A program made the translations under genes and the position numbers. Under the pieces are notes generated by a model that ran no database searches, was not told the origin of the DNA, and was given only the letters and a program-made list of their open reading frames with translations. From Mesorhizobium sp. B2-8-5 (GTDB taxonomy: Bacteria; Pseudomonadota; Alphaproteobacteria; Rhizobiales; Rhizobiaceae), in NCBI RefSeq assembly GCF_006440675.2, contig NZ_CP083951.1:4187501-4251500 (forward strand): a stretch of DNA of 64,000 nucleotides. The letters are read 5' to 3'. Positions 1 to 64,000 of the stretch are shown piece by piece (position 1 is the stretch's first letter; each line of letters starts with the position of its first letter).

Positions 1-70
1 TTTTCGGCGTCCTTGGGGGGCGCCGGGCGACGCCGTGGGCAACTTGCATTTGAACGATCGGATCTTCGCC

Positions 71-1198
71 ATGCAGCTTCGCAGCTTCATCATTTTGGGA
101 GTCTGTGCCATCCTCGGCATGGGTTCCGCGGCCATCGCCGGACCGGCAAACATGGTCTCTTCACCGTCGGTAGAGAAGACCGACGCAATTCCTGTCGCCG
201 CCAAGAGCGACGCATCGCAGTTGAAGCTTCTCAAGAAGAAGAAAAATCCGACCTCTGACGATCTCGCGCAGATCGGCAAGCTCGAGGCCAAGATCGCCGC
301 CGACAAGCAGGCGGCAAAGGACAAGGCGCTCGAGGCTCGCAAGATGGCAATGCGCGAGGCCGCCAAGGCCAAGGCTGACGCGGCGCGCCAGGAATGGCTT
401 GCCAAGAAGGGTACGGCCGCGCCGGCTGAAGTCGCCGACGCCAAGCCGGCCAAGAAGACCACCAAGATCATCTCGCTGCTGGAGCCAGTCGCGCCGATCA
501 TCCCGGCCAAGGCCGAGGAGCCTATCCCGGCTGAGGCCATGAACATCGCCGCCACCGGCAACAACGGTGAACTGCGCAGTGAGCAGCCCGGCCAGAAACA
601 GGCGAGCAGCGGCGGTCTGTTCGACGGCCTCTTCGGCGGCGGCGTACAATCGACTTCGATCAGCTACCTGCCCGAGACCCGCGCGCTCGATTCGGCGCTG
701 GCCAAGAAGGACGCCAAGCGACCCTTCAAGGTGAAGCCGGAATTCGTGCCGCAGGACGTTGCGTTCTCGGGTTATGAGCCGGGCACCATCGTCATCGATA
801 CCACTGCTCGTCGCCTTTACCTCGTCGAGAGCTTTTCGACGGCGCGGCGCTATGCCATCGCGGTCGGTCGCGAAGGACTGCAGTTCAAGGGCACCGTGGC
901 TGTCGGCGACAAGCAGGAATGGCCGCGCTGGATCCCAACGCTCGATATGCAGAAGCGCGAGCCGAAGCATTACGGCCAGTACAAGGACGGCATGAACGGC
1001 GGCGGCCAGAACCCGCTCGGCGCGCGCGCCATCTACCTCTATGACGGCAAGAAGGACACGCATCTGCGCATCCATGGCACGATTGCTCCCCAGTCGATCG
1101 GAACCAGCGCCTCGAACGGCTGCTTCCGCATGATCAACGAGCACGTCATGGACCTCTACAGCCGCGTCAGGATCGGCACCAAGGTCGTTATCATCTAA
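71..1198 (+). CDS. L,D-transpeptidase (YkuD family), exported
   Basis: Predicted periplasmic L,D-transpeptidase that would form 3-3 peptidoglycan cross-links or attach lipoproteins to the wall. An ATG at 71 gives a clean Sec signal peptide (hydrophobic FIILGVCAILGMG, cleavage near AIAG); a GTG at 35 would add a polar leader and is less likely. Residues about 45-130 are a Lys/Ala-rich, probably helical stretch (repeated KAKADAARQ-type runs). The catalytic YkuD domain fills the C-terminal 140 residues, with RIHGT followed by the catalytic SNGCFRM. Asn replaces the commoner His in SHGC, a variant usual in rhizobial paralogues. A strong terminator follows, so the gene ends its own unit. Confidence 0.9.
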   Translation: MQLRSFIILGVCAILGMGSAAIAGPANMVSSPSVEKTDAIPVAAKSDASQLKLLKKKKNPTSDDLAQIGKLEAKIAADKQAAKDKALEARKMAMREAAKAKADAARQEWLAKKGTAAPAEVADAKPAKKTTKIISLLEPVAPIIPAKAEEPIPAEAMNIAATGNNGELRSEQPGQKQASSGGLFDGLFGGGVQSTSISYLPETRALDSALAKKDAKRPFKVKPEFVPQDVAFSGYEPGTIVIDTTARRLYLVESFSTARRYAIAVGREGLQFKGTVAVGDKQEWPRWIPTLDMQKREPKHYGQYKDGMNGGGQNPLGARAIYLYDGKKDTHLRIHGTIAPQSIGTSASNGCFRMINEHVMDLYSRVRIGTKVVII

Positions 1199-1221
1199 CG
1201 ATTTCCATCAAACTGCCCAAA

Positions 1222-1249
1222 GGGCCGGCGACGCCGGCCCTTTTGTTTT
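1222..1249 (+). terminator. Rho-independent terminator of the L,D-transpeptidase gene
   Basis: A perfect 8-bp stem GGGCCGGC / GCCGGCCC with a three-base loop, followed at once by TTTTGTTTT. It lies 24 bases after the stop codon. Confidence 0.9.
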
Positions 1250-1262
1250 GAATCTTTGCCTT

Positions 1263-1312
1263 GAAGCATGTCGTTCCCTCAAACCGTTCCATGCGTTTGG
1301 GCGACATGCTTC
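1263..1312. repeat. Palindromic intergenic repeat, copy 1
   Basis: An 11-bp perfect inverted repeat GAAGCATGTCG / CGACATGCTTC encloses a second imperfect inverted pair (CTCAAAC / GTTTGGG). The same architecture recurs at 59157-59205. It resembles the short palindromic elements scattered between genes in Rhizobium, Sinorhizobium and Mesorhizobium; the family assignment is from memory. Confidence 0.75.
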
Positions 1313-1401
1313 GGGAAAGGCTCTTTGCGAGCACCCGCGCCATTAGGGAAAAAGCCTTCGCGGCGGTTTTTTCTCTGGCGGAATCAATCAGGCCGCGTTA
1401 A

Positions 1402-3042
<1,641 letters not shown>

Positions 3043-3065
3043 GCGATCGGCTGGCGAACCGTGCC

Positions 3066-3664
<599 letters not shown>

Positions 3665-3707
3665 AGTGTTCTCTGTTGCCTAGGCCCTACTGCCTATTGC
3701 CTCATTT

Positions 3708-5165
3708 TCAAGCCTTCGCCACCTTCGCCCCTGCTCCGAGCGCCATGGTGCGCAGCACGTAATAGACGGCGCCCGCGATCGCCACGCCGAAGAACCAGCC
3801 ATAGACGCCCCACCAGGACGGCAGCCAGTTGGTGAAGTTGGGCAGGATCGAGGAGAAGATGGCGCCGATGCCGGCGGCGATGAAGGCGTTGACATGCCAG
3901 CCGCTCTGGAAACGGAACTCGCCGTCCTCGCGATAGAGCGCCTCGACGTCGACCTCGCTTTTGCGGATCAGGTAGTAGTCGACCATCATCACGCCGAAGA
4001 TCGGTCCCATCGTCGCGCCGATGATGTTGACGAAGGAAGCGGCGCTGCCTTCCCATGGCGCGAAGGGATAGAGCACCAGGGCGATCAGCGCCGCGATGTA
4101 GCCGCCCTTCTTGAAGTCGATCTGGCGCGGGAAGACGTTGGAGAAGTCGAACGCCGGCGAGACGAAATTCGCCACGACGTTGATGCCCAGCGTCGCCACC
4201 GCGAAGGTCAACGCGGCGAGAGCGGCCAGGAACCAGCTGTCGAACTTGGCCGAGATCTGGTCGGGATGGAGCAGCACCTCATGGTAGACGTCATAAGCGG
4301 CGATCGTCGTGACGCCGGCCACCAGCGAGAACAGGATGAGATTGACCGGCAGGCCCCAGATGTTGCCCTTGCGCAGCGCCGCCTTGTCCGGCGCATAGCG
4401 GGCGAAATCGCAGAAGTTGAGGTAGAGCGCCGAGAAATAGGTCACCCAGATCGCCGCCACCGCGAACAGCGCGGTCCAGGAACCGGGCTCGCCCGGAACG
4501 CCCGCGTCCTTGGTCTTGTCCAGCAGCACATCCATCGGGATGTCGCTGGTGAAGGCGAAAGTGCCCGACTTGATGCAAAGATAGATAGCCAGGATCAGCA
4601 TCATGATCCACACGGCCGGGCCGGCCCAGTCCTGGAAGCGGCGGACGGTTTCCATGCCCTTCTGGATGATCAGCAACTGCAGCGCCCAGATGATGACGAA
4701 GCAGATCACCTCCAGGGTCGAATGTCCCAGAAAGTGCGAGCTCTTGTTGAACTCGTCGAACCATTGCAGGCGCGTCAGCAGCGCCACGATGGCGCCCGAA
4801 GCCGCGGCCGTCTGGGCGCCGTACCAGAAGCAGGCGACGATCGCGCGCACCAGAGCCGGGACGTTGGCGCCCCAGATGCCGAAGGAGGCGCGGGCAAGCA
4901 CGGGGTAGGGCACGCCGGTCTTCACGCCGGCATAGCCGACCATGTTCATCAGCGCGTAGATGATCAGCGAGCCGATGCCGATGGCGATGATGAAGTTGAC
5001 GAAGCCGCCGCAGAACAGAAACAGGCTGGCCGCCAGGTAGTAGCCCCAGAGGCTGTGGACGTCCGAGGTCCAGACGTTGAAGATCGAAAACGGTCCCCAG
5101 TTCCTGACCGTTGCCGGAGCCAGATCCTCGTTGTAGAGGTCAGGCGATGCGCCTTGAATGGTCAT
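3708..5165 (-). CDS. NCS1 family cytosine/purine/allantoin-type permease
   Basis: A 485-residue inner-membrane permease of the nucleobase:cation symporter-1 family, with about 12 hydrophobic segments. The family signature follows the N-terminus: NEDLAPATVRNWGPFSIFNVW and the SDVHSLWGYYLAA helix. Start taken at the ATG giving MTIQGASPDLYNEDL, because upstream in-frame residues are not typical of the family. Substrate (allantoin, hydantoin, uracil or cytosine) cannot be decided from sequence. No catabolic gene lies next to it. It is convergent with DUF1697. Confidence 0.88.
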   Translation of the reverse strand: MTIQGASPDLYNEDLAPATVRNWGPFSIFNVWTSDVHSLWGYYLAASLFLFCGGFVNFIIAIGIGSLIIYALMNMVGYAGVKTGVPYPVLARASFGIWGANVPALVRAIVACFWYGAQTAAASGAIVALLTRLQWFDEFNKSSHFLGHSTLEVICFVIIWALQLLIIQKGMETVRRFQDWAGPAVWIMMLILAIYLCIKSGTFAFTSDIPMDVLLDKTKDAGVPGEPGSWTALFAVAAIWVTYFSALYLNFCDFARYAPDKAALRKGNIWGLPVNLILFSLVAGVTTIAAYDVYHEVLLHPDQISAKFDSWFLAALAALTFAVATLGINVVANFVSPAFDFSNVFPRQIDFKKGGYIAALIALVLYPFAPWEGSAASFVNIIGATMGPIFGVMMVDYYLIRKSEVDVEALYREDGEFRFQSGWHVNAFIAAGIGAIFSSILPNFTNWLPSWWGVYGWFFGVAIAGAVYYVLRTMALGAGAKVAKA

Positions 5166-5462
5166 TGCAAGTGTTCCCCTTGTTGCAAAACGCGCCGTCA
5201 CGCGTTTGGCTGTAGAGGTTAAGCCTGACGCTGGGGAACCGGCAAGCAACCCATTTGCCGGCTTTCGCCTTAAAGATATTCAATGAGAATCGCCGTTATC
5301 CGACGGCTTCGGACTTGAACCGAGCTGAGTCGCCAAGCGGTTTTCGCGCAGGCTGGCCGGTTCCGAATTTTTTCCGACAGCAACCAAATTTGTTTGGAAC
5401 CGATCCATAGGACGTGCGTTTAATAAAGTTCGGCTGCTCTGCGGTCGACCGGGAGGAAAACT

Positions 5463-5765
5463 ATGGATCGCTTGCATTTCTTTACCCCAGTGCGAATTGC
5501 GCGTGGGCAGGGATACCCTGTGGAGGAAGTCGATAGCGTCTCCGAGGCGATGGTGTTCCTGCGGAAGTGGCCAACAGGCAGACGCGGCCCGGTTTATCAA
5601 TGCGCCCTGAATTGCTGCGCGGCGGCTGTGTCGGGCAAGATGTCGGCCGAGGAAGCGCGCAAAGCCTTTGTCGGCTTTGCCCGCATCACGCGGCTGCTAG
5701 ACGACGACATGGCGCTGCCGCTGGGTGGTGCGTCGATGGACAATGTCTACGCCTTGAGGCGGTAG
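5463..5765 (+). CDS. DUF982 family protein
   Basis: A 100-residue protein of the DUF982 family, which is abundant and multicopy in Rhizobiales and has no known function. Visible family features are the opening with HFFTPVRI, EVDSVSEAMVFLRKWP and the central ALNCCAAAVSGKMSAEEARKAFVGFARITRLL. An AG-rich ribosome-binding site (GGGAGG) lies eight bases before the ATG. It is a single gene followed by a hairpin, the last clearly core-like gene before the accessory region. Confidence 0.85.
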   Translation: MDRLHFFTPVRIARGQGYPVEEVDSVSEAMVFLRKWPTGRRGPVYQCALNCCAAAVSGKMSAEEARKAFVGFARITRLLDDDMALPLGGASMDNVYALRR

Positions 5766-5795
5766 GCTAAGCCGGCATTTGGCAAATAGAGAACG

Positions 5796-5828
5796 CCGCG
5801 CCTACTCGGCGCGGGTAGTTTGTCGTTT
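5796..5828 (+). terminator. Probable terminator after the DUF982 gene
   Basis: A perfect 7-bp stem CCGCGCC / GGCGCGG with a five-base loop, followed by a moderately T-rich stretch (GTAGTTTGTCGTTTTG). Confidence 0.6.
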
Positions 5829-6487
5829 TGCATCGGTCCCGACACGGCCGAGATGTCTCCCCCTTTGTCCGTTCCGCGCAGTTCTGGGGCACCCGGTAGG
5901 AAATCGTCGCGAAATCACTTATGTGAGCGCGATGCCTCGTTGATCGAGGATCAGAGAATCCGCCGGACGTGATGGAAAAGAGCAGCGATTACAAAAAGGT
6001 GCGGCTTGCCATAGCGCCAATGATGGACGGGACAGATAGATAAGCAATATCAGGTAGTTGCGAGATGCCGTGTGCAAAAATCGCACACGAAGGTTCTGCT
6101 TCTCTTCTTTTTTCGTTCCCACGACGGAGCCGCCGACAGCCCTTTTCGGACGCTCTTTGCCGACGGTATTAGCCGCTCCATTGCGGACGTTCGCTGCGAT
6201 ATCCGTGACCCTGATTGTCCGATACGGCGTCCAATTTGCCTGGGGTTCCTGGAAGCTTTTCGAACTTTCTGGGTCACGTCTCAGCCCGAGTTGCGCGCGC
6301 TTGTGGACAAAGCGGGACACTAGATTCGGCTTTTGGATAGTTTGGGAGGCATCGACTTTCCGGGACATATGCCTTCCTGATAGCGAGTCAGCACGAACCC
6401 TGATACGCGCCCCAAACGGGACATCCCCCGAGGGTGATGCCAACCCCTCGTTTCCTTTGCTGCACATTGGAGCAGCTGATCGTGTTT
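5829..6487. other. Non-coding stretch with dispersed repeat copy 1
   Basis: No convincing gene is visible. Open frames here have no ribosome-binding site or recognisable motif and overlap each other. The stretch holds the first of three diverged dispersed repeats (6242-6310). It probably marks the transition from core to accessory DNA. Confidence 0.5.
6242..6310. repeat. Dispersed repeat, copy 1 (short form)
   Basis: About 70 bp sharing, in order, GGGTTCCTGGAAGCTTT, a TTTCTGGGT-type block, CGTCTCAGCC and TTGCGCGCGCTT with segments near 29084 and 43872. This copy appears to lack the second half present in the other two. Confidence 0.7.
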
Positions 6488-7375
6488 TTAGGAAAAGTGC
6501 TCCTCCAGATAGACGCGGAACTCCCGCTCGAACTGCTCTTGGAGGAGGGACGACATATGCGTGCGGCTGCGCGTTAGATAGACATGGCAGGGCACGTAGG
6601 GAAGGAACGGCTTGATGGCGAGCGTTCCGCGCCAGCGTTCCGCAGAGAACTTGTCGACGATGGAGACGCCAAGCCCCTCGGCCACGAGAGCGCAGGCGGC
6701 GTCGCTATAATGAGCCTCGAAGCGCACCTCGACGCGAACTCCCGCGTTCTCGAGGCTGCGGTCGATGGCTTGGCGCGAGCCGTCCTCGCGTCCAAGTGCG
6801 ATGAAGCTTTGATCGCGGATATCAGCAGCTTCGATCGCATCCTTCTCGCTCAAGGGATGTCCCGCCGGCAGTACGCAGACCGAAGCCGTCTCAAAGATGA
6901 GATCGCAGGTGGTCGCCGGGTCGATCACCGGCATCGTCATCAAGCCAATGTCGAGTTGCTTGCTGGCAGCGAGCTCAGCGATCCGCACGGAAGCTTCCGG
7001 CTCCAGCGACAGCCGCAGCTTGGGGTGGCGTCGGGCGAACGTCCCGACAAAGCGGGGTAGCACATAACTGGCTAGCGCCGGGTAAGCGCCAATGATTAGC
7101 CGACCCGCCTCCAACTGCTGGATGTCCGCCGCCAGCCGCCGCAAGCGCGCCATGCCCTTGACGATATGACCGGCCTCCTCGTGCAGTAGGTAGGCCTCCG
7201 CAGTCGGAGCCAACCGGCCACCCTGCCGCACGAACAGCTGGATCTTCAGCGCGTGTTCGAGGTTGGCAATGTGGGCGCTGACGGAAGGCTGAGAGATATT
7301 CAGGAGATTGGCGGCGCCGATTACCGTTCCCGAATCCATCACCGCGCGAAACGCCTGCAACTGCCGATAGTTCAT
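6488..7375 (-). CDS. LysR-type transcriptional regulator
   Basis: A 295-residue LysR regulator. The N-terminal winged helix-turn-helix (residues 1-60) reads MNYRQLQAFRAVMDSGTVIG, then LLNISQPSVSAHIANLEHAL and LFVRQGGRLAPT. The remainder is the periplasmic-binding-like effector domain. It is transcribed away from the transporter/oxidase operon, with about 240 bp between them, so it is the likely regulator of that operon. OccR/NocR-like regulators sit in the same position beside opine transport genes; that comparison is inference. The ligand is unknown. A perfect dyad lies immediately upstream of its start. Confidence 0.92.
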   Translation of the reverse strand: MNYRQLQAFRAVMDSGTVIGAANLLNISQPSVSAHIANLEHALKIQLFVRQGGRLAPTAEAYLLHEEAGHIVKGMARLRRLAADIQQLEAGRLIIGAYPALASYVLPRFVGTFARRHPKLRLSLEPEASVRIAELAASKQLDIGLMTMPVIDPATTCDLIFETASVCVLPAGHPLSEKDAIEAADIRDQSFIALGREDGSRQAIDRSLENAGVRVEVRFEAHYSDAACALVAEGLGVSIVDKFSAERWRGTLAIKPFLPYVPCHVYLTRSRTHMSSLLQEQFEREFRVYLEEHFS

Positions 7376-7387
7376 GACTGGACCGAA

Positions 7388-7410
7388 CTCTATAGGAAAA
7401 AGCTATAGAG
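7388..7410. promoter_or_regulatory. Dyad operator candidate for the LysR regulator
   Basis: CTCTATAG and CTATAGAG form a perfect 8-bp inverted repeat separated by seven bases, 13 bp upstream of the regulator's start codon and about 205 bp upstream of the divergent operon. It contains the T-N11-A pattern typical of LysR-type sites, suggesting autoregulation and possibly operon control. Confidence 0.6.
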
Positions 7411-7616
7411 AATGAAGCTTTTCGTATTTGTCAATTGGCCGGGATTTGGCTTTATTCTCCAATTGCTGGAACGAGCTCCAGCCAATACGCGCCTGGAACG
7501 GCCATCTCGGCGCCGACAATTAATCGCTACGCAGAGACTATCGCCATTGCGTCGCTGTCTTCGGTCGACCGATCGAGGCGGTTCCCTTGCGTGCAGCCAA
7601 TCAAAAAGGGGTAGAA

Positions 7617-8483
7617 ATGAAAATGGGACTGTTACGATGGATAGGCGTCGCGGCGAGCGCCTTGATTTTCCTCACCGGAGCCGCCCGTGCGGATGAAGCC
7701 GGCCAATGGTCGAAGATACGCATTGCGACCGAGGGCGCCTATGCACCCTGGAATTATATGTCCTCCGACGGCAAGCTCGCGGGTTACGAGATCGATCTCG
7801 CTCATGAACTGTGCCGCCGCATGGAGACCGACTGCGAGATCGTCGCCCAGGACTGGGATGGCATGCTGCCAGCGCTCAATGCCGGAAAGTTTGACGCCAT
7901 CATCGCGTCCATGTCGGTTACGCCAGAGCGGCAGAAGGTGGCTTCTTTCTCGATGCCTTATGCCAAGGCGCCAAACGCCTTTATGATGATGAAGGACAAT
8001 CCGCTGGCCTCGGAACTTGGCCCTCGGGTCGACTACAGCCTGAAGAAGGATCCTGAAGGCGCCAAGAAAGCGGTGGCCGCGATGGCCACGGCGCTCAAAG
8101 GCAAAGTTCTCGGCGTCCAGGGCTCCTCGACGGCCGCGACATTCGCCACGGCCGAGTTGAAAGACCTGGTCGAGATCCGCGAATACAAGACAACGGACGA
8201 ACACAACCTCGACCTAGCCGCCGGCCGCATCGACCTGGTCATGGGCAATATCACTATGCTCAAGGCCGCCATGAAGCAGCCAGACATGGCCGGCGCAACC
8301 CTTGCCGGACCTACATTCATCGAAGGCGTTCTCGGCAGCGGTACAGCCAATGTGGCGATGCGCAAAGACGACACCGCGCTCAAGGCAAAGTTCGACGCGG
8401 CGATTGCCGAGGTCAACAACGATGGGTTCAACCAGGCCCTAACGGAGAAGTGGTTCGGGGTCGATATCACGCCCAAGGATTGA
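7617..8483 (+). CDS. ABC transporter substrate-binding protein (polar amino acid/opine type)
   Basis: Periplasmic solute-binding protein of family 3, 288 residues. Start taken at the ATG giving MKMGLLRWIG, eight bases after AAGGGG; a signal peptide ends near ARADE. Family 3 features are KIRIATEGAYAPWNYMSSDGKLAGYEIDLAHELCRRM and the following WDGMLPALNAGKFDAIIASMSVTPER. The central segment (DYSLKKDPEGAKKAV) is longer than in simple histidine-type proteins, as seen in octopine/nopaline-type binders. First gene of an eight-gene operon that ends with the matching permeases and ATPase. Confidence 0.92.
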   Translation: MKMGLLRWIGVAASALIFLTGAARADEAGQWSKIRIATEGAYAPWNYMSSDGKLAGYEIDLAHELCRRMETDCEIVAQDWDGMLPALNAGKFDAIIASMSVTPERQKVASFSMPYAKAPNAFMMMKDNPLASELGPRVDYSLKKDPEGAKKAVAAMATALKGKVLGVQGSSTAATFATAELKDLVEIREYKTTDEHNLDLAAGRIDLVMGNITMLKAAMKQPDMAGATLAGPTFIEGVLGSGTANVAMRKDDTALKAKFDAAIAEVNNDGFNQALTEKWFGVDITPKD

Positions 8484-8544
8484 GCTTAGCCGGGCGGGCG
8501 CACATGTGTGGCCGCCCATCTTGTCCATCGGAAAAATTAATAGC

Positions 8545-9711
8545 ATGACCCAGTTTGTCGTTGTGGGTGCCGGGCTCCTCGGCACATCGATCGCCTATCG
8601 CCTCGCGGAACGAGGCCACTCCGTGACTATTGTTGAGCGCGACCATCCAGGCGCCGGCACCAGTGGTTCGAGCTTTGCCTGGACCAACTCGAACGAAAAG
8701 ACCCCTTACAATTACCACCTGATCAATGCTCTGGGTATGCGCGCGCACCGGGAACTCGAAGACGAATTCGGCGCCCGTCCCTGGTTCCAGGGTGGCGGAG
8801 CGGTTGAATGGCGCTCGAACGCGCATGAGGCGCAAGAACTCGATGATCGCGTCGCTCGTTTGATTGGATGGAACTATGCCGCCGAATGGATTTCGGCGGA
8901 CAGGCTACACAAGCTTGAGCCCGCCCTGGCTCGGGAGGCTTCAGGTGATGCGAAGATCGCCTATTTTGCCGACGAAGGCTGGATGGACCCCGGCGTCTAC
9001 ATCGAGTTCTTCCTCGGCAAGGCGCGCGACCTCGGGGCGAAATTGCGCCGCGAGAGCGTCACTGGCGTCGAGTTGAGCGGCGACAAGGTCACGGGCGTCG
9101 AGACGGCGTCAGGAACGACGATCGGTGCAGACGTGGTCGTCAACTGCACTGGCCGCTGGGCAAATGATCTGGGTCAGGACGTGCGCATGACCTTCCCGCT
9201 GGCTCCCACGATCGGCCTTCTCGTTGTGGCCGCCCCCGCCCAATCGGGTGTGCGGCGGGTGGTCCGCACGAGTGCAGTCAACCTCCGGCCCGATGGCGCG
9301 GCTCGGATCATGCTGCACAGCGAGCACGACGAACAAGGGTTCACGCTGGAAAGCAGTTCGGACGATACTTACCCCGCTGCTGTCGCGATGATCGAGCGCG
9401 CATCGCGCATCTATCCGGAGCTTGCAGGGGCCAGGCCCGAGGCAATGCGGCTGTCGCATCGCGCGATCCCAGGCGACGGCGTGTCGGCCGTCGGTCCGGT
9501 CCCGGAAGTAAGCGGCTACTATGCTGCTGTCACCCATAGCGGAGCGACGCTTGCGCCTTGGCTCGGACAAGTTGTTGCCGCCGAACTCGCGGGCGACGCG
9601 GACAACGATGCGCTCCAGGATTTTCGGCCGGCCCGGTTCTTCGGACGCCAAACCGACACATCCGCGTCCACTCGGAAGGCCCAGCATGTTTCGACGACTC
9701 CGGACCGATGA
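8545..9711 (+). CDS. FAD-dependent oxidoreductase, DAO (D-amino acid oxidase) family
   Basis: A 388-residue flavoprotein with the dinucleotide-binding motif at its start (MTQFVVVGAGLLGTSIAYRL, then VTIVERD). It ends with the DAO-type G-x-SAVGPVPEVSGYYAAVTHSG block that contacts FAD. Start chosen at the ATG directly before the Rossmann strand; an upstream ATG adds 13 residues with no domain. It overlaps the start of the next gene by 26 bp, which indicates coupling. It would deaminate an imported amino or imino acid. It is additional to the HcnABC-like enzyme that follows, so the operon encodes two oxidases. Confidence 0.85.
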   Translation: MTQFVVVGAGLLGTSIAYRLAERGHSVTIVERDHPGAGTSGSSFAWTNSNEKTPYNYHLINALGMRAHRELEDEFGARPWFQGGGAVEWRSNAHEAQELDDRVARLIGWNYAAEWISADRLHKLEPALAREASGDAKIAYFADEGWMDPGVYIEFFLGKARDLGAKLRRESVTGVELSGDKVTGVETASGTTIGADVVVNCTGRWANDLGQDVRMTFPLAPTIGLLVVAAPAQSGVRRVVRTSAVNLRPDGAARIMLHSEHDEQGFTLESSSDDTYPAAVAMIERASRIYPELAGARPEAMRLSHRAIPGDGVSAVGPVPEVSGYYAAVTHSGATLAPWLGQVVAAELAGDADNDALQDFRPARFFGRQTDTSASTRKAQHVSTTPDR

Positions 9712-9982
9712 TTTGACCACGACGATCTTCTTCGACGGACGGCCATTGCGGTGCCGGCCAGGCGACAGCGTTGCCGCGGCATTGCTGGCTGCAGGCATTG
9801 AGCGGTTCCGCACGACGCCGGTCAGTGGAACCGATCGCATGCCCCATTGCATGATCGGCAATTGCTTCGACTGCCTGGTCGAGATCGATGGGCAGGCCGA
9901 CCAGCAGGCCTGCCTGGTGCCGGTTAGAGAAGGCTCCCAAGTGCGATCACAACTGGGCACGGGAAGGTTCGACGCAGCATGA
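9686..9982 (+). CDS. (2Fe-2S)-binding small subunit, HcnA-like
   Basis: A 98-residue protein with a plant-type [2Fe-2S] cluster motif: Cys-x4-Cys-x2-Cys in PHCMIGNCFDC and a fourth Cys in QQACLVPV. This is the small subunit of three-part flavoenzymes such as hydrogen cyanide synthase (HcnA) and the small protein encoded between octopine-oxidase subunits. It starts inside the preceding oxidase gene and overlaps the next by ATGA, so the subunits are translationally coupled. It would pass electrons from the flavin subunits. Confidence 0.85.
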   Translation: MFRRLRTDDLTTTIFFDGRPLRCRPGDSVAAALLAAGIERFRTTPVSGTDRMPHCMIGNCFDCLVEIDGQADQQACLVPVREGSQVRSQLGTGRFDAA

Positions 9983-11436
9983 CCGATGCCCCGCGCACAC
10001 ACTGCGAGCTTGCCATTGTCGGCGGCGGCCCGGCAGGCCTGGCGGCCGCGGCACTCGCTGCGGAACTTGGCGTGGAAACAATACTGTTCGACGAGCAGCC
10101 AACGCCTGGCGGACAGATCTATCGGAACATAGAAGCTAACAGCCGCAAGCACGACGCATTGAGCAATATTCTCGGCGCCGACTACGCCAAGGGACTTGCG
10201 CTGGTGGAGCGGTTCCGCAGGAGCGGTGCCGCATACGAGCCCCTGAGCGCTGTCTGGCAGGTATCGGCTGCAGGCAAGCTCGGTGTATCGCGGAAGGGCC
10301 GAGCCTATCTGACGAGAGCCGGCAGGGTCATTCTGGCAACTGGCGCAATGGAGCGTCCGGTTCCGATTCCAGGATGGACGCTGCCCGGCGTCATGGGAGC
10401 AGGTGCGGCACAGACGCTTATGAAAGCGTCCGGCCTGGTGCCAGAAGAACCGACTGTGATCGCAGGTTCAGGGCCTCTTGCCTATCTCGTGGCGCTTCAG
10501 CTCATGAAAGCAGGCGCGCCGCTGAGTGCCGTCATCGACACATCGCAAAAAGGACTGTTCGAGACCGGATTCGCAGCGCTGCCAGTGCTATCGGGCTTTG
10601 GTCGCGATCTGCTGAAGGGCCTGTCCTGGATGGCTGCGTTGCGAAAGGCCCGCATCCCCGTCTTCAGTGGGCGCAACCTCGCGGTCGAGGGCATTTCGCG
10701 CGTGGAGGCCGTCAGCTTCGAAACTCGCGGCAAGCGGCAGCGGCTGTCGGCGTCGCTTCTACTTCTGCACGAGGGTGTGGTCCCCAACAACCAGATCACC
10801 GCAAGTCTACGCTGCAGGCATGTGTGGGACACCGCGCAGATGGCTTGGCGTCCCTGGACGGACGAGTGGGGTGCAACGAGCACGGAGTTGGTGGCCGTCG
10901 CTGGCGATGGCGCGGGTATCTCCGGCGCCAGAGCGGCGGCGCATCGTGGACGCCTGGCTGCACTTGATGCTGCCTGCCGCATCGGTCGCATTTCGCGGGC
11001 CGAACGCGACGAGCGCGCGCTTCCCGAGCGTCGGCATCTCCAGCGGGAGGCTCGGTTCCGTGCGTTCCTCGACAGCACCTACTGCCCCACCGAAGCTGTA
11101 CGCCGGTTAGCCGACGAGGCAATCGCCTGCCGCTGCGAGGAGGTGACAGCTGGCGAGCTGCGCGCGTTCGTCGCCGAGGGCTTCACTGACATCAACCAGC
11201 TCAAGTCCTTCTCCAGATGCGGCATGGGTCAGTGCCAGGGCCGCATGTGCGGTGGCACTGTCGCCCGCGTCCTGGCGCAGAGCCTCGAAACTGACATGGA
11301 GACCGTCGGCTACTACCGGTTGCGCCCGCCGGTGAAGCCGCTGCCTGTCGCTCAGCTTGCCGAGCTCGGCAACGCCGAACGCGATTTGAGGCCGTCGCCA
11401 TTGGGTGTCGACGGCGACCCGAGCCAGCGCGTTTGA
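9979..11436 (+). CDS. FAD-dependent oxidoreductase with C-terminal [2Fe-2S] (HcnB/OoxA-like)
   Basis: A 485-residue flavoprotein. The N-terminal FAD motif is CELAIVGGGPAGLAAAALAA, followed by DEQPTPGGQIYR; a second nucleotide-binding glycine region (VIAGSGPLAYLVALQL) lies near residue 160. The last 100 residues hold a BFD-like [2Fe-2S] domain (CRCEEVTAGEL, then RCGMGQCQGRMCG). This domain order matches HcnB and the A subunit of octopine/nopaline oxidase. Position between the small iron-sulfur and HcnC-like genes fits an alpha-type subunit of a membrane-associated amino acid or opine dehydrogenase. Substrate unknown. Confidence 0.87.
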   Translation: MTDAPRTHCELAIVGGGPAGLAAAALAAELGVETILFDEQPTPGGQIYRNIEANSRKHDALSNILGADYAKGLALVERFRRSGAAYEPLSAVWQVSAAGKLGVSRKGRAYLTRAGRVILATGAMERPVPIPGWTLPGVMGAGAAQTLMKASGLVPEEPTVIAGSGPLAYLVALQLMKAGAPLSAVIDTSQKGLFETGFAALPVLSGFGRDLLKGLSWMAALRKARIPVFSGRNLAVEGISRVEAVSFETRGKRQRLSASLLLLHEGVVPNNQITASLRCRHVWDTAQMAWRPWTDEWGATSTELVAVAGDGAGISGARAAAHRGRLAALDAACRIGRISRAERDERALPERRHLQREARFRAFLDSTYCPTEAVRRLADEAIACRCEEVTAGELRAFVAEGFTDINQLKSFSRCGMGQCQGRMCGGTVARVLAQSLETDMETVGYYRLRPPVKPLPVAQLAELGNAERDLRPSPLGVDGDPSQRV

Positions 11437-11483
11437 GCGATGAGAAGCAGAAGCGACACAATGGGACGGATCGGGAAGCCGCA

Positions 11484-12671
11484 ATGACCGCGACCGACGC
11501 AATCGTGATCGGCGGTGGCATCCACGGTTGCTGCACGGCGCTCCACCTCGCGCTGCGGGGCCTGCGTACACTCGTGCTGGAAAAAAACACCGTCGGTCGC
11601 CACGCCTCGGGCGTCAACGCGGGCGGCGTACGGCAATTGATGCGTCACCAAGCCGAAGTACCGTTATCCATAGCCGCAATGGACGCCTGGGAGCGCCTGG
11701 ACGACCTGCTTGGTCCAGATCTGGCAAGAAACTGCGAATTCATCGGCGGTGTCGGGCAGATTGGCATCGCCGAAAGCGAAGCCGAGATGGAATGGTGCCA
11801 TGCGCGGGTGGCCCAAATGCGCTCGCTCGGCCACGAGTTTGAGGAAGTGATCGACGCCAGAGAACTCAGGCGTCTGGTTCCTGCCGCAGCCGATATCTGC
11901 CGTGGCGGCATCATCTCGCGCCGGGACGGTCATGCCAATCCGTTCCGCACGACGCAATCATTTCGGCTGCGTGCCGAGCAGCTTGGCGTCCGCTTCATGG
12001 AGCGGACGCGCGTGACCGGGCTCGAGCAGGGCGACCGCTGCTGGACCGTAGTGACCGAGAGCGGCGTCTTCAGGGCCGATATTTTGATCAACTGCGGCGG
12101 AGCGTGGGCCTGGCAAGTCGCGGAAATGATCGGCGAGCACCTGCCCAGGACGCATTTTGCCTCGACGCTGATGGTGACGTCTCGCATGCCCCATTTCATC
12201 GACCCCGTGGTGATCGGCATCGACCGGATGCTTTCGTTCAAACAGACGGAAGCCGGCACAGTCGTCATCGGGGGAGGGGTTCTCGGCGATCCCGACCTGA
12301 ATAGCGAGACGGCTGACACCGTTGCGGACCGAATGGTGGTGAGCGCCCAGACCGTCTGCGAATTTTTCCCGATCCTGCGCCGCGCGACCATCGTGCGAAG
12401 TTGGGCCGGTCTGGAAGCCCTGATGCCAGACGTCATACCGGTGATCGGTCCCAGTCAGGTCGCCCGCAATCTCTGGCACGCTTTCGGCTTTTCCGGGCAC
12501 GGGTTCCAGCTCGGCCCTATCGTCGGCTCGGTCATTGCCGATCTGGTCGCCACTGGTGAAAATGCCATTCCGATAGCCGCGTTCAACCCGGGCCGCTTCT
12601 CGAGCAACGACATGCTGGCGACCACGTGCATTCCTGACCGCAAAGTCTCGCAGGAGGCTGGTCATGAATGA
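11484..12671 (+). CDS. FAD-dependent oxidoreductase (HcnC/OoxB/glycine oxidase-like)
   Basis: A 395-residue DAO-family flavoprotein. It begins MTATDAIVIGGGIHGCCTALHL and has VLEKNTVGRHASGVNAGGVRQL and a C-terminal HAFGFSGHGFQLGPIVGSVIADL, the FAD-contacting signature. Start taken at the ATG at 11484, 48 bases after the previous stop; a TTG farther upstream is possible. It is the catalytic beta subunit expected with the two preceding genes (HcnABC-type complex). It overlaps the permease gene that follows by 8 bp. Confidence 0.87.
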   Translation: MTATDAIVIGGGIHGCCTALHLALRGLRTLVLEKNTVGRHASGVNAGGVRQLMRHQAEVPLSIAAMDAWERLDDLLGPDLARNCEFIGGVGQIGIAESEAEMEWCHARVAQMRSLGHEFEEVIDARELRRLVPAAADICRGGIISRRDGHANPFRTTQSFRLRAEQLGVRFMERTRVTGLEQGDRCWTVVTESGVFRADILINCGGAWAWQVAEMIGEHLPRTHFASTLMVTSRMPHFIDPVVIGIDRMLSFKQTEAGTVVIGGGVLGDPDLNSETADTVADRMVVSAQTVCEFFPILRRATIVRSWAGLEALMPDVIPVIGPSQVARNLWHAFGFSGHGFQLGPIVGSVIADLVATGENAIPIAAFNPGRFSSNDMLATTCIPDRKVSQEAGHE

Positions 12672-13383
12672 TTTCGGGCTGATGACCGTCTTCAGCTTTG
12701 CACCCGGGGGCTGGGGTGCCGCCATGGCGGCTGCAAGCGCAATGACGGTCGCGGTGGCAATGGCAGGCTTCATCGCCGGAGCTATAATAGGCACGTTCGG
12801 GGCGTGGGCGAAGACTTCCGGAGGAAGGATCGTCCGCTCGGTCGCCGATGGCTACACGACGGTTCTGCGCGGCATTCCCGACCTTCTGGTTATATATCTT
12901 TTCTACTTCGGCTCCAGCGCCGTCCTGACACCCATCGGCCGGTTCTTTGGAGCCAATGGCTTCCTCAGCCTGCCGGCTTTTTTCGCCGGCTGCCTGGCGA
13001 TTGCGATCGTGTCGGGCGCCTATCACACCGAAGTCTTCCGTGGGGCCTATCAGGTCGTAGCGCTTGGAGAGATCGATGCAGCCTACGCCACGGGCATGTC
13101 GCGAGCGCTCGCGTTCCGGCGCATCATCGCGCCGCTCACTCTGCGCTTCGCCTTGCCGGGCCTGGCAAACATCTGGCAGCTCGTTCTCAAGGAATCGTCG
13201 CTGATCTCGGTGACGGGGCTTGTCGAAATCCTGCGCCAGTCTCAGATCGGCGCGGGCTCGACCAAGCAGCCCTTCACCTTCTTTCTGGCGGCGGCGATCC
13301 TCTATCTGCTCATTTCCTCCGCCTCGGGATGGGTATTGCAGTTCGCCGAAAGGCACTTCACTCGCGGGCTCAGGAGGGGGTAA
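12664..13383 (+). CDS. ABC transporter permease (OccQ/HisQ type)
   Basis: A 239-residue inner-membrane permease of the polar amino acid family. It has several hydrophobic helices and the conserved EAA-like cytoplasmic loop ([32 protein letters not shown] shape, about residues 138-170). AGGAGG precedes the ATG by seven bases. It forms the transporter with the next two genes and the binding protein at the operon's start. Its stop shares a base with the next start (TAATG). Confidence 0.92.
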
Positions 13384-14105
13384 TGGACTTTTCCTTCTTT
13401 CTCAGTGCCTTTCTTCGACTGCTGCCCGGCGTCCCGTTGACCCTGCAACTGGCTTTCGTATCGGTGGGGCTCGGAATGGTCCTTGCCCTCATCCTGGCTT
13501 TGCTGCGTCTATCAGGCATCCGCCCGTTCGAGTGGATCGCGCGCGCCTATATCTTCCTGTTTCGCTCGACGCCGCTGTTGGTCCAGATCTTTCTGATCTA
13601 TTACGGCCTCAGTCAGTTCCCGACAGTTCGCTACAGTGTGCTATGGCCGATCCTGCGCCAGCCTTACTGGTGCGCCATCATCGCGCTTGCGCTGAACACG
13701 GCCGCCTATGGCAGCGAAATAATCCGAGGTGGCCTGCGTTCCGTGCCCGAAGGCCAGATAGAGGCCGCCCGTGCCTGTGGCATGAGCCGCATCACCGTGT
13801 TCCGGCGTATCGTGCTGCCCCTTGCCATCCGGCAGGCTCTTCCAGCCTACGGCAACGAAATCATCCTGATGGTGAAGGCGACGGCGCTGGCATCGGTGAT
13901 CACCATGATGGAAACCACTGGCCTTGCTGCGAAGCTGATTTCCGAGAGCTACCGCGCGGTCGAAGTCTTCGTCGTCGCGGGAAGCATCTATCTGATTATC
14001 AACTACGTCATAACGCGCGTCATCCATCTCTTGGAATACTGGCTGACGCCGCATCTGAGATCTGTATCGACACCGGTCGTCATCGAGAGAGAGGATGCAG
14101 CATGA
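13383..14105 (+). CDS. ABC transporter permease (OccM/HisM type)
   Basis: A 240-residue second permease subunit. It has hydrophobic helices, the [16 protein letters not shown] segment typical of HisM-type subunits, and the EAA loop [21 protein letters not shown]. The start overlaps the stop of the first permease by one base and the stop overlaps the ATPase start by ATGA. This coupling is usual for this transporter class. Confidence 0.92.
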
Positions 14106-14896
14106 GCCTGCCGCAACAACAGCACGAGCCGGCAGATGAGATAGTGCCAGCCGTCCGCATCCGCGATCTACGAAAAGCTTACGGGGCTTTCGAAGTGCTC
14201 AAAGGCGTTTCGCTCGACGCCAACGATGGGGATGTCGTCTCGATCCTTGGATCCTCGGGCTCCGGCAAGTCCACGATGTTGCGTTGCATCAACATGTTGG
14301 AAACTCCGACCGGAGGGGAAGTCTCGATAGGTGGCGAGACCATCCGGATGAAGCAGACGAAAGGCGGCCCGAAGCCCGCCGACCGGGCGCAGGTAGACCG
14401 CCTGCGCGCCCATGTCGGCATGGTCTTTCAGAGCTTTAATCTGTGGTCGCACAAGACGGTGCTGGAGAACGTGATCGAGGCCCCGCTCCACGTCCAGGGC
14501 CGTTCACGCGCTGAATGTGTCGAGGAGGCCAAGGAGCTGTTGGCGAAGGTCGGCATCGCCGACAAGATCAATCATTATCCGATCCATCTTTCGGGCGGTC
14601 AGCAGCAGCGTGCCGCCATCGCGCGAGCGCTCGGTCAACGCCCCCGCGTGATGCTGTTCGATGAACCGACCTCCGCCCTCGACCCCGAGCTTGTCGGCGA
14701 GGTGCTGAAAGTGATGCGGGCGCTGGCGGAAGAGGGGCGCACGATGCTGGTGGTCACGCACGAGATGGGCTTTGCCCGGGACGTGTCGAGCAAGGTCGTC
14801 TTTCTTCACAAGGGAGTTGTTGAAGAGGAGGGGCGACCCGACGAAGTTTTCAGCTCAAGTCGCTCTGAACGCCTTCGCCAGTTCTTGACGCGATAA
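14102..14896 (+). CDS. ABC transporter ATPase (polar amino acid/opine, OccP/HisP type)
   Basis: A 264-residue ATPase that energises the importer. Walker A is GSSGSGKST (about residue 50), the signature is [15 protein letters not shown], Walker B is [14 protein letters not shown] and the switch His is VVTHEMG. An insertion between Walker A and the Q-loop ([18 protein letters not shown]) is usual in histidine/opine-type ATPases. It is the last gene of the operon. No obvious terminator follows within 60 bases. Confidence 0.94.
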
Positions 14897-15290
14897 CAGC
14901 AAAGACGCTCGCGTTCAGTTAGGCGTCCGGTCAAACTGCTGGACAAATTTGATCATCGGAGCCATTCGCTCGCCATCGGGGGTTCGAGACGGGAGACCGC
15001 TATGTCGCGAAACCCACTATCGAAAAAGCATTCTTTTGCTATCGCAGACACGTCGAGCCTCGATATCGGCCCATGCCCTCTGAGGATCCTTACGCGTGAT
15101 ACCAACCGTTCAATGTGAATCGACCATCGGAAAAAGCCCGCGAAGGGCAGACGAATGGCAGGAACAGCGCCACCCAGAACGACTTCTGCGTTCTCGCGAA
15201 TTCAAACTGGGGCCTCTGTGCGGCCTACCATTGTTGACACGCCGGACGCCCATGCGCAGAAAAGTCCTGGGCATGGGAGGACATCTGCGC
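14897..15290. other. Intergenic stretch, no gene recognised
   Basis: No ribosome-binding site with a credible frame is visible. A TTGACA-like hexamer at about 15234 may be the -35 element for the GIY-YIG gene. An in-frame upstream extension of that gene from 15096 is open but has no domain character. Confidence 0.4.
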
Positions 15291-16148
15291 ATGGCGAATC
15301 GGGAATTGAATGCTGAGTTCCTGCTCAACCTTGGCTTCGTCGACGTTGGAAGGTGGCAACCGAACGGCGGCTACATCGCCTACCATCTCGATGGCGAAGA
15401 CGCCGCGGCGAACGAAGTCCTGCTGGACGCCAGGAACGCACTATACGCTTTCGTGAAGGGCGACCAGGTGCTCTACATTGGGAAAACCGCTCGTTCGATC
15501 CGGAAACGCTATGTCGGCTATTGCCGCCCGGGTATACGTCAGGCCACCAACCAACGTTGCCATCGCAACATCAAGACGTCCATCGAACAAGGCACCGAGA
15601 TCCGCATCTTCGCATTCGCGCCTATCACGCATCTCCGCTATGCAGATTTCGAGATCAATCTGGCGGCCGGACTGGAAGACAGCCTGATCGGAGAATTTCA
15701 GCCGCCATGGAACGGTAAGGACAAGGACCAGCCAATAACCGAAGACGCCGAGCGGGAGGAGGCGGAAGAGTCCGAGGTCGAGGCACCTGCCGCCCCACCC
15801 GCCTCGGATATTCAGCAGGAGCCGAAGGCATCCTCCCCTGCTCCGGCGTCTTTCTCGATCACACTAGGGCAGACGTACTACAACAAGGGTTTCCTCAATC
15901 CCGGTGTCGAAGTGAGCCGTTTCCTTGGGAAAGATGGCGACCCGATCCGCGTGCTGCTCGGCGACACCAGCAATATTGTCATCTCGAAAATCAATCGGGC
16001 AGCCAACAGTTCCGGTGCCGTGCGGGTCGTCGGCTCAAACCAGCAGATCGCCCGGTGGTTTCAGGACAACTTCCGGGAGGGCGACACCGTGCATGGCCGG
16101 GTCATCGATCCCCACACGATCAAGCTGATCGCTGGGAAGACATCATGA
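15291..16148 (+). CDS. GIY-YIG nuclease-domain protein
   Basis: A 285-residue protein whose N-terminal half (about residues 45-145) is a GIY-YIG endonuclease fold. ALYAFVKG and VLYIGKTARSIRKRY give the paired tyrosines and the arginine; LEDSLIGEFQPPWN supplies the catalytic Glu and the typical Pro-Trp-Asn end. An acidic, Pro/Ala-rich linker (about residues 145-190) leads to an unrecognised C-terminal beta-like domain. Start taken at MANREL behind GGGAGG; an ATG 195 bases upstream is also in frame. It overlaps the next gene by ATGA, so the two products probably act together. A defence or DNA-processing role is a guess. Confidence 0.75.
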   Translation: MANRELNAEFLLNLGFVDVGRWQPNGGYIAYHLDGEDAAANEVLLDARNALYAFVKGDQVLYIGKTARSIRKRYVGYCRPGIRQATNQRCHRNIKTSIEQGTEIRIFAFAPITHLRYADFEINLAAGLEDSLIGEFQPPWNGKDKDQPITEDAEREEAEESEVEAPAAPPASDIQQEPKASSPAPASFSITLGQTYYNKGFLNPGVEVSRFLGKDGDPIRVLLGDTSNIVISKINRAANSSGAVRVVGSNQQIARWFQDNFREGDTVHGRVIDPHTIKLIAGKTS

Positions 16149-16927
16149 CATATGCGGTCTTCAAGATGTGGGACCAGGCTCGTCAATCATTGATCAGGCG
16201 GCACGAGTTCTACGTCTCGGAGGCACGCAAGCGATTGCTATCCCAATTTGAGAACATGGAGACCGAAGCAGACGAAGCCGCCGAAAAATGGCTTGAAGAG
16301 AGCGGCCAGAACTTCGACCCGGATCATCATGACGCCGGCGACTTCTGTGAACGGGCGCATGAAGTAGGCATCGAGTTCTACGGCCTCCTGGAGGAAATGC
16401 AGGGAAACACCCGCCTGAGCGTTGTCGCTGGAATGTTTCACGAATGGGACAAGCAGCTACGGGAGTGGCTGGCTCGTGAAATCGAACGCTCGATCCCTGG
16501 AGGAAACGCTGCGGCGAAAATCTGGTCTGCAAATTTCGATCAGATCATCGACCTGCTGGAGAGCTTTGTCTGGCTTATCACGAACACTGACTATTTCAGA
16601 AAACTGGACGCTTGCCGGCTGGTCGTCAACGTCTACAAGCACGGCAAAGGAGTTCTCTCGAGGATCTGAAGACTCGGTTCTCGGAATATCTGCCTGATCC
16701 GTACAGCGAATCCGGTCACGCCCTTTGGACAACGGATTTTCGTGACCACCCATGTCAAGGTGAGCGACGAACAGTTGCAGGGATTCTCAGACGCTGTCGT
16801 GGCATTCTGGCTGGCCGTGCCCGAGGACATCTACGACACGCAGATCGGTGAGGTGCCGGATTGGTTTGGCAAGGCCGTGCAGAAGGATCAGGACGCCCGA
16901 AATCAGCAGCGCACAAAAAGGGATTGA
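16145..16927 (+). pseudogene. Partner of the GIY-YIG protein, interrupted by two compensating frameshifts
   Basis: The gene starts with ATGA overlap on the GIY-YIG stop. The first frame runs to a stop at 16669 (174 residues, MTYAVFKMWDQARQSL opening, no domain recognised). Near 16650 the sensible sequence moves to another frame (SSLEDLKTRFSEYLPDPYSE), and near 16750 it returns to the first (HVKVSDEQLQGFSDAVVAFW to the stop at 16927). The composite reads as one soluble helical protein of about 260 residues. Either this is a recently broken gene, or the read has two indel errors, or the shorter 174-residue product is used. Confidence 0.6.
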
Positions 16928-16941
16928 ACCGCTCGGGTTTG

Positions 16942-17258
16942 GGCAATCTCATGGCTGGTCGGCGGTCGTGACGGCGAATATGCGCTGGCCTTCATGGACG
17001 ATGTAAAGCACCGTCTTGCCAATCGCGTCCAGCTTACGACCGATGGTCACCGCGCCTATCTCAATGCGGTCGATGAAGCCTTTGGAGTGGACATCGATTA
17101 CGCGATGCTGATCAAGCAGTATGGCGAGCCGGAAGGCAAAGCAGTGCCACAGGAACGCCGCTACAGCCCCGCCTTCTGCACTGGCGCGGTCAAGACCCGG
17201 ATTGAAGGCTCGCCCGATCTGGCGCATGTCAGCACGTCGCACGTGGCCCGCAATCGCC
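16942..17258 (+). mobile_element. IS1-family-like transposase fragment
   Basis: An internal transposase piece: ISWLVGGRDGEYALAFMDD, then LTTDGHRAYLNAVDEAFG, and a diverged DLAHVSTSHV. This is the DDE core of the IS1-like transposases common in rhizobia, with the second catalytic Asp in TTDGH. Both the N-terminal helix-turn-helix part and the C-terminus after HVSTS are missing. The right edge runs directly into an antisense SRAP remnant. It is a non-functional relic. Confidence 0.7.
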
Positions 17259-17549
17259 ATAAACGGGGCACTTTTAAGTGTGAACCGGTGCTTGGCTTTT
17301 GGATATTTCTTGCCGGTGAACTCGAAGAAAGCGCTTGCCGGAATCAGGCAGCGACAGCTGTCGGCGAAGCTCCGCCCATCTGACCGGAAGTTGAATATCG
17401 GCCCGCCTTTGCCCGAGGGCGGAAAGCTGAAATTCATTTGAATCCGCCTGCAGCAGGTCTGTCTGTTGCGTCGGGATCCCGAGTTCCAGGTCCTGCATCA
17501 TCTTGCAGTATTCGGCCCAGCGGATGTGTTGTTCATAGTCATTGCACAT
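17259..17549 (-). pseudogene. SRAP (YedK/HMCES-like) family remnant
   Basis: The start MCNDYEQHIRWAEYCKMM carries the catalytic Cys2 of SOS-response-associated peptidase proteins, which shield abasic sites. A frame change near 17437 leads to GGPIFNFRSDGRSFADSCRCLIPASAFFEF and then FMAIAG, all recognisable SRAP segments. The coding sequence then ends at the IS fragment. Internal segments are also missing. Only about 100 of the usual 220 or so residues survive, so this is a decayed gene. Confidence 0.65.
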
Positions 17550-18109
17550 GACCGTCAGCTTAGCGACTTTTCGTCGTTTTTCGAGGGCGGATCGCGCGCC
17601 CCTGACGGGGCCGGGCTGTCGGCGAAGCTGATGCCCCGCCTGCGACGGGGCTTCACCCATACGGGCTTCCACCCTGACGCGAGATCGGTCACGCCGACCT
17701 CCCTTCCTGCCGCAGCGAAGCTACTACTAAGGGCCCTAAGGCTCATTCTCAGGTTTGACATGTGAATTTGGACTCACGCCCCAGTCCCTGAAAAGTGTGG
17801 AAACCGATCTACAAAATTTCGCGTTTCGCCATTAGGGACCAAAAACTTTGCCGACCACACCTGCCAAGTCCATTCGAAGCGAATGCGTGAAATTAAAAAT
17901 ATTCCTAACCCACTGATATTGCCTCCAGCTTTGAAGGGTTTGGTGAACCTCTGCAGCATAGGAACGTGCATACGAATATCCCATGCGCCCACACGACATC
18001 CTGCGACTTCCACTGCCAGTAAACGAGACTTAATAAAAAACACTAGACATGCAACAGTACATCATTCAGCATAGCTCACTGACCCGTCGGATGACATGAG
18101 GGCTGACAG
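17550..18109. other. Non-coding stretch at a composition change
   Basis: Nothing recognisable is coded here. From about 17760 the DNA becomes visibly AT-richer, and this continues to about 27.7 kb. A GAGGG ribosome-binding site for the first exported-protein gene lies at the right edge. Confidence 0.5.
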
Positions 18110-19276
18110 ATGTTTGGCTTGCGTATTGCTAAGGTTTGTCGGATCGTCGCAATCGTGGGACTCGTGGCAGTTAATCAAAGCCACGCATCCGAGATGTCCT
18201 GCACCAATATTCCGATATGCGACGTGGTTTTTTCTGCAAGTAAAAATCTGCTTGGTCAGAGCGTGACGTCTGGTTTCCCGGAGACCGTACTCTCGCGTGA
18301 GATAGTGTCGATAAAACCAGTTACCGTCCCGGACTTTCTACTCGATGACCCGCAATTCGTCTCACGGTTGAAAAATTTCGACAAGACCCTCGCGAAAAAG
18401 TCTGAAATCGACAACGCGTCGGGCGAAGACCTTTGGGCTGCTGTGGGTGCGTTCGCGAAGCGCGTTTTGCCGCGCCAGATAACTCCACAACCAGGAGATG
18501 GTGAAAGTGATTTCAAGGCGGCGAAAGCGCTGCTCGTGGACAGCGCAGGAAAGCCGACAAAACTTTATCTCGACTATAAAGCTTACGAGGACAAGCACAA
18601 GGAAGCGGCAGCTCGGCTTCTTGCCGAAAAAAACGAGTCTTCGCAAAGCTTAATACGCATTGAGATCGCGCAGATTGACAGAGATTGGGAGTTATTTGGC
18701 AATAAGGTACAGGTTGATGCTGCGCTCTCCGTAATAGAAAGTTTCAAAAGTCCTGAGGACGTTATTTCCGACTTTACTAATATTCTTGGTAGCAAACCCA
18801 TCTCCGTCGGCCAGTCTTTGAACGCTGCCGCTTCGGCAACCGATTGGATAAATTTCGGCATTTCTTCAAATGAGATTGCCGATATCGAGATTCAACTGCG
18901 AGGGGTGAAAACGACCTCAGCCGTATCGCCACGCAGTGTGACTTTTTCGGCCAGGATCGTTAGTCTGGACAGAGACCGCCTATACCAACCATTTCTTTTG
19001 CAAAAAGATTGGACGACCAACGATGGCACATTGCTGTCGGCTGGGGGCGAAGATGGAAAACCGGCCGCGGTCGGAATGTATGTGAGCGGGCTCGTGGTTG
19101 TGAAGAATGTCGAAATTTTTTCGGAAACCACAATTTCGAGTGGTTCCTACACAGAGATTGTCGGCTTAGGTGCAGGCGCCACGATGTCGGCCCAATCAAA
19201 TTACCTTATTTCTCCGAATTTACGAATCATTGGCGTAGTCATCGAGACGCTCAAACGGTTACCAAGCAACAATTAG
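18110..19276 (+). CDS. Exported protein of unknown function, cluster paralogue 1
   Basis: A 388-residue protein with a Sec signal peptide (RIVAIVGLVAV core, cleavage near SHAS). Not recognised as a known family. Its core shares short motifs in the same order with the next two genes: LDYKAYEDKHKEAA (residues 154-167), DRDWELFGNKVQVDAALS (190-207), a V-x-F-x-A-R-I segment followed by YQPFLL (versus RPWLD/RPWFD in the others), and near the C-terminus VVVKNVEIFSE and LRIIGVVIETLKRLP. Two Cys soon after the signal peptide (SCTNIPIC) could form a disulfide. GAGGG lies seven bases before the ATG. First gene of a three-gene run with gaps of 17 bp and 1 bp. Confidence 0.7.
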   Translation: MFGLRIAKVCRIVAIVGLVAVNQSHASEMSCTNIPICDVVFSASKNLLGQSVTSGFPETVLSREIVSIKPVTVPDFLLDDPQFVSRLKNFDKTLAKKSEIDNASGEDLWAAVGAFAKRVLPRQITPQPGDGESDFKAAKALLVDSAGKPTKLYLDYKAYEDKHKEAAARLLAEKNESSQSLIRIEIAQIDRDWELFGNKVQVDAALSVIESFKSPEDVISDFTNILGSKPISVGQSLNAAASATDWINFGISSNEIADIEIQLRGVKTTSAVSPRSVTFSARIVSLDRDRLYQPFLLQKDWTTNDGTLLSAGGEDGKPAAVGMYVSGLVVVKNVEIFSETTISSGSYTEIVGLGAGATMSAQSNYLISPNLRIIGVVIETLKRLPSNN

Positions 19277-19293
19277 AGCTGCGAGGCGAGGGA

Positions 19294-20697
19294 ATGCGAT
19301 TTTCGTGTGTAAGTGCGGGACGCCTCGCGTCTCTGTCTTTGGCGGTGCTTGCGACTTCATTAAGCGCAGCACAGGCGATTGACTCGATAACGCCGGAGCA
19401 GGCGCAGGCGATGCTTACCGACAGCATTAGACGACTGATTGCACCTGAGCTACCAAAAGAGAGTTGGATAAGCTTGACGCTTGTGGGCGGTGTGGCCTCG
19501 CCCAACGACGCATCAACAATTCATCAGTGGGCAAATTCATGCCCAGAACCATCGCCGTTTATCGCGTCTCTCGTGCCGCGACGCCCGCTGTCCGGAATTT
19601 ACCGGAAAATGATAAGTAGCGCGGTCGGGCCGATCAGAGAGGATACCGAGGAGATACTGGCCGCCAAGGCAATAGTTAATAGTGATCGTTACAAAGCGTT
19701 TGTTGAGAAGGAGAAGAATTACAATATTGCATATGCGAAGCTTGTAAGCAGATCAAATGATGACAATAAGGTGCAATTACTTACCGATCTAGATCTCGCC
19801 GACCGAGAGTGGCTGCTGTTCGGAAACAAGGCGGAGGTCAGCGCGGCAGTAGCATTGCTGCAAGCAAACCTACAACTTCAAGCAATCAATGCCCAGCGAG
19901 TGAGCGTGCTTAACGCCTTTTTAGCGGAAGGAACATCTGCCAAAAAGTATGTATCTGGCTCATTTGTGGCGCCCCCAAGCGAAATTGGCCCGCCTGTCAG
20001 CGAGTGGGGGCTCCCTGACGGATGGGTCAACCTCTCTTATTCCAGTCAGTCCACTTCCGAAGAGGTAGTGACGAAGACGACGGCTAGGCGCGGTGGAGGG
20101 GGTGTAAGCCTTGGCTTCGTCACGTTCGGCGGCAGCGGCGGCGGCTCAAATACGGAAGTCACGCGCGTATCTAAAGTCCGCAAGCTGTCGTATTCGTTTG
20201 CCATAAAACGCGTCGGAATTAGGAGACCTTGGCTAGATACAGAAGTATTTTTTGAGCCGCGCAATTGGGCCTGGACTAAAAAACCGAATACTCCGGTTCG
20301 ACCGTATGTCGCTGTTGGGCTTAATGGTGATGATTTGCCTCAGGCTAGTCCGACCCCAGAATACGATAACGTCACTGTCGCATGTAGCCTGCTTCCGTCC
20401 GATTTTATAATCGCGAAAGATATTGTTATTGAGGCAACCGTCTCGGAGGACGACTTTAAACAGTTCGAGGAAGGGTCCAACGCCAGTGGCGGCGCGGTAC
20501 TATTCGGGATTATAGGTGGTGCGGGGGGAGGCAGTTCATCCTTCTCCGATGTAAAAAAGGAGGGGGATGCGGTGTCCTTCAAAATAAGCAGCACCGGCAC
20601 GTCAGTTATTGGACTGATATCATATGTCCTTCCGAAGCTTCCCGACCCCAACAAACTTGATAAGTGGCCCGCTAGCGCCTGGATCGAGGATAAATGA
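19294..20697 (+). CDS. Exported protein of unknown function, cluster paralogue 2
   Basis: A 467-residue protein with a clear signal peptide (LASLSLAVLATSLSAAQA). It shares with its neighbours YKAFVEKEKNYN, DREWLLFGNKAEVSAAVALL (170-189), SFAIKRVGIRRPWLDTEVFF (301-320), DFIIAKDIVIEATV and a final SVIGLISYVLPKLP. Specific to this copy are two glycine-rich segments flanked by Ser/Thr: residues about 265-285 (GGGGVSLGFVTFGGSGGG) and a later GGAVLFGIIGGAGGGSSS. These are alternating or hydrophobic glycine stretches of the kind that can enter membranes. Start taken at the ATG with GAGGCGAGGG upstream. Function unknown. Confidence 0.7.
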   Translation: MRFSCVSAGRLASLSLAVLATSLSAAQAIDSITPEQAQAMLTDSIRRLIAPELPKESWISLTLVGGVASPNDASTIHQWANSCPEPSPFIASLVPRRPLSGIYRKMISSAVGPIREDTEEILAAKAIVNSDRYKAFVEKEKNYNIAYAKLVSRSNDDNKVQLLTDLDLADREWLLFGNKAEVSAAVALLQANLQLQAINAQRVSVLNAFLAEGTSAKKYVSGSFVAPPSEIGPPVSEWGLPDGWVNLSYSSQSTSEEVVTKTTARRGGGGVSLGFVTFGGSGGGSNTEVTRVSKVRKLSYSFAIKRVGIRRPWLDTEVFFEPRNWAWTKKPNTPVRPYVAVGLNGDDLPQASPTPEYDNVTVACSLLPSDFIIAKDIVIEATVSEDDFKQFEEGSNASGGAVLFGIIGGAGGGSSSFSDVKKEGDAVSFKISSTGTSVIGLISYVLPKLPDPNKLDKWPASAWIEDK

Positions 20698-20698
20698 G

Positions 20699-21922
20699 AT
20701 GCGCACTATTGCAGTTCTCATTCTCTCTTTCCTTGTGTACCTCAGAGTGTGCCCTGACGCGAGCGCGGACCCATTTAAGGATGAGCTCATACACAAGCTT
20801 GCCCATGAAATACTTGGATCTGATTCGTTCTTTCGGAAGGTGGGCGACGGTGGATGGCGAGGAATAGCACTTGCTCCGGCGGGAGCGTCGATTGAGCCCC
20901 TAGTGCAGGCCTATTCGGGGCAGCCGGGGGACGTATTTGATCTAGTGGTCAACAACGAGGTGTTTGGGCGCACTATCTCGATAGAGAATGGAGTCGTATT
21001 CTTTAAGGGCACAACGATTGCTGACGCGTGGCGGCGGATCTTAGATGCTAGCGCGCCGTACCAGGCCTTGCTTAAGGATCGAACCCTTCCGGTTCCTGTC
21101 ATGCAGTGGTTGTTTCGACCCGTTACAAGACAGGCAAAAATCATCTACACGCGGGAACCCTCGCGCTACGTCCTAAGATACCGCGAATATGAGAAGAAGC
21201 ATCTTGCTCTGATGCGGTCGCGGAACGACGGCATTTGGAAACTTCTGCCCGGTTTTAGTCAGTATGCCACTTTTTCGGACGCCGAAAGTGCGATTTCAGA
21301 AGAATGGATTAAATCGGGTTACAAGGCGGAGGTCGAATCTGCATACTCCGTTTTCCTGCAGAAAGGAAATCCTGCCGAGTGGAACAGCTGGTTTATCGCG
21401 AATGAGCGGTTTAAAAACAATATGGAGGTAATCCATATTAATCAGAGTTCGCCTCTAACATACTTGCTGCCTCCGCCGGCCTCTTGGTCAACGGTCTCAA
21501 GCTGGGTTCGCATGGTCCTTAAGGTACCTAGTCTTTCAGGGGAGTTTCGGTTCCAGCTAGCTAGGGTCAAGATATTGCGTCCTTGGTTCGATGTTGACGC
21601 GTTGCTGGATCATCGGATCGGGTTGAACGTAGGTCCGGCAGATGTAGTGGTCAGCACGGACATACCCGAGGAAGCTGGATATGCTGGCAACGGGATTCTG
21701 CCAGGATTTGTTGAGGAGCTGTTACTTGTGAGAGATATCCACTTTGTGGGAGACCAAGAACAGGTGCCGACAGACCACCCCCTTGCTAAATACGCGTATC
21801 CAGACAGCATAAATCTGCTGGGGTATGTTGTGTACACCATGCCTCAGATTAGGTCTGATGCAATAAAGGCTCCTGACGACGGTTCGGTCTTGGCTTCACC
21901 CTCAGCTAAGGAAGCCCCGTAG
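20699..21922 (+). CDS. Exported protein of unknown function, cluster paralogue 3
   Basis: A 407-residue protein with a short signal peptide (IAVLILSFLVYLRV, cleavage near DASA). It begins one base after the previous stop, so translation is probably coupled. Shared cluster motifs are YVLRYREYEKKHLAL (157-171), ISEEWIKSGYKAEVESAYSVF (199-219), FRFQLARVKILRPWFDVDALL, ELLLVRDIHFVG and NLLGYVVYTMPQI. It lacks the long glycine-rich segments of paralogue 2. Function unknown. Confidence 0.68.
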   Translation: MRTIAVLILSFLVYLRVCPDASADPFKDELIHKLAHEILGSDSFFRKVGDGGWRGIALAPAGASIEPLVQAYSGQPGDVFDLVVNNEVFGRTISIENGVVFFKGTTIADAWRRILDASAPYQALLKDRTLPVPVMQWLFRPVTRQAKIIYTREPSRYVLRYREYEKKHLALMRSRNDGIWKLLPGFSQYATFSDAESAISEEWIKSGYKAEVESAYSVFLQKGNPAEWNSWFIANERFKNNMEVIHINQSSPLTYLLPPPASWSTVSSWVRMVLKVPSLSGEFRFQLARVKILRPWFDVDALLDHRIGLNVGPADVVVSTDIPEEAGYAGNGILPGFVEELLLVRDIHFVGDQEQVPTDHPLAKYAYPDSINLLGYVVYTMPQIRSDAIKAPDDGSVLASPSAKEAP

Positions 21923-22224
21923 AGGCAATCTATACGCCTCCATGATCGGATCTGGTAGCGGCGTCCTCAGGCTCTACAGTTTTGATCTATGGTTGGCCGC
22001 GCGGGCGAGGCGTTGCTACTGCGAACTCTTTAAGAACGTCGAGTGTTGGTTCAAGTTCATCGGAGTTGCAGACCGTTGGCTTTCCGCATTCGTTCATTGA
22101 GGAGAACTCCCCAATATTCGACGCCCGCGTAAGAATCATAGTGGTGTCGACGGATGTTTAAGGAACAGCGGGGAGTAATCTCCCTGCGCCAGCATTGGTT
22201 GTGGATAGAGGAGGCCGAACCGCC
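21923..22224. other. Intergenic stretch inside the exported-protein cluster
   Basis: About 300 bp with no credible frame and no recognisable element. AGGAGG at about 22207 serves the next gene. Confidence 0.4.
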
Positions 22225-22755
22225 ATGATGATCTATAGTGGTTGGCAGTTGTGCTTGATATTGGCTTGTTTATCGATCTCGGACATTGCTAGGGCAGAGA
22301 CGGTGTCGTTGACCATCGAGACGCGGATTAAGGAAAAGACCTTGTCCTTTGAAGCGGGTATCAAGTCAACGCAAACGGTCGTGGTCGACTTCTCCATGGG
22401 GTCCGTGTCCAGTAGCTTCACGACCGGCGTGACGAGTATCGGGGTAAGTGAGTTGAAGAGCATTCGCGACGCGTTTTCGGTCGATAATGTGGCAATCAGT
22501 AAAACTGCTGCAGGTTTCGACGCGGTCGGTCAGACCGCGTCTGGGGTCGGTTTTATGCCGAACATCGACTACAAATTCGCTATCACGGTCGATGTCAGCT
22601 CACGTGAGGTTGTCTTTAGTGGTTGTCATGACGGCTACCCGAGCTATAAGATTTTCGTAAACGGCAATGTCGTTTATGACTTTGATCAGGAACTCCTCGT
22701 CGCTTTGTTCGGATCGTGCGACACGAAGGTGCAACCGACGACAGTGAAGTTCTGA
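22225..22755 (+). CDS. Small exported protein of unknown function
   Basis: A 176-residue protein starting MMIYSGWQLCLILACLSISDIARA, a signal peptide. The mature part looks all-beta. A distinctive C-terminal stretch reads FSGCHDGYPSYKIFVNG, then VVYDFDQE and LFGSCD; the two Cys could pair. The G-x-HDGYPSY-type motif occurs in bacterial and fungal secreted proteins as I recall, but I cannot name a family. AGGAGG precedes the start by about ten bases. It sits between the A-B-C paralogues and a recombinase fragment. Confidence 0.65.
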   Translation: MMIYSGWQLCLILACLSISDIARAETVSLTIETRIKEKTLSFEAGIKSTQTVVVDFSMGSVSSSFTTGVTSIGVSELKSIRDAFSVDNVAISKTAAGFDAVGQTASGVGFMPNIDYKFAITVDVSSREVVFSGCHDGYPSYKIFVNGNVVYDFDQELLVALFGSCDTKVQPTTVKF

Positions 22756-22799
22756 TGTTGCGGCGGCAAATCGTATTTTAAGTGTCCCGCATGAATGTA

Positions 22800-23438
22800 A
22801 TTAAGTGCGTGGTGAAGAACCCCGATACTGGCAAACGCGTCTCCAGGCCAAATCCGAAGGACCAGTGGCAGACGAAAGAAGTTCCGCATTTGCGCATTAT
22901 CGATGAAGAAGTTTGGCAGAAGGCACAGGCACTCAAAGTCGCGAGGGTGAATGCATGCTCTCATTTCAAGCGCCGCCCGGCACACCTGTTATCCGGTCTG
23001 CTTCGTTGTGGCATCTGCGGGGCGGGCATGTCGGTTCACGATCGTGATAAGACGGGCAAAACGCGTATCAGGTGCTCCGCAGTGCGTGAAAGCGGGAGCT
23101 GTTCCAACCGGCGCATTATTTACCTACCCGAGATCGAGAAGGCCGTCCTCGATGGCATGCGCCAGCAGTTGAAAGCGCCCGACCTGATCGAGGCATACAT
23201 CCGCAAATACAACCAAGAGCGCCGAGAATTGGCAGCACAGGCGAACTCGTTGCGTACAGCGCTGGAAGGCAAGCGCGATCGGGTAGAAGGCGAACGTCAG
23301 CGGACGATCGACCTCGTGATTAGGAGCGTGATCGCTGAAGAGGATGCCAAGCAGCGGATCGCAGAACTCAAGGCACAGCTTTCTCTGATCGAGGCACAAC
23401 TCTGCAGTCTCGATGAGCCATTTTCTCATCGGGCTTGA
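22800..23438 (+). pseudogene. Large serine recombinase, C-terminal fragment
   Basis: Recognisable from KNPDTGKRVSRPNPKDQW, EVPHLRIIDEEVWQKAQ (recombinase domain end), the zinc ribbon GLLRCGICGAGMS with a second pair in IRCSA...GSCSN, and a final coiled coil. The catalytic resolvase domain with its Ser and about 250 N-terminal residues are absent, so it cannot recombine DNA. The open frame can start at 22782, but homology to recombinases begins near 22800. It marks an old insertion or deletion inside the exported-protein cluster. Confidence 0.8.
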
Positions 23439-23558
23439 AGTGAACAATCTCCATCACCGATGATTGGTGGAATTCACATTAGCTCACGCTAAATAAACAC
23501 TTTGCCTTCGACCGCGATCTGACGCATCCTGTCCCTTGATAGAAGAGGGAGGATACCG

Positions 23559-25568
23559 ATGATAAGACTAGCTTCCACTCTCCCCGCAGCCCTGGCGTGC
23601 TTGATTGCTTCTCCGTCTCTGGCTCAGGATAAAGCGGTCGGGTCCTCGAAAGCCGTTGAGCGGATAGTCTATCCGTATCCAGCCGCCGGTGTTCAAATTG
23701 GCCAAGGCTGGGACAGTTTTGGCGAGCGGGGTACGGCCTCTTTTTGTGTTAGCGTGGATGAGGCCAAGCTTGAACACAGTAGCTTTGAGTCAAGCGTCGA
23801 ACAGATTCAGAGCACATTTTCGTTCGTGAAGAAAACAACTTCCTCAGTCAGTGCTGCTTACAACGGCGGCGGCGGTTTTGGTGGATCCGCTAGTGCCTCC
23901 TCAAGTAAGGAGATAAGGATAAACTCAGACGATCAAAATTTTCTGTTTACGTTTGTCTCGTCGTCCGGAAGTACTTTTGCTGTTCCATCAGGAACATATG
24001 ACAGACACATATCCGTTGAAGATTTGGAATTTTCTAAATCTATCGATTCTGCCACGGCCGAAGAACGACTGGTGTCTAGACTTGACTCCCTTCCGCTCCA
24101 GGTCAAAGGCGGATCCTTCACCTTTTCCGATCAGGCTCAAGCGCTTCTGAACGAAATGAGTGGCGACGATGTGGGAAAGAAGCGTGTTGCAAGTGAACGG
24201 TTTAGGCAACTGTGTGGCGACGGTTTTGTGGCGGCTATCCACCGTGGCGCGCGATTGCATTTGCTCTTGACCCAGAAGGTGAGGTCTAGATCACAAAAAG
24301 AGAGCCTCACAGCGGCGGTAAGCGCCTCTGGGTACGGGGCCTCTGGTGGAGGTTCATTTTCGAGCAGTACTAAAAAATTGGAAGCAACTGATAAGCTAAG
24401 CTATACCATTTTACAGGAGGGCGGCGTTCCCGAGCAGGTAAGGGCGACGATCGGCCCCCCAACTGCTGGTAAAGTTTTCGATATCAACGACATCATACCA
24501 CCTCCGGAAAACTTGCTACTAAATCCTACCGCTTTTAGCGTAGACATCCTCCCGTATAGTGCAATCGTTGGCCCCGCGATTGACCAGTCGCTCGTGGCGT
24601 CTCCGAATGATTTGTTTCTGGTCGGCGACTATTACATTGTCCTACGGGACCTGTTCGATCTAGCCGGCGAGGCGGTTGAAATTGCGGCGTCTTCGGATAC
24701 CTACATCAATAATTCTGTTTACGCCAAGGACATGCTCGGAATCTACGGTGGGGCGAACGAATTTTCACGTCTCCATGACCAGATTCAGAGCGACATGATG
24801 TTCCTGGAGAGGTTGATTGAGCAATGTTACAGAGAAAGAACGGGCTGCAAGTTAGAGACAGCATTGCAAGGGGTCGAGAGCGATTTAAAGGAAGAAGCAA
24901 TCGAATCTAAGACCTTAGATAGCGGAGTGGACGCTGCGATAAAAATATTGTCAACCGCTAGGATTGAGGACAATTTGAAAGATGCAACCAGTGGCAAAGA
25001 GATTCGCAATACGCAGGTTAGTGATGCGTTAAATGAAGCTATCCAGCGCAAACCTGAGGCGACCGTTGGTGACGCGCTCGCTTATCTGAAGGACGTTTCT
25101 GAGACACTCAGGAGATATAGAGCTCGAACCTCGGAGTATAGTTCATTTATAGACGACAAAGGAGAGCTATCGAGCCAATTCTATCTTCGGTTTTATCACT
25201 ATGCGGCGAACTTGCCGCTTCCGAAGGATTCCTACGACGACTACAAGGCGACGATAGGAAAATTGGTGTTTCCGTTCGTTAAGCCTGAGAATAAGGCCCA
25301 GCAGGAAAAAGTTAAGAATGATTTCAAGGCTGCCGCCGATGCGGCGACTGATGACCTTCGCAAAGCGATTTTGCGCGAGCGGCTTTTGCCATGGAAAGAG
25401 TTCTTCTGCAAAGAACTAAAAAGTGCTCCGCTTTGTGTGCCCGATGCCGTTCTTCTGAGTATCGCGACCCCTGTGGTAAACACTGACGATTTTACAATCA
25501 AGCCGCGAGCCCGGACGTTGCCGATAGGCAAGTTCGACCTCCGTTTGGACCGGTTTATGATCCGATGA
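23559..25568 (+). CDS. Large exported protein with MACPF-like layout, function unknown
   Basis: A 669-residue protein with a signal peptide (TLPAALACLIASPSLAQ) and a strong AGGGAGG site. Residues 52-65 (DSFGERGTASFCVS) lead into a Ser/Thr-rich stretch that becomes glycine-rich (77-115, ending GGGGFGGSASASSS) and then NFLFTFVSSSG. At 219-233 is CGDGFVAAIHRGARL, followed by a second alternating Ser/Gly segment (250-270). This order, first amphipathic segment, a YGTHYI-like position, then a second segment, resembles membrane-attack/perforin or related pore formers. The canonical Y-G-T-H-Y is not present, so this is inference. The C-terminal 300 residues are helical and unrecognised. It overlaps the next gene by ATGA. 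Confidence 0.65.
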   Translation: MIRLASTLPAALACLIASPSLAQDKAVGSSKAVERIVYPYPAAGVQIGQGWDSFGERGTASFCVSVDEAKLEHSSFESSVEQIQSTFSFVKKTTSSVSAAYNGGGGFGGSASASSSKEIRINSDDQNFLFTFVSSSGSTFAVPSGTYDRHISVEDLEFSKSIDSATAEERLVSRLDSLPLQVKGGSFTFSDQAQALLNEMSGDDVGKKRVASERFRQLCGDGFVAAIHRGARLHLLLTQKVRSRSQKESLTAAVSASGYGASGGGSFSSSTKKLEATDKLSYTILQEGGVPEQVRATIGPPTAGKVFDINDIIPPPENLLLNPTAFSVDILPYSAIVGPAIDQSLVASPNDLFLVGDYYIVLRDLFDLAGEAVEIAASSDTYINNSVYAKDMLGIYGGANEFSRLHDQIQSDMMFLERLIEQCYRERTGCKLETALQGVESDLKEEAIESKTLDSGVDAAIKILSTARIEDNLKDATSGKEIRNTQVSDALNEAIQRKPEATVGDALAYLKDVSETLRRYRARTSEYSSFIDDKGELSSQFYLRFYHYAANLPLPKDSYDDYKATIGKLVFPFVKPENKAQQEKVKNDFKAAADAATDDLRKAILRERLLPWKEFFCKELKSAPLCVPDAVLLSIATPVVNTDDFTIKPRARTLPIGKFDLRLDRFMIR

Positions 25569-26353
25569 AACCTCGCTTCAACGCTCTCGCGTTTGACATA
25601 AGAAGGGTTGCCATCCGTAGTGTTCTCGCCGTATGCCTGACTATTGCGTGGTTCGATCGCACCTTGGCAGCGAACAGCATGGATCTGGTGGCGGCCCCTG
25701 CCGTGGAGGCCTTGAAGGCTAAATCTGATGAGGCCCTTGAGCACTTGCCAACCCCTGCGCTGGAGCCTAGTGGGCTGCCCGAGTATGCGCGAACACCTTA
25801 TCTATGTTCGACTAATCGGATCATCAAGCTATTCGTGCCGCGGGAGAAATGGTCTGCAAAGGTGAACATAGTCAGAGATGTTTCCTTTGGATTTGCGTCG
25901 GTCAATCAAACGTTGCCATTTGTTGAGTGGGTAGAGATCGATAAGACCCAACGGGATTACGCAAGGAACGCGTTAAAGGCTTTGCTTGAAGACGTTGTCG
26001 AGCATCAGACACTTCTTTCCAGACTTTCACTAGGCGCGGGGGCGACGGCCGCTGCTGGTGCCCAATTCAGAATGAAGGAGGTTGCCTTAGGTGCGGGGAT
26101 CTTTGGGCTGTTTGTGACATGGATGCGATCCGACGAGGGGGCCACCGCGTTTTTCGCAGAAGTGAGATCGAATGCACCTAAGATTATCAACGGATTAGGG
26201 GAGGGTACTCGCGTCTATAGAGTGCTGATTGACCTGAGCGCAGGCGGGAAGCGGACCTTTTTGCGAGACTCTCGCGTTCTTGTGAATCCAGACGGGACTG
26301 CACTTGAACTTGAAAGATGCCTCTACATACTAAAGCGGGGGCGACTTCCGTAA
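25565..26353 (+). CDS. Exported or membrane-anchored protein of unknown function
   Basis: A 262-residue protein translated from an ATGA overlap with the large MACPF-like gene, so the two are almost certainly a functional pair. Its N-terminus has a basic region and a hydrophobic stretch (SVLAVCLTIAWF, cleavage near TLAA). A glycine/alanine-rich hydrophobic stretch lies around residues 155-180 (LGAGATAAAGA, LGAGIFGLFVTWM) and may insert in a membrane. The C-terminal part is beta-like (RVYRVLIDLS, ALELERCLYIL). No family recognised. Confidence 0.62.
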   Translation: MKPRFNALAFDIRRVAIRSVLAVCLTIAWFDRTLAANSMDLVAAPAVEALKAKSDEALEHLPTPALEPSGLPEYARTPYLCSTNRIIKLFVPREKWSAKVNIVRDVSFGFASVNQTLPFVEWVEIDKTQRDYARNALKALLEDVVEHQTLLSRLSLGAGATAAAGAQFRMKEVALGAGIFGLFVTWMRSDEGATAFFAEVRSNAPKIINGLGEGTRVYRVLIDLSAGGKRTFLRDSRVLVNPDGTALELERCLYILKRGRLP

Positions 26354-26675
26354 GCCGTCTGCTGCGTAGATTGTTGAGCCATGCTTCGCCCCTGCATTTG
26401 GCGCACTCGCCTGGAGCCCGGTTTCATGCGAATCCTCGATTGCGTGCTTGGGGTGGGCTGGATCCGTGAGGTCATTAGATCGCTCAAGCGGCTGATTTCC
26501 ACCGAAAACATTGCCCGTCAGGACGGAAGCATGGTTCGCCATCACTCGCGATATCATCAGGCGCAGAGCGGCGCTCGCGTCTAATCATTGTCTTACCAAG
26601 GAAGCGACTTTCTAAGCGGGTGTTTTTACTATAACATTAGCGACATCTGAAATTATAAACGGAGGGGCTGCGGCC
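26354..26675. other. Intergenic stretch with a GC-rich island, no gene recognised
   Basis: A roughly 200-bp GC-richer block (about 26380-26585) sits inside AT-rich surroundings, open on both strands but without a ribosome-binding site or known motif. It may be a relic of an inserted element. The next gene has its own GGAGGGG site. Confidence 0.35.
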
Positions 26676-27503
26676 ATGCCTCGGCAATGGATAATTGTTG
26701 CGCCACTACAAATTGCACTGATTGCTCTTGTCTATGGACTTGCACCCCCACCTGCCTTCGCAAAATGCGGTATTGTCGAGCCATGCCAGCTCAAGCCCCT
26801 TAAAAAACAGCTAGATAAGGCGGGAAAACAGTTAGATAAGGCTGGTCAAGCCGCAGCGAAGGCTGCAAGCAAAGCAAAGCGCGACGCTGCGATTGCGGCG
26901 AGCAAAGCAAAGCGCGACGCTGCGATTGCGGCGAGCAAAGCAAAGCGCGACGCAGCGATTGCGGCGAGCAAAGCAAAAAAAGACGCTGCGATTGCAGCTA
27001 AGAAAGCAGCGCAAGACGCTGCGAATGCTACCAAGACTGCCGTCCAAGCTGTGGCCGATGCGCTTAACGAGCTTCAAGCAAACGTTTTAACCGGCCCCGC
27101 GCTGGAGCATGCCATTCGGGCTTCGCGCAACTCTGCCATTAAGGGTTCAATGCCAATTCCTCCAGAAATTCAGAAGCGACTGAAAGGATACTCAACCAAG
27201 GATTCCATGAAAGTGGTCCGCTACAAGATAAAGGACAAAGGTTTCGTCAATCTTGCACGGCTGCTTGAACAAGGTGGGTTCGCAGACGCCGTCACATTAA
27301 TTGATGTTGTCGTCTTTCGGGGTCCCGGCGAAGCGGCCGATCCGTCTATTTGGGCTCATGAACTAAAGCATGTCGAGCAGTATCAAGCTTGGGGAGTACG
27401 CAGATTCGCAATACGATATGCTCGAAACTCAGGTAGCGTAGAAAATCCGGCCTATGCAAAAGGAAACGGTTTTCTGGCTTGGCAAAGGTCGAAGGGTCAA
27501 TAG
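26676..27503 (+). CDS. Exported HExxH (zincin-like, DUF4157-like) protein with repeat linker
   Basis: A 275-residue protein with a signal peptide (LQIALIALVYGLAPPPAFA). After KLQ/DKAGKQLDKAG-type heptads comes a fourfold perfect-to-near-perfect 11-residue repeat of type SKAKRDAAIAA (residues 65-108), predicted as a long charged helix. The C-terminal part has WAHELKHVEQYQAWGV (His228, Glu229, His232), a zinc-protease HExxH motif in the context used by DUF4157-type domains. It ends about 40 residues after the motif. It would be a periplasmic or secreted putative metalloprotease or an inactive relative. Last gene of the exported cluster. Confidence 0.68.
   Translation: MPRQWIIVAPLQIALIALVYGLAPPPAFAKCGIVEPCQLKPLKKQLDKAGKQLDKAGQAAAKAASKAKRDAAIAASKAKRDAAIAASKAKRDAAIAASKAKKDAAIAAKKAAQDAANATKTAVQAVADALNELQANVLTGPALEHAIRASRNSAIKGSMPIPPEIQKRLKGYSTKDSMKVVRYKIKDKGFVNLARLLEQGGFADAVTLIDVVVFRGPGEAADPSIWAHELKHVEQYQAWGVRRFAIRYARNSGSVENPAYAKGNGFLAWQRSKGQ
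26868..26999 (+). repeat. Four tandem 33-bp repeats inside the HExxH gene
   Basis: Units at 26868, 26901, 26934 and 26967. The first two are identical, the third differs by one base and the fourth is more diverged. Each encodes SKAKRDAAIAA or a close variant, so changes in copy number keep the frame. Confidence 0.95.
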
Positions 27504-27730
27504 CCTCGATTGAAAGTCGACGTGCTCAGCCACTGTCGTATGAAGCCCGAACTACGGCTCTTAACGAAAATCCTGCAGCGAAGCGTGCCGCAAGTCTTCC
27601 TTGCCGCGCAGCTGCTTCACGCCGCCCATGATGCCCAGATAAGGGAGTCGGGTATTTCTTCATCCACTATATCATCCAAAGAAAATGGCAATGAATGTGG
27701 GGTGAATAGTGTAGTTGCAAGAACATCGCC

Positions 27731-28603
27731 TTGACCGGGATCAAAGGAGTGCCGCAACTGATTGAACCGGTTGGCCAAGCGCGCAACGACTACGACATCT
27801 TCAGTGACCTTGCCGGCCACCTTGGCTTCCAGGAGCAGTTCACGGAGGGCCGCGATATTCGTGGGTGGATCGAGCATGCTTACGACGGATGTCGCGCGAA
27901 GGCTCGGGTGCACAATGTAGAGTTGCCTGAGTTCTCAAGATTCTGGAGGGAGGGCTTCATCGAGGTGCCGTCGCCGGAGGACGACTTCATTCTGTTCGGC
28001 GATTTCCGTGCCGACCCCGTGGCCAACCCACTTCGAACGCCATCAGGGCGCATAGAAATCTTCAGTGAGACTATTGCGGGCTTCGGCTATGACAATTGCC
28101 CTGGCCATCCGGTCTGGTTGCCGCCGAAGGAATGGCACTCGGCAAAAGCCGCCGAGCGGTTTCCGCTTCACCTAATCTCAAATCAGCCTTCGACGCGACT
28201 TCATAGCCAGCTGGACGACGCAAAGCTGAGCCGCGGTTCGAAAGTGGCCGGGCGTGAGCCTATTCTGATCAACAGCATCGATGCTGCTTCCCGACTGATC
28301 GAAAATGGCGACACCGTGCGGGTCTTTAATGACCGTGGCGCATGTCTGGCTGGCGCAGTGCTTTCGAGCGACGTCATGGAGGGTGTTGTGCAACTGGCGT
28401 CAGGCGCCTGGTACCACCCTGAAGCGTACGCGGCACCGGGCTCGCTTGATCTTCATGGAAATCCAAACATGCTCACGCGCGACGAAGGAACGTCATTCCT
28501 CGGACAGGGGCCTGCTCAGTCTGCTCTCGTAGAGGTCGAGAGATTCCTTGGTGAAAGACAGGCAGGCGATTTCCAGATGCCCCAGGTTAAGGCAGGTTTT
28601 TAA
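27731..28603 (+). pseudogene. Molybdopterin S/N-oxide reductase (BisC-like), C-terminal remnant
   Basis: The last 290 or so residues of a BisC/TorA-type molybdoenzyme: LRTPSGRIEIFSETIAGFGYDNCPGHPVW, HLISNQPSTRLHSQLD, then the MGD-binding end with VVQLASGAWYHP and GSLDLHGNPNMLTRDEGTSFLGQGP. Normal proteins are about 750 residues. The molybdenum-ligand region and all upstream domains are missing, and no start codon with a ribosome-binding site precedes the homologous part. The open frame itself is intact, so the truncation is probably recent. Confidence 0.82.
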
Positions 28604-29615
28604 GTATAGTTGCCGCCACCCCGGTTGCAGTTCGTTCGTGAATTGGGCTCACCAGCACGTAGGGATGGCCAGCGTTCCAGCTGGGCGAGGACGGTGGCGA
28701 CACCAACGGCAATGCGTCGAATCGATCGCAAGGACCTGAGCTGCAATTCTCTTAGTGAGGCCTAACGAGGCTACCAAGGTGACGGTGCCATGGGATCATC
28801 TTCCCCGAGCCTTGGATCGCCGCCGCTGTATCGGTCGCCGATACTTCCTACACGGCAAACAGGCCGGAAAGGTCGAGACTAGCCTGCAGGAGGCCGGCAG
28901 TCACAGGATTCTCCTCCGATACCATCGGCGAACTTGCCGCGTACAAGATTGCAAATCAAAGCGTGAAGTCTGCCAAAAGGTCGGTTCAAACGAAACTCCA
29001 AGGCCCTCATTCCGACCTCGCAGAGCACAGTCCACCCATGCCCGCAAGCGCCGTCGTATGGTTCTACAATTCGCGCTCGACTTGGGTACCTGGAAGCTTT
29101 CAAATTTTCTGGGTTGCGCCTCAGCCGAATTGCGCGCGCTTATGAAGGAAGTTGGCGGGTATGGATCCGCAGTGGTGTAAACTTGATCGCAGCGCTTACT
29201 TGGTGGTTCGTGTCGGAAGAGCGCTACCGCCTTTCCCCCCACTCGGAGAGCATGCGATATTTTCTACAGTGTCGGGCGTGATGGGCGTGTCTCGGTGCTG
29301 CACAAACCGTAGGGAATGAGCGAGTCCGGCTCGAAAAGCTATCCCGACGCGAACGGCAGCTTTGCGCCTCATTCTAGCCCTTCAGACGGCGAAACGCCGA
29401 TCCTGAAAGCTGCCACACGTTGAGGTCAATTTCAGGGGCGATCGCCGAGCGCTCAGCGCTACTTTCGGCGGGTTTGAGGGCGCCCAGACGAAGGTACGTC
29501 AGTTCCCCAAGAAGGAGTTGGTGTGGCCTCGCGGCCAAAGGAGGATTTGCAATTAGACTCGCCAACGCAAAACCTACAAGTATAGTTGGCTACCGATTGG
29601 GGATGAGGCGACCGA
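28604..29615. other. One-kilobase stretch without a recognised gene
   Basis: Several overlapping open frames exist on both strands but none has a ribosome-binding site or motif. The notable content is the second dispersed repeat (29084-29243). GGGGATGAGG near 29600 may serve the SIR2 gene. Confidence 0.45.
29084..29243. repeat. Dispersed repeat, copy 2 (long form)
   Basis: About 160 bp matching the copy at 43872. The first half has GGGTACCTGGAAGCTTTC, TTTCTGGGTTGCGCCTCAGC and GCGCGCTTATGA. The second half has GCAGTGGTGTAAACTTGATC, GTTCGTGTCGG and GCGCTACCGCCTTTC. Only the first half is clear in copy 1. Confidence 0.75.
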
Positions 29616-30935
29616 TTGCACTCAGAGACAAAAGCAAAACTTCTCGCGTCAATGCACGCGGGACGACTAGTGATTGTTTGTGGCGCTGGCCTTTCTATGG
29701 CAGCGCCCAGCAACCTTCCCGCTGCATGGCGTGTCGCTGAGGCAAGCTTCGACAAGTACGTGCTCGAAACGGACCCTGCTTGCGATCCGGCGATGCGCCA
29801 CGACCTTGAAGCTTTTGCGCAGTACTTCGTCGACCTTCACGCACTGCAGTCTGTATTCATCGAAAGTCTCGTGCCGTGGCAAATGTTTGTGAAACCGCCC
29901 AACTCGGGCCATGCTGCAGTAGCCGATTTCCTTGTCACGCGAGCGGCCACAGCAGCCCTGTCCGGCAACTACGACACGTTGATTGAGCAGTCCGCGGTTG
30001 CGAACGGCTTTGACTTTCAAAACTCGTTGGATGGAGACGAGGCGACCACTCGGTCCCGCACTCAGGGTCCGTTGTTGAAATTTCATGGATGCGCGACGCG
30101 TGACCGGCTGGCGACCGTGTGGGCACCGTCGCAGTTGGCTGATCCGCCCATCGCCCAGCGCATTGCAAAGAGCAAAACGTGGATGGCTGCAAACCTCCGG
30201 CAGAAGGACCTGCTGGTCGTCGGTTTCTGGTCCGACTGGGACTATTTGAACACCCTCTTGGGAACTGTCCTCGACGGACTTGCTCCACTCTCCGTCACGG
30301 TAATCGACTTAGCGGATGCAGCTGCTCTTCAAGCTAAAGCTCCTGATCTATGGGCCCTAGCCCACGGCCCGCAGGTGGAGTTCACGCATGTGCAGCAATC
30401 AGGGGCAGACGCGCTGTCTGAGCTTCGACAGGCGTTTTCCCGGAACTACCTTCGCGGGGTACTTGCAGCTGGTAAGTCGGCATTTGAGGCGTCGACCGGA
30501 GCGGCCTGCGATCCGGTTTGGCTGGAGCCACCGGACTTCGAGAACGAGACGCTTTACAATTGGCGGCGCGACGCCGAAGGCGTACCTGCGGGGCAGCCAG
30601 CTAACAGGTCGAAGCCGAGCCAATGCGAGATCTGCGGGGTGTTCCATTTGCTGCTTAGGCAAGCCGGAGCGACCCCAACTGCTCTCGGCTACGAGCTGGC
30701 GGGCCGATCTATCAGGGTCGTAAATGGCGCCGGTGCGGTTCTCAACCAGCTTCGATCCAAATATGTTGAAGCGCCTGTAGTTGCCTCGACCGATATTGTC
30801 GTGGCAGCCGGCGCAACTAACCTACCTGTACCAGGAAGCATCGTTCGGCCCGGGGCCGCCGGTAGCTTCATCCGCCCAGCGGGGATGGGGGCCTGGTACG
30901 ACCTTGACGGGGCGCGGACGGAGTTGGGTATCTGA
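29616..30935 (+). CDS. SIR2-domain protein, putative defence effector (Lamassu-Sir2/ABC-3C type)
   Basis: A 439-residue protein with an N-terminal SIR2 fold: VCGAGLSMAAP (Gly23-Ala-Gly), GNYDTLIE (Asn118, Asp120), FHGCATRD (His157) and VVGFWSDWDY. In phage-defence systems such domains hydrolyse NAD+ on activation. The second half is unrecognised, with a Cys-x2-Cys (CEICGVFH, about residue 335). The best start is a TTG at 29616, which keeps the helix before the first beta strand; an ATG at 29652 would cut it. The stop overlaps the next start by one base, and an SMC-like gene follows: the gene order of Lamassu-Sir2. Confidence 0.82.
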   Translation: MHSETKAKLLASMHAGRLVIVCGAGLSMAAPSNLPAAWRVAEASFDKYVLETDPACDPAMRHDLEAFAQYFVDLHALQSVFIESLVPWQMFVKPPNSGHAAVADFLVTRAATAALSGNYDTLIEQSAVANGFDFQNSLDGDEATTRSRTQGPLLKFHGCATRDRLATVWAPSQLADPPIAQRIAKSKTWMAANLRQKDLLVVGFWSDWDYLNTLLGTVLDGLAPLSVTVIDLADAAALQAKAPDLWALAHGPQVEFTHVQQSGADALSELRQAFSRNYLRGVLAAGKSAFEASTGAACDPVWLEPPDFENETLYNWRRDAEGVPAGQPANRSKPSQCEICGVFHLLLRQAGATPTALGYELAGRSIRVVNGAGAVLNQLRSKYVEAPVVASTDIVVAAGATNLPVPGSIVRPGAAGSFIRPAGMGAWYDLDGARTELGI

Positions 30936-31465
30936 TGGACATTGGCACGCAGTCCGAGATCATACTTCGCGAGGTTGGTTACGAGACCTGGCCATGGACC
31001 GGAACGTCGCCGCCGGTCATTTGCTTTGAAAGTGCTACCGTTATCGGTTTTGTACACGTCTTTGGCACTGCCAGAGAGCTACTAGACACCTGGGAGGCGG
31101 CCCAGCAACGGGTACTGGCACGACACGCGCCTGCGCTTCGGGCGGCCGGCACCAAGGCTTGGAATGTTTACTCAGTCTTCCTGACCTCCGAATTTGCGCA
31201 ATCCCTTCAGCGGCAAGTCGAGAAGTTGGAAGAGAATTTTGCACTCACCCGGAAAATTGCACGCACTGCGATCCAAACGACCGAAGACCTGACGAACGTT
31301 CTGATGCCTTTAGGTCCGATCAAGGCCCGGCCCCTTCTCGAACACACTGACATCGCCGATAGACTGCGGGTTCGCGCAAAGGACATTCCGGTCGAAGCGT
31401 TGACTGCCTTCTTGGCCAACCAGCGGCCAGAGGACGTTGCCGAGATATTGGGGAGCCCAGCATGA
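30935..31465 (+). CDS. Middle component of the SIR2-SMC system (LmuC-like position)
   Basis: A 176-residue protein with no recognised domain, coupled to both neighbours (one-base overlap upstream, ATGA downstream). Its second half is helical (FAQSLQRQVEKLEENFALTRKIARTAI). Size and position match the small middle component of ABC-three-component or Lamassu systems, which bridges effector and SMC ATPase. The assignment rests on context only. Confidence 0.65.
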   Translation: MDIGTQSEIILREVGYETWPWTGTSPPVICFESATVIGFVHVFGTARELLDTWEAAQQRVLARHAPALRAAGTKAWNVYSVFLTSEFAQSLQRQVEKLEENFALTRKIARTAIQTTEDLTNVLMPLGPIKARPLLEHTDIADRLRVRAKDIPVEALTAFLANQRPEDVAEILGSPA

Positions 31466-33522
31466 GGCTTGACTACGTTGAAGTTTGCGGTTTTCGCGGT
31501 TTTCGCGAGAAGGTCCGTGTCGACTTCGGCCTGGGCTTCACCGTCATCACTGGGCGCAACGGGGTAGGGAAAAGCACACTTTGCGACGCAGTCGAATTCG
31601 CCATTCTCGGCGAAATCGCCAAATACGGAATAGAGACGGCCGCAAAAGAGACCGTTCGCGACTATATTTGGTGGCGGGGTGATGGCTCGCCGAGCAACCA
31701 CTACGTGACCGTGGCCTTCGTCGATTGCGACGGCAAACAGTTCTCCATCACTCGAACACGCGACGGTGGCGCCGACAAGACGCCGGTCGAGATCGAAGCC
31801 CAACTATGCCAGGGCGCCATACCGGAAGAACCGCTCAAACAGCTCTGCAAAACCTCGGTTATCAGGGATGAGTGGATCGCAAGCCTCAGTCTCGATCTAA
31901 GTGAAACGCAACGGTTCGACCTGGTTCGCGCCGCTCTTGGGTCAGTCGAAGGTGCAGGCCTCGCGGCGAAAGCGAAGGCTGTGGTTACGATCACGGAGGC
32001 GGCATGCGATCGCGCTGAAGCATCTTACGAACAAGCCCGGACAGTGCTGCAAGGCGGGCTCGTGCAACTGTCGGAGGCAAACGACGCCGCGAAACGGAGC
32101 AGCGATATCTCCGCGGCGATGGCAGTGCTCGATCGGGTCATTCCGTCGACGCAAGGAGAACTTGCGCAGAGGATAGACCTCGCGCAACGTACTCTGCCTG
32201 ATCGGCGGCGGCGGCTCGAAGGTCTCGGCCTTGCCGCGTTTGAAGGGCATGAAGTCGCAGCGCTCCAGAGCGCGTTCAATTCACCAGAAGAGCTGGTGCG
32301 CAGGGAGCGCGCAAAGGCGGCACTGGAAACCGCACAGTCAAACTTTGATCGCCTGCAGTCTGAGGTGGATGTGGCGCGGCGCGCCTATGACCTTGAGGCG
32401 ACGGCAAACGAAATCGCCGGTTCGTTGTCCATCCTCGTCGAACACGGAGAGGCGCTGGGACTTCATAACGAGCGTTGTCCGCTCTGTGCGGCAATGAGAA
32501 CAAACGAGGAATTTGATGCAGGCATCCGAAGCGCCCGGGCGCGGATCGACCAGCTTGCCGCACGCGTGAATTTGGCGCGGGACAATCTCGCGAAGATCCG
32601 CGAGGCAGCCGGCCAGGCTGAAGATCAACTTGCCGAGGCGGAACTAGGCTGGGACGTCTATGAGCAAAAGCTGGGGACCCTTCGCGCACGGGAAGCGGCT
32701 CATATCGAAATCTTCGAACGCTATGGGTTGAATACAGTCAACGCTGCAAACCCGAGCGCGCTTGACCAGGAGGTGCTGGAGGAGAGCGAGCAATTGGTCG
32801 AGCTCGAGCGCTCGCTTAACGCTTTGTCGACCTCGCGGTCCGTCGATACATTGACATCTGTTGACGCTCGAGTGTCCCTTCTTCGGCGACAAGCCGACGC
32901 TGCCGCGGACGAACTTTCACGAGCTCAGAGCGCGGTGGCATCAGCCAAATCGCTGGAAAAGAGCGTTCGGCGATCGGCGGCAGAAATCGTGGACGAACGG
33001 CTTGCCAGCATCAGCCCGCTGCTGAATGAGATCTACCAGCGGCTGCGCCCACACGCGAACTGGCGCAGCATCGACTACAGCATCCGGGGAGACGTCCGAC
33101 GCTTCCTCAGTCTTAAGGTGGGCGACGATCTCAATCCCCAATTCGTTTTCAGCAGCGGGCAGAGGCGAGCGGCGGGTCTCGCTTTCCTTTTGTCAGTCCA
33201 CTTGGCGAGGCCGTGGTCCCGTTGGGAAACACTTATGTTGGACGATCCGGTTCAACACATCGACGATTTCAGGGCTCTGCAACTCGTCGAAGTTCTCTCT
33301 TCGCTCCGACAACGTGGTCGCCAAATTGTCGTGGCAGTCGAGGATGAAGCGCTCGCCGATTTGCTGTGCCGACGGATGCTCAGCACGCCTGAGCAAGTTG
33401 GGCGTCGGTACGCGATTGACTTTAACGAGCGCGGGGCGGCTGATGTGATTGGGCGGCTCGAAATTCCGCCGATGGCCACAGGGATCCTTCGTCAATTTGA
33501 CGGTGTCCAGGCAACTGCTTGA
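31462..33522 (+). CDS. SMC/Rad50-like ATPase with zinc hook (LmuB-like)
   Basis: A 686-residue SMC-type ATPase. Walker A is TGRNGVGKSTLCDAVEF (about residues 29-45). Long coiled-coil arms meet at a Rad50-type zinc-hook half-site ERCPLCAAM (about residue 338, the midpoint). The C-terminal head has the signature FSSGQRRAAGLAFLLS and Walker B LMLDDPVQHIDD. It is shorter than chromosomal SMC, as expected for Lamassu/ABC-3C sensors that bind DNA ends or structures and trigger the effector. It overlaps the middle-component gene by four bases. The cognate effector is the SIR2 protein. Confidence 0.88.
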   Translation: MRLDYVEVCGFRGFREKVRVDFGLGFTVITGRNGVGKSTLCDAVEFAILGEIAKYGIETAAKETVRDYIWWRGDGSPSNHYVTVAFVDCDGKQFSITRTRDGGADKTPVEIEAQLCQGAIPEEPLKQLCKTSVIRDEWIASLSLDLSETQRFDLVRAALGSVEGAGLAAKAKAVVTITEAACDRAEASYEQARTVLQGGLVQLSEANDAAKRSSDISAAMAVLDRVIPSTQGELAQRIDLAQRTLPDRRRRLEGLGLAAFEGHEVAALQSAFNSPEELVRRERAKAALETAQSNFDRLQSEVDVARRAYDLEATANEIAGSLSILVEHGEALGLHNERCPLCAAMRTNEEFDAGIRSARARIDQLAARVNLARDNLAKIREAAGQAEDQLAEAELGWDVYEQKLGTLRAREAAHIEIFERYGLNTVNAANPSALDQEVLEESEQLVELERSLNALSTSRSVDTLTSVDARVSLLRRQADAAADELSRAQSAVASAKSLEKSVRRSAAEIVDERLASISPLLNEIYQRLRPHANWRSIDYSIRGDVRRFLSLKVGDDLNPQFVFSSGQRRAAGLAFLLSVHLARPWSRWETLMLDDPVQHIDDFRALQLVEVLSSLRQRGRQIVVAVEDEALADLLCRRMLSTPEQVGRRYAIDFNERGAADVIGRLEIPPMATGILRQFDGVQATA

Positions 33523-33671
33523 TCTGATCCTTGGCAAAGATGCCGGTACAGTTGCATCGGTAGGGCTTGGTTCTTGCCGTTGAACTATGTTCCGGCCCTA
33601 GCGGATATCGCTGAGCCGGGCGATCCGCCGGCGTTCAAGACGCGCCTGAGGCATATCGGCAGGGAGGTGGC

Positions 33672-34505
33672 ATGGACCACGCAGACGAACTGAAGGCCCA
33701 ATATCTTGCCCTACTTGATGAAGGGCACAATGAGCAAGTCTATCAAAGGTTCATCGAGGTCAACACGCAGCTGGTGCCGCGCGACTTCGTGCAGAACCAC
33801 GGCGTCCACTTGAGCCTTGTACTGCGGAAGCTAGCATTTGGTGCCGATTTTAAGAGCGACTTTTTCTTCCTGTCGAAGAGCTCCGACGATTGGAATGCGG
33901 TTTTCATCGAGATCGAAAAGCCTTCCTCGCGGTTTTTCAAGGACGCCGGCCACGAGTACCACCCGGATTTCGTCCACGCTCTGCAGCAGATTAACAGTTG
34001 GCGGGCCTGGCTTTCGATCGAAGGTAACCTGCAGGCCTTCGTCAATCAGTTGAGCACGATCCGCGTGCCGGCGGTGATGCAACGCAACCCGACAAACCCG
34101 AAGTTCGTGCTAGTGTTTGGCCGTCGCGCCGAATACGCAGATAGTGAGTTAAGGCGTAGCCGTATCCGCGCCGAAGAGCGCGACGACTTCAAGATCATCA
34201 CATTCGACAGCCTTGCGGAGGGTCTGCCCGGCAAGCATCAGCTGTGGCTCGGCTCTCGGCGCGCCGAGTTCATTGACCTTCAGAATGAGGAGATCGTCGA
34301 CAATAATCTCTTTATGTGGGCCGATCCCCATATGCTCACCGTCAGCGAAGGGCTGTACAAAAAGCTCGAGGGGGTCGTTGCCAACAACAAGCCGTCACCC
34401 TTCCTTACAACAAGGCGGGGCCATGTCATGGGCAATTTCCATCCCAACGCGCTGAAGGTGATGGTGCGCCCCCCAACGCCCGCACCTACCACGGCGAGCC
34501 GATGA
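33672..34505 (+). CDS. Shedu-like DUF4263 protein (putative nuclease)
   Basis: A 277-residue protein with the DUF4263/SduA fold typical of Shedu anti-phage proteins: helical N-terminus with EQVYQRFIEVNTQLVPRDF, then DFFFLSK (Asp63), VFIEIEKPSSRFF (Glu80 to Lys83), a middle region with LQQINSWRAW and a final strand KFVLVFGRR. The active-site strand reads E-I-E-K-P, whereas many PD-(D/E)xK members have E-I-K; the lysine is shifted by one, so activity is uncertain. An AGGGAGG site precedes the ATG. Its stop overlaps the next gene (ATGA), so this Shedu-like gene has a partner. Confidence 0.78.
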   Translation: MDHADELKAQYLALLDEGHNEQVYQRFIEVNTQLVPRDFVQNHGVHLSLVLRKLAFGADFKSDFFFLSKSSDDWNAVFIEIEKPSSRFFKDAGHEYHPDFVHALQQINSWRAWLSIEGNLQAFVNQLSTIRVPAVMQRNPTNPKFVLVFGRRAEYADSELRRSRIRAEERDDFKIITFDSLAEGLPGKHQLWLGSRRAEFIDLQNEEIVDNNLFMWADPHMLTVSEGLYKKLEGVVANNKPSPFLTTRRGHVMGNFHPNALKVMVRPPTPAPTTASR

Positions 34506-35571
34506 CCGTGGGCGATCAAGAGCCGATTGCGGTCAAAGATGAGAAGCAAGTGCAGGCGGCAACCGAGCACCGAGTTGGCGCCGAGACCGGGAGCAACGGC
34601 CACGCGGAGAGCCCGGTGTCAGAAAGGTTCACCACGGTAGCCGACCTACCGCGCGGCCTCTACGACCACCAAGGGCACCCATCCGTGTGTGATCGCGGGC
34701 GGCGCCGATATCACCCATTTGCCTATGACTTCGACTCTACGCCGATGAGCCTCGATGATCCGGGCGAGCACTGGGATGAGAAGGTGAAGGCCCTCCATAC
34801 AGATAACCGTGATAAGGCGATTGATAGGCTCAAGGCTGAATACGGAGAACGCCGTCATGCGCAGGTGGTCCAGGACACCAAGGGCCTTGGCGCAAAGGCG
34901 TTCTCCGTCGTCAGTTATCATAACTTGATGCATGAACAGGCGCGCCGCGCCTTTGTATCAGGGCTCTACTTTCCGGCCCTGGTCGCTGCCTGCGCCCTCG
35001 GCGAACGCATTCTGAACCACCTTATCCTAGACCTTCGGGATCATTACAAAGCGTCACCGCACTACCGCCGTGTCTATCGCAGCGAGTCTTTTGATGACTG
35101 GCGGTTCGCCGTGCGCGTGCTCGAAGACTGGGGTGTGCTCTTGCCTGATGTTTGCCCAGTTTTCATCGAGCTCGCGACACTGCGTAACCGCTCGGTCCAT
35201 TTCAACCCGGCAACCTACGAAACGATGCGGGAGGACGCTCTATCGGCACTGAAAACGATCGGACGCATCATCCAACGGCAGTTTGGCGCGTTCGCCGGGC
35301 AACCGTGGTTCATCGAAAACACGCCCGGCGCGCAGTTCATCAAGCGGTCTTCGAGGACGTCCCTTTTATAAAGACTTACATCTTACCCTTGAGCGGATTT
35401 GTCGGCCCTGAGTTTGGCATGGATCTCACGGAAAGGGGCTGGCATCATCTCGACTACCATGACTACGGCCCGGGTGATGTTGATGACGACGAGTATGCCC
35501 GTCTCTACCGCGAGCGGGATCACAGCAAGGTCGTGACGCGCGAGATGGTAGAACGCGCTGCATGCGCGTAG
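34502..35571 (+). pseudogene. Partner of the Shedu-like protein, frameshifted near 35341
   Basis: ATGA overlap with the DUF4263 gene. The first frame runs to 35371. The sensible C-terminus (AVFEDVPFIKTYILPLSGFVGPEFGMD and following) continues in the next frame to 35571, so one base seems lost near 35341. Without the shift the protein would be about 356 residues. The central part is helical with the segment ARRAFVSGLYFPALVAACALGERILNH and an RNRSVHF element reminiscent of HEPN (R-x4-H: Arg-Asn-Arg-Ser-Val-His). No catalytic domain can be named. It may be inactive, or the indel may be a sequencing error. Confidence 0.6.
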
Positions 35572-36100
35572 ACATCGGGCGCGGCCGAGGAAGGGGCGGA
35601 AAGCGCCGGTCCCGACGGCGCTGCGCCTCAGCTACGGTCTCCACAGTGATCGCTTCCGTCGATCCTAGCACGAAATTTCTGCGCATGGGCAGCGAAGCGG
35701 ATCGATATTGCTGTGGCAACCACGCTTTTCGGGGTTTCGCAATTGAGTACAAGCGGCCGACGGGGCGCGGCTCATAGGCAGCTTTCCATCACTCCCGACC
35801 GAAACCGGACGGACCGCAGTCGGCCCGATTGCCGCCTGGCGGCTAAGCGCATCATTCCGGCCGTTCGACTGACACTGAGTCTTCCTGAAAGCCGACATTG
35901 CTTATGGAGCCGCCGAGCGCCAGAAGATTTCTTCGGCGTATGTGTTCGAATCCCTCGCGTTCCGCCAAACCGCCGTTGGCCGCCCTCTGCGGCCTTTTCC
36001 TACTCTACGCCCGCAGCGACTATGCGACCCACAGGGCGCGGCGCCGCTTATGGGCGAAAGCCTGAATTTCCGACAAAGCGCGCCGCCTGACCGGACAGGA
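35572..36100. other. Intergenic stretch without a recognised gene
   Basis: No frame with a ribosome-binding site or motif is seen. It separates the rightward Shedu-like pair from the leftward HNH/DUF5677 pair. A GC-rich remnant is possible but cannot be identified. Confidence 0.4.
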
Positions 36101-37111
36101 TCATGACGGTGATGGCGCGAGCGCGCTCTTGCGCAGCACCGCGGACATATGCCCCTGGCCAGTCTGCGGATGGACGGCGGTAACGATCGCCTCAATCACT
36201 GGTGGCTCAAGGCCGGCACGTCCCCAGTCCAGATGGACAGGATAATCATAGACAAGCGCAAGCGGCTCTTCGCCCGTCGGCGCCAGCATGTTCGTCCAAC
36301 GAATATTGGGGCGGGTGCGAAGCCGGGACGGCCATTCACCGTCTTGGCTGTCGGCCTTAAGCACGATCTGCAGGCACACCGAACCCATCGTCGTGACGAA
36401 CAGCATATAGGGCGTGTCGAGGTTGCTGGACGTCCGTCGCAAGAGCGCGGCCGCGAGCAGCGGCGGTGAATTGCCGATGGTCGAAAAGGAAATGCCGACA
36501 ATCATGTGCGGCAGGAGATCGTCGTCGGTGGAATGAAGCCAGGCGATGATCTTCGTGAAGTTCGGCAGCTCATCCGCCGGCAGCAGCGCCACCGCCATCT
36601 TGACGAGCGCTTTATAGGCTCTGGCTGGGATGAAGCGCTCGGTCCCGCCGGGGATGCGAAATACCAACTCGCCTGTTTTCGGCTTCACCCCGAAATGATC
36701 CGAGAACGGCGTTCCGTTTGTGCGCATCGATATCGACCGTTTGCCGTCGATAATCCGGTGGCGGATCGAGGCCGGGCCGTCGCTGCGGCCGGTCTGACGT
36801 ACTTTGTTGCCTTTGCCCTGCGTGCCGCCGACTGTGAGGATCGCGCCCATGCTTTTGACGAGCGCGTCATCGAACGTACCGAAGCTGGCGTTGCAGGCGT
36901 CGCACTCGTCGAGCGAGGTCACCCACTTGTTGCCGAACGCGTCTGGCAGCGTATGGGCAACGTTGCGGAAGGCGCGAGGCTCGGTTTGGCCGCAGAAACG
37001 ACACCGCCCCTTCGTCCCGAGCGCGACAGCCGGCTCGCCTATACTGCCCTGGACCATGGCGATGATCGCATAATCCGGGGATTCGAGCGTCGCTTCAGGC
37101 GGTGTGGACAA
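36101..37111 (-). CDS. HNH-like zinc-finger protein (putative endonuclease)
   Basis: A 336-residue protein whose first 85 residues carry an HNH_5-like treble-clef zinc site: CRFC (Cys37, Cys40), NVAHTLPDAFGNKW (His53) and DECDACNASFG (Cys70, Cys73). The spacing matches HNH endonucleases of defence loci. The rest (residues 90-336) is unrecognised. It begins 12 bp after the DUF5677 gene on the same strand, so the two form an operon. Role in phage defence is inferred from the neighbourhood. Confidence 0.65.
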   Translation of the reverse strand: MSTPPEATLESPDYAIIAMVQGSIGEPAVALGTKGRCRFCGQTEPRAFRNVAHTLPDAFGNKWVTSLDECDACNASFGTFDDALVKSMGAILTVGGTQGKGNKVRQTGRSDGPASIRHRIIDGKRSISMRTNGTPFSDHFGVKPKTGELVFRIPGGTERFIPARAYKALVKMAVALLPADELPNFTKIIAWLHSTDDDLLPHMIVGISFSTIGNSPPLLAAALLRRTSSNLDTPYMLFVTTMGSVCLQIVLKADSQDGEWPSRLRTRPNIRWTNMLAPTGEEPLALVYDYPVHLDWGRAGLEPPVIEAIVTAVHPQTGQGHMSAVLRKSALAPSPS

Positions 37112-37123
37112 GAAACTTCTCCA

Positions 37124-38467
37124 TCATGATCCGCTCCGGACCGAGGAGGCCAGCCTTACCGTCGCGCGTCGATCTCGATTAGCGCTTTGCGCGTGAGCGC
37201 TCACATGGCGAGCGACCGCAGCCTCACGAATCTTCTTCTCGTCTCGTGCAATCGCGCGTTCGGCTTGCGCGAGCGCGCGCGGAATACGATCGTGAAGTTT
37301 GTTCAGCGTGATCAGCTGTACGATCTTGTCGAGCGTCCACGACGTCGGAAGCAAAAGCATGGCGATGTGCAAGAGGCTCAAAGCCAGGTTTTGACCCGGC
37401 TCGACAAAGCCCACATTGCTGGCGCCTGCGACGACTGCGTAGCGGCGGTCGAGTGACCCGAGCCGATAGGCGATGCCCTTGGTGCTCGCATGAACATTGT
37501 GGCTCGCCATCTTATAGTGCGAGCGCATCATCGCTCGGCCTGCGGCATCCTCGATATTGCTGAAATTTGGCTTTGGGTTCCCCAAATGCGCAGCGACCCA
37601 GCCATAATCGCCGCCAAACTCTTTGCCGTAGCGGTGGGTCGCATCGGCATAGTCCTTTTCGATGCGCGCGGCGGCACGTTTCGCAATGGGAGCATAGCCA
37701 AGACGCGTATGGCATTGCTGATATTGCCCGAGGCCCTTCTTCGCCTCAACGATCTCATGCGCGAGGTAGCGCTCGGCGAGAACTTCGCCGCCATCGTCAA
37801 GGACCATAGCTACGCAGGCAACTTCGTGAAGCGTGCGCCACCGCGCCATTGCGCCGTCGGCATAGCCGTTCTCCATCAGAACCATGATCTCGGACGCGAT
37901 CTGGATCGCGCGGACATGGAGGTGAAAGAGCGCCTTGTTCAGATGCGCGCGCCGGCGCGACCGCGAGCGGCTGGCGCGACGGTGAAAATCTGTGCCGATG
38001 TCTCGCGACAGCTCAATCAGCATCCGTAGGGCATCGAAGCCCTTTCCCCATCGTGCCTGCAGGTTGAAACGAAACTGATCCATCTGAATGTCGGTCGCAG
38101 CGCGCCAGACCGCCCAGTCGCGCTCATATCGACGCAGCATCTTTCCTGCCGCCGCCTCGGCGACCGTGTGAATCAGGTCAGGAAGCGTCTCGCTGATCTT
38201 GTCGGCATAGTCCTGCACGCGCGCGGTATCGGCGTCGGTGAATTGGAGCACGATGTCCTCGTCGGACTCGATTTCGATGACATCCTCGTTGTCGCCATCC
38301 GCGTCTGTGCCTGAGCCGGCGCCGAGCAGCTGATCGACGATGGAGCCTATCAACTTTTCATCCTCGGCATGTCCCGACGCCTTGAGCTTGTCGCGGACCA
38401 ACTCGATCGCGATGACCCGCGGAATAGTGGATAGCTGCTCTTCAAGCAGGGCTTGCAACGACCCCAT
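37124..38467 (-). CDS. DUF5677 family protein
   Basis: A 447-residue protein. Start taken at the ATG giving MGSLQALLEEQL; upstream in-frame ATGs lack family sequence. The core segment ALFHLHVRAIQIASEIMVLMENGYADGAMARWRTLHEVACVAMVL, with flanking KKGLGQYQ and HNVHAS elements, is the DUF5677 signature. The family is often found next to nucleases and helicases, but its activity is unknown. An acidic linker (TDADGDNEDVIEIESDED) lies in the N-terminal third. It is co-transcribed with the HNH-like gene and divergent from the DUF4238 gene. Confidence 0.72.
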   Translation of the reverse strand: MGSLQALLEEQLSTIPRVIAIELVRDKLKASGHAEDEKLIGSIVDQLLGAGSGTDADGDNEDVIEIESDEDIVLQFTDADTARVQDYADKISETLPDLIHTVAEAAAGKMLRRYERDWAVWRAATDIQMDQFRFNLQARWGKGFDALRMLIELSRDIGTDFHRRASRSRSRRRAHLNKALFHLHVRAIQIASEIMVLMENGYADGAMARWRTLHEVACVAMVLDDGGEVLAERYLAHEIVEAKKGLGQYQQCHTRLGYAPIAKRAAARIEKDYADATHRYGKEFGGDYGWVAAHLGNPKPNFSNIEDAAGRAMMRSHYKMASHNVHASTKGIAYRLGSLDRRYAVVAGASNVGFVEPGQNLALSLLHIAMLLLPTSWTLDKIVQLITLNKLHDRIPRALAQAERAIARDEKKIREAAVARHVSAHAQSANRDRRATVRLASSVRSGS

Positions 38468-38621
38468 CGACGGAATCCTTATGTTGCGGCAAAAGGAATG
38501 CGTAGCGGAACGAAAGGGAAACGACAATGGAGCGATGATACCTTTCCCAACGCCAATCATGTGCCAGATGGCGCGGCTCGACATTGTCCGGGGCGCGGCC
38601 TGACTGGGTTCCCAGGTTCAG

Positions 38622-41048
38622 ATGGCGATCACCAGAAACAACCACTTCGTTCCGCAATGGCATCAAAGGGGCTTCCTTGAACCCGATAGCTCAAAGCTGG
38701 CCTATCTCGACCTCGCGCCCCCCACCAAAGTCCTCGCCTGCGGACGTATGATTGAAGAGCGGTCGCTATTCGACGCGCCCACTAAGCGGTGCTTCTTCCA
38801 GACCGACCTCTATTCGACATTCTTCGGTACGGAGGTGAACGACGAAATCGAGCGCAGGCTGTTCGGCGATATCGACACGCGCGGGTCGCAAGCCGTCAGA
38901 GCCTTCGCAGGAACCGACATCGCCGCCTGGCACGAGCATTTCGGGAGATTCTTCGAATATATCGACATCCAGAAACTGCGGACACCGAAAGGCTTGGCGT
39001 GGCTGAGGGCCCAGTATCCGGCGCTCCATCAGAACGAGCTGATGATGGAGATGCAGGGCATCCGCATGCTCCACACCACGATCTGGACCGAGAGCGTCCG
39101 GGAGATCGTCTCGGCCGAGGATGCCGACGTGAAGTTCATCCTGACCGACCATCCGGTGACGATCTACAACCACGCGCTGCCCCCCGAAGCGCCGCAATGC
39201 GCCTTCCCCCACGATCCGGGAATCGCGCTGAAGGCATCGCAGACCCTGTTCCCGCTCAGCAGGGAACACTGCCTCATCCTGACCAACCTCGAATATGCCG
39301 AAAATCCGTCGGCACCGCCGCTGGAGAAGCGGACATTCGCGCGCAACTTCCGCCAGTCGATGGTCCGGACGGACAAGATCATACGCACGCGACGGCTCAC
39401 GGACCTTGAGGTCTCGCAGATCAACCGGGTGCTGAAGGCGCGGGCGCAGCGCCACATCGCCGCCGGCAGGCGAGAATGGCTCTATCCCGAACAGGAAGCG
39501 ACCGGATCATGGGCCGACCTTGCCGTGACGCTGCTCCCGCCGCACGACGAGCTTTGGAACTTCGGTGGCGAGACCTATGTGGGGTTCAAGGACGGCAGCG
39601 TCCGTTACCAAGATGCGTTCGGCCGGACCGAGAAGGAACGCGAAACTCTCAAGAAGGTACTGCCGACGAAGGAGCTCGCGTTGGGCGCGCCCTGCGGTTG
39701 CGGGTCAGGACATCCCTACCGCGTCTGTTGCAAGTCCAGGCCACTGGCGCTGCGGCCCAGCTGGACTGAACGAAGCATCCGCGAGCGCAATCTCGTGTTT
39801 CATCGCGGCATCCTTTCGATCCTGGGTTTAGACACGGGCAAGGACTGGACAGCGGTCAGGCGGGAGCTGACCGACGACCAGATCAGGGAAGTCTATTTTC
39901 TCTACGAGGCGCTCTGGCCGCTCGAAACCGATCTTCTATCGCTCCTGCCAAAACGGCGGCCGCGCGCCGTATACACCGGATCGCTCCATCCGCAGTCCAT
40001 CGTAGAATTTGCCCTAGGCGCGTCGCTCTACTTCGGCGAGCTAATCGTCGAGACGCCGTTCGTCCACTCCGGCACCATCGCCAAGAAGTTCCGGCCGACC
40101 GAGCATCCGCGCAGCTACCATCTCGAATTCCTGAAGGCTGTGGCATTCTTCCTCAACGTCATGCCGCTGGTGGACGCCGGATTGATCAACCTCATTCCGG
40201 ACCCGTGGACCTTCGACTACCATCTCCGCCGCGAAACCATGGCGATGGCGGAGGACCGTGCTGCTGGGATCGACATTAGCCTCCGCGGAGAGCCGCGGCT
40301 GGAGGAACTGGTGCGTGTCGACCTCATGCGCGACATGCTGATGTGGCCCCGGAACGCGCAGGAGGCCCGGATGCGTGAGAACTTTCCCGATCTGGATGCG
40401 GCCGGCATCGCGGAAACATTGTCCGAGCTGGAGCGGCTGAAAGAGGAGGACCCGCTGGCGTCCCTGCAGGACGGCATCTTCGATGGCGGCAAGGAAGGCG
40501 GCCAGATGCGCCTGATGCAGATGGGGCCGAACTTCGAAATCGCGATGTATCTGGCGCAGGCGACCGGGGCCACTATCGTGACTGACAGCGCCTTCCGCTG
40601 GCAGGAGATCATCCGCGCGGCGCGACCGAGGTTAGGAGCGCCTCCGGCGCGCTTCAGGCAGCTCGCTGGAAATCTCGCCGACGCCGAGTTCCTGTTTCCC
40701 GACAATCCCGACCGCATTATCCGGATGGCGCGCGAGGGCATATTGGCAGGCTACCCCGCACTTTTCGGCGAGATGTTCCGGTATCTGGCTGATGTGGGGA
40801 AACGCGGTCTCGGGCCGAATTTCGAGGCGGGGCTCGCTGCCCGATTCGCTCGCACACATCAGGCGGCCCAGAAGGCTCTCCGTAAACGGGGGGAATTCGG
40901 GAATGACGGCAGGATTTCCTGCGTTTTCGCGCCGACAGGGATCCAGGATAACACGATTAATCGTCTGCTGCTGATGTCTAGCTCCGAGCATCACCTGCAG
41001 ATGGTGCCCATGGCGTTCTACATTCAGCGCTCGGATGCAAAGGCTTAG
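38622..41048 (+). CDS. DUF4238/SEC-C protein, large, unknown function
   Basis: An 808-residue protein. The N-terminus AITRNNHFVPQWHQRGFLEP is the DUF4238 opening, with the family's conserved FVTDHPV-like position (KFILTDHPVTIYN) near residue 180. A SEC-C zinc motif (GAPCGCGSGHPYRVCC) lies at about 355-370. The C-terminal half is unrecognised; families with DUF4238 are frequent in defence islands. It is divergent from the DUF5677 gene with about 150 bp between the chosen starts. Function unknown. Confidence 0.7.
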   Translation: MAITRNNHFVPQWHQRGFLEPDSSKLAYLDLAPPTKVLACGRMIEERSLFDAPTKRCFFQTDLYSTFFGTEVNDEIERRLFGDIDTRGSQAVRAFAGTDIAAWHEHFGRFFEYIDIQKLRTPKGLAWLRAQYPALHQNELMMEMQGIRMLHTTIWTESVREIVSAEDADVKFILTDHPVTIYNHALPPEAPQCAFPHDPGIALKASQTLFPLSREHCLILTNLEYAENPSAPPLEKRTFARNFRQSMVRTDKIIRTRRLTDLEVSQINRVLKARAQRHIAAGRREWLYPEQEATGSWADLAVTLLPPHDELWNFGGETYVGFKDGSVRYQDAFGRTEKERETLKKVLPTKELALGAPCGCGSGHPYRVCCKSRPLALRPSWTERSIRERNLVFHRGILSILGLDTGKDWTAVRRELTDDQIREVYFLYEALWPLETDLLSLLPKRRPRAVYTGSLHPQSIVEFALGASLYFGELIVETPFVHSGTIAKKFRPTEHPRSYHLEFLKAVAFFLNVMPLVDAGLINLIPDPWTFDYHLRRETMAMAEDRAAGIDISLRGEPRLEELVRVDLMRDMLMWPRNAQEARMRENFPDLDAAGIAETLSELERLKEEDPLASLQDGIFDGGKEGGQMRLMQMGPNFEIAMYLAQATGATIVTDSAFRWQEIIRAARPRLGAPPARFRQLAGNLADAEFLFPDNPDRIIRMAREGILAGYPALFGEMFRYLADVGKRGLGPNFEAGLAARFARTHQAAQKALRKRGEFGNDGRISCVFAPTGIQDNTINRLLLMSSSEHHLQMVPMAFYIQRSDAKA

Positions 41049-41292
41049 GACGTGTCGCTGTCCCGATGCACCGGTCGTCAACAATGAAACCATATGCGTC
41101 TATTTGAAGCGCTGTTCCTTCGCAAAGCCGGCTTGGATGCTAACAGTTTCGTCGCCGCGCCGATCTCACGTCACGGCGCCTCGGACTTTCGGCTTGAGTG
41201 GGGACGTATGACGATCTCTGTGATGCCATAGGTGGTAAGTTGCGATACGTCGCCGCTAGGCTGCGGGCGACATGTCTCGGCGGCGCAATGCT

Positions 41293-43740
41293 CTACGATA
41301 ACTTCTTTCTTGGCATAGTCAGTGTCGGTCTGGCCTGCCGCAAGGTTTCGCTAACGGCCGACGATCGGACGTGGCGTTTTCGCAAGACCTCAACTTCCAA
41401 GGGCCTGATTCGGTCTGAAATTGATCTTTCCGTAAAGAATGGTCTCACACGCTCAATTTCACTCTCGCGAGCTCCCCAGCTTCGATAGAGGGCTTGAGGC
41501 GGAATGACAACGTTTTCGCCTCCTTCAGTCGCCCGATCTATGACATCGACGGGCGATCCATCAGCCGCATCAGAGTAAAAGCCGTCCAAATTCACCACCA
41601 CGCCACTACCCGATTGCGACATTGAGAATGTCAGCGAAGACAAAAGCAGCCAAAGAGCATAGTCCGCTTCGCGCCGCACATAATGAATCTTGTGCTTGCC
41701 TATCTCCCGAGCCTTCGCGATGGCGGTGCGTATTGAGTTCGGATCGACCATCCCGGCAACTAGATCAGGCCGGCTCTCTTGGTTTGCGCTCAGTAGCCGG
41801 GCGATGAGCAGCGCCGTCGAAGCTTGCACTCTAAAACTTGCGGTGCGTGAGTCAAAGGCCAATCGGCGAGCAACTTCCCGCGCACGCCTGGAGCGAAAGG
41901 CGTATTCGATCTGCCCGTTCGCTGAGAAATATTCGAGAAATGGCTGCCAAGGCCCGAGCACATCGTTGTCCGGCTTGAGACGCTCGTAGAGCGCCACCAG
42001 GAGGCGCATGCCCGTCTTTTCAAGGTCGATGCTCTCCCATCCCGGAAGGTTCGCCAGCCAGCGCTCCATGGCAGTTCTTGCGCTATCTTGCGAGTCCATC
42101 GCGCCAACAATGAAGTCAACGATTTCCGAGTTTACAGCTCGTATGTAGGTATCGAGGTCTCGTTCCGAGAAGCCCGCATTTGCGCTTCTTGTTAGGATCG
42201 CCTCGCTCACGAGGAATTCTTGCAAGGACCTATGGCCGAAATAGACTGTTCCCGCAGCCTTCTCGATCAAGCAACCGGCAGTGAGCTCCTTGCGCAACGC
42301 GGATTCGTCGTAGTCATGCTGAACGCCAGCGGCGGCGGTTTTGCAGAGCTCGAAGGGCACATGTGCGAGAGAGGTAGTGGAGACGCCGCCTTGCAACCAC
42401 AGCCAAAGGGCGACTTCTGCATTGAATCGTCGGCGTGTCGCGAGGGTAAAGTTCGGATCTCGACCAGCTTTCCGAACCTCCCGGTCGAGCAGGAAATGCA
42501 CGAATCGATCAAATAGCCCATGCTTCGACAACGACTTGAGCTCGACAGTCCTGTCTGTCGCGATATGGCAGAGCATTTGCGCGTGTACTGGACGAATTAA
42601 AAGCGGATCGAGGGTGCCGGCCGTCAGTTCCTCTATCCTTGCCGTTTTCCAGTATTCGCGGTCCACTTCTGGTAATTGTCGCAAAGCGTCATTCGCAGCG
42701 ATTGGAAAAAACGCACGGACATATGCATGCGCCTCATCGAGGCTGAATTCTCGCAGTTGAACCTGCCGAAATGCCCGGCGATCCCTTGCCGCGACCTCAG
42801 TGCCACCGGCCGTCGTCTGGCGACCGAGAATTATTGATTTGAATTCGATATCGTCCTGGAAAGCGGTATCACGCCCTAGGATCACAATCTTGGCACCCCC
42901 AGCATCAAGCCGCATGAGTTCCACGATCATCTGCTCGAAGCGATGAAGCGTCATGCCGTGCTTCATTTCGTCGAAGCCATCGAAGATGATCACGAACCGA
43001 CCCAGACGGTTCAGATTCTGAAAGAGGCCAAAGTTGTAGCCGCGAACGCCGGGACCGGTTGTGAAAACCTTTCCCAGAAGGCCTTCGAGAGACTGCTCTT
43101 CAACGATCTCGCCCAAGGGTATGAGAATGGGCAGTCGGTCGGTCGGATCGGCGAGCGCGTTGCGCGCCAGTCGAGCCGCCAAGTGTCGTGCGAAGGTCGT
43201 TTTGCCTTTCCCATACCCTGAAACGATCGCCAACGGCGGAGCGTCAAACTCGACAAGCCATCGATCAACAACATCGTCCAGAGGTTCGTCCTCATCCGTA
43301 TGCGGCGCCACGAACCATTCCGGAATTCGATCATGCTCGAACGCCTCGACCAAATGCCGAAGATACGGGTCGAGGTTCATCAACCGTCGTTGTAGTTCGG
43401 CAAATGTCATGCATTTCAAGTTTGGGTTCTTGTCAACGAGCAGGCGCCCGTCGGGGGATACGTCGCCGCGAGAAATGAGCCAGGCACGATCAACCGCCTT
43501 GTCGCTTACGAGCGTGCCGTAGTCTGTCACAAACTCGCGACATTCAACCATCGATAAGGCTGAAGCGTAGTCCTTTGCCTCGACGCCATAGCGAATGATG
43601 CCATCTATATCTTCACGATGCCAGATCACGTCGACTTTCTTCGGGCCAACCCGAATTTCCGACTCGGCATGAAATCCTGCTGCTTCCAGAGTAGAAGCGA
43701 CTAGGTCCCTGAAATTGTTTCCCTTGATGATAGTAGACAA
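41293..43740 (-). CDS. NACHT NTPase with N-terminal Mrr-like nuclease domain
   Basis: An 815-residue protein of the bacterial NLR type (bNACHT). Residues 1-125 form an Mrr-like restriction-endonuclease fold with Asp37 (KKVDVIW) and Glu54-Ala-Lys56 (GVEAKDY), the complete D-x16-ExK set. A NACHT module follows with Walker A GYGKGKTT (175-182) and Walker B FVIIFDGFDEM (249-259), then winged-helix and helical repeats that would act as sensor. Such proteins detect phage products, oligomerise and cut DNA. Single gene in the defence region. Confidence 0.85.
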   Translation of the reverse strand: MSTIIKGNNFRDLVASTLEAAGFHAESEIRVGPKKVDVIWHREDIDGIIRYGVEAKDYASALSMVECREFVTDYGTLVSDKAVDRAWLISRGDVSPDGRLLVDKNPNLKCMTFAELQRRLMNLDPYLRHLVEAFEHDRIPEWFVAPHTDEDEPLDDVVDRWLVEFDAPPLAIVSGYGKGKTTFARHLAARLARNALADPTDRLPILIPLGEIVEEQSLEGLLGKVFTTGPGVRGYNFGLFQNLNRLGRFVIIFDGFDEMKHGMTLHRFEQMIVELMRLDAGGAKIVILGRDTAFQDDIEFKSIILGRQTTAGGTEVAARDRRAFRQVQLREFSLDEAHAYVRAFFPIAANDALRQLPEVDREYWKTARIEELTAGTLDPLLIRPVHAQMLCHIATDRTVELKSLSKHGLFDRFVHFLLDREVRKAGRDPNFTLATRRRFNAEVALWLWLQGGVSTTSLAHVPFELCKTAAAGVQHDYDESALRKELTAGCLIEKAAGTVYFGHRSLQEFLVSEAILTRSANAGFSERDLDTYIRAVNSEIVDFIVGAMDSQDSARTAMERWLANLPGWESIDLEKTGMRLLVALYERLKPDNDVLGPWQPFLEYFSANGQIEYAFRSRRAREVARRLAFDSRTASFRVQASTALLIARLLSANQESRPDLVAGMVDPNSIRTAIAKAREIGKHKIHYVRREADYALWLLLSSLTFSMSQSGSGVVVNLDGFYSDAADGSPVDVIDRATEGGENVVIPPQALYRSWGARESEIERVRPFFTERSISDRIRPLEVEVLRKRHVRSSAVSETLRQARPTLTMPRKKLS

Positions 43741-44168
43741 ACACTCCCCCCAAGCCTTGAAACATTCTACTAAATCGCTCTACGGACGCCAGCAAAAATG
43801 CCAAGATGCGCTAGATCAGATCGGAGCGTTCAGCCTGAGCGAGAAAACGAGCAAGGAGAGCTTTAGGGCCCGGGGTTCTTGGAAGCTTTCCGAACTTTCT
43901 GCCTTGCGCCTTCGGCCGAATCCCGCGTGCTTATGAGAAACGCTGGGTGTCTTGACACGCAGCGGTGCAAACCTGATCAGAGTCTCTCATTTTGGAGTTC
44001 GAGTCGGTAGGGCGCTGCCGCCTTTCGGCCGCATCCCACTTATCGAAGAGTGCCGGCCGCAGACGCGACCTTGCCAAGTCAATGGCGTGCTTTGGCGGAT
44101 GCCAACCGGCAGGGCCGCCTAACGGCGCGGATACAGCTGAGCGCCGGTGGGCGAGCGTGCCGGAGTTA
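43741..44168. other. Non-coding stretch with dispersed repeat copy 3
   Basis: No gene is visible. The third copy of the dispersed repeat occupies 43872-44040. The copy lies upstream of the NACHT gene and downstream of the HEPN-like gene. Confidence 0.5.
43872..44040. repeat. Dispersed repeat, copy 3 (long form)
   Basis: About 170 bp matching copy 2 along its length: GGGTTCTTGGAAGCTTTCC, CCTTGCGCC and GCGTGCTTATGAGAAACG, then GCAGCGGTGCAAACCTGATC, GTTCGAGTCGG and GCGCTGCCGCCTTTC. Divergence from copy 2 is visible throughout but the block order is kept. Confidence 0.75.
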
Positions 44169-44792
44169 TTAGTATTTTTCGAAAGTCGGATTGTAGTCCT
44201 TCGAGGCCATTTCGCCCAGAATAGAAAGCGTGTCGCGCAAAGCGCGTAGCAATGGTGGCTTAGCAAGCTCGGCCAACGTCATTTTCTCTGAGGAGACGCC
44301 AACAATGACGCGCAGAAGGACCGCGAATGCGTGACGGACGAGATCCAGTGAGTAGTGTTCGGCCCAATAGTCGCTGAACGGTCTCTTCCGCGTCTCGGCA
44401 TGCCAGCGAGGATTGTTCATAAATGCTAGCGTTTCCCCCATGTTGGTGGGTACCCCATGGGCGATGTCATTCCGGATGGCAAACGCGAACCGGGCCGCTT
44501 TTCCCCATGTTTCGAGAAGGGTCCGTTCCTCCCCTGGTGCCAGAGTTAGCGCAAACGTCTCTAACATTCCGATCAAGTCAGAGATCATCCTCGCATCTGT
44601 CTCAGGCCTAATGCCCTGAGGATTTAAGCCTTTGAGCTTCCATAGAGCTCGCTCAAGGTGGTGCTCTATTGTGGCGGCGAATATAATGATTGCCGCAATG
44701 CGCTGGCCGACCACCGGCTTCAGTCCAAGCCGCTCTTCGAGGAGATCGGCCCTCCCGTATGTCATTACGGGTGGCAACTTCATTTCGCTCAT
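44169..44792 (-). CDS. HEPN-like protein
   Basis: A 207-residue, mainly helical protein with RFAFAIRNDIAHGV (Arg107-Asn-Asp-Ile-Ala-His112), the R-x4-H motif of HEPN RNases, preceded by a helix with EHHLERALWKL. Other parts are unrecognised. It is a lone gene near the mobilisation module. Without an adjacent MNT-type partner, a toxin-antitoxin role is not supported, and it may be a non-catalytic HEPN relative. GAGGGG lies upstream of the start. Confidence 0.58.
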   Translation of the reverse strand: MSEMKLPPVMTYGRADLLEERLGLKPVVGQRIAAIIIFAATIEHHLERALWKLKGLNPQGIRPETDARMISDLIGMLETFALTLAPGEERTLLETWGKAARFAFAIRNDIAHGVPTNMGETLAFMNNPRWHAETRKRPFSDYWAEHYSLDLVRHAFAVLLRVIVGVSSEKMTLAELAKPPLLRALRDTLSILGEMASKDYNPTFEKY

Positions 44793-45279
44793 CTTACCCC
44801 TCCGACGTAGTTTCGCAGCCGAACTTGCCTCACTCGGCCATACGGTGCGCAGAGTTGATGTAACCTGTCACGTCGAGTGCGATTGTTTGTTCTATTATTG
44901 ACACGTCTGCCACAGTGCAGTCGTAGCACACGCGGGTAGGGCGGGAGAAACGTGCCCCCCCACAGTCGACCAGAGTCCAACCGGTGGCGCAATGCCCGAC
45001 CCTGTGACGGTTGTTTTGTCTCCGCCGAACTGTGCGAAACGCTAGAAAGCGACTTTGTTCGCGCGCTGGCAGGCCTGCCAATCGATCAGCCCGTGATCCT
45101 CAATGACTTCGAGCGCACCGGGCGCCAGACGATCGCCAAAAATCACCAAGTTCGACGCCGGCCATCTGGCGCTTGGCACCAGCAATCTGTCGAAATCCAA
45201 GAAATTGGCGACTTCAGCTACTTCTTGCGTCCTTGGGTATTCTAGCAGCCGCTCTTCCCGGCGACAGTGTGCGCCATCA
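44793..45279. other. Intergenic stretch without a recognised gene
   Basis: No credible frame. It separates the defence-type genes from the mobilisation module and may contain their boundary. Confidence 0.4.
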
Positions 45280-47193
45280 TCAGCGCCCGAATTGGCGCTG
45301 CCATTGCGCAAGCGACGCACATGCCTTCTGGAAGGTTTGCTCGTCTTTGACATACTGCAGCGGACTCATCCGCCCAAGCTCGTCATCGCGCGCTTTCAAA
45401 AAGGCGGCCGCGTTCGCCTCGGAAAGGCCCCGTTCGGCAAGCTCGGTGATCCGGGCCTGATACTTGGCTTTCTCGGCCGCAATAGCGGCATCCACTTGAC
45501 GCTGCCATACACAGGCCTTCAGGGCCTCCCGCGCGCGGTTTAATCCAGCTTCGCTGTCTTCTGCGAGCTCGATCAGGGTCATGCCGTCAATGCGATCACG
45601 CTTGGTGTGCAGGAACGCCTCGAGCTCGGCGCCGCTCATTTCCTTCTCCGCATCGATGCATAACCGGTCACGGCGCGCGTGGCGGTTGCGCATCGCTTCC
45701 TGCAGTTGCTTTTCCCGCAGCGCTTCTGCTTGTTTTGCCATCTGCGTTTGGCGGCGCGCGAGAGCGGGCACGATCGGCAGACCAAGCGTCGCCCGTGGGA
45801 GGGGGCCGTGCCCTTTCAGCATAGCTGCGATGGCGCTGACTTGCCCGACGATCATGGCGGCTTCGATGTCTGAGCGGAGTGCGTCCTTGTAGGTCAGTCC
45901 GGATTCTCGGTGGATCGACTGCAGCCAGGCTTCACCTGTCATGCCGGCCCGCTCCCCTTCAGGCAGTTCGCCGAGGATCCATTCTACGTCGCGTACTGCC
46001 GCCTGCATCACGGCCGTTCGTTGGGTCTCCGCGAGCGTGCGAGCCTCCCACCTCTCGGCAAACGGGCTGTTGAGTTCGGCACCATATCCCCAGTTCACCA
46101 GAACTCCCTTTCCCAGCAGGTAATCAAGGTAAGCGTCGACTGCCTTCCAAGCTGGAGCGAACCCCGGTTCGAGCGCCGCAACATCTGCCGCCACTTCATT
46201 GGAGAGGCGCTGGAACGTCCGCTCGACCAGGCCGCGTTTGTCCAGGTAGTTGGCAACGGGAACAGCTTTGCGCGGGCCCTGACCGATCCGTTTGTCGTAG
46301 AACACTTCGGCCAGGATAATGGCCTGCCATGCCGCCGGCGGCTGGCCGAAGCACGCAAAGCCCGGAACCTTGATGCCGACATGCGCTGCAAGGCCTACCG
46401 CCTTCAGTTCCTCCTGCCGAGGAATGCGGGCTGCCAAATTTTCCTGCTTGTTTGCCGCCTTTCTGTATTCCGTCGCGATACCTTCAACTCGGCGCTTGTG
46501 GCGCTCTGCGGCTTCAGCCCAACGCCGGTCCTGCCTTTCTTGTCGAGCTGCTTCGTCGATCTCATATTGCGCCTGCGCGGCGTCGATGCCGGGATGGTAA
46601 AGCCAGCGTCGCCTTGCAGAATGCAACACCGCCTCCGTGACCGTCTCCCGAAGTGCATCACGCGGCAGCTTGGACAGATCGATTTCAACGGCCGGTATTT
46701 GGTGCTGACGGAGCCGTTGGATTTTTGCGCTGTCGCTGAAATGCGTGACGGCCACCTCGACAAACAGGTCGTAGCCAAGCGCGCGCACATATAGATCCGG
46801 AATAATGCCCTTGGGGTCGGTGTATTCCATGTGATGGAATTCTGCTTTGACCTCCGTCGGAGGCTTCATTACGACGCGCTTTTTGTGATCGAGCGCCACG
46901 CGTTCCGGCAGCAGCATTTTCGGGTTGCTGCGGAATACTTCCTTTGCCAACAGATGAAGGACCGTCTCAGGACCGCCGCCGCAAGCCTCGCCCCCATGAT
47001 GCGCGAAATGCGGCACTTGGTGATCGTCCTTCAGGCGGGCGACAAGGCTCGCATCGCAAGCGGGACAAACACAGCCACAGGCAAGCCCGCGCGCGACCTC
47101 GCTGATATGGGCTAAGGACCCGTCCGAGCGTTTGCCATAGACTAGGCGCGCCCGGTCGGTGCCATAGGATTTCTGCGCATCTGCGTGATCCAT
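45280..47193 (-). CDS. CoiA-like nuclease-domain protein
   Basis: A 637-residue protein. The N-terminal 60 residues have a zinc-finger-like GCVCPACDASLVARLKD and VPHFAHHGGEACGGG, followed by a PD-(D/E)xK core (IIPDLYVRALGYDLFVEVAVTHF and QIPAVEIDLSKLP), the layout of CoiA-type competence proteins. The long C-terminal half is helical, charged and has no recognised domain. Similar large CoiA-family proteins occur on rhizobial mobile elements. It sits just downstream of traC-traD in the position where traG normally is. Start is taken at MDHADAQKS; an ATG six codons upstream is possible. Confidence 0.68.
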   Translation of the reverse strand: MDHADAQKSYGTDRARLVYGKRSDGSLAHISEVARGLACGCVCPACDASLVARLKDDHQVPHFAHHGGEACGGGPETVLHLLAKEVFRSNPKMLLPERVALDHKKRVVMKPPTEVKAEFHHMEYTDPKGIIPDLYVRALGYDLFVEVAVTHFSDSAKIQRLRQHQIPAVEIDLSKLPRDALRETVTEAVLHSARRRWLYHPGIDAAQAQYEIDEAARQERQDRRWAEAAERHKRRVEGIATEYRKAANKQENLAARIPRQEELKAVGLAAHVGIKVPGFACFGQPPAAWQAIILAEVFYDKRIGQGPRKAVPVANYLDKRGLVERTFQRLSNEVAADVAALEPGFAPAWKAVDAYLDYLLGKGVLVNWGYGAELNSPFAERWEARTLAETQRTAVMQAAVRDVEWILGELPEGERAGMTGEAWLQSIHRESGLTYKDALRSDIEAAMIVGQVSAIAAMLKGHGPLPRATLGLPIVPALARRQTQMAKQAEALREKQLQEAMRNRHARRDRLCIDAEKEMSGAELEAFLHTKRDRIDGMTLIELAEDSEAGLNRAREALKACVWQRQVDAAIAAEKAKYQARITELAERGLSEANAAAFLKARDDELGRMSPLQYVKDEQTFQKACASLAQWQRQFGR

Positions 47194-47375
47194 CCCTGAT
47201 GATATCCGCATTTCATTTTGTTGGTGCAGAGCCTGCCAAGCGTTAGCTATACGCCCTGGGGAAGGAGATTATGCCGATGACCGATGGGAATGCCACCATT
47301 GTCCTCGCCTGTTGGCGCAACGCGAGTGGAGACCGCTGTCGTGGCTTTGCACAGCCTGCAGCTCTCCTTGCACCG

Positions 47376-47624
47376 CTATGTTCGCTGGCTCTTTTGGTCT
47401 TCATGGCGTTCCGCATCGAATGCCTGCTTTCCCTTCGCGGCCCATAGGTCGCGCGCTTGCTCACATTCATGACTCTTGAGCTTCACGGCGATCCCGAGAA
47501 GCGCGCCGTAAATTGTAGTGCGATCATCGGCGGTCAGCTCGACGATGCCTGCCTTGACGACGAGACCGCCGAGTTCGATCAGGTGTCGGGTGCGCTTGCG
47601 GCGCTCGACCTGCCAGGTGCGCAT
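47376..47624 (-). CDS. traD: Conjugal transfer protein TraD (Ti-type)
   Basis: An 82-residue protein with RRKRTRHLIELGGLVVKAGIVELTADDRTTIYGALLGIA, the TraD family signature of Ti/Sym-plasmid tra regions. Begins two bases after the traC stop on the same strand, as in the canonical traC-traD-traG order. No traG follows, because the downstream gene is CoiA-like. Accessory relaxosome or transfer protein. Confidence 0.82.
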   Translation of the reverse strand: MRTWQVERRKRTRHLIELGGLVVKAGIVELTADDRTTIYGALLGIAVKLKSHECEQARDLWAAKGKQAFDAERHEDQKSQRT

Positions 47625-47625
47625 G

Positions 47626-47952
47626 TCATGCCGAGTCCGTGCCGCCTGCCGGCGATTGTGTGCCGCCCGGTTGCGCTGGAGCGCCGCGAGGGTTGCGCTG
47701 AGATGCCGGAGCAGTTCGCCGTGGCTGGCTCTCGAAAAACATCACTCCACGCTTGGCCCATGCGTCGCGCTTTCCAGCGTCTTTCGTTTCGGCGACGGCG
47801 ACCAGTGCACCGGCCAGTTCGTCGGTGCTCAGTTGATCGGCGCCGGTGGCGATCACCAGTTCGCCAAGTTGCTGCACCTTTCGCGTTTTGAGTTCTCGCG
47901 CTTTGTCTTCCAACGCCTTCAGTTCCGTATCGTAGTCACGTGGTTTGCGCAT
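47626..47952 (-). CDS. traC: Conjugal transfer protein TraC (Ti-type)
   Basis: A 108-residue protein opening MRKPRDYDTELKALEDKARELKTRKVQQLGELV, with a central LSTDELAGALVA and KRDAWAKRG-F motif, the TraC family of Ti-type relaxosome accessory proteins. It is divergent from traA across the oriT region, the classical arrangement. The C-terminus is a low-complexity Pro/Gly/Ala tail. Confidence 0.85.
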   Translation of the reverse strand: MRKPRDYDTELKALEDKARELKTRKVQQLGELVIATGADQLSTDELAGALVAVAETKDAGKRDAWAKRGVMFFESQPRRTAPASQRNPRGAPAQPGGTQSPAGGTDSA

Positions 47953-48059
47953 GGTTGTCTCCATTGATGTCGATGCGGTCATGATAGGGGAGCTCCTGCC
48001 GGAAGGCTTCAGGGTTGCCGAGACAGCCCGGGACGGGCTGGTCCATCCCGAGATTTTTT

Positions 48060-48096
48060 CGAGGGAGGGCGCGCTTATACGTCGTGCCGACGTACG
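48060..48096. other. Origin of transfer (oriT), MobQ/Ti type
   Basis: In the traC-traA gap. The plus strand reads AGGGCGCGCTTATACGTCG, close to the oriT core of Ti plasmids and, on the other strand, to the RSF1010-type nick region (TAAGCGCGCCCT versus TAAGTGCGCCCT). It is followed by a perfect 7-bp inverted repeat TACGTCG / CGACGTA with a three-base loop. The nick would fall between G and CCCT on the minus strand. The rest of the 170-bp gap holds the divergent promoters. Confidence 0.8.
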
Positions 48097-48123
48097 CTTT
48101 GCCGTGCAAATGATCTGGTCGCG

Positions 48124-51100
48124 ATGGCGATCTATCATCTTCACGTCAAGGTCATTGGCCGCAAGGCCGGCTCGAGCGCTGTGGCGTCGGCCGCCTATCG
48201 CTCGGCCTCGCGGTTGCGCGACGAGCGGATCGAACGCACGCATGACTTCTCGGCCAAGCGCGGTGTGGTCCATTCTGAAATCATGCTGCCGGAGAACGCG
48301 CCGGGGGCCTGGAGCGAGCGCGAACGGCTGTGGAACGACGTCGAGGCGTTTGAGGTACGCAAGGATGCGCAGCTTGCCCGGGAGGTGGAATTTGCCCTGC
48401 CGCGCGAGCTGAGCCAGGCGCAAGGCATCGAGTTAGCGCGCGACTTTGTTCAGGCCGAGTTTGTCAGCCGAGGCATGGTCGCCGATCTCAATGTGCATTG
48501 GGACAGGGCAGAGGATGGCAGTCCAAAACCCCATGCCCATGTCATGCTCACCATGCGGTCCGTGGACGAGGATGGCTTTGGTCCAAAAGTGCGCGACTGG
48601 AACAGCACCGATCTGGTCGAGCGCTGGCGCGAGCGCTGGGCGGAGCTTGCCAATGAGCGCCTGGCCGAGCTCGACATAGACGCCCGTATCGACCATCGCA
48701 GTCTGGAAGCGCAGGGCATTGCCCTGGAGCCGCAAACCCAGATAGGTGCGCCGGCTCAACGCATTGCAAGCGGCGGCATTGACGCTGCTGGCCTTGAAGC
48801 AGATCGCGCCGAACTGCATCGCGAGATCGCGCGCGAGAATGGCGCGCGCATCATCGCGGATCCATCCGTGGCGCTGGATGCCATAACGCATCAGCAATCG
48901 ACCTTCACGCGCCGCGACATGGCGAAGTTTGCGCATCGCCACAGCGAGGGGATCGAACAGTTCAACGAAGTGATGGAAGCCATCGGCAGCGCGGCCGATC
49001 TGATCGAACTTGGCAAGGACGGGCGCGGCGAAAATCGCTTCACCACCCGACAGATGATCGAGACCGAACAGCTTCTGCATCGCGCGGCGGAACGCATGGC
49101 CGGACAGGAGCGTCATGCGATGAGTGACGCACAGCGGGAGGCAGCTCTGGCGAGTGCGAAGCAGCGCGGCCTGGTCCTCACAGGCGAGCAGGCCGACGCT
49201 CTGGATCACATCACCGACGGTCGCGGTCTTGGTGTCGTTGTCGGCTTTGCCGGAACTGGCAAGAGCGCGATGCTTGGCGTTGCGCGCCAGGCATGGGCAG
49301 CAGCGGGCTATGAAGTTCGGGGCGTGGCACTCTCCGGCATCGCGGCCGAGAATCTCGAAAGCGGGTCAGGCATCCCGTCTCGCACCATCGCCAGTATGGA
49401 ACATGGCTGGGGACAGGGCCGTGATCTGCTCAAGGCGCCTGATGTCCTGGTGATCGACGAGGCCGGAATGGTCGGCACGCGCCAGTTGGAGCGCGTGCTC
49501 TCGCATGCGGCGGAAGCCGGTGCAAAGGTTGTGCTGGTTGGCGACCCGCAGCAGTTGCAGGCGATCGAGGCCGGCGCTGCGTTCCGCTCGATCCATGAGC
49601 GCCACGGCGGCGTCAAAATCGGCCAGGTGCGCCGGCAGCGAGAGGAGTGGCAGCGTGATGCCACGCGCGATCTGGCAACCGGCAGGATCGGCGCTGCGAT
49701 CGACGCCTATGACGCACGAGGCATGGTGCACCAGGCTGCGACGCGCGACGAGGCGCGCAGCGATCTTGTCGAGCGCTGGGATCGCAGCAGGCAGGCTGAG
49801 CCACAGGCAAGCCGGATCATCCTCACCCACACAAACGACGAGGTGCGAGCGCTCAACCAGGCAGCGCGCGAGCGCATGCGCGCTGCCGGCGATCTCAGCG
49901 ACGATGTTCAGATAGGCGTCGAACGCGGCGTGAGAATCTTCGCCAGCGGCGACCGTGTCATGTTCCTACGTAACGAGCGCGGGCTTGGCGTCAAGAACGG
50001 CACGCTCGGCGTGATCGAAGAGGTCAGTGTGCAAAGCATGGCCGTGCGCACCGACGATGGCAGGTCGGTGCGGTTCGACCTGAAAGACTATGCCCACATT
50101 GACCACGGCTATGCCGCGACCATTCACAAGGCGCAGGGCATGACCGTTGACCGCACTCATGTGCTGGCAACGCCAGGCATGGATGCGCATGGCAGCTACG
50201 TTGCCCTATCGCGGCATCGGGACGGGATGGAGCTGCATTACAGCAACGATGACTTCCCCACACGGGATAGGCTCATCAGTACGCTTTCACGCGACCGCGC
50301 CAAGGATATGGCGTCGGATTACGAGCAAGCCGATCCGGCGCAGAGCTATGCCGAGCGGCGCGGCATCACCTTCCGCAAGCGTGTGGTCGAGATTGTGCGT
50401 CGAATTGTTCCGGAGAAGCTGCGCGACAGGATCGGCGGGCTGCTAGACGGGTTGCGCCCGCCCGCAGACACCGAGCCCGGCCAGGACCATGGTCACAGGC
50501 CGGGAAGGGAAGATGTTGGAGCGCAGATCGGAGACGCCGGCCCAGCACCTGGAAGAGAAGCCTCCGCCACGGGAGCGCAGCGCGACACAGGTATGCCGGC
50601 GGACCCGGAAGCGGTGCTACGCCGCGCTCGCACGGACGCGCTTGTCCGTCACGCGCGCGCTCTCGATGCTGTTATCGGCAGCGAAAATGTGGGCGGGCGG
50701 GGCAGTCCCGAACAACTGCGCGAATTGAAAGATGCCCGCAGCGCCTTCGAGAAAGTGCGGCCGCATGGCTGGCGCGATGCCGAAGCGGCCTACGCGAAAA
50801 ATCCCGAGCTGGTCCGTGAGGCGGCGACCGGCCGCGTCAATCGCATCGTGCTTGCTCTCCAGCTTGAGACGGAAATCCGCATCGGACTGGATATCGATCC
50901 GGGCCACCGGGCGGACCGTTTCGTCGAACGTTGGCAAAAGCTCGACCGGATGGGCCAGCGCCAATACCAGGCCGGCGACATGTCCGGCTACAAGTCAACG
51001 CGCTCGGCCATGGCCGACATGGCGACGAGCCTGGAACGCGATCCGCAACTGGAATCGCTGCTCGCCAATCACAAGAAGGCGCTTGGCATCGAAGTCGAAT

Positions 51101-51177
51101 CCGGCCGCCGGCTGGGTGCGGAACTCGCCTTCAACCATGGCATCGGGCTCGGACGGGGCCGAGGCATCGGGATTTGA
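48124..51177 (+). CDS. traA: Ti-type conjugative relaxase/helicase TraA (MobQ)
   Basis: A 1017-residue relaxase-helicase. N-terminal MobA/MobL relaxase (residues 1-220): MAIYHLHVKVIGR, catalytic region with Tyr in AYRSASRL and the metal-binding HUH motif KPHAHVML (His138, His140). A TraI/RecD-like helicase follows: Walker A GFAGTGKSAM (about 374) and Walker B VLVIDEAGMVGTRQ, later VALSRHR. The C-terminal region is charged and shorter than the roughly 1100 residues usual for TraA. It would nick oriT and unwind the transferred strand. No mating-pair formation genes are nearby, so transfer would need a helper system. Confidence 0.92.
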   Translation: MAIYHLHVKVIGRKAGSSAVASAAYRSASRLRDERIERTHDFSAKRGVVHSEIMLPENAPGAWSERERLWNDVEAFEVRKDAQLAREVEFALPRELSQAQGIELARDFVQAEFVSRGMVADLNVHWDRAEDGSPKPHAHVMLTMRSVDEDGFGPKVRDWNSTDLVERWRERWAELANERLAELDIDARIDHRSLEAQGIALEPQTQIGAPAQRIASGGIDAAGLEADRAELHREIARENGARIIADPSVALDAITHQQSTFTRRDMAKFAHRHSEGIEQFNEVMEAIGSAADLIELGKDGRGENRFTTRQMIETEQLLHRAAERMAGQERHAMSDAQREAALASAKQRGLVLTGEQADALDHITDGRGLGVVVGFAGTGKSAMLGVARQAWAAAGYEVRGVALSGIAAENLESGSGIPSRTIASMEHGWGQGRDLLKAPDVLVIDEAGMVGTRQLERVLSHAAEAGAKVVLVGDPQQLQAIEAGAAFRSIHERHGGVKIGQVRRQREEWQRDATRDLATGRIGAAIDAYDARGMVHQAATRDEARSDLVERWDRSRQAEPQASRIILTHTNDEVRALNQAARERMRAAGDLSDDVQIGVERGVRIFASGDRVMFLRNERGLGVKNGTLGVIEEVSVQSMAVRTDDGRSVRFDLKDYAHIDHGYAATIHKAQGMTVDRTHVLATPGMDAHGSYVALSRHRDGMELHYSNDDFPTRDRLISTLSRDRAKDMASDYEQADPAQSYAERRGITFRKRVVEIVRRIVPEKLRDRIGGLLDGLRPPADTEPGQDHGHRPGREDVGAQIGDAGPAPGREASATGAQRDTGMPADPEAVLRRARTDALVRHARALDAVIGSENVGGRGSPEQLRELKDARSAFEKVRPHGWRDAEAAYAKNPELVREAATGRVNRIVLALQLETEIRIGLDIDPGHRADRFVERWQKLDRMGQRQYQAGDMSGYKSTRSAMADMATSLERDPQLESLLANHKKALGIEVESGRRLGAELAFNHGIGLGRGRGIGI

Positions 51178-51304
51178 ACCGTCCGATTTGTCGCCGATTC
51201 CACGCTGCAGGCAGACGATACGATGAACCTGATTGCTCCCAGCATTGGTTCGTCCCCTCTGTCCCGGCAGATATCAGCAACAACCACTTAGAAGCAGGCG
51301 AGCT

Positions 51305-51505
51305 ATGTCCGAGCCAGATCGCATCATACGCCTGAAAACCGTCCTTGCCCGGACCGGCCTGTCCCGCTCGACCATTTATCGCAAGATCGCCGAAGGGACG
51401 TTCCCAGCTCAGATCAAGATCAGCGTCAATGGCGCCGGCTGGCGGGAATCAGAAGTAAACCAATGGGTCGAAAATCCCGTCGCATGGCGAACAAAATATC
51501 AGTGA
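51305..51505 (+). CDS. AlpA-family DNA-binding protein
   Basis: A 66-residue protein with the AlpA/MerR-like winged-helix sequence RLKTVLARTGLSRSTIYRKIAEGTFPAQIKIS and GWRESEVNQWVEN. Such proteins regulate integrase expression or act as excisionases on integrative elements. Its location 130 bp after traA on an element with a tyrosine integrase fits an excision-control role. Start taken at the ATG giving MSEPDRIIR. Confidence 0.83.
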   Translation: MSEPDRIIRLKTVLARTGLSRSTIYRKIAEGTFPAQIKISVNGAGWRESEVNQWVENPVAWRTKYQ

Positions 51506-51700
51506 TTGCGTGACAGACGCACGCCCAGGCCGCCGCCATTCTCTGGAATGAACTCTATTCCGGCAGCTTCGAGCGATAGCTTCAGTGCTTGTAGGATTGA
51601 TTCAGATGCGGGTTTCGAACCACGTTCGAACTGCACGATTGTCCTCAAACTTACCTTGGATAAATCCGCCAATTCCTGTGACCAGAGCGACCATACTGGG
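51506..51700 (-). pseudogene. XRE-type helix-turn-helix remnant
   Basis: Reading leftward from about 51695, the frame gives WSQELADLSKVSLRTIVQFE, then ESILQALKLSLEAAGIEFIP and a stop at 51504-51506. This is the second half of a small XRE repressor. The first helix and any start codon are missing, since the frame runs into the 3' end of the upstream exported-protein gene. Truncated remnant; or a frame start I cannot see. Confidence 0.55.
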
Positions 51701-52252
51701 CTATTTGTCGGGAACGTTGAGTTTGTCCGAAGTCAGGAATATCTGGATCACAGCTACACCGTCCTTGTCCGCGCCGACGACAGACAGATTGCAATTTCGG
51801 ACCTGCGTCACCTTGCCTATCGCAGCTTTGACAGCGTCCGAAAACTGCACGTCGTTCTTGGCAGCCTCATATGTTGACCCTAGCGGAACATCCTTCTGGC
51901 TAGCCAAAACCGGCGCGAACGTTCCCCAGGTTTCGTCGGCGGTTTCACAGTTGACTCCGAACGGCTTCTGGTCGGGCGGAGGGGCTACGCTACAATCGTG
52001 CTTCGTTCTTTGAAGCTTGCTTATATCCACGTCGAACTTTTTGCCATCGCAGGGCAGGAAAGTAGCCTCCGATCCTTTGACTGCTGTCACATATCCAAAG
52101 AGGGCAGCTTCATTCGCTATTTCGAATGGGCCGTCACCAGCGACGATCTTTGTGGCCTGCTTTTGAGAAACCTGCAGAGCTTCTTCAGCCATCGCCAAAT
52201 GCGACGACAGCAGGACTGAAAGAACGCTAATCAGTGCAAATTTGGCGCGCAT
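51701..52252 (-). CDS. Exported protein of unknown function
   Basis: A 183-residue protein with a signal peptide (MRAKFALISVLSVLLSSHLAMA). GGAGG stands seven bases before this ATG and only one base from the alternative ATG at 52258, so the downstream start is chosen. The mature part is unrecognised, with two Cys (LPCDGKKF, TKHDCSV, NCETADE and RNCNLSV regions) that may form disulfides. It overlaps the 3' end of the upstream membrane-protein gene by 26 bp, so they form a coupled pair. Confidence 0.65.
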   Translation of the reverse strand: MRAKFALISVLSVLLSSHLAMAEEALQVSQKQATKIVAGDGPFEIANEAALFGYVTAVKGSEATFLPCDGKKFDVDISKLQRTKHDCSVAPPPDQKPFGVNCETADETWGTFAPVLASQKDVPLGSTYEAAKNDVQFSDAVKAAIGKVTQVRNCNLSVVGADKDGVAVIQIFLTSDKLNVPDK

Positions 52253-52838
52253 TGACATCCCTCCGAATTTCATTGGCAGTGTAGATGATGCGACCGTCAT
52301 CATTGATGACGTACATTACTCCACGATCGCATGGCGTCAGCGCGCTTCTGCAAAGCAGGAAAAGACGATTCGCCAAACCGATAATCTGATGTAGCCGAAA
52401 ATCGCTCTGGCATAGCTTGTATTGATCCGCTGATGGCCCGCCAGACGATACGTTTGCGAACGCTTGAACCTTTTTTCCACGCCAGACATTTTCAGCCATT
52501 TCGTTGGCCGACTCCTTGGCGACATAGGAAATCACAAAAAGCGCTGAAACAAGAAGTACAACGACGTACGGCCACCAAAACAGTTGCGTCCGGACGCCGA
52601 ATTTATAGACGAGTGCAGCCACGCCGATCACGATAATAGCGAAGATTAGGAGCGTCCAAGATTGGAGGGGAGGGAACGCATACACCAGCACAGTGGGAAA
52701 ACCGACATCAAGCTGAGTTGCATCGATTCCAAACGCGCCAACGTATGATGACAGATATGCCCAGCCGCTAAAATACACCAAAGCGACCGGCACAACTGCC
52801 GCAATAGCCTCCAGAAACGCGACTTTCACGCCTCCCAT
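52227..52838 (-). CDS. Membrane protein of unknown function
   Basis: A 203-residue protein with about four hydrophobic segments in the first 120 residues (AIAAVVPVALVYFSGW, LLIFAIIVIGVAALV, VVLLVSALFVISYV) and a soluble C-terminal domain (CQSDFRLHQIIGLANRLFLLC). No family recognised. It precedes the exported-protein gene in the same unit. Both are AT-richer than the tra genes. Confidence 0.65.
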   Translation of the reverse strand: MGGVKVAFLEAIAAVVPVALVYFSGWAYLSSYVGAFGIDATQLDVGFPTVLVYAFPPLQSWTLLIFAIIVIGVAALVYKFGVRTQLFWWPYVVVLLVSALFVISYVAKESANEMAENVWRGKKVQAFANVSSGGPSADQYKLCQSDFRLHQIIGLANRLFLLCRSALTPCDRGVMYVINDDGRIIYTANEIRRDVNARQICTD

Positions 52839-53022
52839 CGGCTCCCCCGCATCATTCTTCGTGCCCCTTTGCTAAAGCATGCCGCCAAACTCAATGGAAC
52901 ACAAGAATTTGCTAGATTTTACTGCGACCGGGCTTAGCCTGTTCTTCTCCGTTGAAACGCCACAGGGAGATTATGAACGACGGATCAATATAAAGGATGC
53001 GGTTGCTGGTTAGGGCAGTAGC

Positions 53023-53226
53023 ATGGATCGGATCGAAACCCCGTTAGAGCTGGCAGAACGCCGCATCCGCGAAGGCGAGGAGCGCATTGCACGACAACGG
53101 GCACTCATAAGCAAGCTGACCGATCAAGGCGGCCACGCGCTCCTTTATGATGCAGTCCTGTTTTTGCAGGCTCTAGAAGCGGTGCAGCGCGAGCACGTCG
53201 CGATTTTGGCGCGCATGCGACGATGA
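53023..53226 (+). CDS. Small hypothetical protein
   Basis: A 67-residue protein with a helical, charged sequence (ELAERRIREGEERIARQRALISKL, then FLQALEAVQREHVAILARM). Not recognised; the even spacing of Arg/Glu suggests a coiled coil. It lies alone between two leftward units, and no neighbour suggests a role. Confidence 0.5.
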   Translation: MDRIETPLELAERRIREGEERIARQRALISKLTDQGGHALLYDAVLFLQALEAVQREHVAILARMRR

Positions 53227-53343
53227 GCAGCAAACATTCAAATCGATGGGAAACGACGAATGCCGAACGGTTAGTGGATTTGGTTAGTCGCTTTGGAAAG
53301 CGCTTAGAATTCACCAATTCCGGGGGAGGGGTTCTCCGTTGCC

Positions 53344-54513
53344 CTAGCCTCTAGCAAAATACTCAATTTGAAGAGCCGTGCGATATTCGCGGGTTACCAA
53401 CTTGGCGACCATGGCATAGGGTATTTTAGCCGTATGCAAACCATCAGCATAAGACGCTACTTGATACGGCGGGAAATAGAGGTCGATACCTTCGTCTCCA
53501 AACGAGAACGAATGAAACGAGTCCCAGTTTTCGGTTCCAGACTTGATCGTATCAATTAACCACTCGTCTTCCTCCCTTCCATGGGCGAGCAATGTTTCTC
53601 TGATCTGCCTGTAAGACTCGTCCCTAATTATCTGGAGTGCCTTCTCGTCGTTGTCATCGCCAAAAATGCTCATAAGGCGCTGTATGTAAACCATGGGTTC
53701 CAATACGAAAGAAAACGTCTCATGATGATGATTTGGGTGAGCCGCCCCGGCTCCATACCAGTCAACATTATATACCAAGTTCAATACACTTCCCCTGATA
53801 GTTGGCTCTGCACAAAACGCCGAAAAAGTATTGGTTCTCGCCCATTTATCTTGAGCAAAATTAAAGAAGTTAGCATCCTGCTGTAGCTTGACGGAACGAT
53901 GCCGTAATAATTCTCCCAGAAAATGCCCCCTAACGAAAGTTCCTATGTCTTCTACGTTGCTATACCTCTTCGACCAAAATTCGAAAAATTGACATTCAAA
54001 TTCATATCCGGGAATGCCTTCCCAGCTTTCTTTACGAGTCTTCGAAGACCAGAATAGCTCCTGTTGCTCCTGCGTTTCCTTTCTTTCTCCCCCAAGTCGT
54101 TCGATTTGCAAAGTAATCGACTCAAGCAGAAGTTTTTTGAAACGGGGATCGGACGTTCTGACAACCTGAATGGATTTGAAACGCTCCGGAATACCCTCTA
54201 AGTCATCAATAACAATCGGTATTATGAATATATCGTCCTCAAGGCGTTCTTTTTTCCTATCTAGCGCGGCAGCTATTTCTCTCTGTACGTATCCCCGTCG
54301 ATCCACAGAATTACGAGAGATTATTGCGATTATGAATGTTGATCTTTCCAAGGCTTTCTGTAGCTCGAAGTCCCAATTTTGGCCGGGCTTGAGTTTTTCG
54401 GAGTCCATCCAAGGGTTTAAGCCTTGCGTTTCAAGCCATTCGTATATCTCTAGCGCGGCCGAATGGTCCGGCTTCGCGTAGCTGACAAATATCTGATAGT
54501 CGTTTTCGCTCAT
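53344..54513 (-). CDS. TIR-domain protein fused to a DUF3298/RsiV-like domain
   Basis: A 389-residue protein. Residues 1-135 are a TIR domain: DYQIFVSYAKPDHSAALEIYEWLE, GQNWDFELQKALERSTFIIAIISRNS (with the Ser-Arg-Asn box) and VQREIAAALDRK containing the candidate catalytic Glu. Residues about 200-385 resemble DUF4163/DUF3298 (RsiV/PdaC-type): VYNVDWYGAGAAHPNHHHETFSFVL, an intermediate helical part, then FSFGDEGIDLYFPPYQVASYADG and IPYAMV. RsiV uses this fold to bind lysozyme outside the cell, but no signal peptide or membrane segment is present here, so the domain would be cytosolic. Probably a defence NADase with an unusual sensor. AT-rich gene. Confidence 0.78.
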   Translation of the reverse strand: MSENDYQIFVSYAKPDHSAALEIYEWLETQGLNPWMDSEKLKPGQNWDFELQKALERSTFIIAIISRNSVDRRGYVQREIAAALDRKKERLEDDIFIIPIVIDDLEGIPERFKSIQVVRTSDPRFKKLLLESITLQIERLGGERKETQEQQELFWSSKTRKESWEGIPGYEFECQFFEFWSKRYSNVEDIGTFVRGHFLGELLRHRSVKLQQDANFFNFAQDKWARTNTFSAFCAEPTIRGSVLNLVYNVDWYGAGAAHPNHHHETFSFVLEPMVYIQRLMSIFGDDNDEKALQIIRDESYRQIRETLLAHGREEDEWLIDTIKSGTENWDSFHSFSFGDEGIDLYFPPYQVASYADGLHTAKIPYAMVAKLVTREYRTALQIEYFARG

Positions 54514-54612
54514 GTGAACTCTCCCCCGCAGTTGAAGGTATGCTGCACTGATTCCGGGCGCTGTCAAAGCTACTACCAAGGCAGGGTCTTGGCGCGTCGC
54601 GAGGCGTGTAAA

Positions 54613-55074
54613 TCAATTCCTCGGTAGCTTGTGAATTTCCAGCCGAACTGGTCCGCCACGGTCGCAACTGGTGCAAAGCAGCGCTCGCTCAACTGTGCCG
54701 AACAGCGCATCTTTGCCATAGCGCTTGATCAAAGCGGCGGGCTTGACGTCGGCATGATGCGAGCAGTTTTTGCACCACGCACGTAGCCTGTGCCATTCCC
54801 GCAGATCACCAAGCGCCACGTCCAAGCCGGCGTGCACGCTGCCGTCTACGATGGTTTGCGGCGGGATCGTCGCTTCGCCGGGGGTAATGACCTTTTCCAT
54901 CACGTGCCGGCCATTGAAGTGAATAAGCAACATGCCTGGACGGCGACGAATAGCCGACTGCCACGCGGCTTGACTGACGAACGAATCCGGCGACCGACAT
55001 ATGGTTTCGACAAGCGCCGTTTCCTCGCGGTCCCAAACCTCTATCCGAAAATTGTCCTCGTCGGTCTTTGCCAT
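54613..55074 (-). CDS. Hypothetical protein with zinc-ribbon-like Cys pairs
   Basis: A 153-residue protein with no recognised family. The C-terminal half has WCKNCSHHADVKPAALIKRYG and LLCTSCDRGGPVRLE, two Cys-x2-Cys pairs spaced like a zinc ribbon. Proteins of similar size with this ending are common in Rhizobiales as unannotated ORFs. Start taken at MAKTDEDN; an ATG seven codons upstream is possible. Confidence 0.6.
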   Translation of the reverse strand: MAKTDEDNFRIEVWDREETALVETICRSPDSFVSQAAWQSAIRRRPGMLLIHFNGRHVMEKVITPGEATIPPQTIVDGSVHAGLDVALGDLREWHRLRAWCKNCSHHADVKPAALIKRYGKDALFGTVERALLCTSCDRGGPVRLEIHKLPRN

Positions 55075-55152
55075 AGCTTCGATTAAGGAACACATTCCTA
55101 GCCGGTCAATGGGCGCTTGACATTTTTGTTCCCATTTTGTTCACTGCCGCTA

Positions 55153-55329
55153 ATGAGCGACGAAATCAGATTGCCGCGACCGGAATATTCAACGCAGCCC
55201 GGCGTCCAGCATCATTTTTGCGAACATGCCGCATGCGGAAAAGATGCCGGCTGGGGCTTTGCCAAACCCAAGCAGGAACTGCATTGGTTCTGCTTCGAGC
55301 ACCGGGCCGAAGGCGAGAGATACCTTTGA
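55153..55329 (+). CDS. Small hypothetical protein with Cys/His pairs
   Basis: A 58-residue protein, MSDEIRLPRPEYSTQPGVQ opening. HHFCEHAACGKDAGWG and HWFCFEHRA suggest a small zinc-binding fold. No family recognised. It faces away from the gene at 54613. Confidence 0.5.
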   Translation: MSDEIRLPRPEYSTQPGVQHHFCEHAACGKDAGWGFAKPKQELHWFCFEHRAEGERYL

Positions 55330-55360
55330 CGGAAACGATGATCCCGAACGAGTGTAGCTG

Positions 55361-55585
55361 ATGCCCGACAAATCAGAAATTGATGAAGTGGTTGCCGCTC
55401 TTTGGGACGTTTACCGACTTCGCGATGCATCCCTTGGAAACACGGAATTAAGCAAACGAATTGCTGACGTTGCGAAAAAGCTGGCCGCTCATGATACCGG
55501 TGTCAGTAAATTCGGCGGAATCCGAAAAACTGTGGCCGACGCAATCGCAAAAACCTACTTGATTAGACCTTTGGAACAACTTTAG
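55361..55585 (+). CDS. Small hypothetical protein
   Basis: A 74-residue, probably helical protein (DEVVAALWDVYRLRDASLG, then DVAKKLAAHDTG). Not recognised. It is the second of a run of very small rightward ORFs between 55.1 and 56.7 kb. Confidence 0.45.
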   Translation: MPDKSEIDEVVAALWDVYRLRDASLGNTELSKRIADVAKKLAAHDTGVSKFGGIRKTVADAIAKTYLIRPLEQL

Positions 55586-55600
55586 AAATCGGTCAGTATC

Positions 55601-55780
55601 ATGATCGCAATCATCGGGATCGGCTGCTTTTGTATGGCCTTCGTACTTTTTGCCGTTGATCCTCTCGAATACAATCCGGACCCCGACCTACAAGCGCTCG
55701 TTTGGGCCGGCTTTGGCATTTGGTGCTTTGTCACGGCTTGGCAACAACGCGACCGGCGTCCGCCATCAGACAAAAGCTGA
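55601..55780 (+). CDS. Small membrane protein, hypothetical
   Basis: A 59-residue protein with two hydrophobic segments (IIGIGCFCMAFVLFAV and LVWAGFGIWCFVTAW) separated by an acidic loop. Probable small inner-membrane protein, with no recognised family. It starts 15 bases after the preceding small ORF's stop. Confidence 0.45.
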   Translation: MIAIIGIGCFCMAFVLFAVDPLEYNPDPDLQALVWAGFGIWCFVTAWQQRDRRPPSDKS

Positions 55781-55804
55781 AATACCTATGACGGAGCGCC
55801 AGGA

Positions 55805-55936
55805 ATGACACGCATCGCGTTTGCAAGAGAGCTAGAGAGCGCATCGGACGCCATTGGCGATATCAGCCGCGCCGATCTGGCAATCATGCTTAGGCGAGCC
55901 GCAATCCGGCTGCGGAATCTGGCGGCATCGATCTAG
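55805..55936 (+). CDS. Very small hypothetical protein
   Basis: A 43-residue frame, MTRIAFARELESASDAIGDISRADLAIMLRRAAIRLRNL, ending at a TAG at 55936. AGGA lies just before the ATG. Helical and basic, with no family assigned. Weak evidence; included because spacing and ribosome-binding site fit the small-ORF run. Confidence 0.35.
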   Translation: MTRIAFARELESASDAIGDISRADLAIMLRRAAIRLRNLAASI

Positions 55937-55956
55937 AGCCGCGCACCGAAGACGCA

Positions 55957-56097
55957 TTGACGACCATCGCAAGCGAGATGGGGATCGCCAAAGGCGATCT
56001 GGTTGCCCGGATCATTCGCGAATGGCTGGAAACGAATGCTTATTTGCCGGTGCCGTATGCGCTAGACGATGAAAGCGCGACAGAAGGAAATGCGTAG
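55957..56097 (+). CDS. Small ribbon-helix-helix-like protein, TTG start
   Basis: In a different frame from its neighbour, the sequence LTTIASEMGIAKGDLVARIIREWLETN reads like the two helices of a ribbon-helix-helix DNA-binding protein. No ATG precedes it, and a TTG at 55957 is the best start. The frame is open upstream for about 60 bases without a start, so this could be the end of a truncated gene. Confidence 0.35.
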   Translation: MTTIASEMGIAKGDLVARIIREWLETNAYLPVPYALDDESATEGNA

Positions 56098-56181
56098 CAA
56101 AGTCCAGAGGAAACCGGGACGACCATCGACTTAGCCGCCAAGTTGTGTTCTTTTCGCCTAATCTAAAAGGAGAGCGAGACA

Positions 56182-56643
56182 ATGGCGATAGACTTCAACC
56201 CGGAGGACTTGATAACTCCGATCGGCCGCGACGATATCAACGACGGTTTCTTACGTCTGTTAGTTGGCTGCGTGAACAAATTCGGCATCCAGATACCAAT
56301 CACTCTTCACGCTCATGGCATGCTTATTAGCGGCATCGTCATTGCAAACCATAAATTTTTCGAAGCTGAGCGCAACAAGATCATCAATGGGAGCCCCAAG
56401 GATGACGATGCGGGTAGTGCTCTTGCTGAAGTCTTTCAACAATGGCAAACGAGGATGGAACAAGAAAACGCTGATCCTGACAAAGACGTTTTTGACGACA
56501 GGGTCACTTTCATTCATCTCCGGGAGGCTCAATTCTTTGTTCCCGGTCAGGCCCCGATCCCGCAGCGACCCATCCATTGGCGCGCCAAATTAGCAGAGAT
56601 ATCAGGCTTTTCTCTTGGGCAACTCGCCGTCGATCCAAGCTGA
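56182..56643 (+). CDS. Hypothetical protein
   Basis: A 153-residue soluble protein beginning MAIDFNPEDLITPIGRDD, preceded by AGGAGAG. The first half has a beta-like hydrophobic stretch (FGIQIPITLHAHGMLISGIVI); the second half is acidic then neutral (DRVTFIHLREAQFFVPGQAPIP). No family recognised. It lies directly before tRNA-Thr, on the opposite strand. Confidence 0.55.
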   Translation: MAIDFNPEDLITPIGRDDINDGFLRLLVGCVNKFGIQIPITLHAHGMLISGIVIANHKFFEAERNKIINGSPKDDDAGSALAEVFQQWQTRMEQENADPDKDVFDDRVTFIHLREAQFFVPGQAPIPQRPIHWRAKLAEISGFSLGQLAVDPS

Positions 56644-56688
56644 AGTCTGGATGTAAGATCGGCCCGGCTAATCGAGCCGGGCGGATGG

Positions 56689-56761
56689 TGCCGCGTGAAG
56701 GATTTGAACCCTCGACCTACCGCTTACAAGGCGGTTGCTCTACCAACTGAGCTAACGCGGC
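56689..56761 (-). tRNA. tRNA-Thr (anticodon TGT)
   Basis: On the minus strand the 73 bases fold as a standard tRNA: a 7-bp acceptor stem GCCGCGT / ACGCGGC, D-arm with AGTTGGTA loop, anticodon stem ACCGC / GCGGT with loop CTTGTAA (TGT, reads ACA) and T-loop TTCAAAT. CCA is not fully encoded (ACC follows). It sits about 180 bp from the 3' end of the integrase gene. Confidence 0.93.
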
Positions 56762-56941
56762 ACATTTACCCCTACATATACCCCTGAAACGCGGCTTTGA
56801 AAAACATTACGGCTTTTCAGCGCCTTAGCCGATTGATCCAGCGAATTACAAAACCGCCGCTCCTTCGAATCCTTCTTCCGTAGCTGCGCGATCATTGGGC
56901 TCGGTATGGCCTAGTTAGTCGTGCCGCTCCTCAATCTCAAA

Positions 56942-58003
56942 CTATGCAGCCTTTGCAGCGTGCATAGAATGAAGCGTCTCGGGCTTCAGATGCGTGTAAC
57001 GTCGCAGCATCTTCCAATCTTTGTGCCCTGTAACCAACGCTACCTGTTCGATTGTGAACCCAGCTTCGAACAGTCGACTCGTTCCTTCGTGCCGCAAGTC
57101 GTGAAAATGAAGGTCGTGGATGCCCAGGTCAGCGCAGCCTAGACGGAAGGCGGTTCCGACTGACCGATGATTGAATGGGAAAATTCGATCATCGTCATTG
57201 CTTCGCTTGGCCAGTCGTTCCTCGACAATGGCCCATGCGTCGTACCCAGTTGCCGCGAACAAGGGTATGCGTTGATTGTTCCCATTTTTGTTTCGCGGGT
57301 CTTTCCGGTCACGGATTAGAAGCATCCGCGTGCGGGCGTCCATGTCGGACCACCGCGCCTTGCAGATTTCTTCTTGGCGCATCGCGGTTGCGACGGCGAA
57401 ACGTATTATCTGACCAACCGGCAATATTTGACGAGGATTTGCATCGAAGTGGGCGATGAGCCTGTCGAGTTCATCCTGGGTCGGCCTCCTGTCGCGCTGA
57501 TTGCCTTTACCAACGAGGCCAAGCCTCTTTAGGGCAATGCGCGCGAGATCAACTGGTTCGACCTTGACGGGCAGGCCGTGCACCGCAGCGGCATGAGCCA
57601 GAATGAGTTTTATAAAGCCGATGTCGATGCCGAGAGTCATCGGTCCGGCACCTTGGGCTGCCCGGTCACGCCCAAAACGAATGAGCCGTTCGCGATCGAG
57701 ACACGTGATGTTGCACTTCCCCAGATGTCTCTGCAGCATAGCAAGGGCCGCGGCCTTGGAGCGGCGAGGGGACTTGCCTACATCGCACATGTCGTCGATA
57801 TGGAGGTCGATGAGCTCGCCGAAGGTCTTAAGGCGCGCTATGCGGGACTTGGTGGGCGTCTCTCCGCGATCCACCTGGCGCTCGGTTTCGGTCGCCCAGC
57901 GGCGCGCGTCGTCTCGGCGCAGGAAGGTTTCGCTGACGTAGCGACCTTTGCGACGGACTTGGACACGCCAGGAACCGGATGAGAGCTTTGTGTAGGTAGC
58001 CAT
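56942..58003 (-). CDS. Tyrosine recombinase (integrase), probable dusA-type
   Basis: A 353-residue integrase. N-terminus MATYTKLSSGSWRVQVRRKGRYVSETFLRRDDARRWATETE is an arm-binding AP2-like region, followed by a SAM-like core-binding domain. The catalytic domain has Arg in ATAMRQEEICKARW, HDLRHEGTSRLFE (His-x2-Arg) and the nucleophile Tyr in RRYTHLKPET. The gene starts 115 bp before dusA and reads away from it. Integrases of this kind that lie beside dusA insert into the 5' end of that gene, and the neighbourhood fits. The tRNA-Thr at the gene's other end is a less likely target. Confidence 0.88.
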   Translation of the reverse strand: MATYTKLSSGSWRVQVRRKGRYVSETFLRRDDARRWATETERQVDRGETPTKSRIARLKTFGELIDLHIDDMCDVGKSPRRSKAAALAMLQRHLGKCNITCLDRERLIRFGRDRAAQGAGPMTLGIDIGFIKLILAHAAAVHGLPVKVEPVDLARIALKRLGLVGKGNQRDRRPTQDELDRLIAHFDANPRQILPVGQIIRFAVATAMRQEEICKARWSDMDARTRMLLIRDRKDPRNKNGNNQRIPLFAATGYDAWAIVEERLAKRSNDDDRIFPFNHRSVGTAFRLGCADLGIHDLHFHDLRHEGTSRLFEAGFTIEQVALVTGHKDWKMLRRYTHLKPETLHSMHAAKAA

Positions 58004-58118
58004 TTTTTCGTGTGCGCTCCGTGTGCACTGAAAGATCGAAACGTGGCGAAAAGGGTCGTATTCTGGCGTAAGTTTGTGTGCACTCGGTAGGTTCTAACAA
58101 TTTGATGCTAAACGAAAA

Positions 58119-59117
58119 ATGCTGAAAAATCAAGATCATAGAGTGGCCGTGGCACCTATGATGGATTGGACGGATCGACATTGCCGGTTCTTCCACCGCC
58201 AGTTGACGCGCCGGGCTCTGCTCTACACCGAGATGGTTGTGGCCGATGCCGTCATCCATGGCGCTCGCGAGCGGCTGCTCGGCTTCGATGACGCTGAGCA
58301 TCCGGTTGCCCTGCAGCTTGGCGGATCGGATCCGGCAAAACTCGCCGAGGCGGCGCGGATCGGCGAGGCCTTCGGCTATGACGAGGTCAACCTCAATGTC
58401 GGCTGCCCGTCCGACCGCGTCCAGTCGGGCACGTTTGGCGCCTGCCTGATGAAGACGCCGGTTCTGGTCGCCGAATGCGTCGCGGCGATGAAGGCTTCGG
58501 TGAAAGTCCCCGTCACGGTCAAATGCCGCATCGGCGTCGACGATCAGGACCCGGAGCCTGCTCTCGATATGCTTGCCGACAGCGTTCTCGCCGCGGGCGC
58601 CGACGCGCTCTGGGTGCATGCCCGCAAGGCCTGGCTGGAGGGGCTGAGCCCCAAGGAGAACCGGGAAATTCCACCGCTCGACTATCCGCGCGTCTACCGG
58701 CTGAAGGCCAGAAAGCCGAACGAATTCATCGGCATCAATGGCGGCATTCAATCGCTCGCCGAGGCGTCGGCTCATCTCGGGCATGTCGACGGCGCGATGC
58801 TCGGCCGCGCGGCCTATCACACGCCCGGCATCCTTGCCGGCGTCGATGCCGCCTTCTACGGCGAGGCGGCGACCATCTTCGACCACGCGGCGCTGATCGA
58901 CGCCATGGCCGGCTACGCGGCGCGCCATATCGAGCGGGGCGGGCGGCTCGGCCACATTACGCGACACATGGTCGGACTGTTCCACGGCTTGCCTGGGGCG
59001 CGCCGCTTCCGGCAAATCCTGTCGACGGATGCGAACAGGCCTGGCGCCGGGGCGGAGGTGTTGAGGACCGCGTTCGCCGCGATTGATCTCACGGCGGCGG
59101 AAGCCGAGGCAGCCTGA
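58119..59117 (+). CDS. dusA: tRNA-dihydrouridine synthase A
   Basis: A 332-residue flavoenzyme that reduces uridine 20/20a in the tRNA D-loop using NADPH and FMN. Conserved features are VAPMMDWTDRHCRFFHRQL, the catalytic region VNLNVGCPSDRVQSGTFGACLM (Cys), PVTVKCRIG and a C-terminal HGLPGARRFRQIL. The N-terminal extension before the conserved APMMDWTD (MLKNQDHRV) differs from typical rhizobial proteins in my memory. This suggests that an integrated element supplied the new 5' end and promoter. The conserved core around 58147-58180 is the usual attB region of dusA integrases. Confidence 0.94.
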   Translation: MLKNQDHRVAVAPMMDWTDRHCRFFHRQLTRRALLYTEMVVADAVIHGARERLLGFDDAEHPVALQLGGSDPAKLAEAARIGEAFGYDEVNLNVGCPSDRVQSGTFGACLMKTPVLVAECVAAMKASVKVPVTVKCRIGVDDQDPEPALDMLADSVLAAGADALWVHARKAWLEGLSPKENREIPPLDYPRVYRLKARKPNEFIGINGGIQSLAEASAHLGHVDGAMLGRAAYHTPGILAGVDAAFYGEAATIFDHAALIDAMAGYAARHIERGGRLGHITRHMVGLFHGLPGARRFRQILSTDANRPGAGAEVLRTAFAAIDLTAAEAEAA

Positions 59118-59156
59118 CCTTCGGTTAAAACGCGTTGCGTTTTAAGTCATTTTCCT

Positions 59157-59205
59157 ATGCATGTCGTGGTCCCAGAACCGCTACGCACTTCTGGGCGACA
59201 TGCAT
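59157..59205. repeat. Palindromic intergenic repeat, copy 2
   Basis: ATGCATGTCG / CGACATGCAT form a perfect 10-bp inverted repeat enclosing CCCAGAA / TTCTGGG. Architecture and sequence match the element at 1263-1312. Its right arm touches the stop codon of the protease gene. Confidence 0.8.
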
Positions 59206-59909
59206 TAGTCCCGCAGGATCATGCGGTCGCCGCGTACGTCGAAGCCCGACAATGAACCGATGAAATTCATGCCGAGCAGGCTTTGATCCAGCATGCCGGG
59301 CGCAGCGACCATCACCGACATGTCCTTGCGCACGATGCCGCCGATCGCCACCTCGTCGGTCTTGACCGTCGCCGCGCGCGCCATGCCGTTGGCGGTTGAG
59401 ACGTCCACGCTGTAGCTGAGCGCCGCCGGGTTGAACCCCGCGGCTTGCGCATCTTCGGACGTCAGCACCGTGCTGGTCGCACCCGTGTCGACCACGGCGC
59501 GCACCGGCGTGCCGTTGACCAGGATGCGGGCCTCGAAATGGCCGTTGTCGGCCTTGTCGAGCGTGACGGTCGGGCGGCCATTCTCCACGCCGAGCGCCAG
59601 CGGGCTGCCCGGGACGAGGCCGGCGGTCACGCGGCTCGCGACGTCCTGCAGTTCGTAGCGATACTGGTAGCCGGCGATCACCACGAGCACGAACGCGGCC
59701 CAGACGCCGAGATTGCGCGCCATGTCGCCCATCGGCCGACCGGAGCGGAGCAGGCTCGCGCCGATCACCATGACCAGCACGCCGACCCAGATCAGCCGGC
59801 CGAAATCGTTGTTGGCCATGCCGAAGGTGTGGCCAGCTGAATTGTTGAGCATCAGCAGCACCAGCCCGACGCCGATCACCGCCATGACGATCCAGAACAG
59901 CCGGTTCAT
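59205..59909 (-). CDS. Retropepsin-like aspartic protease (TIGR02281 family), membrane
   Basis: A 234-residue protein with three hydrophobic segments near the N-terminus (WIVMAVIGVGLVLLML, IWVGVLVMVIGASL, VWAAFVLVVIAGYQY). A periplasmic clan AA protease domain follows, with AVVDTGATSTVLT supplying the single Asp-Thr-Gly and LLGMNFIGSLSGFDVRGDRMIL the family ending. Members form homodimers like retroviral proteases; substrates are unknown. Start taken at MNRLFWIV; an upstream frame extension lacks membrane character. The DUF1289 gene is 11 bp upstream on the same strand. Confidence 0.85.
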   Translation of the reverse strand: MNRLFWIVMAVIGVGLVLLMLNNSAGHTFGMANNDFGRLIWVGVLVMVIGASLLRSGRPMGDMARNLGVWAAFVLVVIAGYQYRYELQDVASRVTAGLVPGSPLALGVENGRPTVTLDKADNGHFEARILVNGTPVRAVVDTGATSTVLTSEDAQAAGFNPAALSYSVDVSTANGMARAATVKTDEVAIGGIVRKDMSVMVAAPGMLDQSLLGMNFIGSLSGFDVRGDRMILRD

Positions 59910-59919
59910 CGGTTTCTTC

Positions 59920-60150
59920 TCACAAGACGCCGCGCTCGCGCGCCATGCGGCTGCGCCGGGTTTCACGACGCGGCCGCCGCTCGACCGTTTCGAGCCGCGC
60001 CGGCAATTCGGACATCACCGCCCGGCGCGTTTCGGGGGTCATCGTCAGCCAGCCGGAAATCTCGTCGCGCGTGCGGCCGCAACCGAAGCAGAAGCCGGTT
60101 TTCATATCGATCGAACAGACCAGGATGCAGGGGGATTCGATGGCGGACAT
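59920..60150 (-). CDS. DUF1289 family protein
   Basis: A 76-residue protein with the family's conserved [29 protein letters not shown], four Cys likely to bind a metal, and a basic C-terminal tail. Function unknown; widespread in proteobacteria. It is transcribed together with the retropepsin-like gene. Confidence 0.87.
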
Positions 60151-60315
60151 GCTGTTCTCTTGCCTTTATTCCACATGGTGCAACCGCCGGAGCAATGCAA
60201 GCCCTCCGCAATGCGCCACAGGGCAACGCGTTCGCGGCATCGTCAGGCGGTTGTGCCGGCTGGAGAAGGCGGCTATGCCGCTTGCGATTTCCGCAACGGA
60301 CCGCGACCGACATAA

Positions 60316-61311
60316 ATGACCGCAACGCCTTTCGACGATTTCCGAAGCCTCATGGCGGCGTTGCCGCCTGCTGATGACGCGGCGGCCGCCCGTGTCCGCG
60401 CGCTGTTCGCCAAAGCGGACAAACCGAAGGAATCGCTCGGGCGCATCGAGGACATCGCGGCCTGGATTGCCGCCTGGAGCGGACGCGCGCCACCGGCGAT
60501 CAACCGGCCGCTGATGGCGATCTTCGCCGGCAATCACGGCGCCGTCAGGCACGGCATTTCGCCGCGTCCGGTGGCGGCGACCGGCAATGAGGTCGAACTC
60601 TGCGCCGCCGGCGGCGCCGCGATCAACCAGGTCTGCGTCGCCAACGATCTCGGCCTGAAAGTCTTTGACCTCGCCTTGGACATTCCCACGGGCGACGTCA
60701 CCGAGGAAGCCGCGCTCGACGAACGCGGTTGCGCCGCGACCATGGCCTTCGGCATGGAGGCGGTGGCGGGCGGCGCCGATCTTCTGTGCCTGGGTGATCT
60801 AGGGGTCGGCAATTCGACGATCGCCGCCGCACTTTGCGCCGCGCTGTTCGGCGGCAGCGGGGCCGATTGGGTCGGGCCGGGGTCGGGCGCCGACGCTGCG
60901 ATGACCGCGCGCAAGGCCGAGGTCGTCGATCGGGCGCTGGCATTCCACGGTTCCGGCCTGGGCGATCCGCTCGAGGCCTTGCGCAGGGTCGGCGGGCGCG
61001 AGTTCGCGGCGATCTGCGGCGCCATTCTGGCGGCGCGCATGGAGAGGATTCCTGTCCTGCTCGACGGGTTCGCGGCGACCGCGGCGGCCGCTGCCCTTTA
61101 TGCGGCCAATCCTGGCGCGCTCGATCACTGCCTGCTTGCCAGCCTGTCGCCGGAGCCCGGCCACGCCAAGGCGGCCGAACGGCTCGGACTGCGGCCACTG
61201 CTCGATTTCGGCATCAGCCATGGCGAAGGGGTAGGGGCCGCTCTTGCCGCCGGAATCGTCAAGGCCGCGGCGTTGACCAGTTCCGGCATGGCGATGGCTA
61301 TCCGGCTTTAG
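60316..61311 (+). CDS. cobT: Nicotinate-nucleotide-dimethylbenzimidazole phosphoribosyltransferase
   Basis: A 331-residue enzyme that makes alpha-ribazole phosphate from nicotinate mononucleotide and dimethylbenzimidazole, for the lower ligand loop of cobalamin. Typical features are KPKESLGRIEDIAAWIA, FAGNHGAVRHGIS, GDLGVGNSTIAAALCAAL, and the C-terminal DFGISHGEGVGAALA with the catalytic Glu. Size matches the family. Divergent from DUF1289. No other cobalamin gene is in the window. Confidence 0.95.
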   Translation: MTATPFDDFRSLMAALPPADDAAAARVRALFAKADKPKESLGRIEDIAAWIAAWSGRAPPAINRPLMAIFAGNHGAVRHGISPRPVAATGNEVELCAAGGAAINQVCVANDLGLKVFDLALDIPTGDVTEEAALDERGCAATMAFGMEAVAGGADLLCLGDLGVGNSTIAAALCAALFGGSGADWVGPGSGADAAMTARKAEVVDRALAFHGSGLGDPLEALRRVGGREFAAICGAILAARMERIPVLLDGFAATAAAAALYAANPGALDHCLLASLSPEPGHAKAAERLGLRPLLDFGISHGEGVGAALAAGIVKAAALTSSGMAMAIRL

Positions 61312-61328
61312 AGCCGACAGGGATTGCC

Positions 61329-62852
61329 TCAGCGGCGCCCCCGCGCCGCAACGGTCTTGGTCGGCAAAGCCGGCAGTTCTTCCATCACCCGGCTCAACGG
61401 GAAAATGGCGATCGCCTCGGTGCCCTCACGCAGCTTGGAATGCAGCTCGAACTCGCCGCCATGCATGGCGAGCAGGCCCTGCACGATCGGTAGGCCGAGG
61501 CCGGTTCCCTGTTCGGCGCTCTTGATGGCGATGGAGCCCTGGCCGAAAGCGGAAAGCACCACCGGGATTTCCTCCTCCGGTATGCCCGGTCCGTTGTCCT
61601 TGACCGAGATGTACTGGCCGCCGCCGGCGGTCCAGCCGACGCGTACGCGCACTTCGCCGCCGGACGGGGTGAACTTGATCGAATTGGACAGGAGGTTGAG
61701 CGTGATCTGCCTGACTGCGCGCTCATCGGCGAAGAGCCGCGGCAAGGTCTCCTCGAATTCCTGGATGACGCGGATGTCCTTGTTGCGGGCACGCAGCTCC
61801 ATCATGTGGCAGCAATCCTCGACTATGGTCACCAGCACGACCGGCTCCTCGTTGAGCTGGTAGCGGCCGGCCTCGATGCGCGACAAATCGAGGATCTCGT
61901 TGATCAGGTCGAGCAGGTGCTGTCCGGACTCGTGCACGTCATGGGCATAGTCGCGGTAGGTCGGATTGTTCATCGGCCCCAGCACTTCATTGGCCATCAC
62001 TTCGGAGAAGCCAAGGATGGCGTTGAGCGGCGTCCTGAGTTCGTGGCTCATGGAGGCGAGAAAACGCGATTTCGCCAGATTGGCGTCCTCGGCGCGCCGC
62101 CTTGCCTCGTCCGACATCGATTTGGCCGTCTCCACCTCGGCGATCAGCGCGTCCTTCTCCGAGCGGAAGGAGAGCAGCATCAACGACGCCCGGTTGAGAT
62201 GACGCGCGACGTAGCCGAAGAAGGGAAGCGCGGCGATAAGCAACGCCGCCATCGTGGCTTCGATCGGCGTCCACAGGCGCAGGATGGTGTAGACGTAAAC
62301 GGCAACGGGAATTGTAAAGGTGGCCAACAGCGCACCGCCAAGCGAGGAGGCCATCACGGCGGTCGTCGCCATGGCGACCAGCAGCACCATGGCCTTGGCC
62401 ACATGGAACTGGTCGATCTGGCAGGTGTCGCAGCCGATCCAGGCGAACCACGCCCAGCCAAGGCCGCACAGGAAGTGGCCGATCAAGAAGTCGCGGCGCG
62501 TCTGCGCCGGGTCGAGTTCGGCTGCCTCGGTTCGCTCCACGCGACGCGCCATGAAAGCGACGATCGCGTAGCAAAGCAGCATCGACAAGGCCCAGATGGT
62601 GACTTGGCTGTCCAGGCCCGCCAGCCGACCAACGGCCGCCACGGCGAGCACGAGCAGCGGGATCGCGACCGCGCCGACCACCATGGCGCGCGCATGCAGT
62701 TTCAGCAGTTCACGGTCGAAGTCGAGGCTGCCAGCCTGCTGCGAGAGGCGGTCGCGCGTCTTGCGCACCGCGCGCGCCACATCGCTGTTGCGGTGCGGTT
62801 TACGGCGGTCCACAATAAATTTATCCGCTGTGTTCGAGCGTTGCAAAGGCAT
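61329..62852 (-). CDS. Membrane sensor histidine kinase
   Basis: A 507-residue kinase with about six membrane segments in the first 220 residues and no periplasmic sensor domain. The HisKA dimerisation domain has SHELRTPLNAILGFSEVM (His270). The catalytic domain shows N, G1, F and G2 boxes: NLLSNSIKF, KDNGPGIPEEE and GTGLGLPIVQGLLAMHGG. This resembles PdhS/PleC-type kinases of Rhizobiales. No response regulator is adjacent, so the partner is unknown. Confidence 0.9.
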   Translation of the reverse strand: MPLQRSNTADKFIVDRRKPHRNSDVARAVRKTRDRLSQQAGSLDFDRELLKLHARAMVVGAVAIPLLVLAVAAVGRLAGLDSQVTIWALSMLLCYAIVAFMARRVERTEAAELDPAQTRRDFLIGHFLCGLGWAWFAWIGCDTCQIDQFHVAKAMVLLVAMATTAVMASSLGGALLATFTIPVAVYVYTILRLWTPIEATMAALLIAALPFFGYVARHLNRASLMLLSFRSEKDALIAEVETAKSMSDEARRRAEDANLAKSRFLASMSHELRTPLNAILGFSEVMANEVLGPMNNPTYRDYAHDVHESGQHLLDLINEILDLSRIEAGRYQLNEEPVVLVTIVEDCCHMMELRARNKDIRVIQEFEETLPRLFADERAVRQITLNLLSNSIKFTPSGGEVRVRVGWTAGGGQYISVKDNGPGIPEEEIPVVLSAFGQGSIAIKSAEQGTGLGLPIVQGLLAMHGGEFELHSKLREGTEAIAIFPLSRVMEELPALPTKTVAARGRR

Positions 62853-62928
62853 ACAGACTTCAATTTCTGCGCGCAGCGACTGTCAGTTCGTTAAGCTACG
62901 TTCGAATGATTAAGAGACTGTTTGCCAT

Positions 62929-63552
62929 ATGAGCCGTTTCGGGCCGCGAGGACCGCGCCGACGCTACGCGGCAAGCTCGCCGCGAAGCCTCTGGCGCAAG
63001 CTGCTGGACTATGGGCTGGCCTTCCTCTTGCTCGGATTGCTTATCCTGGTGGCGGCCCGCCTCGACCGCTTCGAAACACGCAGGGAGCAAGGCACGGCGA
63101 TCGTCAATGACGGCGATTCGATCACGCTCGGGACCGAGCGCATTCGCATGCGCGGCATCGACGCTCCGGAGTATCAGCAGACCTGCCAGAAGGCCGGCGC
63201 CGACTATCCCTGCGGCAAGCTGGCGCGGCAATCGCTGGTACGGCTGATCTCCGGCAGGCCGGTTTCCTGCAGCGGCTGGCAGCGCGACCGTTACGGCCGG
63301 CTGCTCGGCGACTGCAGGGCAGGTGACACCGACCTGAACCGGAGCCAGGTGCAGGCCGGATGGGCGGTTGCCTTCGGCGACTTCGAGACCGAGGAAGCGG
63401 TGGCGAGAGCGGCCAAGGTCGGCATCTGGGCAGGCGCCTTCGAGGAGCCGCAGCAATGGCGTGACAGCCATCACAGTGCGCCGGTCGAGAGAAAGCACGG
63501 CATGCTGGCCTCGTTCGGCGACGTGCTGCGCGAATTTGTTCACTTCTGGTGA
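62929..63552 (+). CDS. Thermonuclease (SNase)-like protein, membrane-anchored
   Basis: A 207-residue protein with a basic N-terminus and one membrane helix (GLAFLLLGLLILVAA). An SNase domain follows: VNDGDSITLGTERIRMRGIDAPEYQQTCQ (Asp and Arg of the active site), RDRYGRLLGDC (conserved Arg) and LNRSQVQAGWAVAF. Typical rhizobial exported nuclease-like protein; whether it cuts nucleic acid is untested. Confidence 0.86.
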   Translation: MSRFGPRGPRRRYAASSPRSLWRKLLDYGLAFLLLGLLILVAARLDRFETRREQGTAIVNDGDSITLGTERIRMRGIDAPEYQQTCQKAGADYPCGKLARQSLVRLISGRPVSCSGWQRDRYGRLLGDCRAGDTDLNRSQVQAGWAVAFGDFETEEAVARAAKVGIWAGAFEEPQQWRDSHHSAPVERKHGMLASFGDVLREFVHFW

Positions 63553-63596
63553 TGGGCGGAGCCGCCTATGATCCGATGGAGAAGCTGGAGGATGGA

Positions 63597-64000
63597 ATGA
63601 AGTTGTTCGATGGCGGCCGAGCGCCCAACCCCCGGCGCGTGCGCGTCTTCCTTGCCGAGAAGGGACTTACGGTGCCGCTGGTGCCCGTCGACATGGGCGC
63701 GCTGGAGCATCGCGGCGAGCAGGTGGCTCAGCGCAATCCGCTGCGGCGCCTGCCTGTGCTCGAGCTCGACGACGGCACCATCATCACCGAATCGATCGCC
63801 ATTTGCCGCTATTTCGAGGAGTTGCATCCCAAGCCCGCGCTGTTCGGCACGGGCGCGCTCGGCAAGGCCATGGTCGAGATGTGGCAAAGGCGCATGGAAC
63901 TGAACCTGATGGCCAGTGTCGCCGCCGCGTTCCGGCACATCCATCCTGCGATGAAGGAATGGGAAGTGCCGCAAATCCCGGAATGGGGCGAGGCCAACAA
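63597..64000 (+). CDS. Glutathione S-transferase, N-terminal part
   Basis: The first 134 residues of a gene that runs off the window. MKLFDGGRAPNPRRVRVFLAEKGL begins the thioredoxin-like domain with the catalytic-site Asn/Arg region; LRRLPVLELDDGTIITESIAICRYFEE carries the cis-Pro and the Glu-Ser glutathione-binding pair. The helical C-terminal domain starts near LFGTGALGKAMVEMWQRR. GGAGGATGG lies upstream of the start. Confidence 0.9.
   Translation, partial: MKLFDGGRAPNPRRVRVFLAEKGLTVPLVPVDMGALEHRGEQVAQRNPLRRLPVLELDDGTIITESIAICRYFEELHPKPALFGTGALGKAMVEMWQRRMELNLMASVAAAFRHIHPAMKEWEVPQIPEWGEAN

Follow-up and report, generated by a model that had tools for sequence, protein, structure and literature searches.

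Seven neighbouring genes for predicted exported proteins in a dusA-associated island of Mesorhizobium sp. B2-8-5 are probably a patchwork of separate modules

Analysis of a 64,000-nucleotide stretch of the Mesorhizobium sp. B2-8-5 genome (the window) suggests that seven neighbouring genes for predicted exported proteins, A to G, form a patchwork of independently acquired modules within a genomic island at dusA, a reading that we hold with modest confidence. The patchwork would consist of a putative A-B-C complex with B as its membrane-inserting subunit, a MACPF/CDC-fold pore-former encoded by E, possibly acting together with F, and the two passengers D and G (Table 1). Judged from the distribution of their relatives, the seven genes appear to represent at least three, and probably four, separately travelling modules, namely A-B-C, D, E(-F) and G.

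Table 1. Positions of the features discussed, numbered from the first letter of the window.
Feature	Position	Strand	Description
Putative left attachment site	6005-6044	+	degenerate dusA 5'-end copy
A	18110-19276	+	exported protein (predicted), 388 aa, first paralog of A-B-C, short loops
B	19294-20697	+	exported protein (predicted), 467 aa, second paralog, two long Gly/Ser-rich loops
C	20699-21922	+	exported protein (predicted), 407 aa, third paralog
D	22225-22755	+	single exported protein (predicted), 176 aa, separate passenger
Large serine recombinase remnant	22782-23438	+	C-terminal zinc ribbon and coil only
E	23559-25568	+	exported protein (predicted), MACPF/CDC-fold by model, 669 aa
F	25565-26353	+	exported protein (predicted), 262 aa, overlaps E
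G	26676-27503	+	exported HExxH protein (predicted), lysine/alanine-rich repeat, eCIS_core (DUF4157-type) domain; separate passenger
bisC/torA-type molybdoenzyme remnant	27731-28603	+	C-terminal ~280 residues
Tyrosine-type integrase of the island	56942-58003	-	PF00589 80.2 bits (cut-off 27.1); beside dusA
dusA	58119-59117		adjoins the integrase

Reading of the ORFs across 18110-27503 confirmed seven same-strand genes in the order A to G with all frames open end to end, and the tight coupling described in the first-pass annotation is reflected in gaps of 17 bp between A and B and 1 bp between B and C and in a 4-bp overlap of E and F. By-eye inspection found that the N-termini of all seven products resemble Sec signals, while a crude signal rule passes six of them, D failing without an early K/R; of the 36 other genes in the window, the same rule also passes 11, among them clear false positives such as CTP synthase, these 36 including 13384-14105, which was read out of frame. 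Better support for export comes from conserved cysteines in the alignment of the E family, five of which are present in 21/21 rows and a sixth in 19/21, with the remaining two sequences incomplete at that position. Sec export of the gene products is inferred.

The seven genes are cargo of a ~52-kb island adjoining dusA, together with Lamassu-like, Shedu, NACHT and TIR genes. Horizontal arrival, as previously proposed, is supported by the integrase beside dusA, the putative displaced attachment copy and the patchy distribution of the genes. The left attachment copy is identical at 22/30 positions, while the next best site in 1-58000 scores 18-19, and genome G155 and the window remain collinear as far as position 5765. 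Profile coverage confirmed that the recombinase and molybdoenzyme fragments are both C-terminal pieces: the former matches PF13408 (57.1 bits) and only positions 65-98 of 102 of PF07508, and the latter covers positions 482-759 of 772 of TIGR00509 (355 bits vs a cut-off of 1017) in addition to a PF01568 match. As the recombinase piece is devoid of the N-terminal catalytic resolvase domain, it was rejected as an active element. The base composition of 18110-27503 (51.8% GC) does differ from that of the left flank (61.8% over 1-5990) and of 58119-64000 (65.6%), but an equally low value occurs within the same island (52.2% over 52001-57900).

The distribution of relatives argues against the single secreted system that had been suggested for A to G. 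When relatives of E, B, D and G were listed for 146 genomes of the genus, no two of the four lists had a genome in common except that of the window, and no second genome holds two of the modules. The first-pass annotation had proposed a search for at least three of the seven genes co-occurring elsewhere: A-B-C was indeed found together in other genera with its gene order preserved, whereas relatives of D, E, F and G were absent from the five B loci found in GTDB genomes (ORFs of at least 80 aa, E-value 0.01). Among the 145 other genomes of the genus, D has a single relative (in G765, with 62% identity), which has none of the other six genes alongside, and a 94% identical copy of G in G718 lies without A-F; D and G would be unrelated single-gene passengers. 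No contig was common to the database matches of E and B among the longest contigs, a weak test covering the longest contig per cluster and the best-sharing ~8000 candidates. Genomes of the genus and family also hold distant E-like genes; the neighbouring stretches that were read contained no relative of A-D or F, and one of them (L048) contained a weak match to G (E-value 3.5e-4) that probably reflects composition.

On sequence comparison, A, B and C are paralogs (A versus B, blastp E-value 5e-8), and in a tree of relatives each forms its own clade, with support of 96/91 for A (five rows), 99/99 for B (eight rows) and 100/99 for C (four rows). While the claim of three related proteins thus stands, the glycine-rich segments ascribed to them do not extend to all three, as the long ones sit in B and E. 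The corresponding loops measure 24-28 and 16-21 aa in 5/5 A rows and 8-9 and 6 aa in C, leading us to reject A and C as glycine-rich proteins, but 51 and 37-38 aa in 4/4 B rows; B alone of the three has long Gly/Ser-rich loops, at about residues 250-300 and 383-420. The A-B-C order is repeated in three of the five B loci, with C relatives adjoining B in L010, L011 and L012, and a fourth locus contains A-B before a contig end cuts it. B has five relatives in the protein database, where searches covered E, B and F. By these comparisons A-B-C is a rare conserved operon and a new family separate from E, to whose family B showed no significant profile similarity in hhalign.

Curated family profile searches gave no family above cut-off for A. 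The AlphaFold model of B is poor (pLDDT 58.7), produced no Foldseek match with an E-value of at most 0.001, and its VIA-align rows fall on the helical core. The B profile gave five matches among sequences of solved structures (best E-value 0.53), and a scan of viral contigs confirmed none, nor was there a match in plasmids. One B relative has a sub-threshold SAM_HAT_C match, and four have sub-threshold matches (E-values 0.1-0.85) to Trypco2 (PF19631), a family whose context is treated in passages of PMC7159879 and PMC10907252; these matches were set aside.

The A, B and C proteins, predicted to be exported, probably act as one complex. Since B alone has the two long Gly/Ser-rich hairpin loops, this make-up points to B as the likely membrane-inserting subunit, beside which A and C would serve as binding or assembly subunits. 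A farther-reading proposal, which we consider rather unlikely, sees in A-B-C a secreted membrane-attack machine of a new, three-component class, built from anciently duplicated paralogs, in which B would carry two insertion hairpins and A and C reduced ones. It would have moved between alpha- and gammaproteobacteria as an intact set, with labour divided much as in the complement membrane attack complex. Alternatively, A-B-C might not be a weapon but serve in anti-phage defence or conflict at the level of the envelope, a possible but doubtful explanation: it is consistent with the Lamassu-like, Shedu, NACHT and TIR genes of the same island and with TIR (L012), caspase-domain (L013) and OLD/UvrD-type (L010) neighbours elsewhere, these being picked among ten proteins chosen from many, but shared island hotspots may explain such neighbours, none of the seven A-G proteins matches a PADLOC model at an E-value of 0.1 or below, and such systems do not usually consist of exported proteins. 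We favour the secreted complex. A-B-C is a compact, conserved and unannotated operon, and the confinement of long hairpins to B predicts which subunit should enter membranes.

The MACPF-like character ascribed earlier to the large protein E was borne out by its AlphaFold model (pLDDT 70.9, pTM 0.62) and by PDB matches, albeit with low superposition scores. Foldseek placed pleurotolysin B on top (E-value 3e-6), and the nine best matches were all MACPF-type pore-formers bar one titled 'Aegerolysin-L pore', yet these nine superposed poorly (TM 0.15-0.22 by query, rmsd 9-23 Å), and in VIA-align unrelated helical chains equalled the MACPF Z scores on the C-terminal helices. The MACPF/CDC fold is the best match for the predicted structure, with a predicted core at about residues 42-360, Ser/Gly-rich segments at about 85-123 and 251-279 between core strands, and a helical C-terminal domain at about 345-635. 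Both segments are conserved across the family, yet are the worst-modelled parts (pLDDT <50). The MACPF/CDC signature comprises Tyr/Phe-Gly near its start and Gly-Gly at its end; here the E family keeps G220, G230 and an aromatic residue at 223, but E itself has Cys 219 and Ala 231. E matches no curated family, none of the 21 family rows (E and its 20 relatives in the protein database) reaches the curated cut-off of the Pfam MACPF profile PF01823, and the E profile found nothing among solved-structure sequences at an E-value of 10. The close relatives of E include R. leguminosarum GFM44_23305 and Mesorhizobium sp. M1339 NKH09_15890, and JGI contigs hold others. A scan of genome contigs gave 163 pattern matches with none confirmed, scans of viral contigs likewise confirmed none, no relative was found in phages, and the plasmid search returned a single distant match, with 22.9% identity, on a plasmid of Polaromonas sp. 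JS666.

On the strength of the model, E is probably a secreted pore-former. Exported by Sec and probably disulphide-bonded, it would oligomerise into a ring, its two Ser/Gly-rich segments would unfold to form a beta-barrel pore through which the membrane of a competing or grazing organism is breached, and the helical C-terminal domain would be the target-binding part. A MACPF-fold protein without pore-forming activity, e.g. an adhesin, developmental or symbiosis protein, is a less probable but tenable reading, as the Foldseek list also contains the MACPF-type protein astrotactin-2, which acts in neuronal development, and 4/21 relatives resemble lipoproteins; it is opposed by the retention of both Ser/Gly-rich segments across the family and by Gram-negative MACPF/CDC proteins that are described as antibacterial toxins in the relevant passages of PMC11169675 and PMC12853789. 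E points to a MACPF/CDC-fold clade that is overlooked by profile annotation and occurs in rhizobia and metagenomes, and thereby to what may be a weapon used by soil bacteria that live with plants; the pore-forming or competition role initially suggested is putative. No literature on these families was found among open-access papers, which does not imply absence from print.

The overlapping gene F may encode an immunity or partner protein of E. Its only relative among about 5.8 billion proteins is its own genome's copy, it has no match in plasmids, and blastp between E and F gave no match at an E-value of 10. The terminal HExxH protein noted previously was corroborated in G, which retains the catalytic HExxH and matches Pfam eCIS_core (PF13699) with 27.3 bits against a cut-off of 22, being the sole such match in its own genome at an E-value of 1.

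It is very unlikely that the ORFs are mere debris of the island, decaying and without function: two gene remnants lie among them and F is without a relative, but none of the seven frames is interrupted, the alignments of B and E with distant relatives span the full length, and the catalytic HExxH motif of G is intact. Least probable of all is one seven-gene secreted attack system with A-B-C and E-F as subunits and G as activating protease, which was rejected because among the 146 genus genomes its modules meet in their own genome alone, the five B loci lack D-G, D and G stand alone elsewhere, F has no detected relative, and the row of genes is broken by the recombinase remnant between D and E and followed by the reductase remnant, despite the shared strand, seven out of seven putative export signals, a contiguous GC-poor stretch and the proteolytic activation of CDCL toxins described in PMC11169675.

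The island resembles dusA-integrating islands, for which sections of PMC4482086 describe an integrase beside the dusA 5' end and variable cargo, in both respects, although its displaced dusA copy is degenerate (22/30). The two-gene arrangement of E and F, with a MACPF/CDC-fold protein, recalls the CDCL toxins of Bacteroidota, for which PMC11169675 describes a pair of CDC-like components and a known immunity lipoprotein; F, however, has no similarity to E. Bacteroidales secreted antimicrobial proteins (BSAPs), MACPF lipoproteins with a PF01823 domain according to parts of PMC12853789, are likewise exported MACPF-type proteins of Gram-negative bacteria whose C-terminal domain is possibly the binding part, whereas E has neither a lipobox, which is present in 4/21 of its relatives, nor a PF01823 match. 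From the MACPF/CDC superfamily as a whole (pleurotolysin B, perforin, MPEG-1, GNIP1Aa), E differs by the lack of PF01823 matches in all 21 rows, another C-terminal helical domain and low superposition scores, but shares the predicted core, the best PDB matches and the two Ser/Gly-rich segments between core strands.

Re-reading the window bore out the seven plus-strand open reading frames A–G of the first-pass annotation, with gaps of 17 bp between A and B and 1 bp between B and C, and a 4 bp overlap of E and F. Their reading as one secreted pore-forming or predation/competition system did not hold. In a survey of 146 genomes of the genus, with matches listed separately for each protein, the window's own genome was joined by G686, G217, G155 and G685 for E, by G723, G755 and G271 for B, by G718 and G811 for G, and by G765 for D; none of A–F accompanies the 94% identical copy of G in G718, and no other module lies around the D relative in G765. 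Recombinase and reductase fragments sit between and beside the modules, and protein searches, at their sensitivity, returned no relatives of F. There is little doubt that A-B-C, D, E(-F) and G are independent of one another.

Features of the window
Feature	Positions	Remark
A, B, C	18110-19276, 19294-20697, 20699-21922	paralogs, predicted exported
D	22225-22755	single protein, predicted exported
E, F	23559-25568, 25565-26353	MACPF/CDC-like model; orphan
G	26676-27503	HExxH/eCIS_core protein
Lamassu-like trio, then Shedu SduA gene	29616-34505	LmuB-type ATPase, E 1e-29; LmuC-like and SIR2-like neighbours match weakly; SduA, E 2.8e-85
NACHT ATPase	41293-43740	Mrr-type nuclease domain
TIR protein	53344-54579	DUF3298 domain
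Integrase	56942-58003	PF00589 match; against 5' end of dusA
dusA	58119-59117	5' end abutted by integrase
Degenerate copy of dusA start	near 6005-6044	22/30 positions; next best site 18-19

An island of about 52 kb carries the seven genes as cargo, given the integrase at dusA, the degenerate dusA copy, collinearity of 1-5765 with G155 at 95-97% (where 7.2 kb then lie before dusA), and additional short copies of the first bases of dusA in several of 41 genus genomes, as expected for an integration hotspot. The transporter and oxidase part (6240-15002) is common to G696 at 96% DNA identity, the dusA of that genome being 81% identical. Stretches 54613-55095 and 55805-56077 also lie beside the G copy in G718 (67-74% DNA identity), the former also occurring in G696 (76%); by sequence comparison, we read both as shared island backbone. 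The deviating composition noted earlier stood insofar as GC is 51.8% (18110-27503) against 61.8% (1-5990) and 65.6% (58119-64000), but is not peculiar to the seven genes, since 52001-57900 of the same island is equally low (52.2%). The NACHT-Mrr and TIR genes are likely further defence genes of the island.

A and B are similar (E 5e-8), C more weakly so. Scanning GTDB genomes for B with a single strict 10-residue pattern yielded five loci. Methylocystis sp. Sn-Cys, M. erdmanii and Neptunomonas japonica keep the A-B-C order, a Methylocystis MAG has A-B on a contig that breaks off within B, and Hyalangium carries three B-like genes lacking signals. The B match in G723 falls at the coordinates of the M. 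erdmanii USDA 3471 contig, which makes Mesorhizobium the probable genus. More distant, single B-like genes occur in G271, G394, G374, G408 and G755; in G271, the closely packed run L029:7860-12323 begins with a B-like exported protein and continues with three more signal-bearing proteins of unknown family, perhaps another arrangement of this kind. In a tree with an arbitrary root and some very long A branches, A (96/91), B (99/99) and C (100/99) each form one clade, so the triplication predates the spread. Two Gly/Ser-rich loops, long in B (51 and 37-38 residues, 4/4 rows), shorter in A (24-28 and 16-21, 5/5) and shortest in C (8-9 and 6, 4/4), suggest membrane entry by B and not by A or C; we give somewhat less than even chances to B being the inserting subunit. 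As its structure model was poor and matched no known fold significantly, and a profile comparison with the E family gave no support for a relationship, B was placed in no known family. Our best guess is that A-B-C would be secreted and form a complex of three subunits, B being the one that inserts. A role in envelope defence is a live rival, favoured by the defence genes in the same island and by TIR, caspase-domain and OLD/UvrD-type genes among the picked neighbours at other loci.

Sec-type N-termini are discernible in all of A–G. A crude signal rule passed six of the seven, together with 11 of 36 other window genes (one read out of frame), some wrongly; cysteines are the better evidence for export. 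Five are invariant across the 21-row E alignment and a sixth is present in 19 rows, the other two being incomplete there; 17 rows, E itself not among them, carry a C-terminal pair, and four of the 21 rows have a lipobox, which E lacks. The B alignment (11 rows) has one cysteine in nine and another in seven; two of these rows, P0027 and the Hyalangium protein, lack both cysteines and show no signal (for P0027, judged by eye).

E very probably has a MACPF fold according to its AlphaFold model, a confidence tempered by low TM-scores. Genomes of the genus and the family also encode distant E-like proteins (L007:6984-8888, L008:8890-10557, L009:7658-9466, L048:6741-8384, L049:7398-8876), one of which matches a GON domain at 24 bits (cut-off 22.6), and which point to a broader set of MACPF-like proteins across the family; a further distant relative (L053:4974-6887) lies on a conjugative Polaromonas plasmid near VRR-NUC and DUF4297 genes. 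We give about even chances to E being a pore-former used in antagonism: it would be exported, bind its target through the C-terminal domain and insert as a ring pore, and F may be its immunity or partner protein. Precedents are BSAPs, which bind their receptor with the C-terminal domain (PMC12853789), and CDCLs, for which an immunity lipoprotein is known (PMC11169675). Since E falls outside both groups by their defining tests, it may, by analogy, work like BSAPs or CDCLs without being either.
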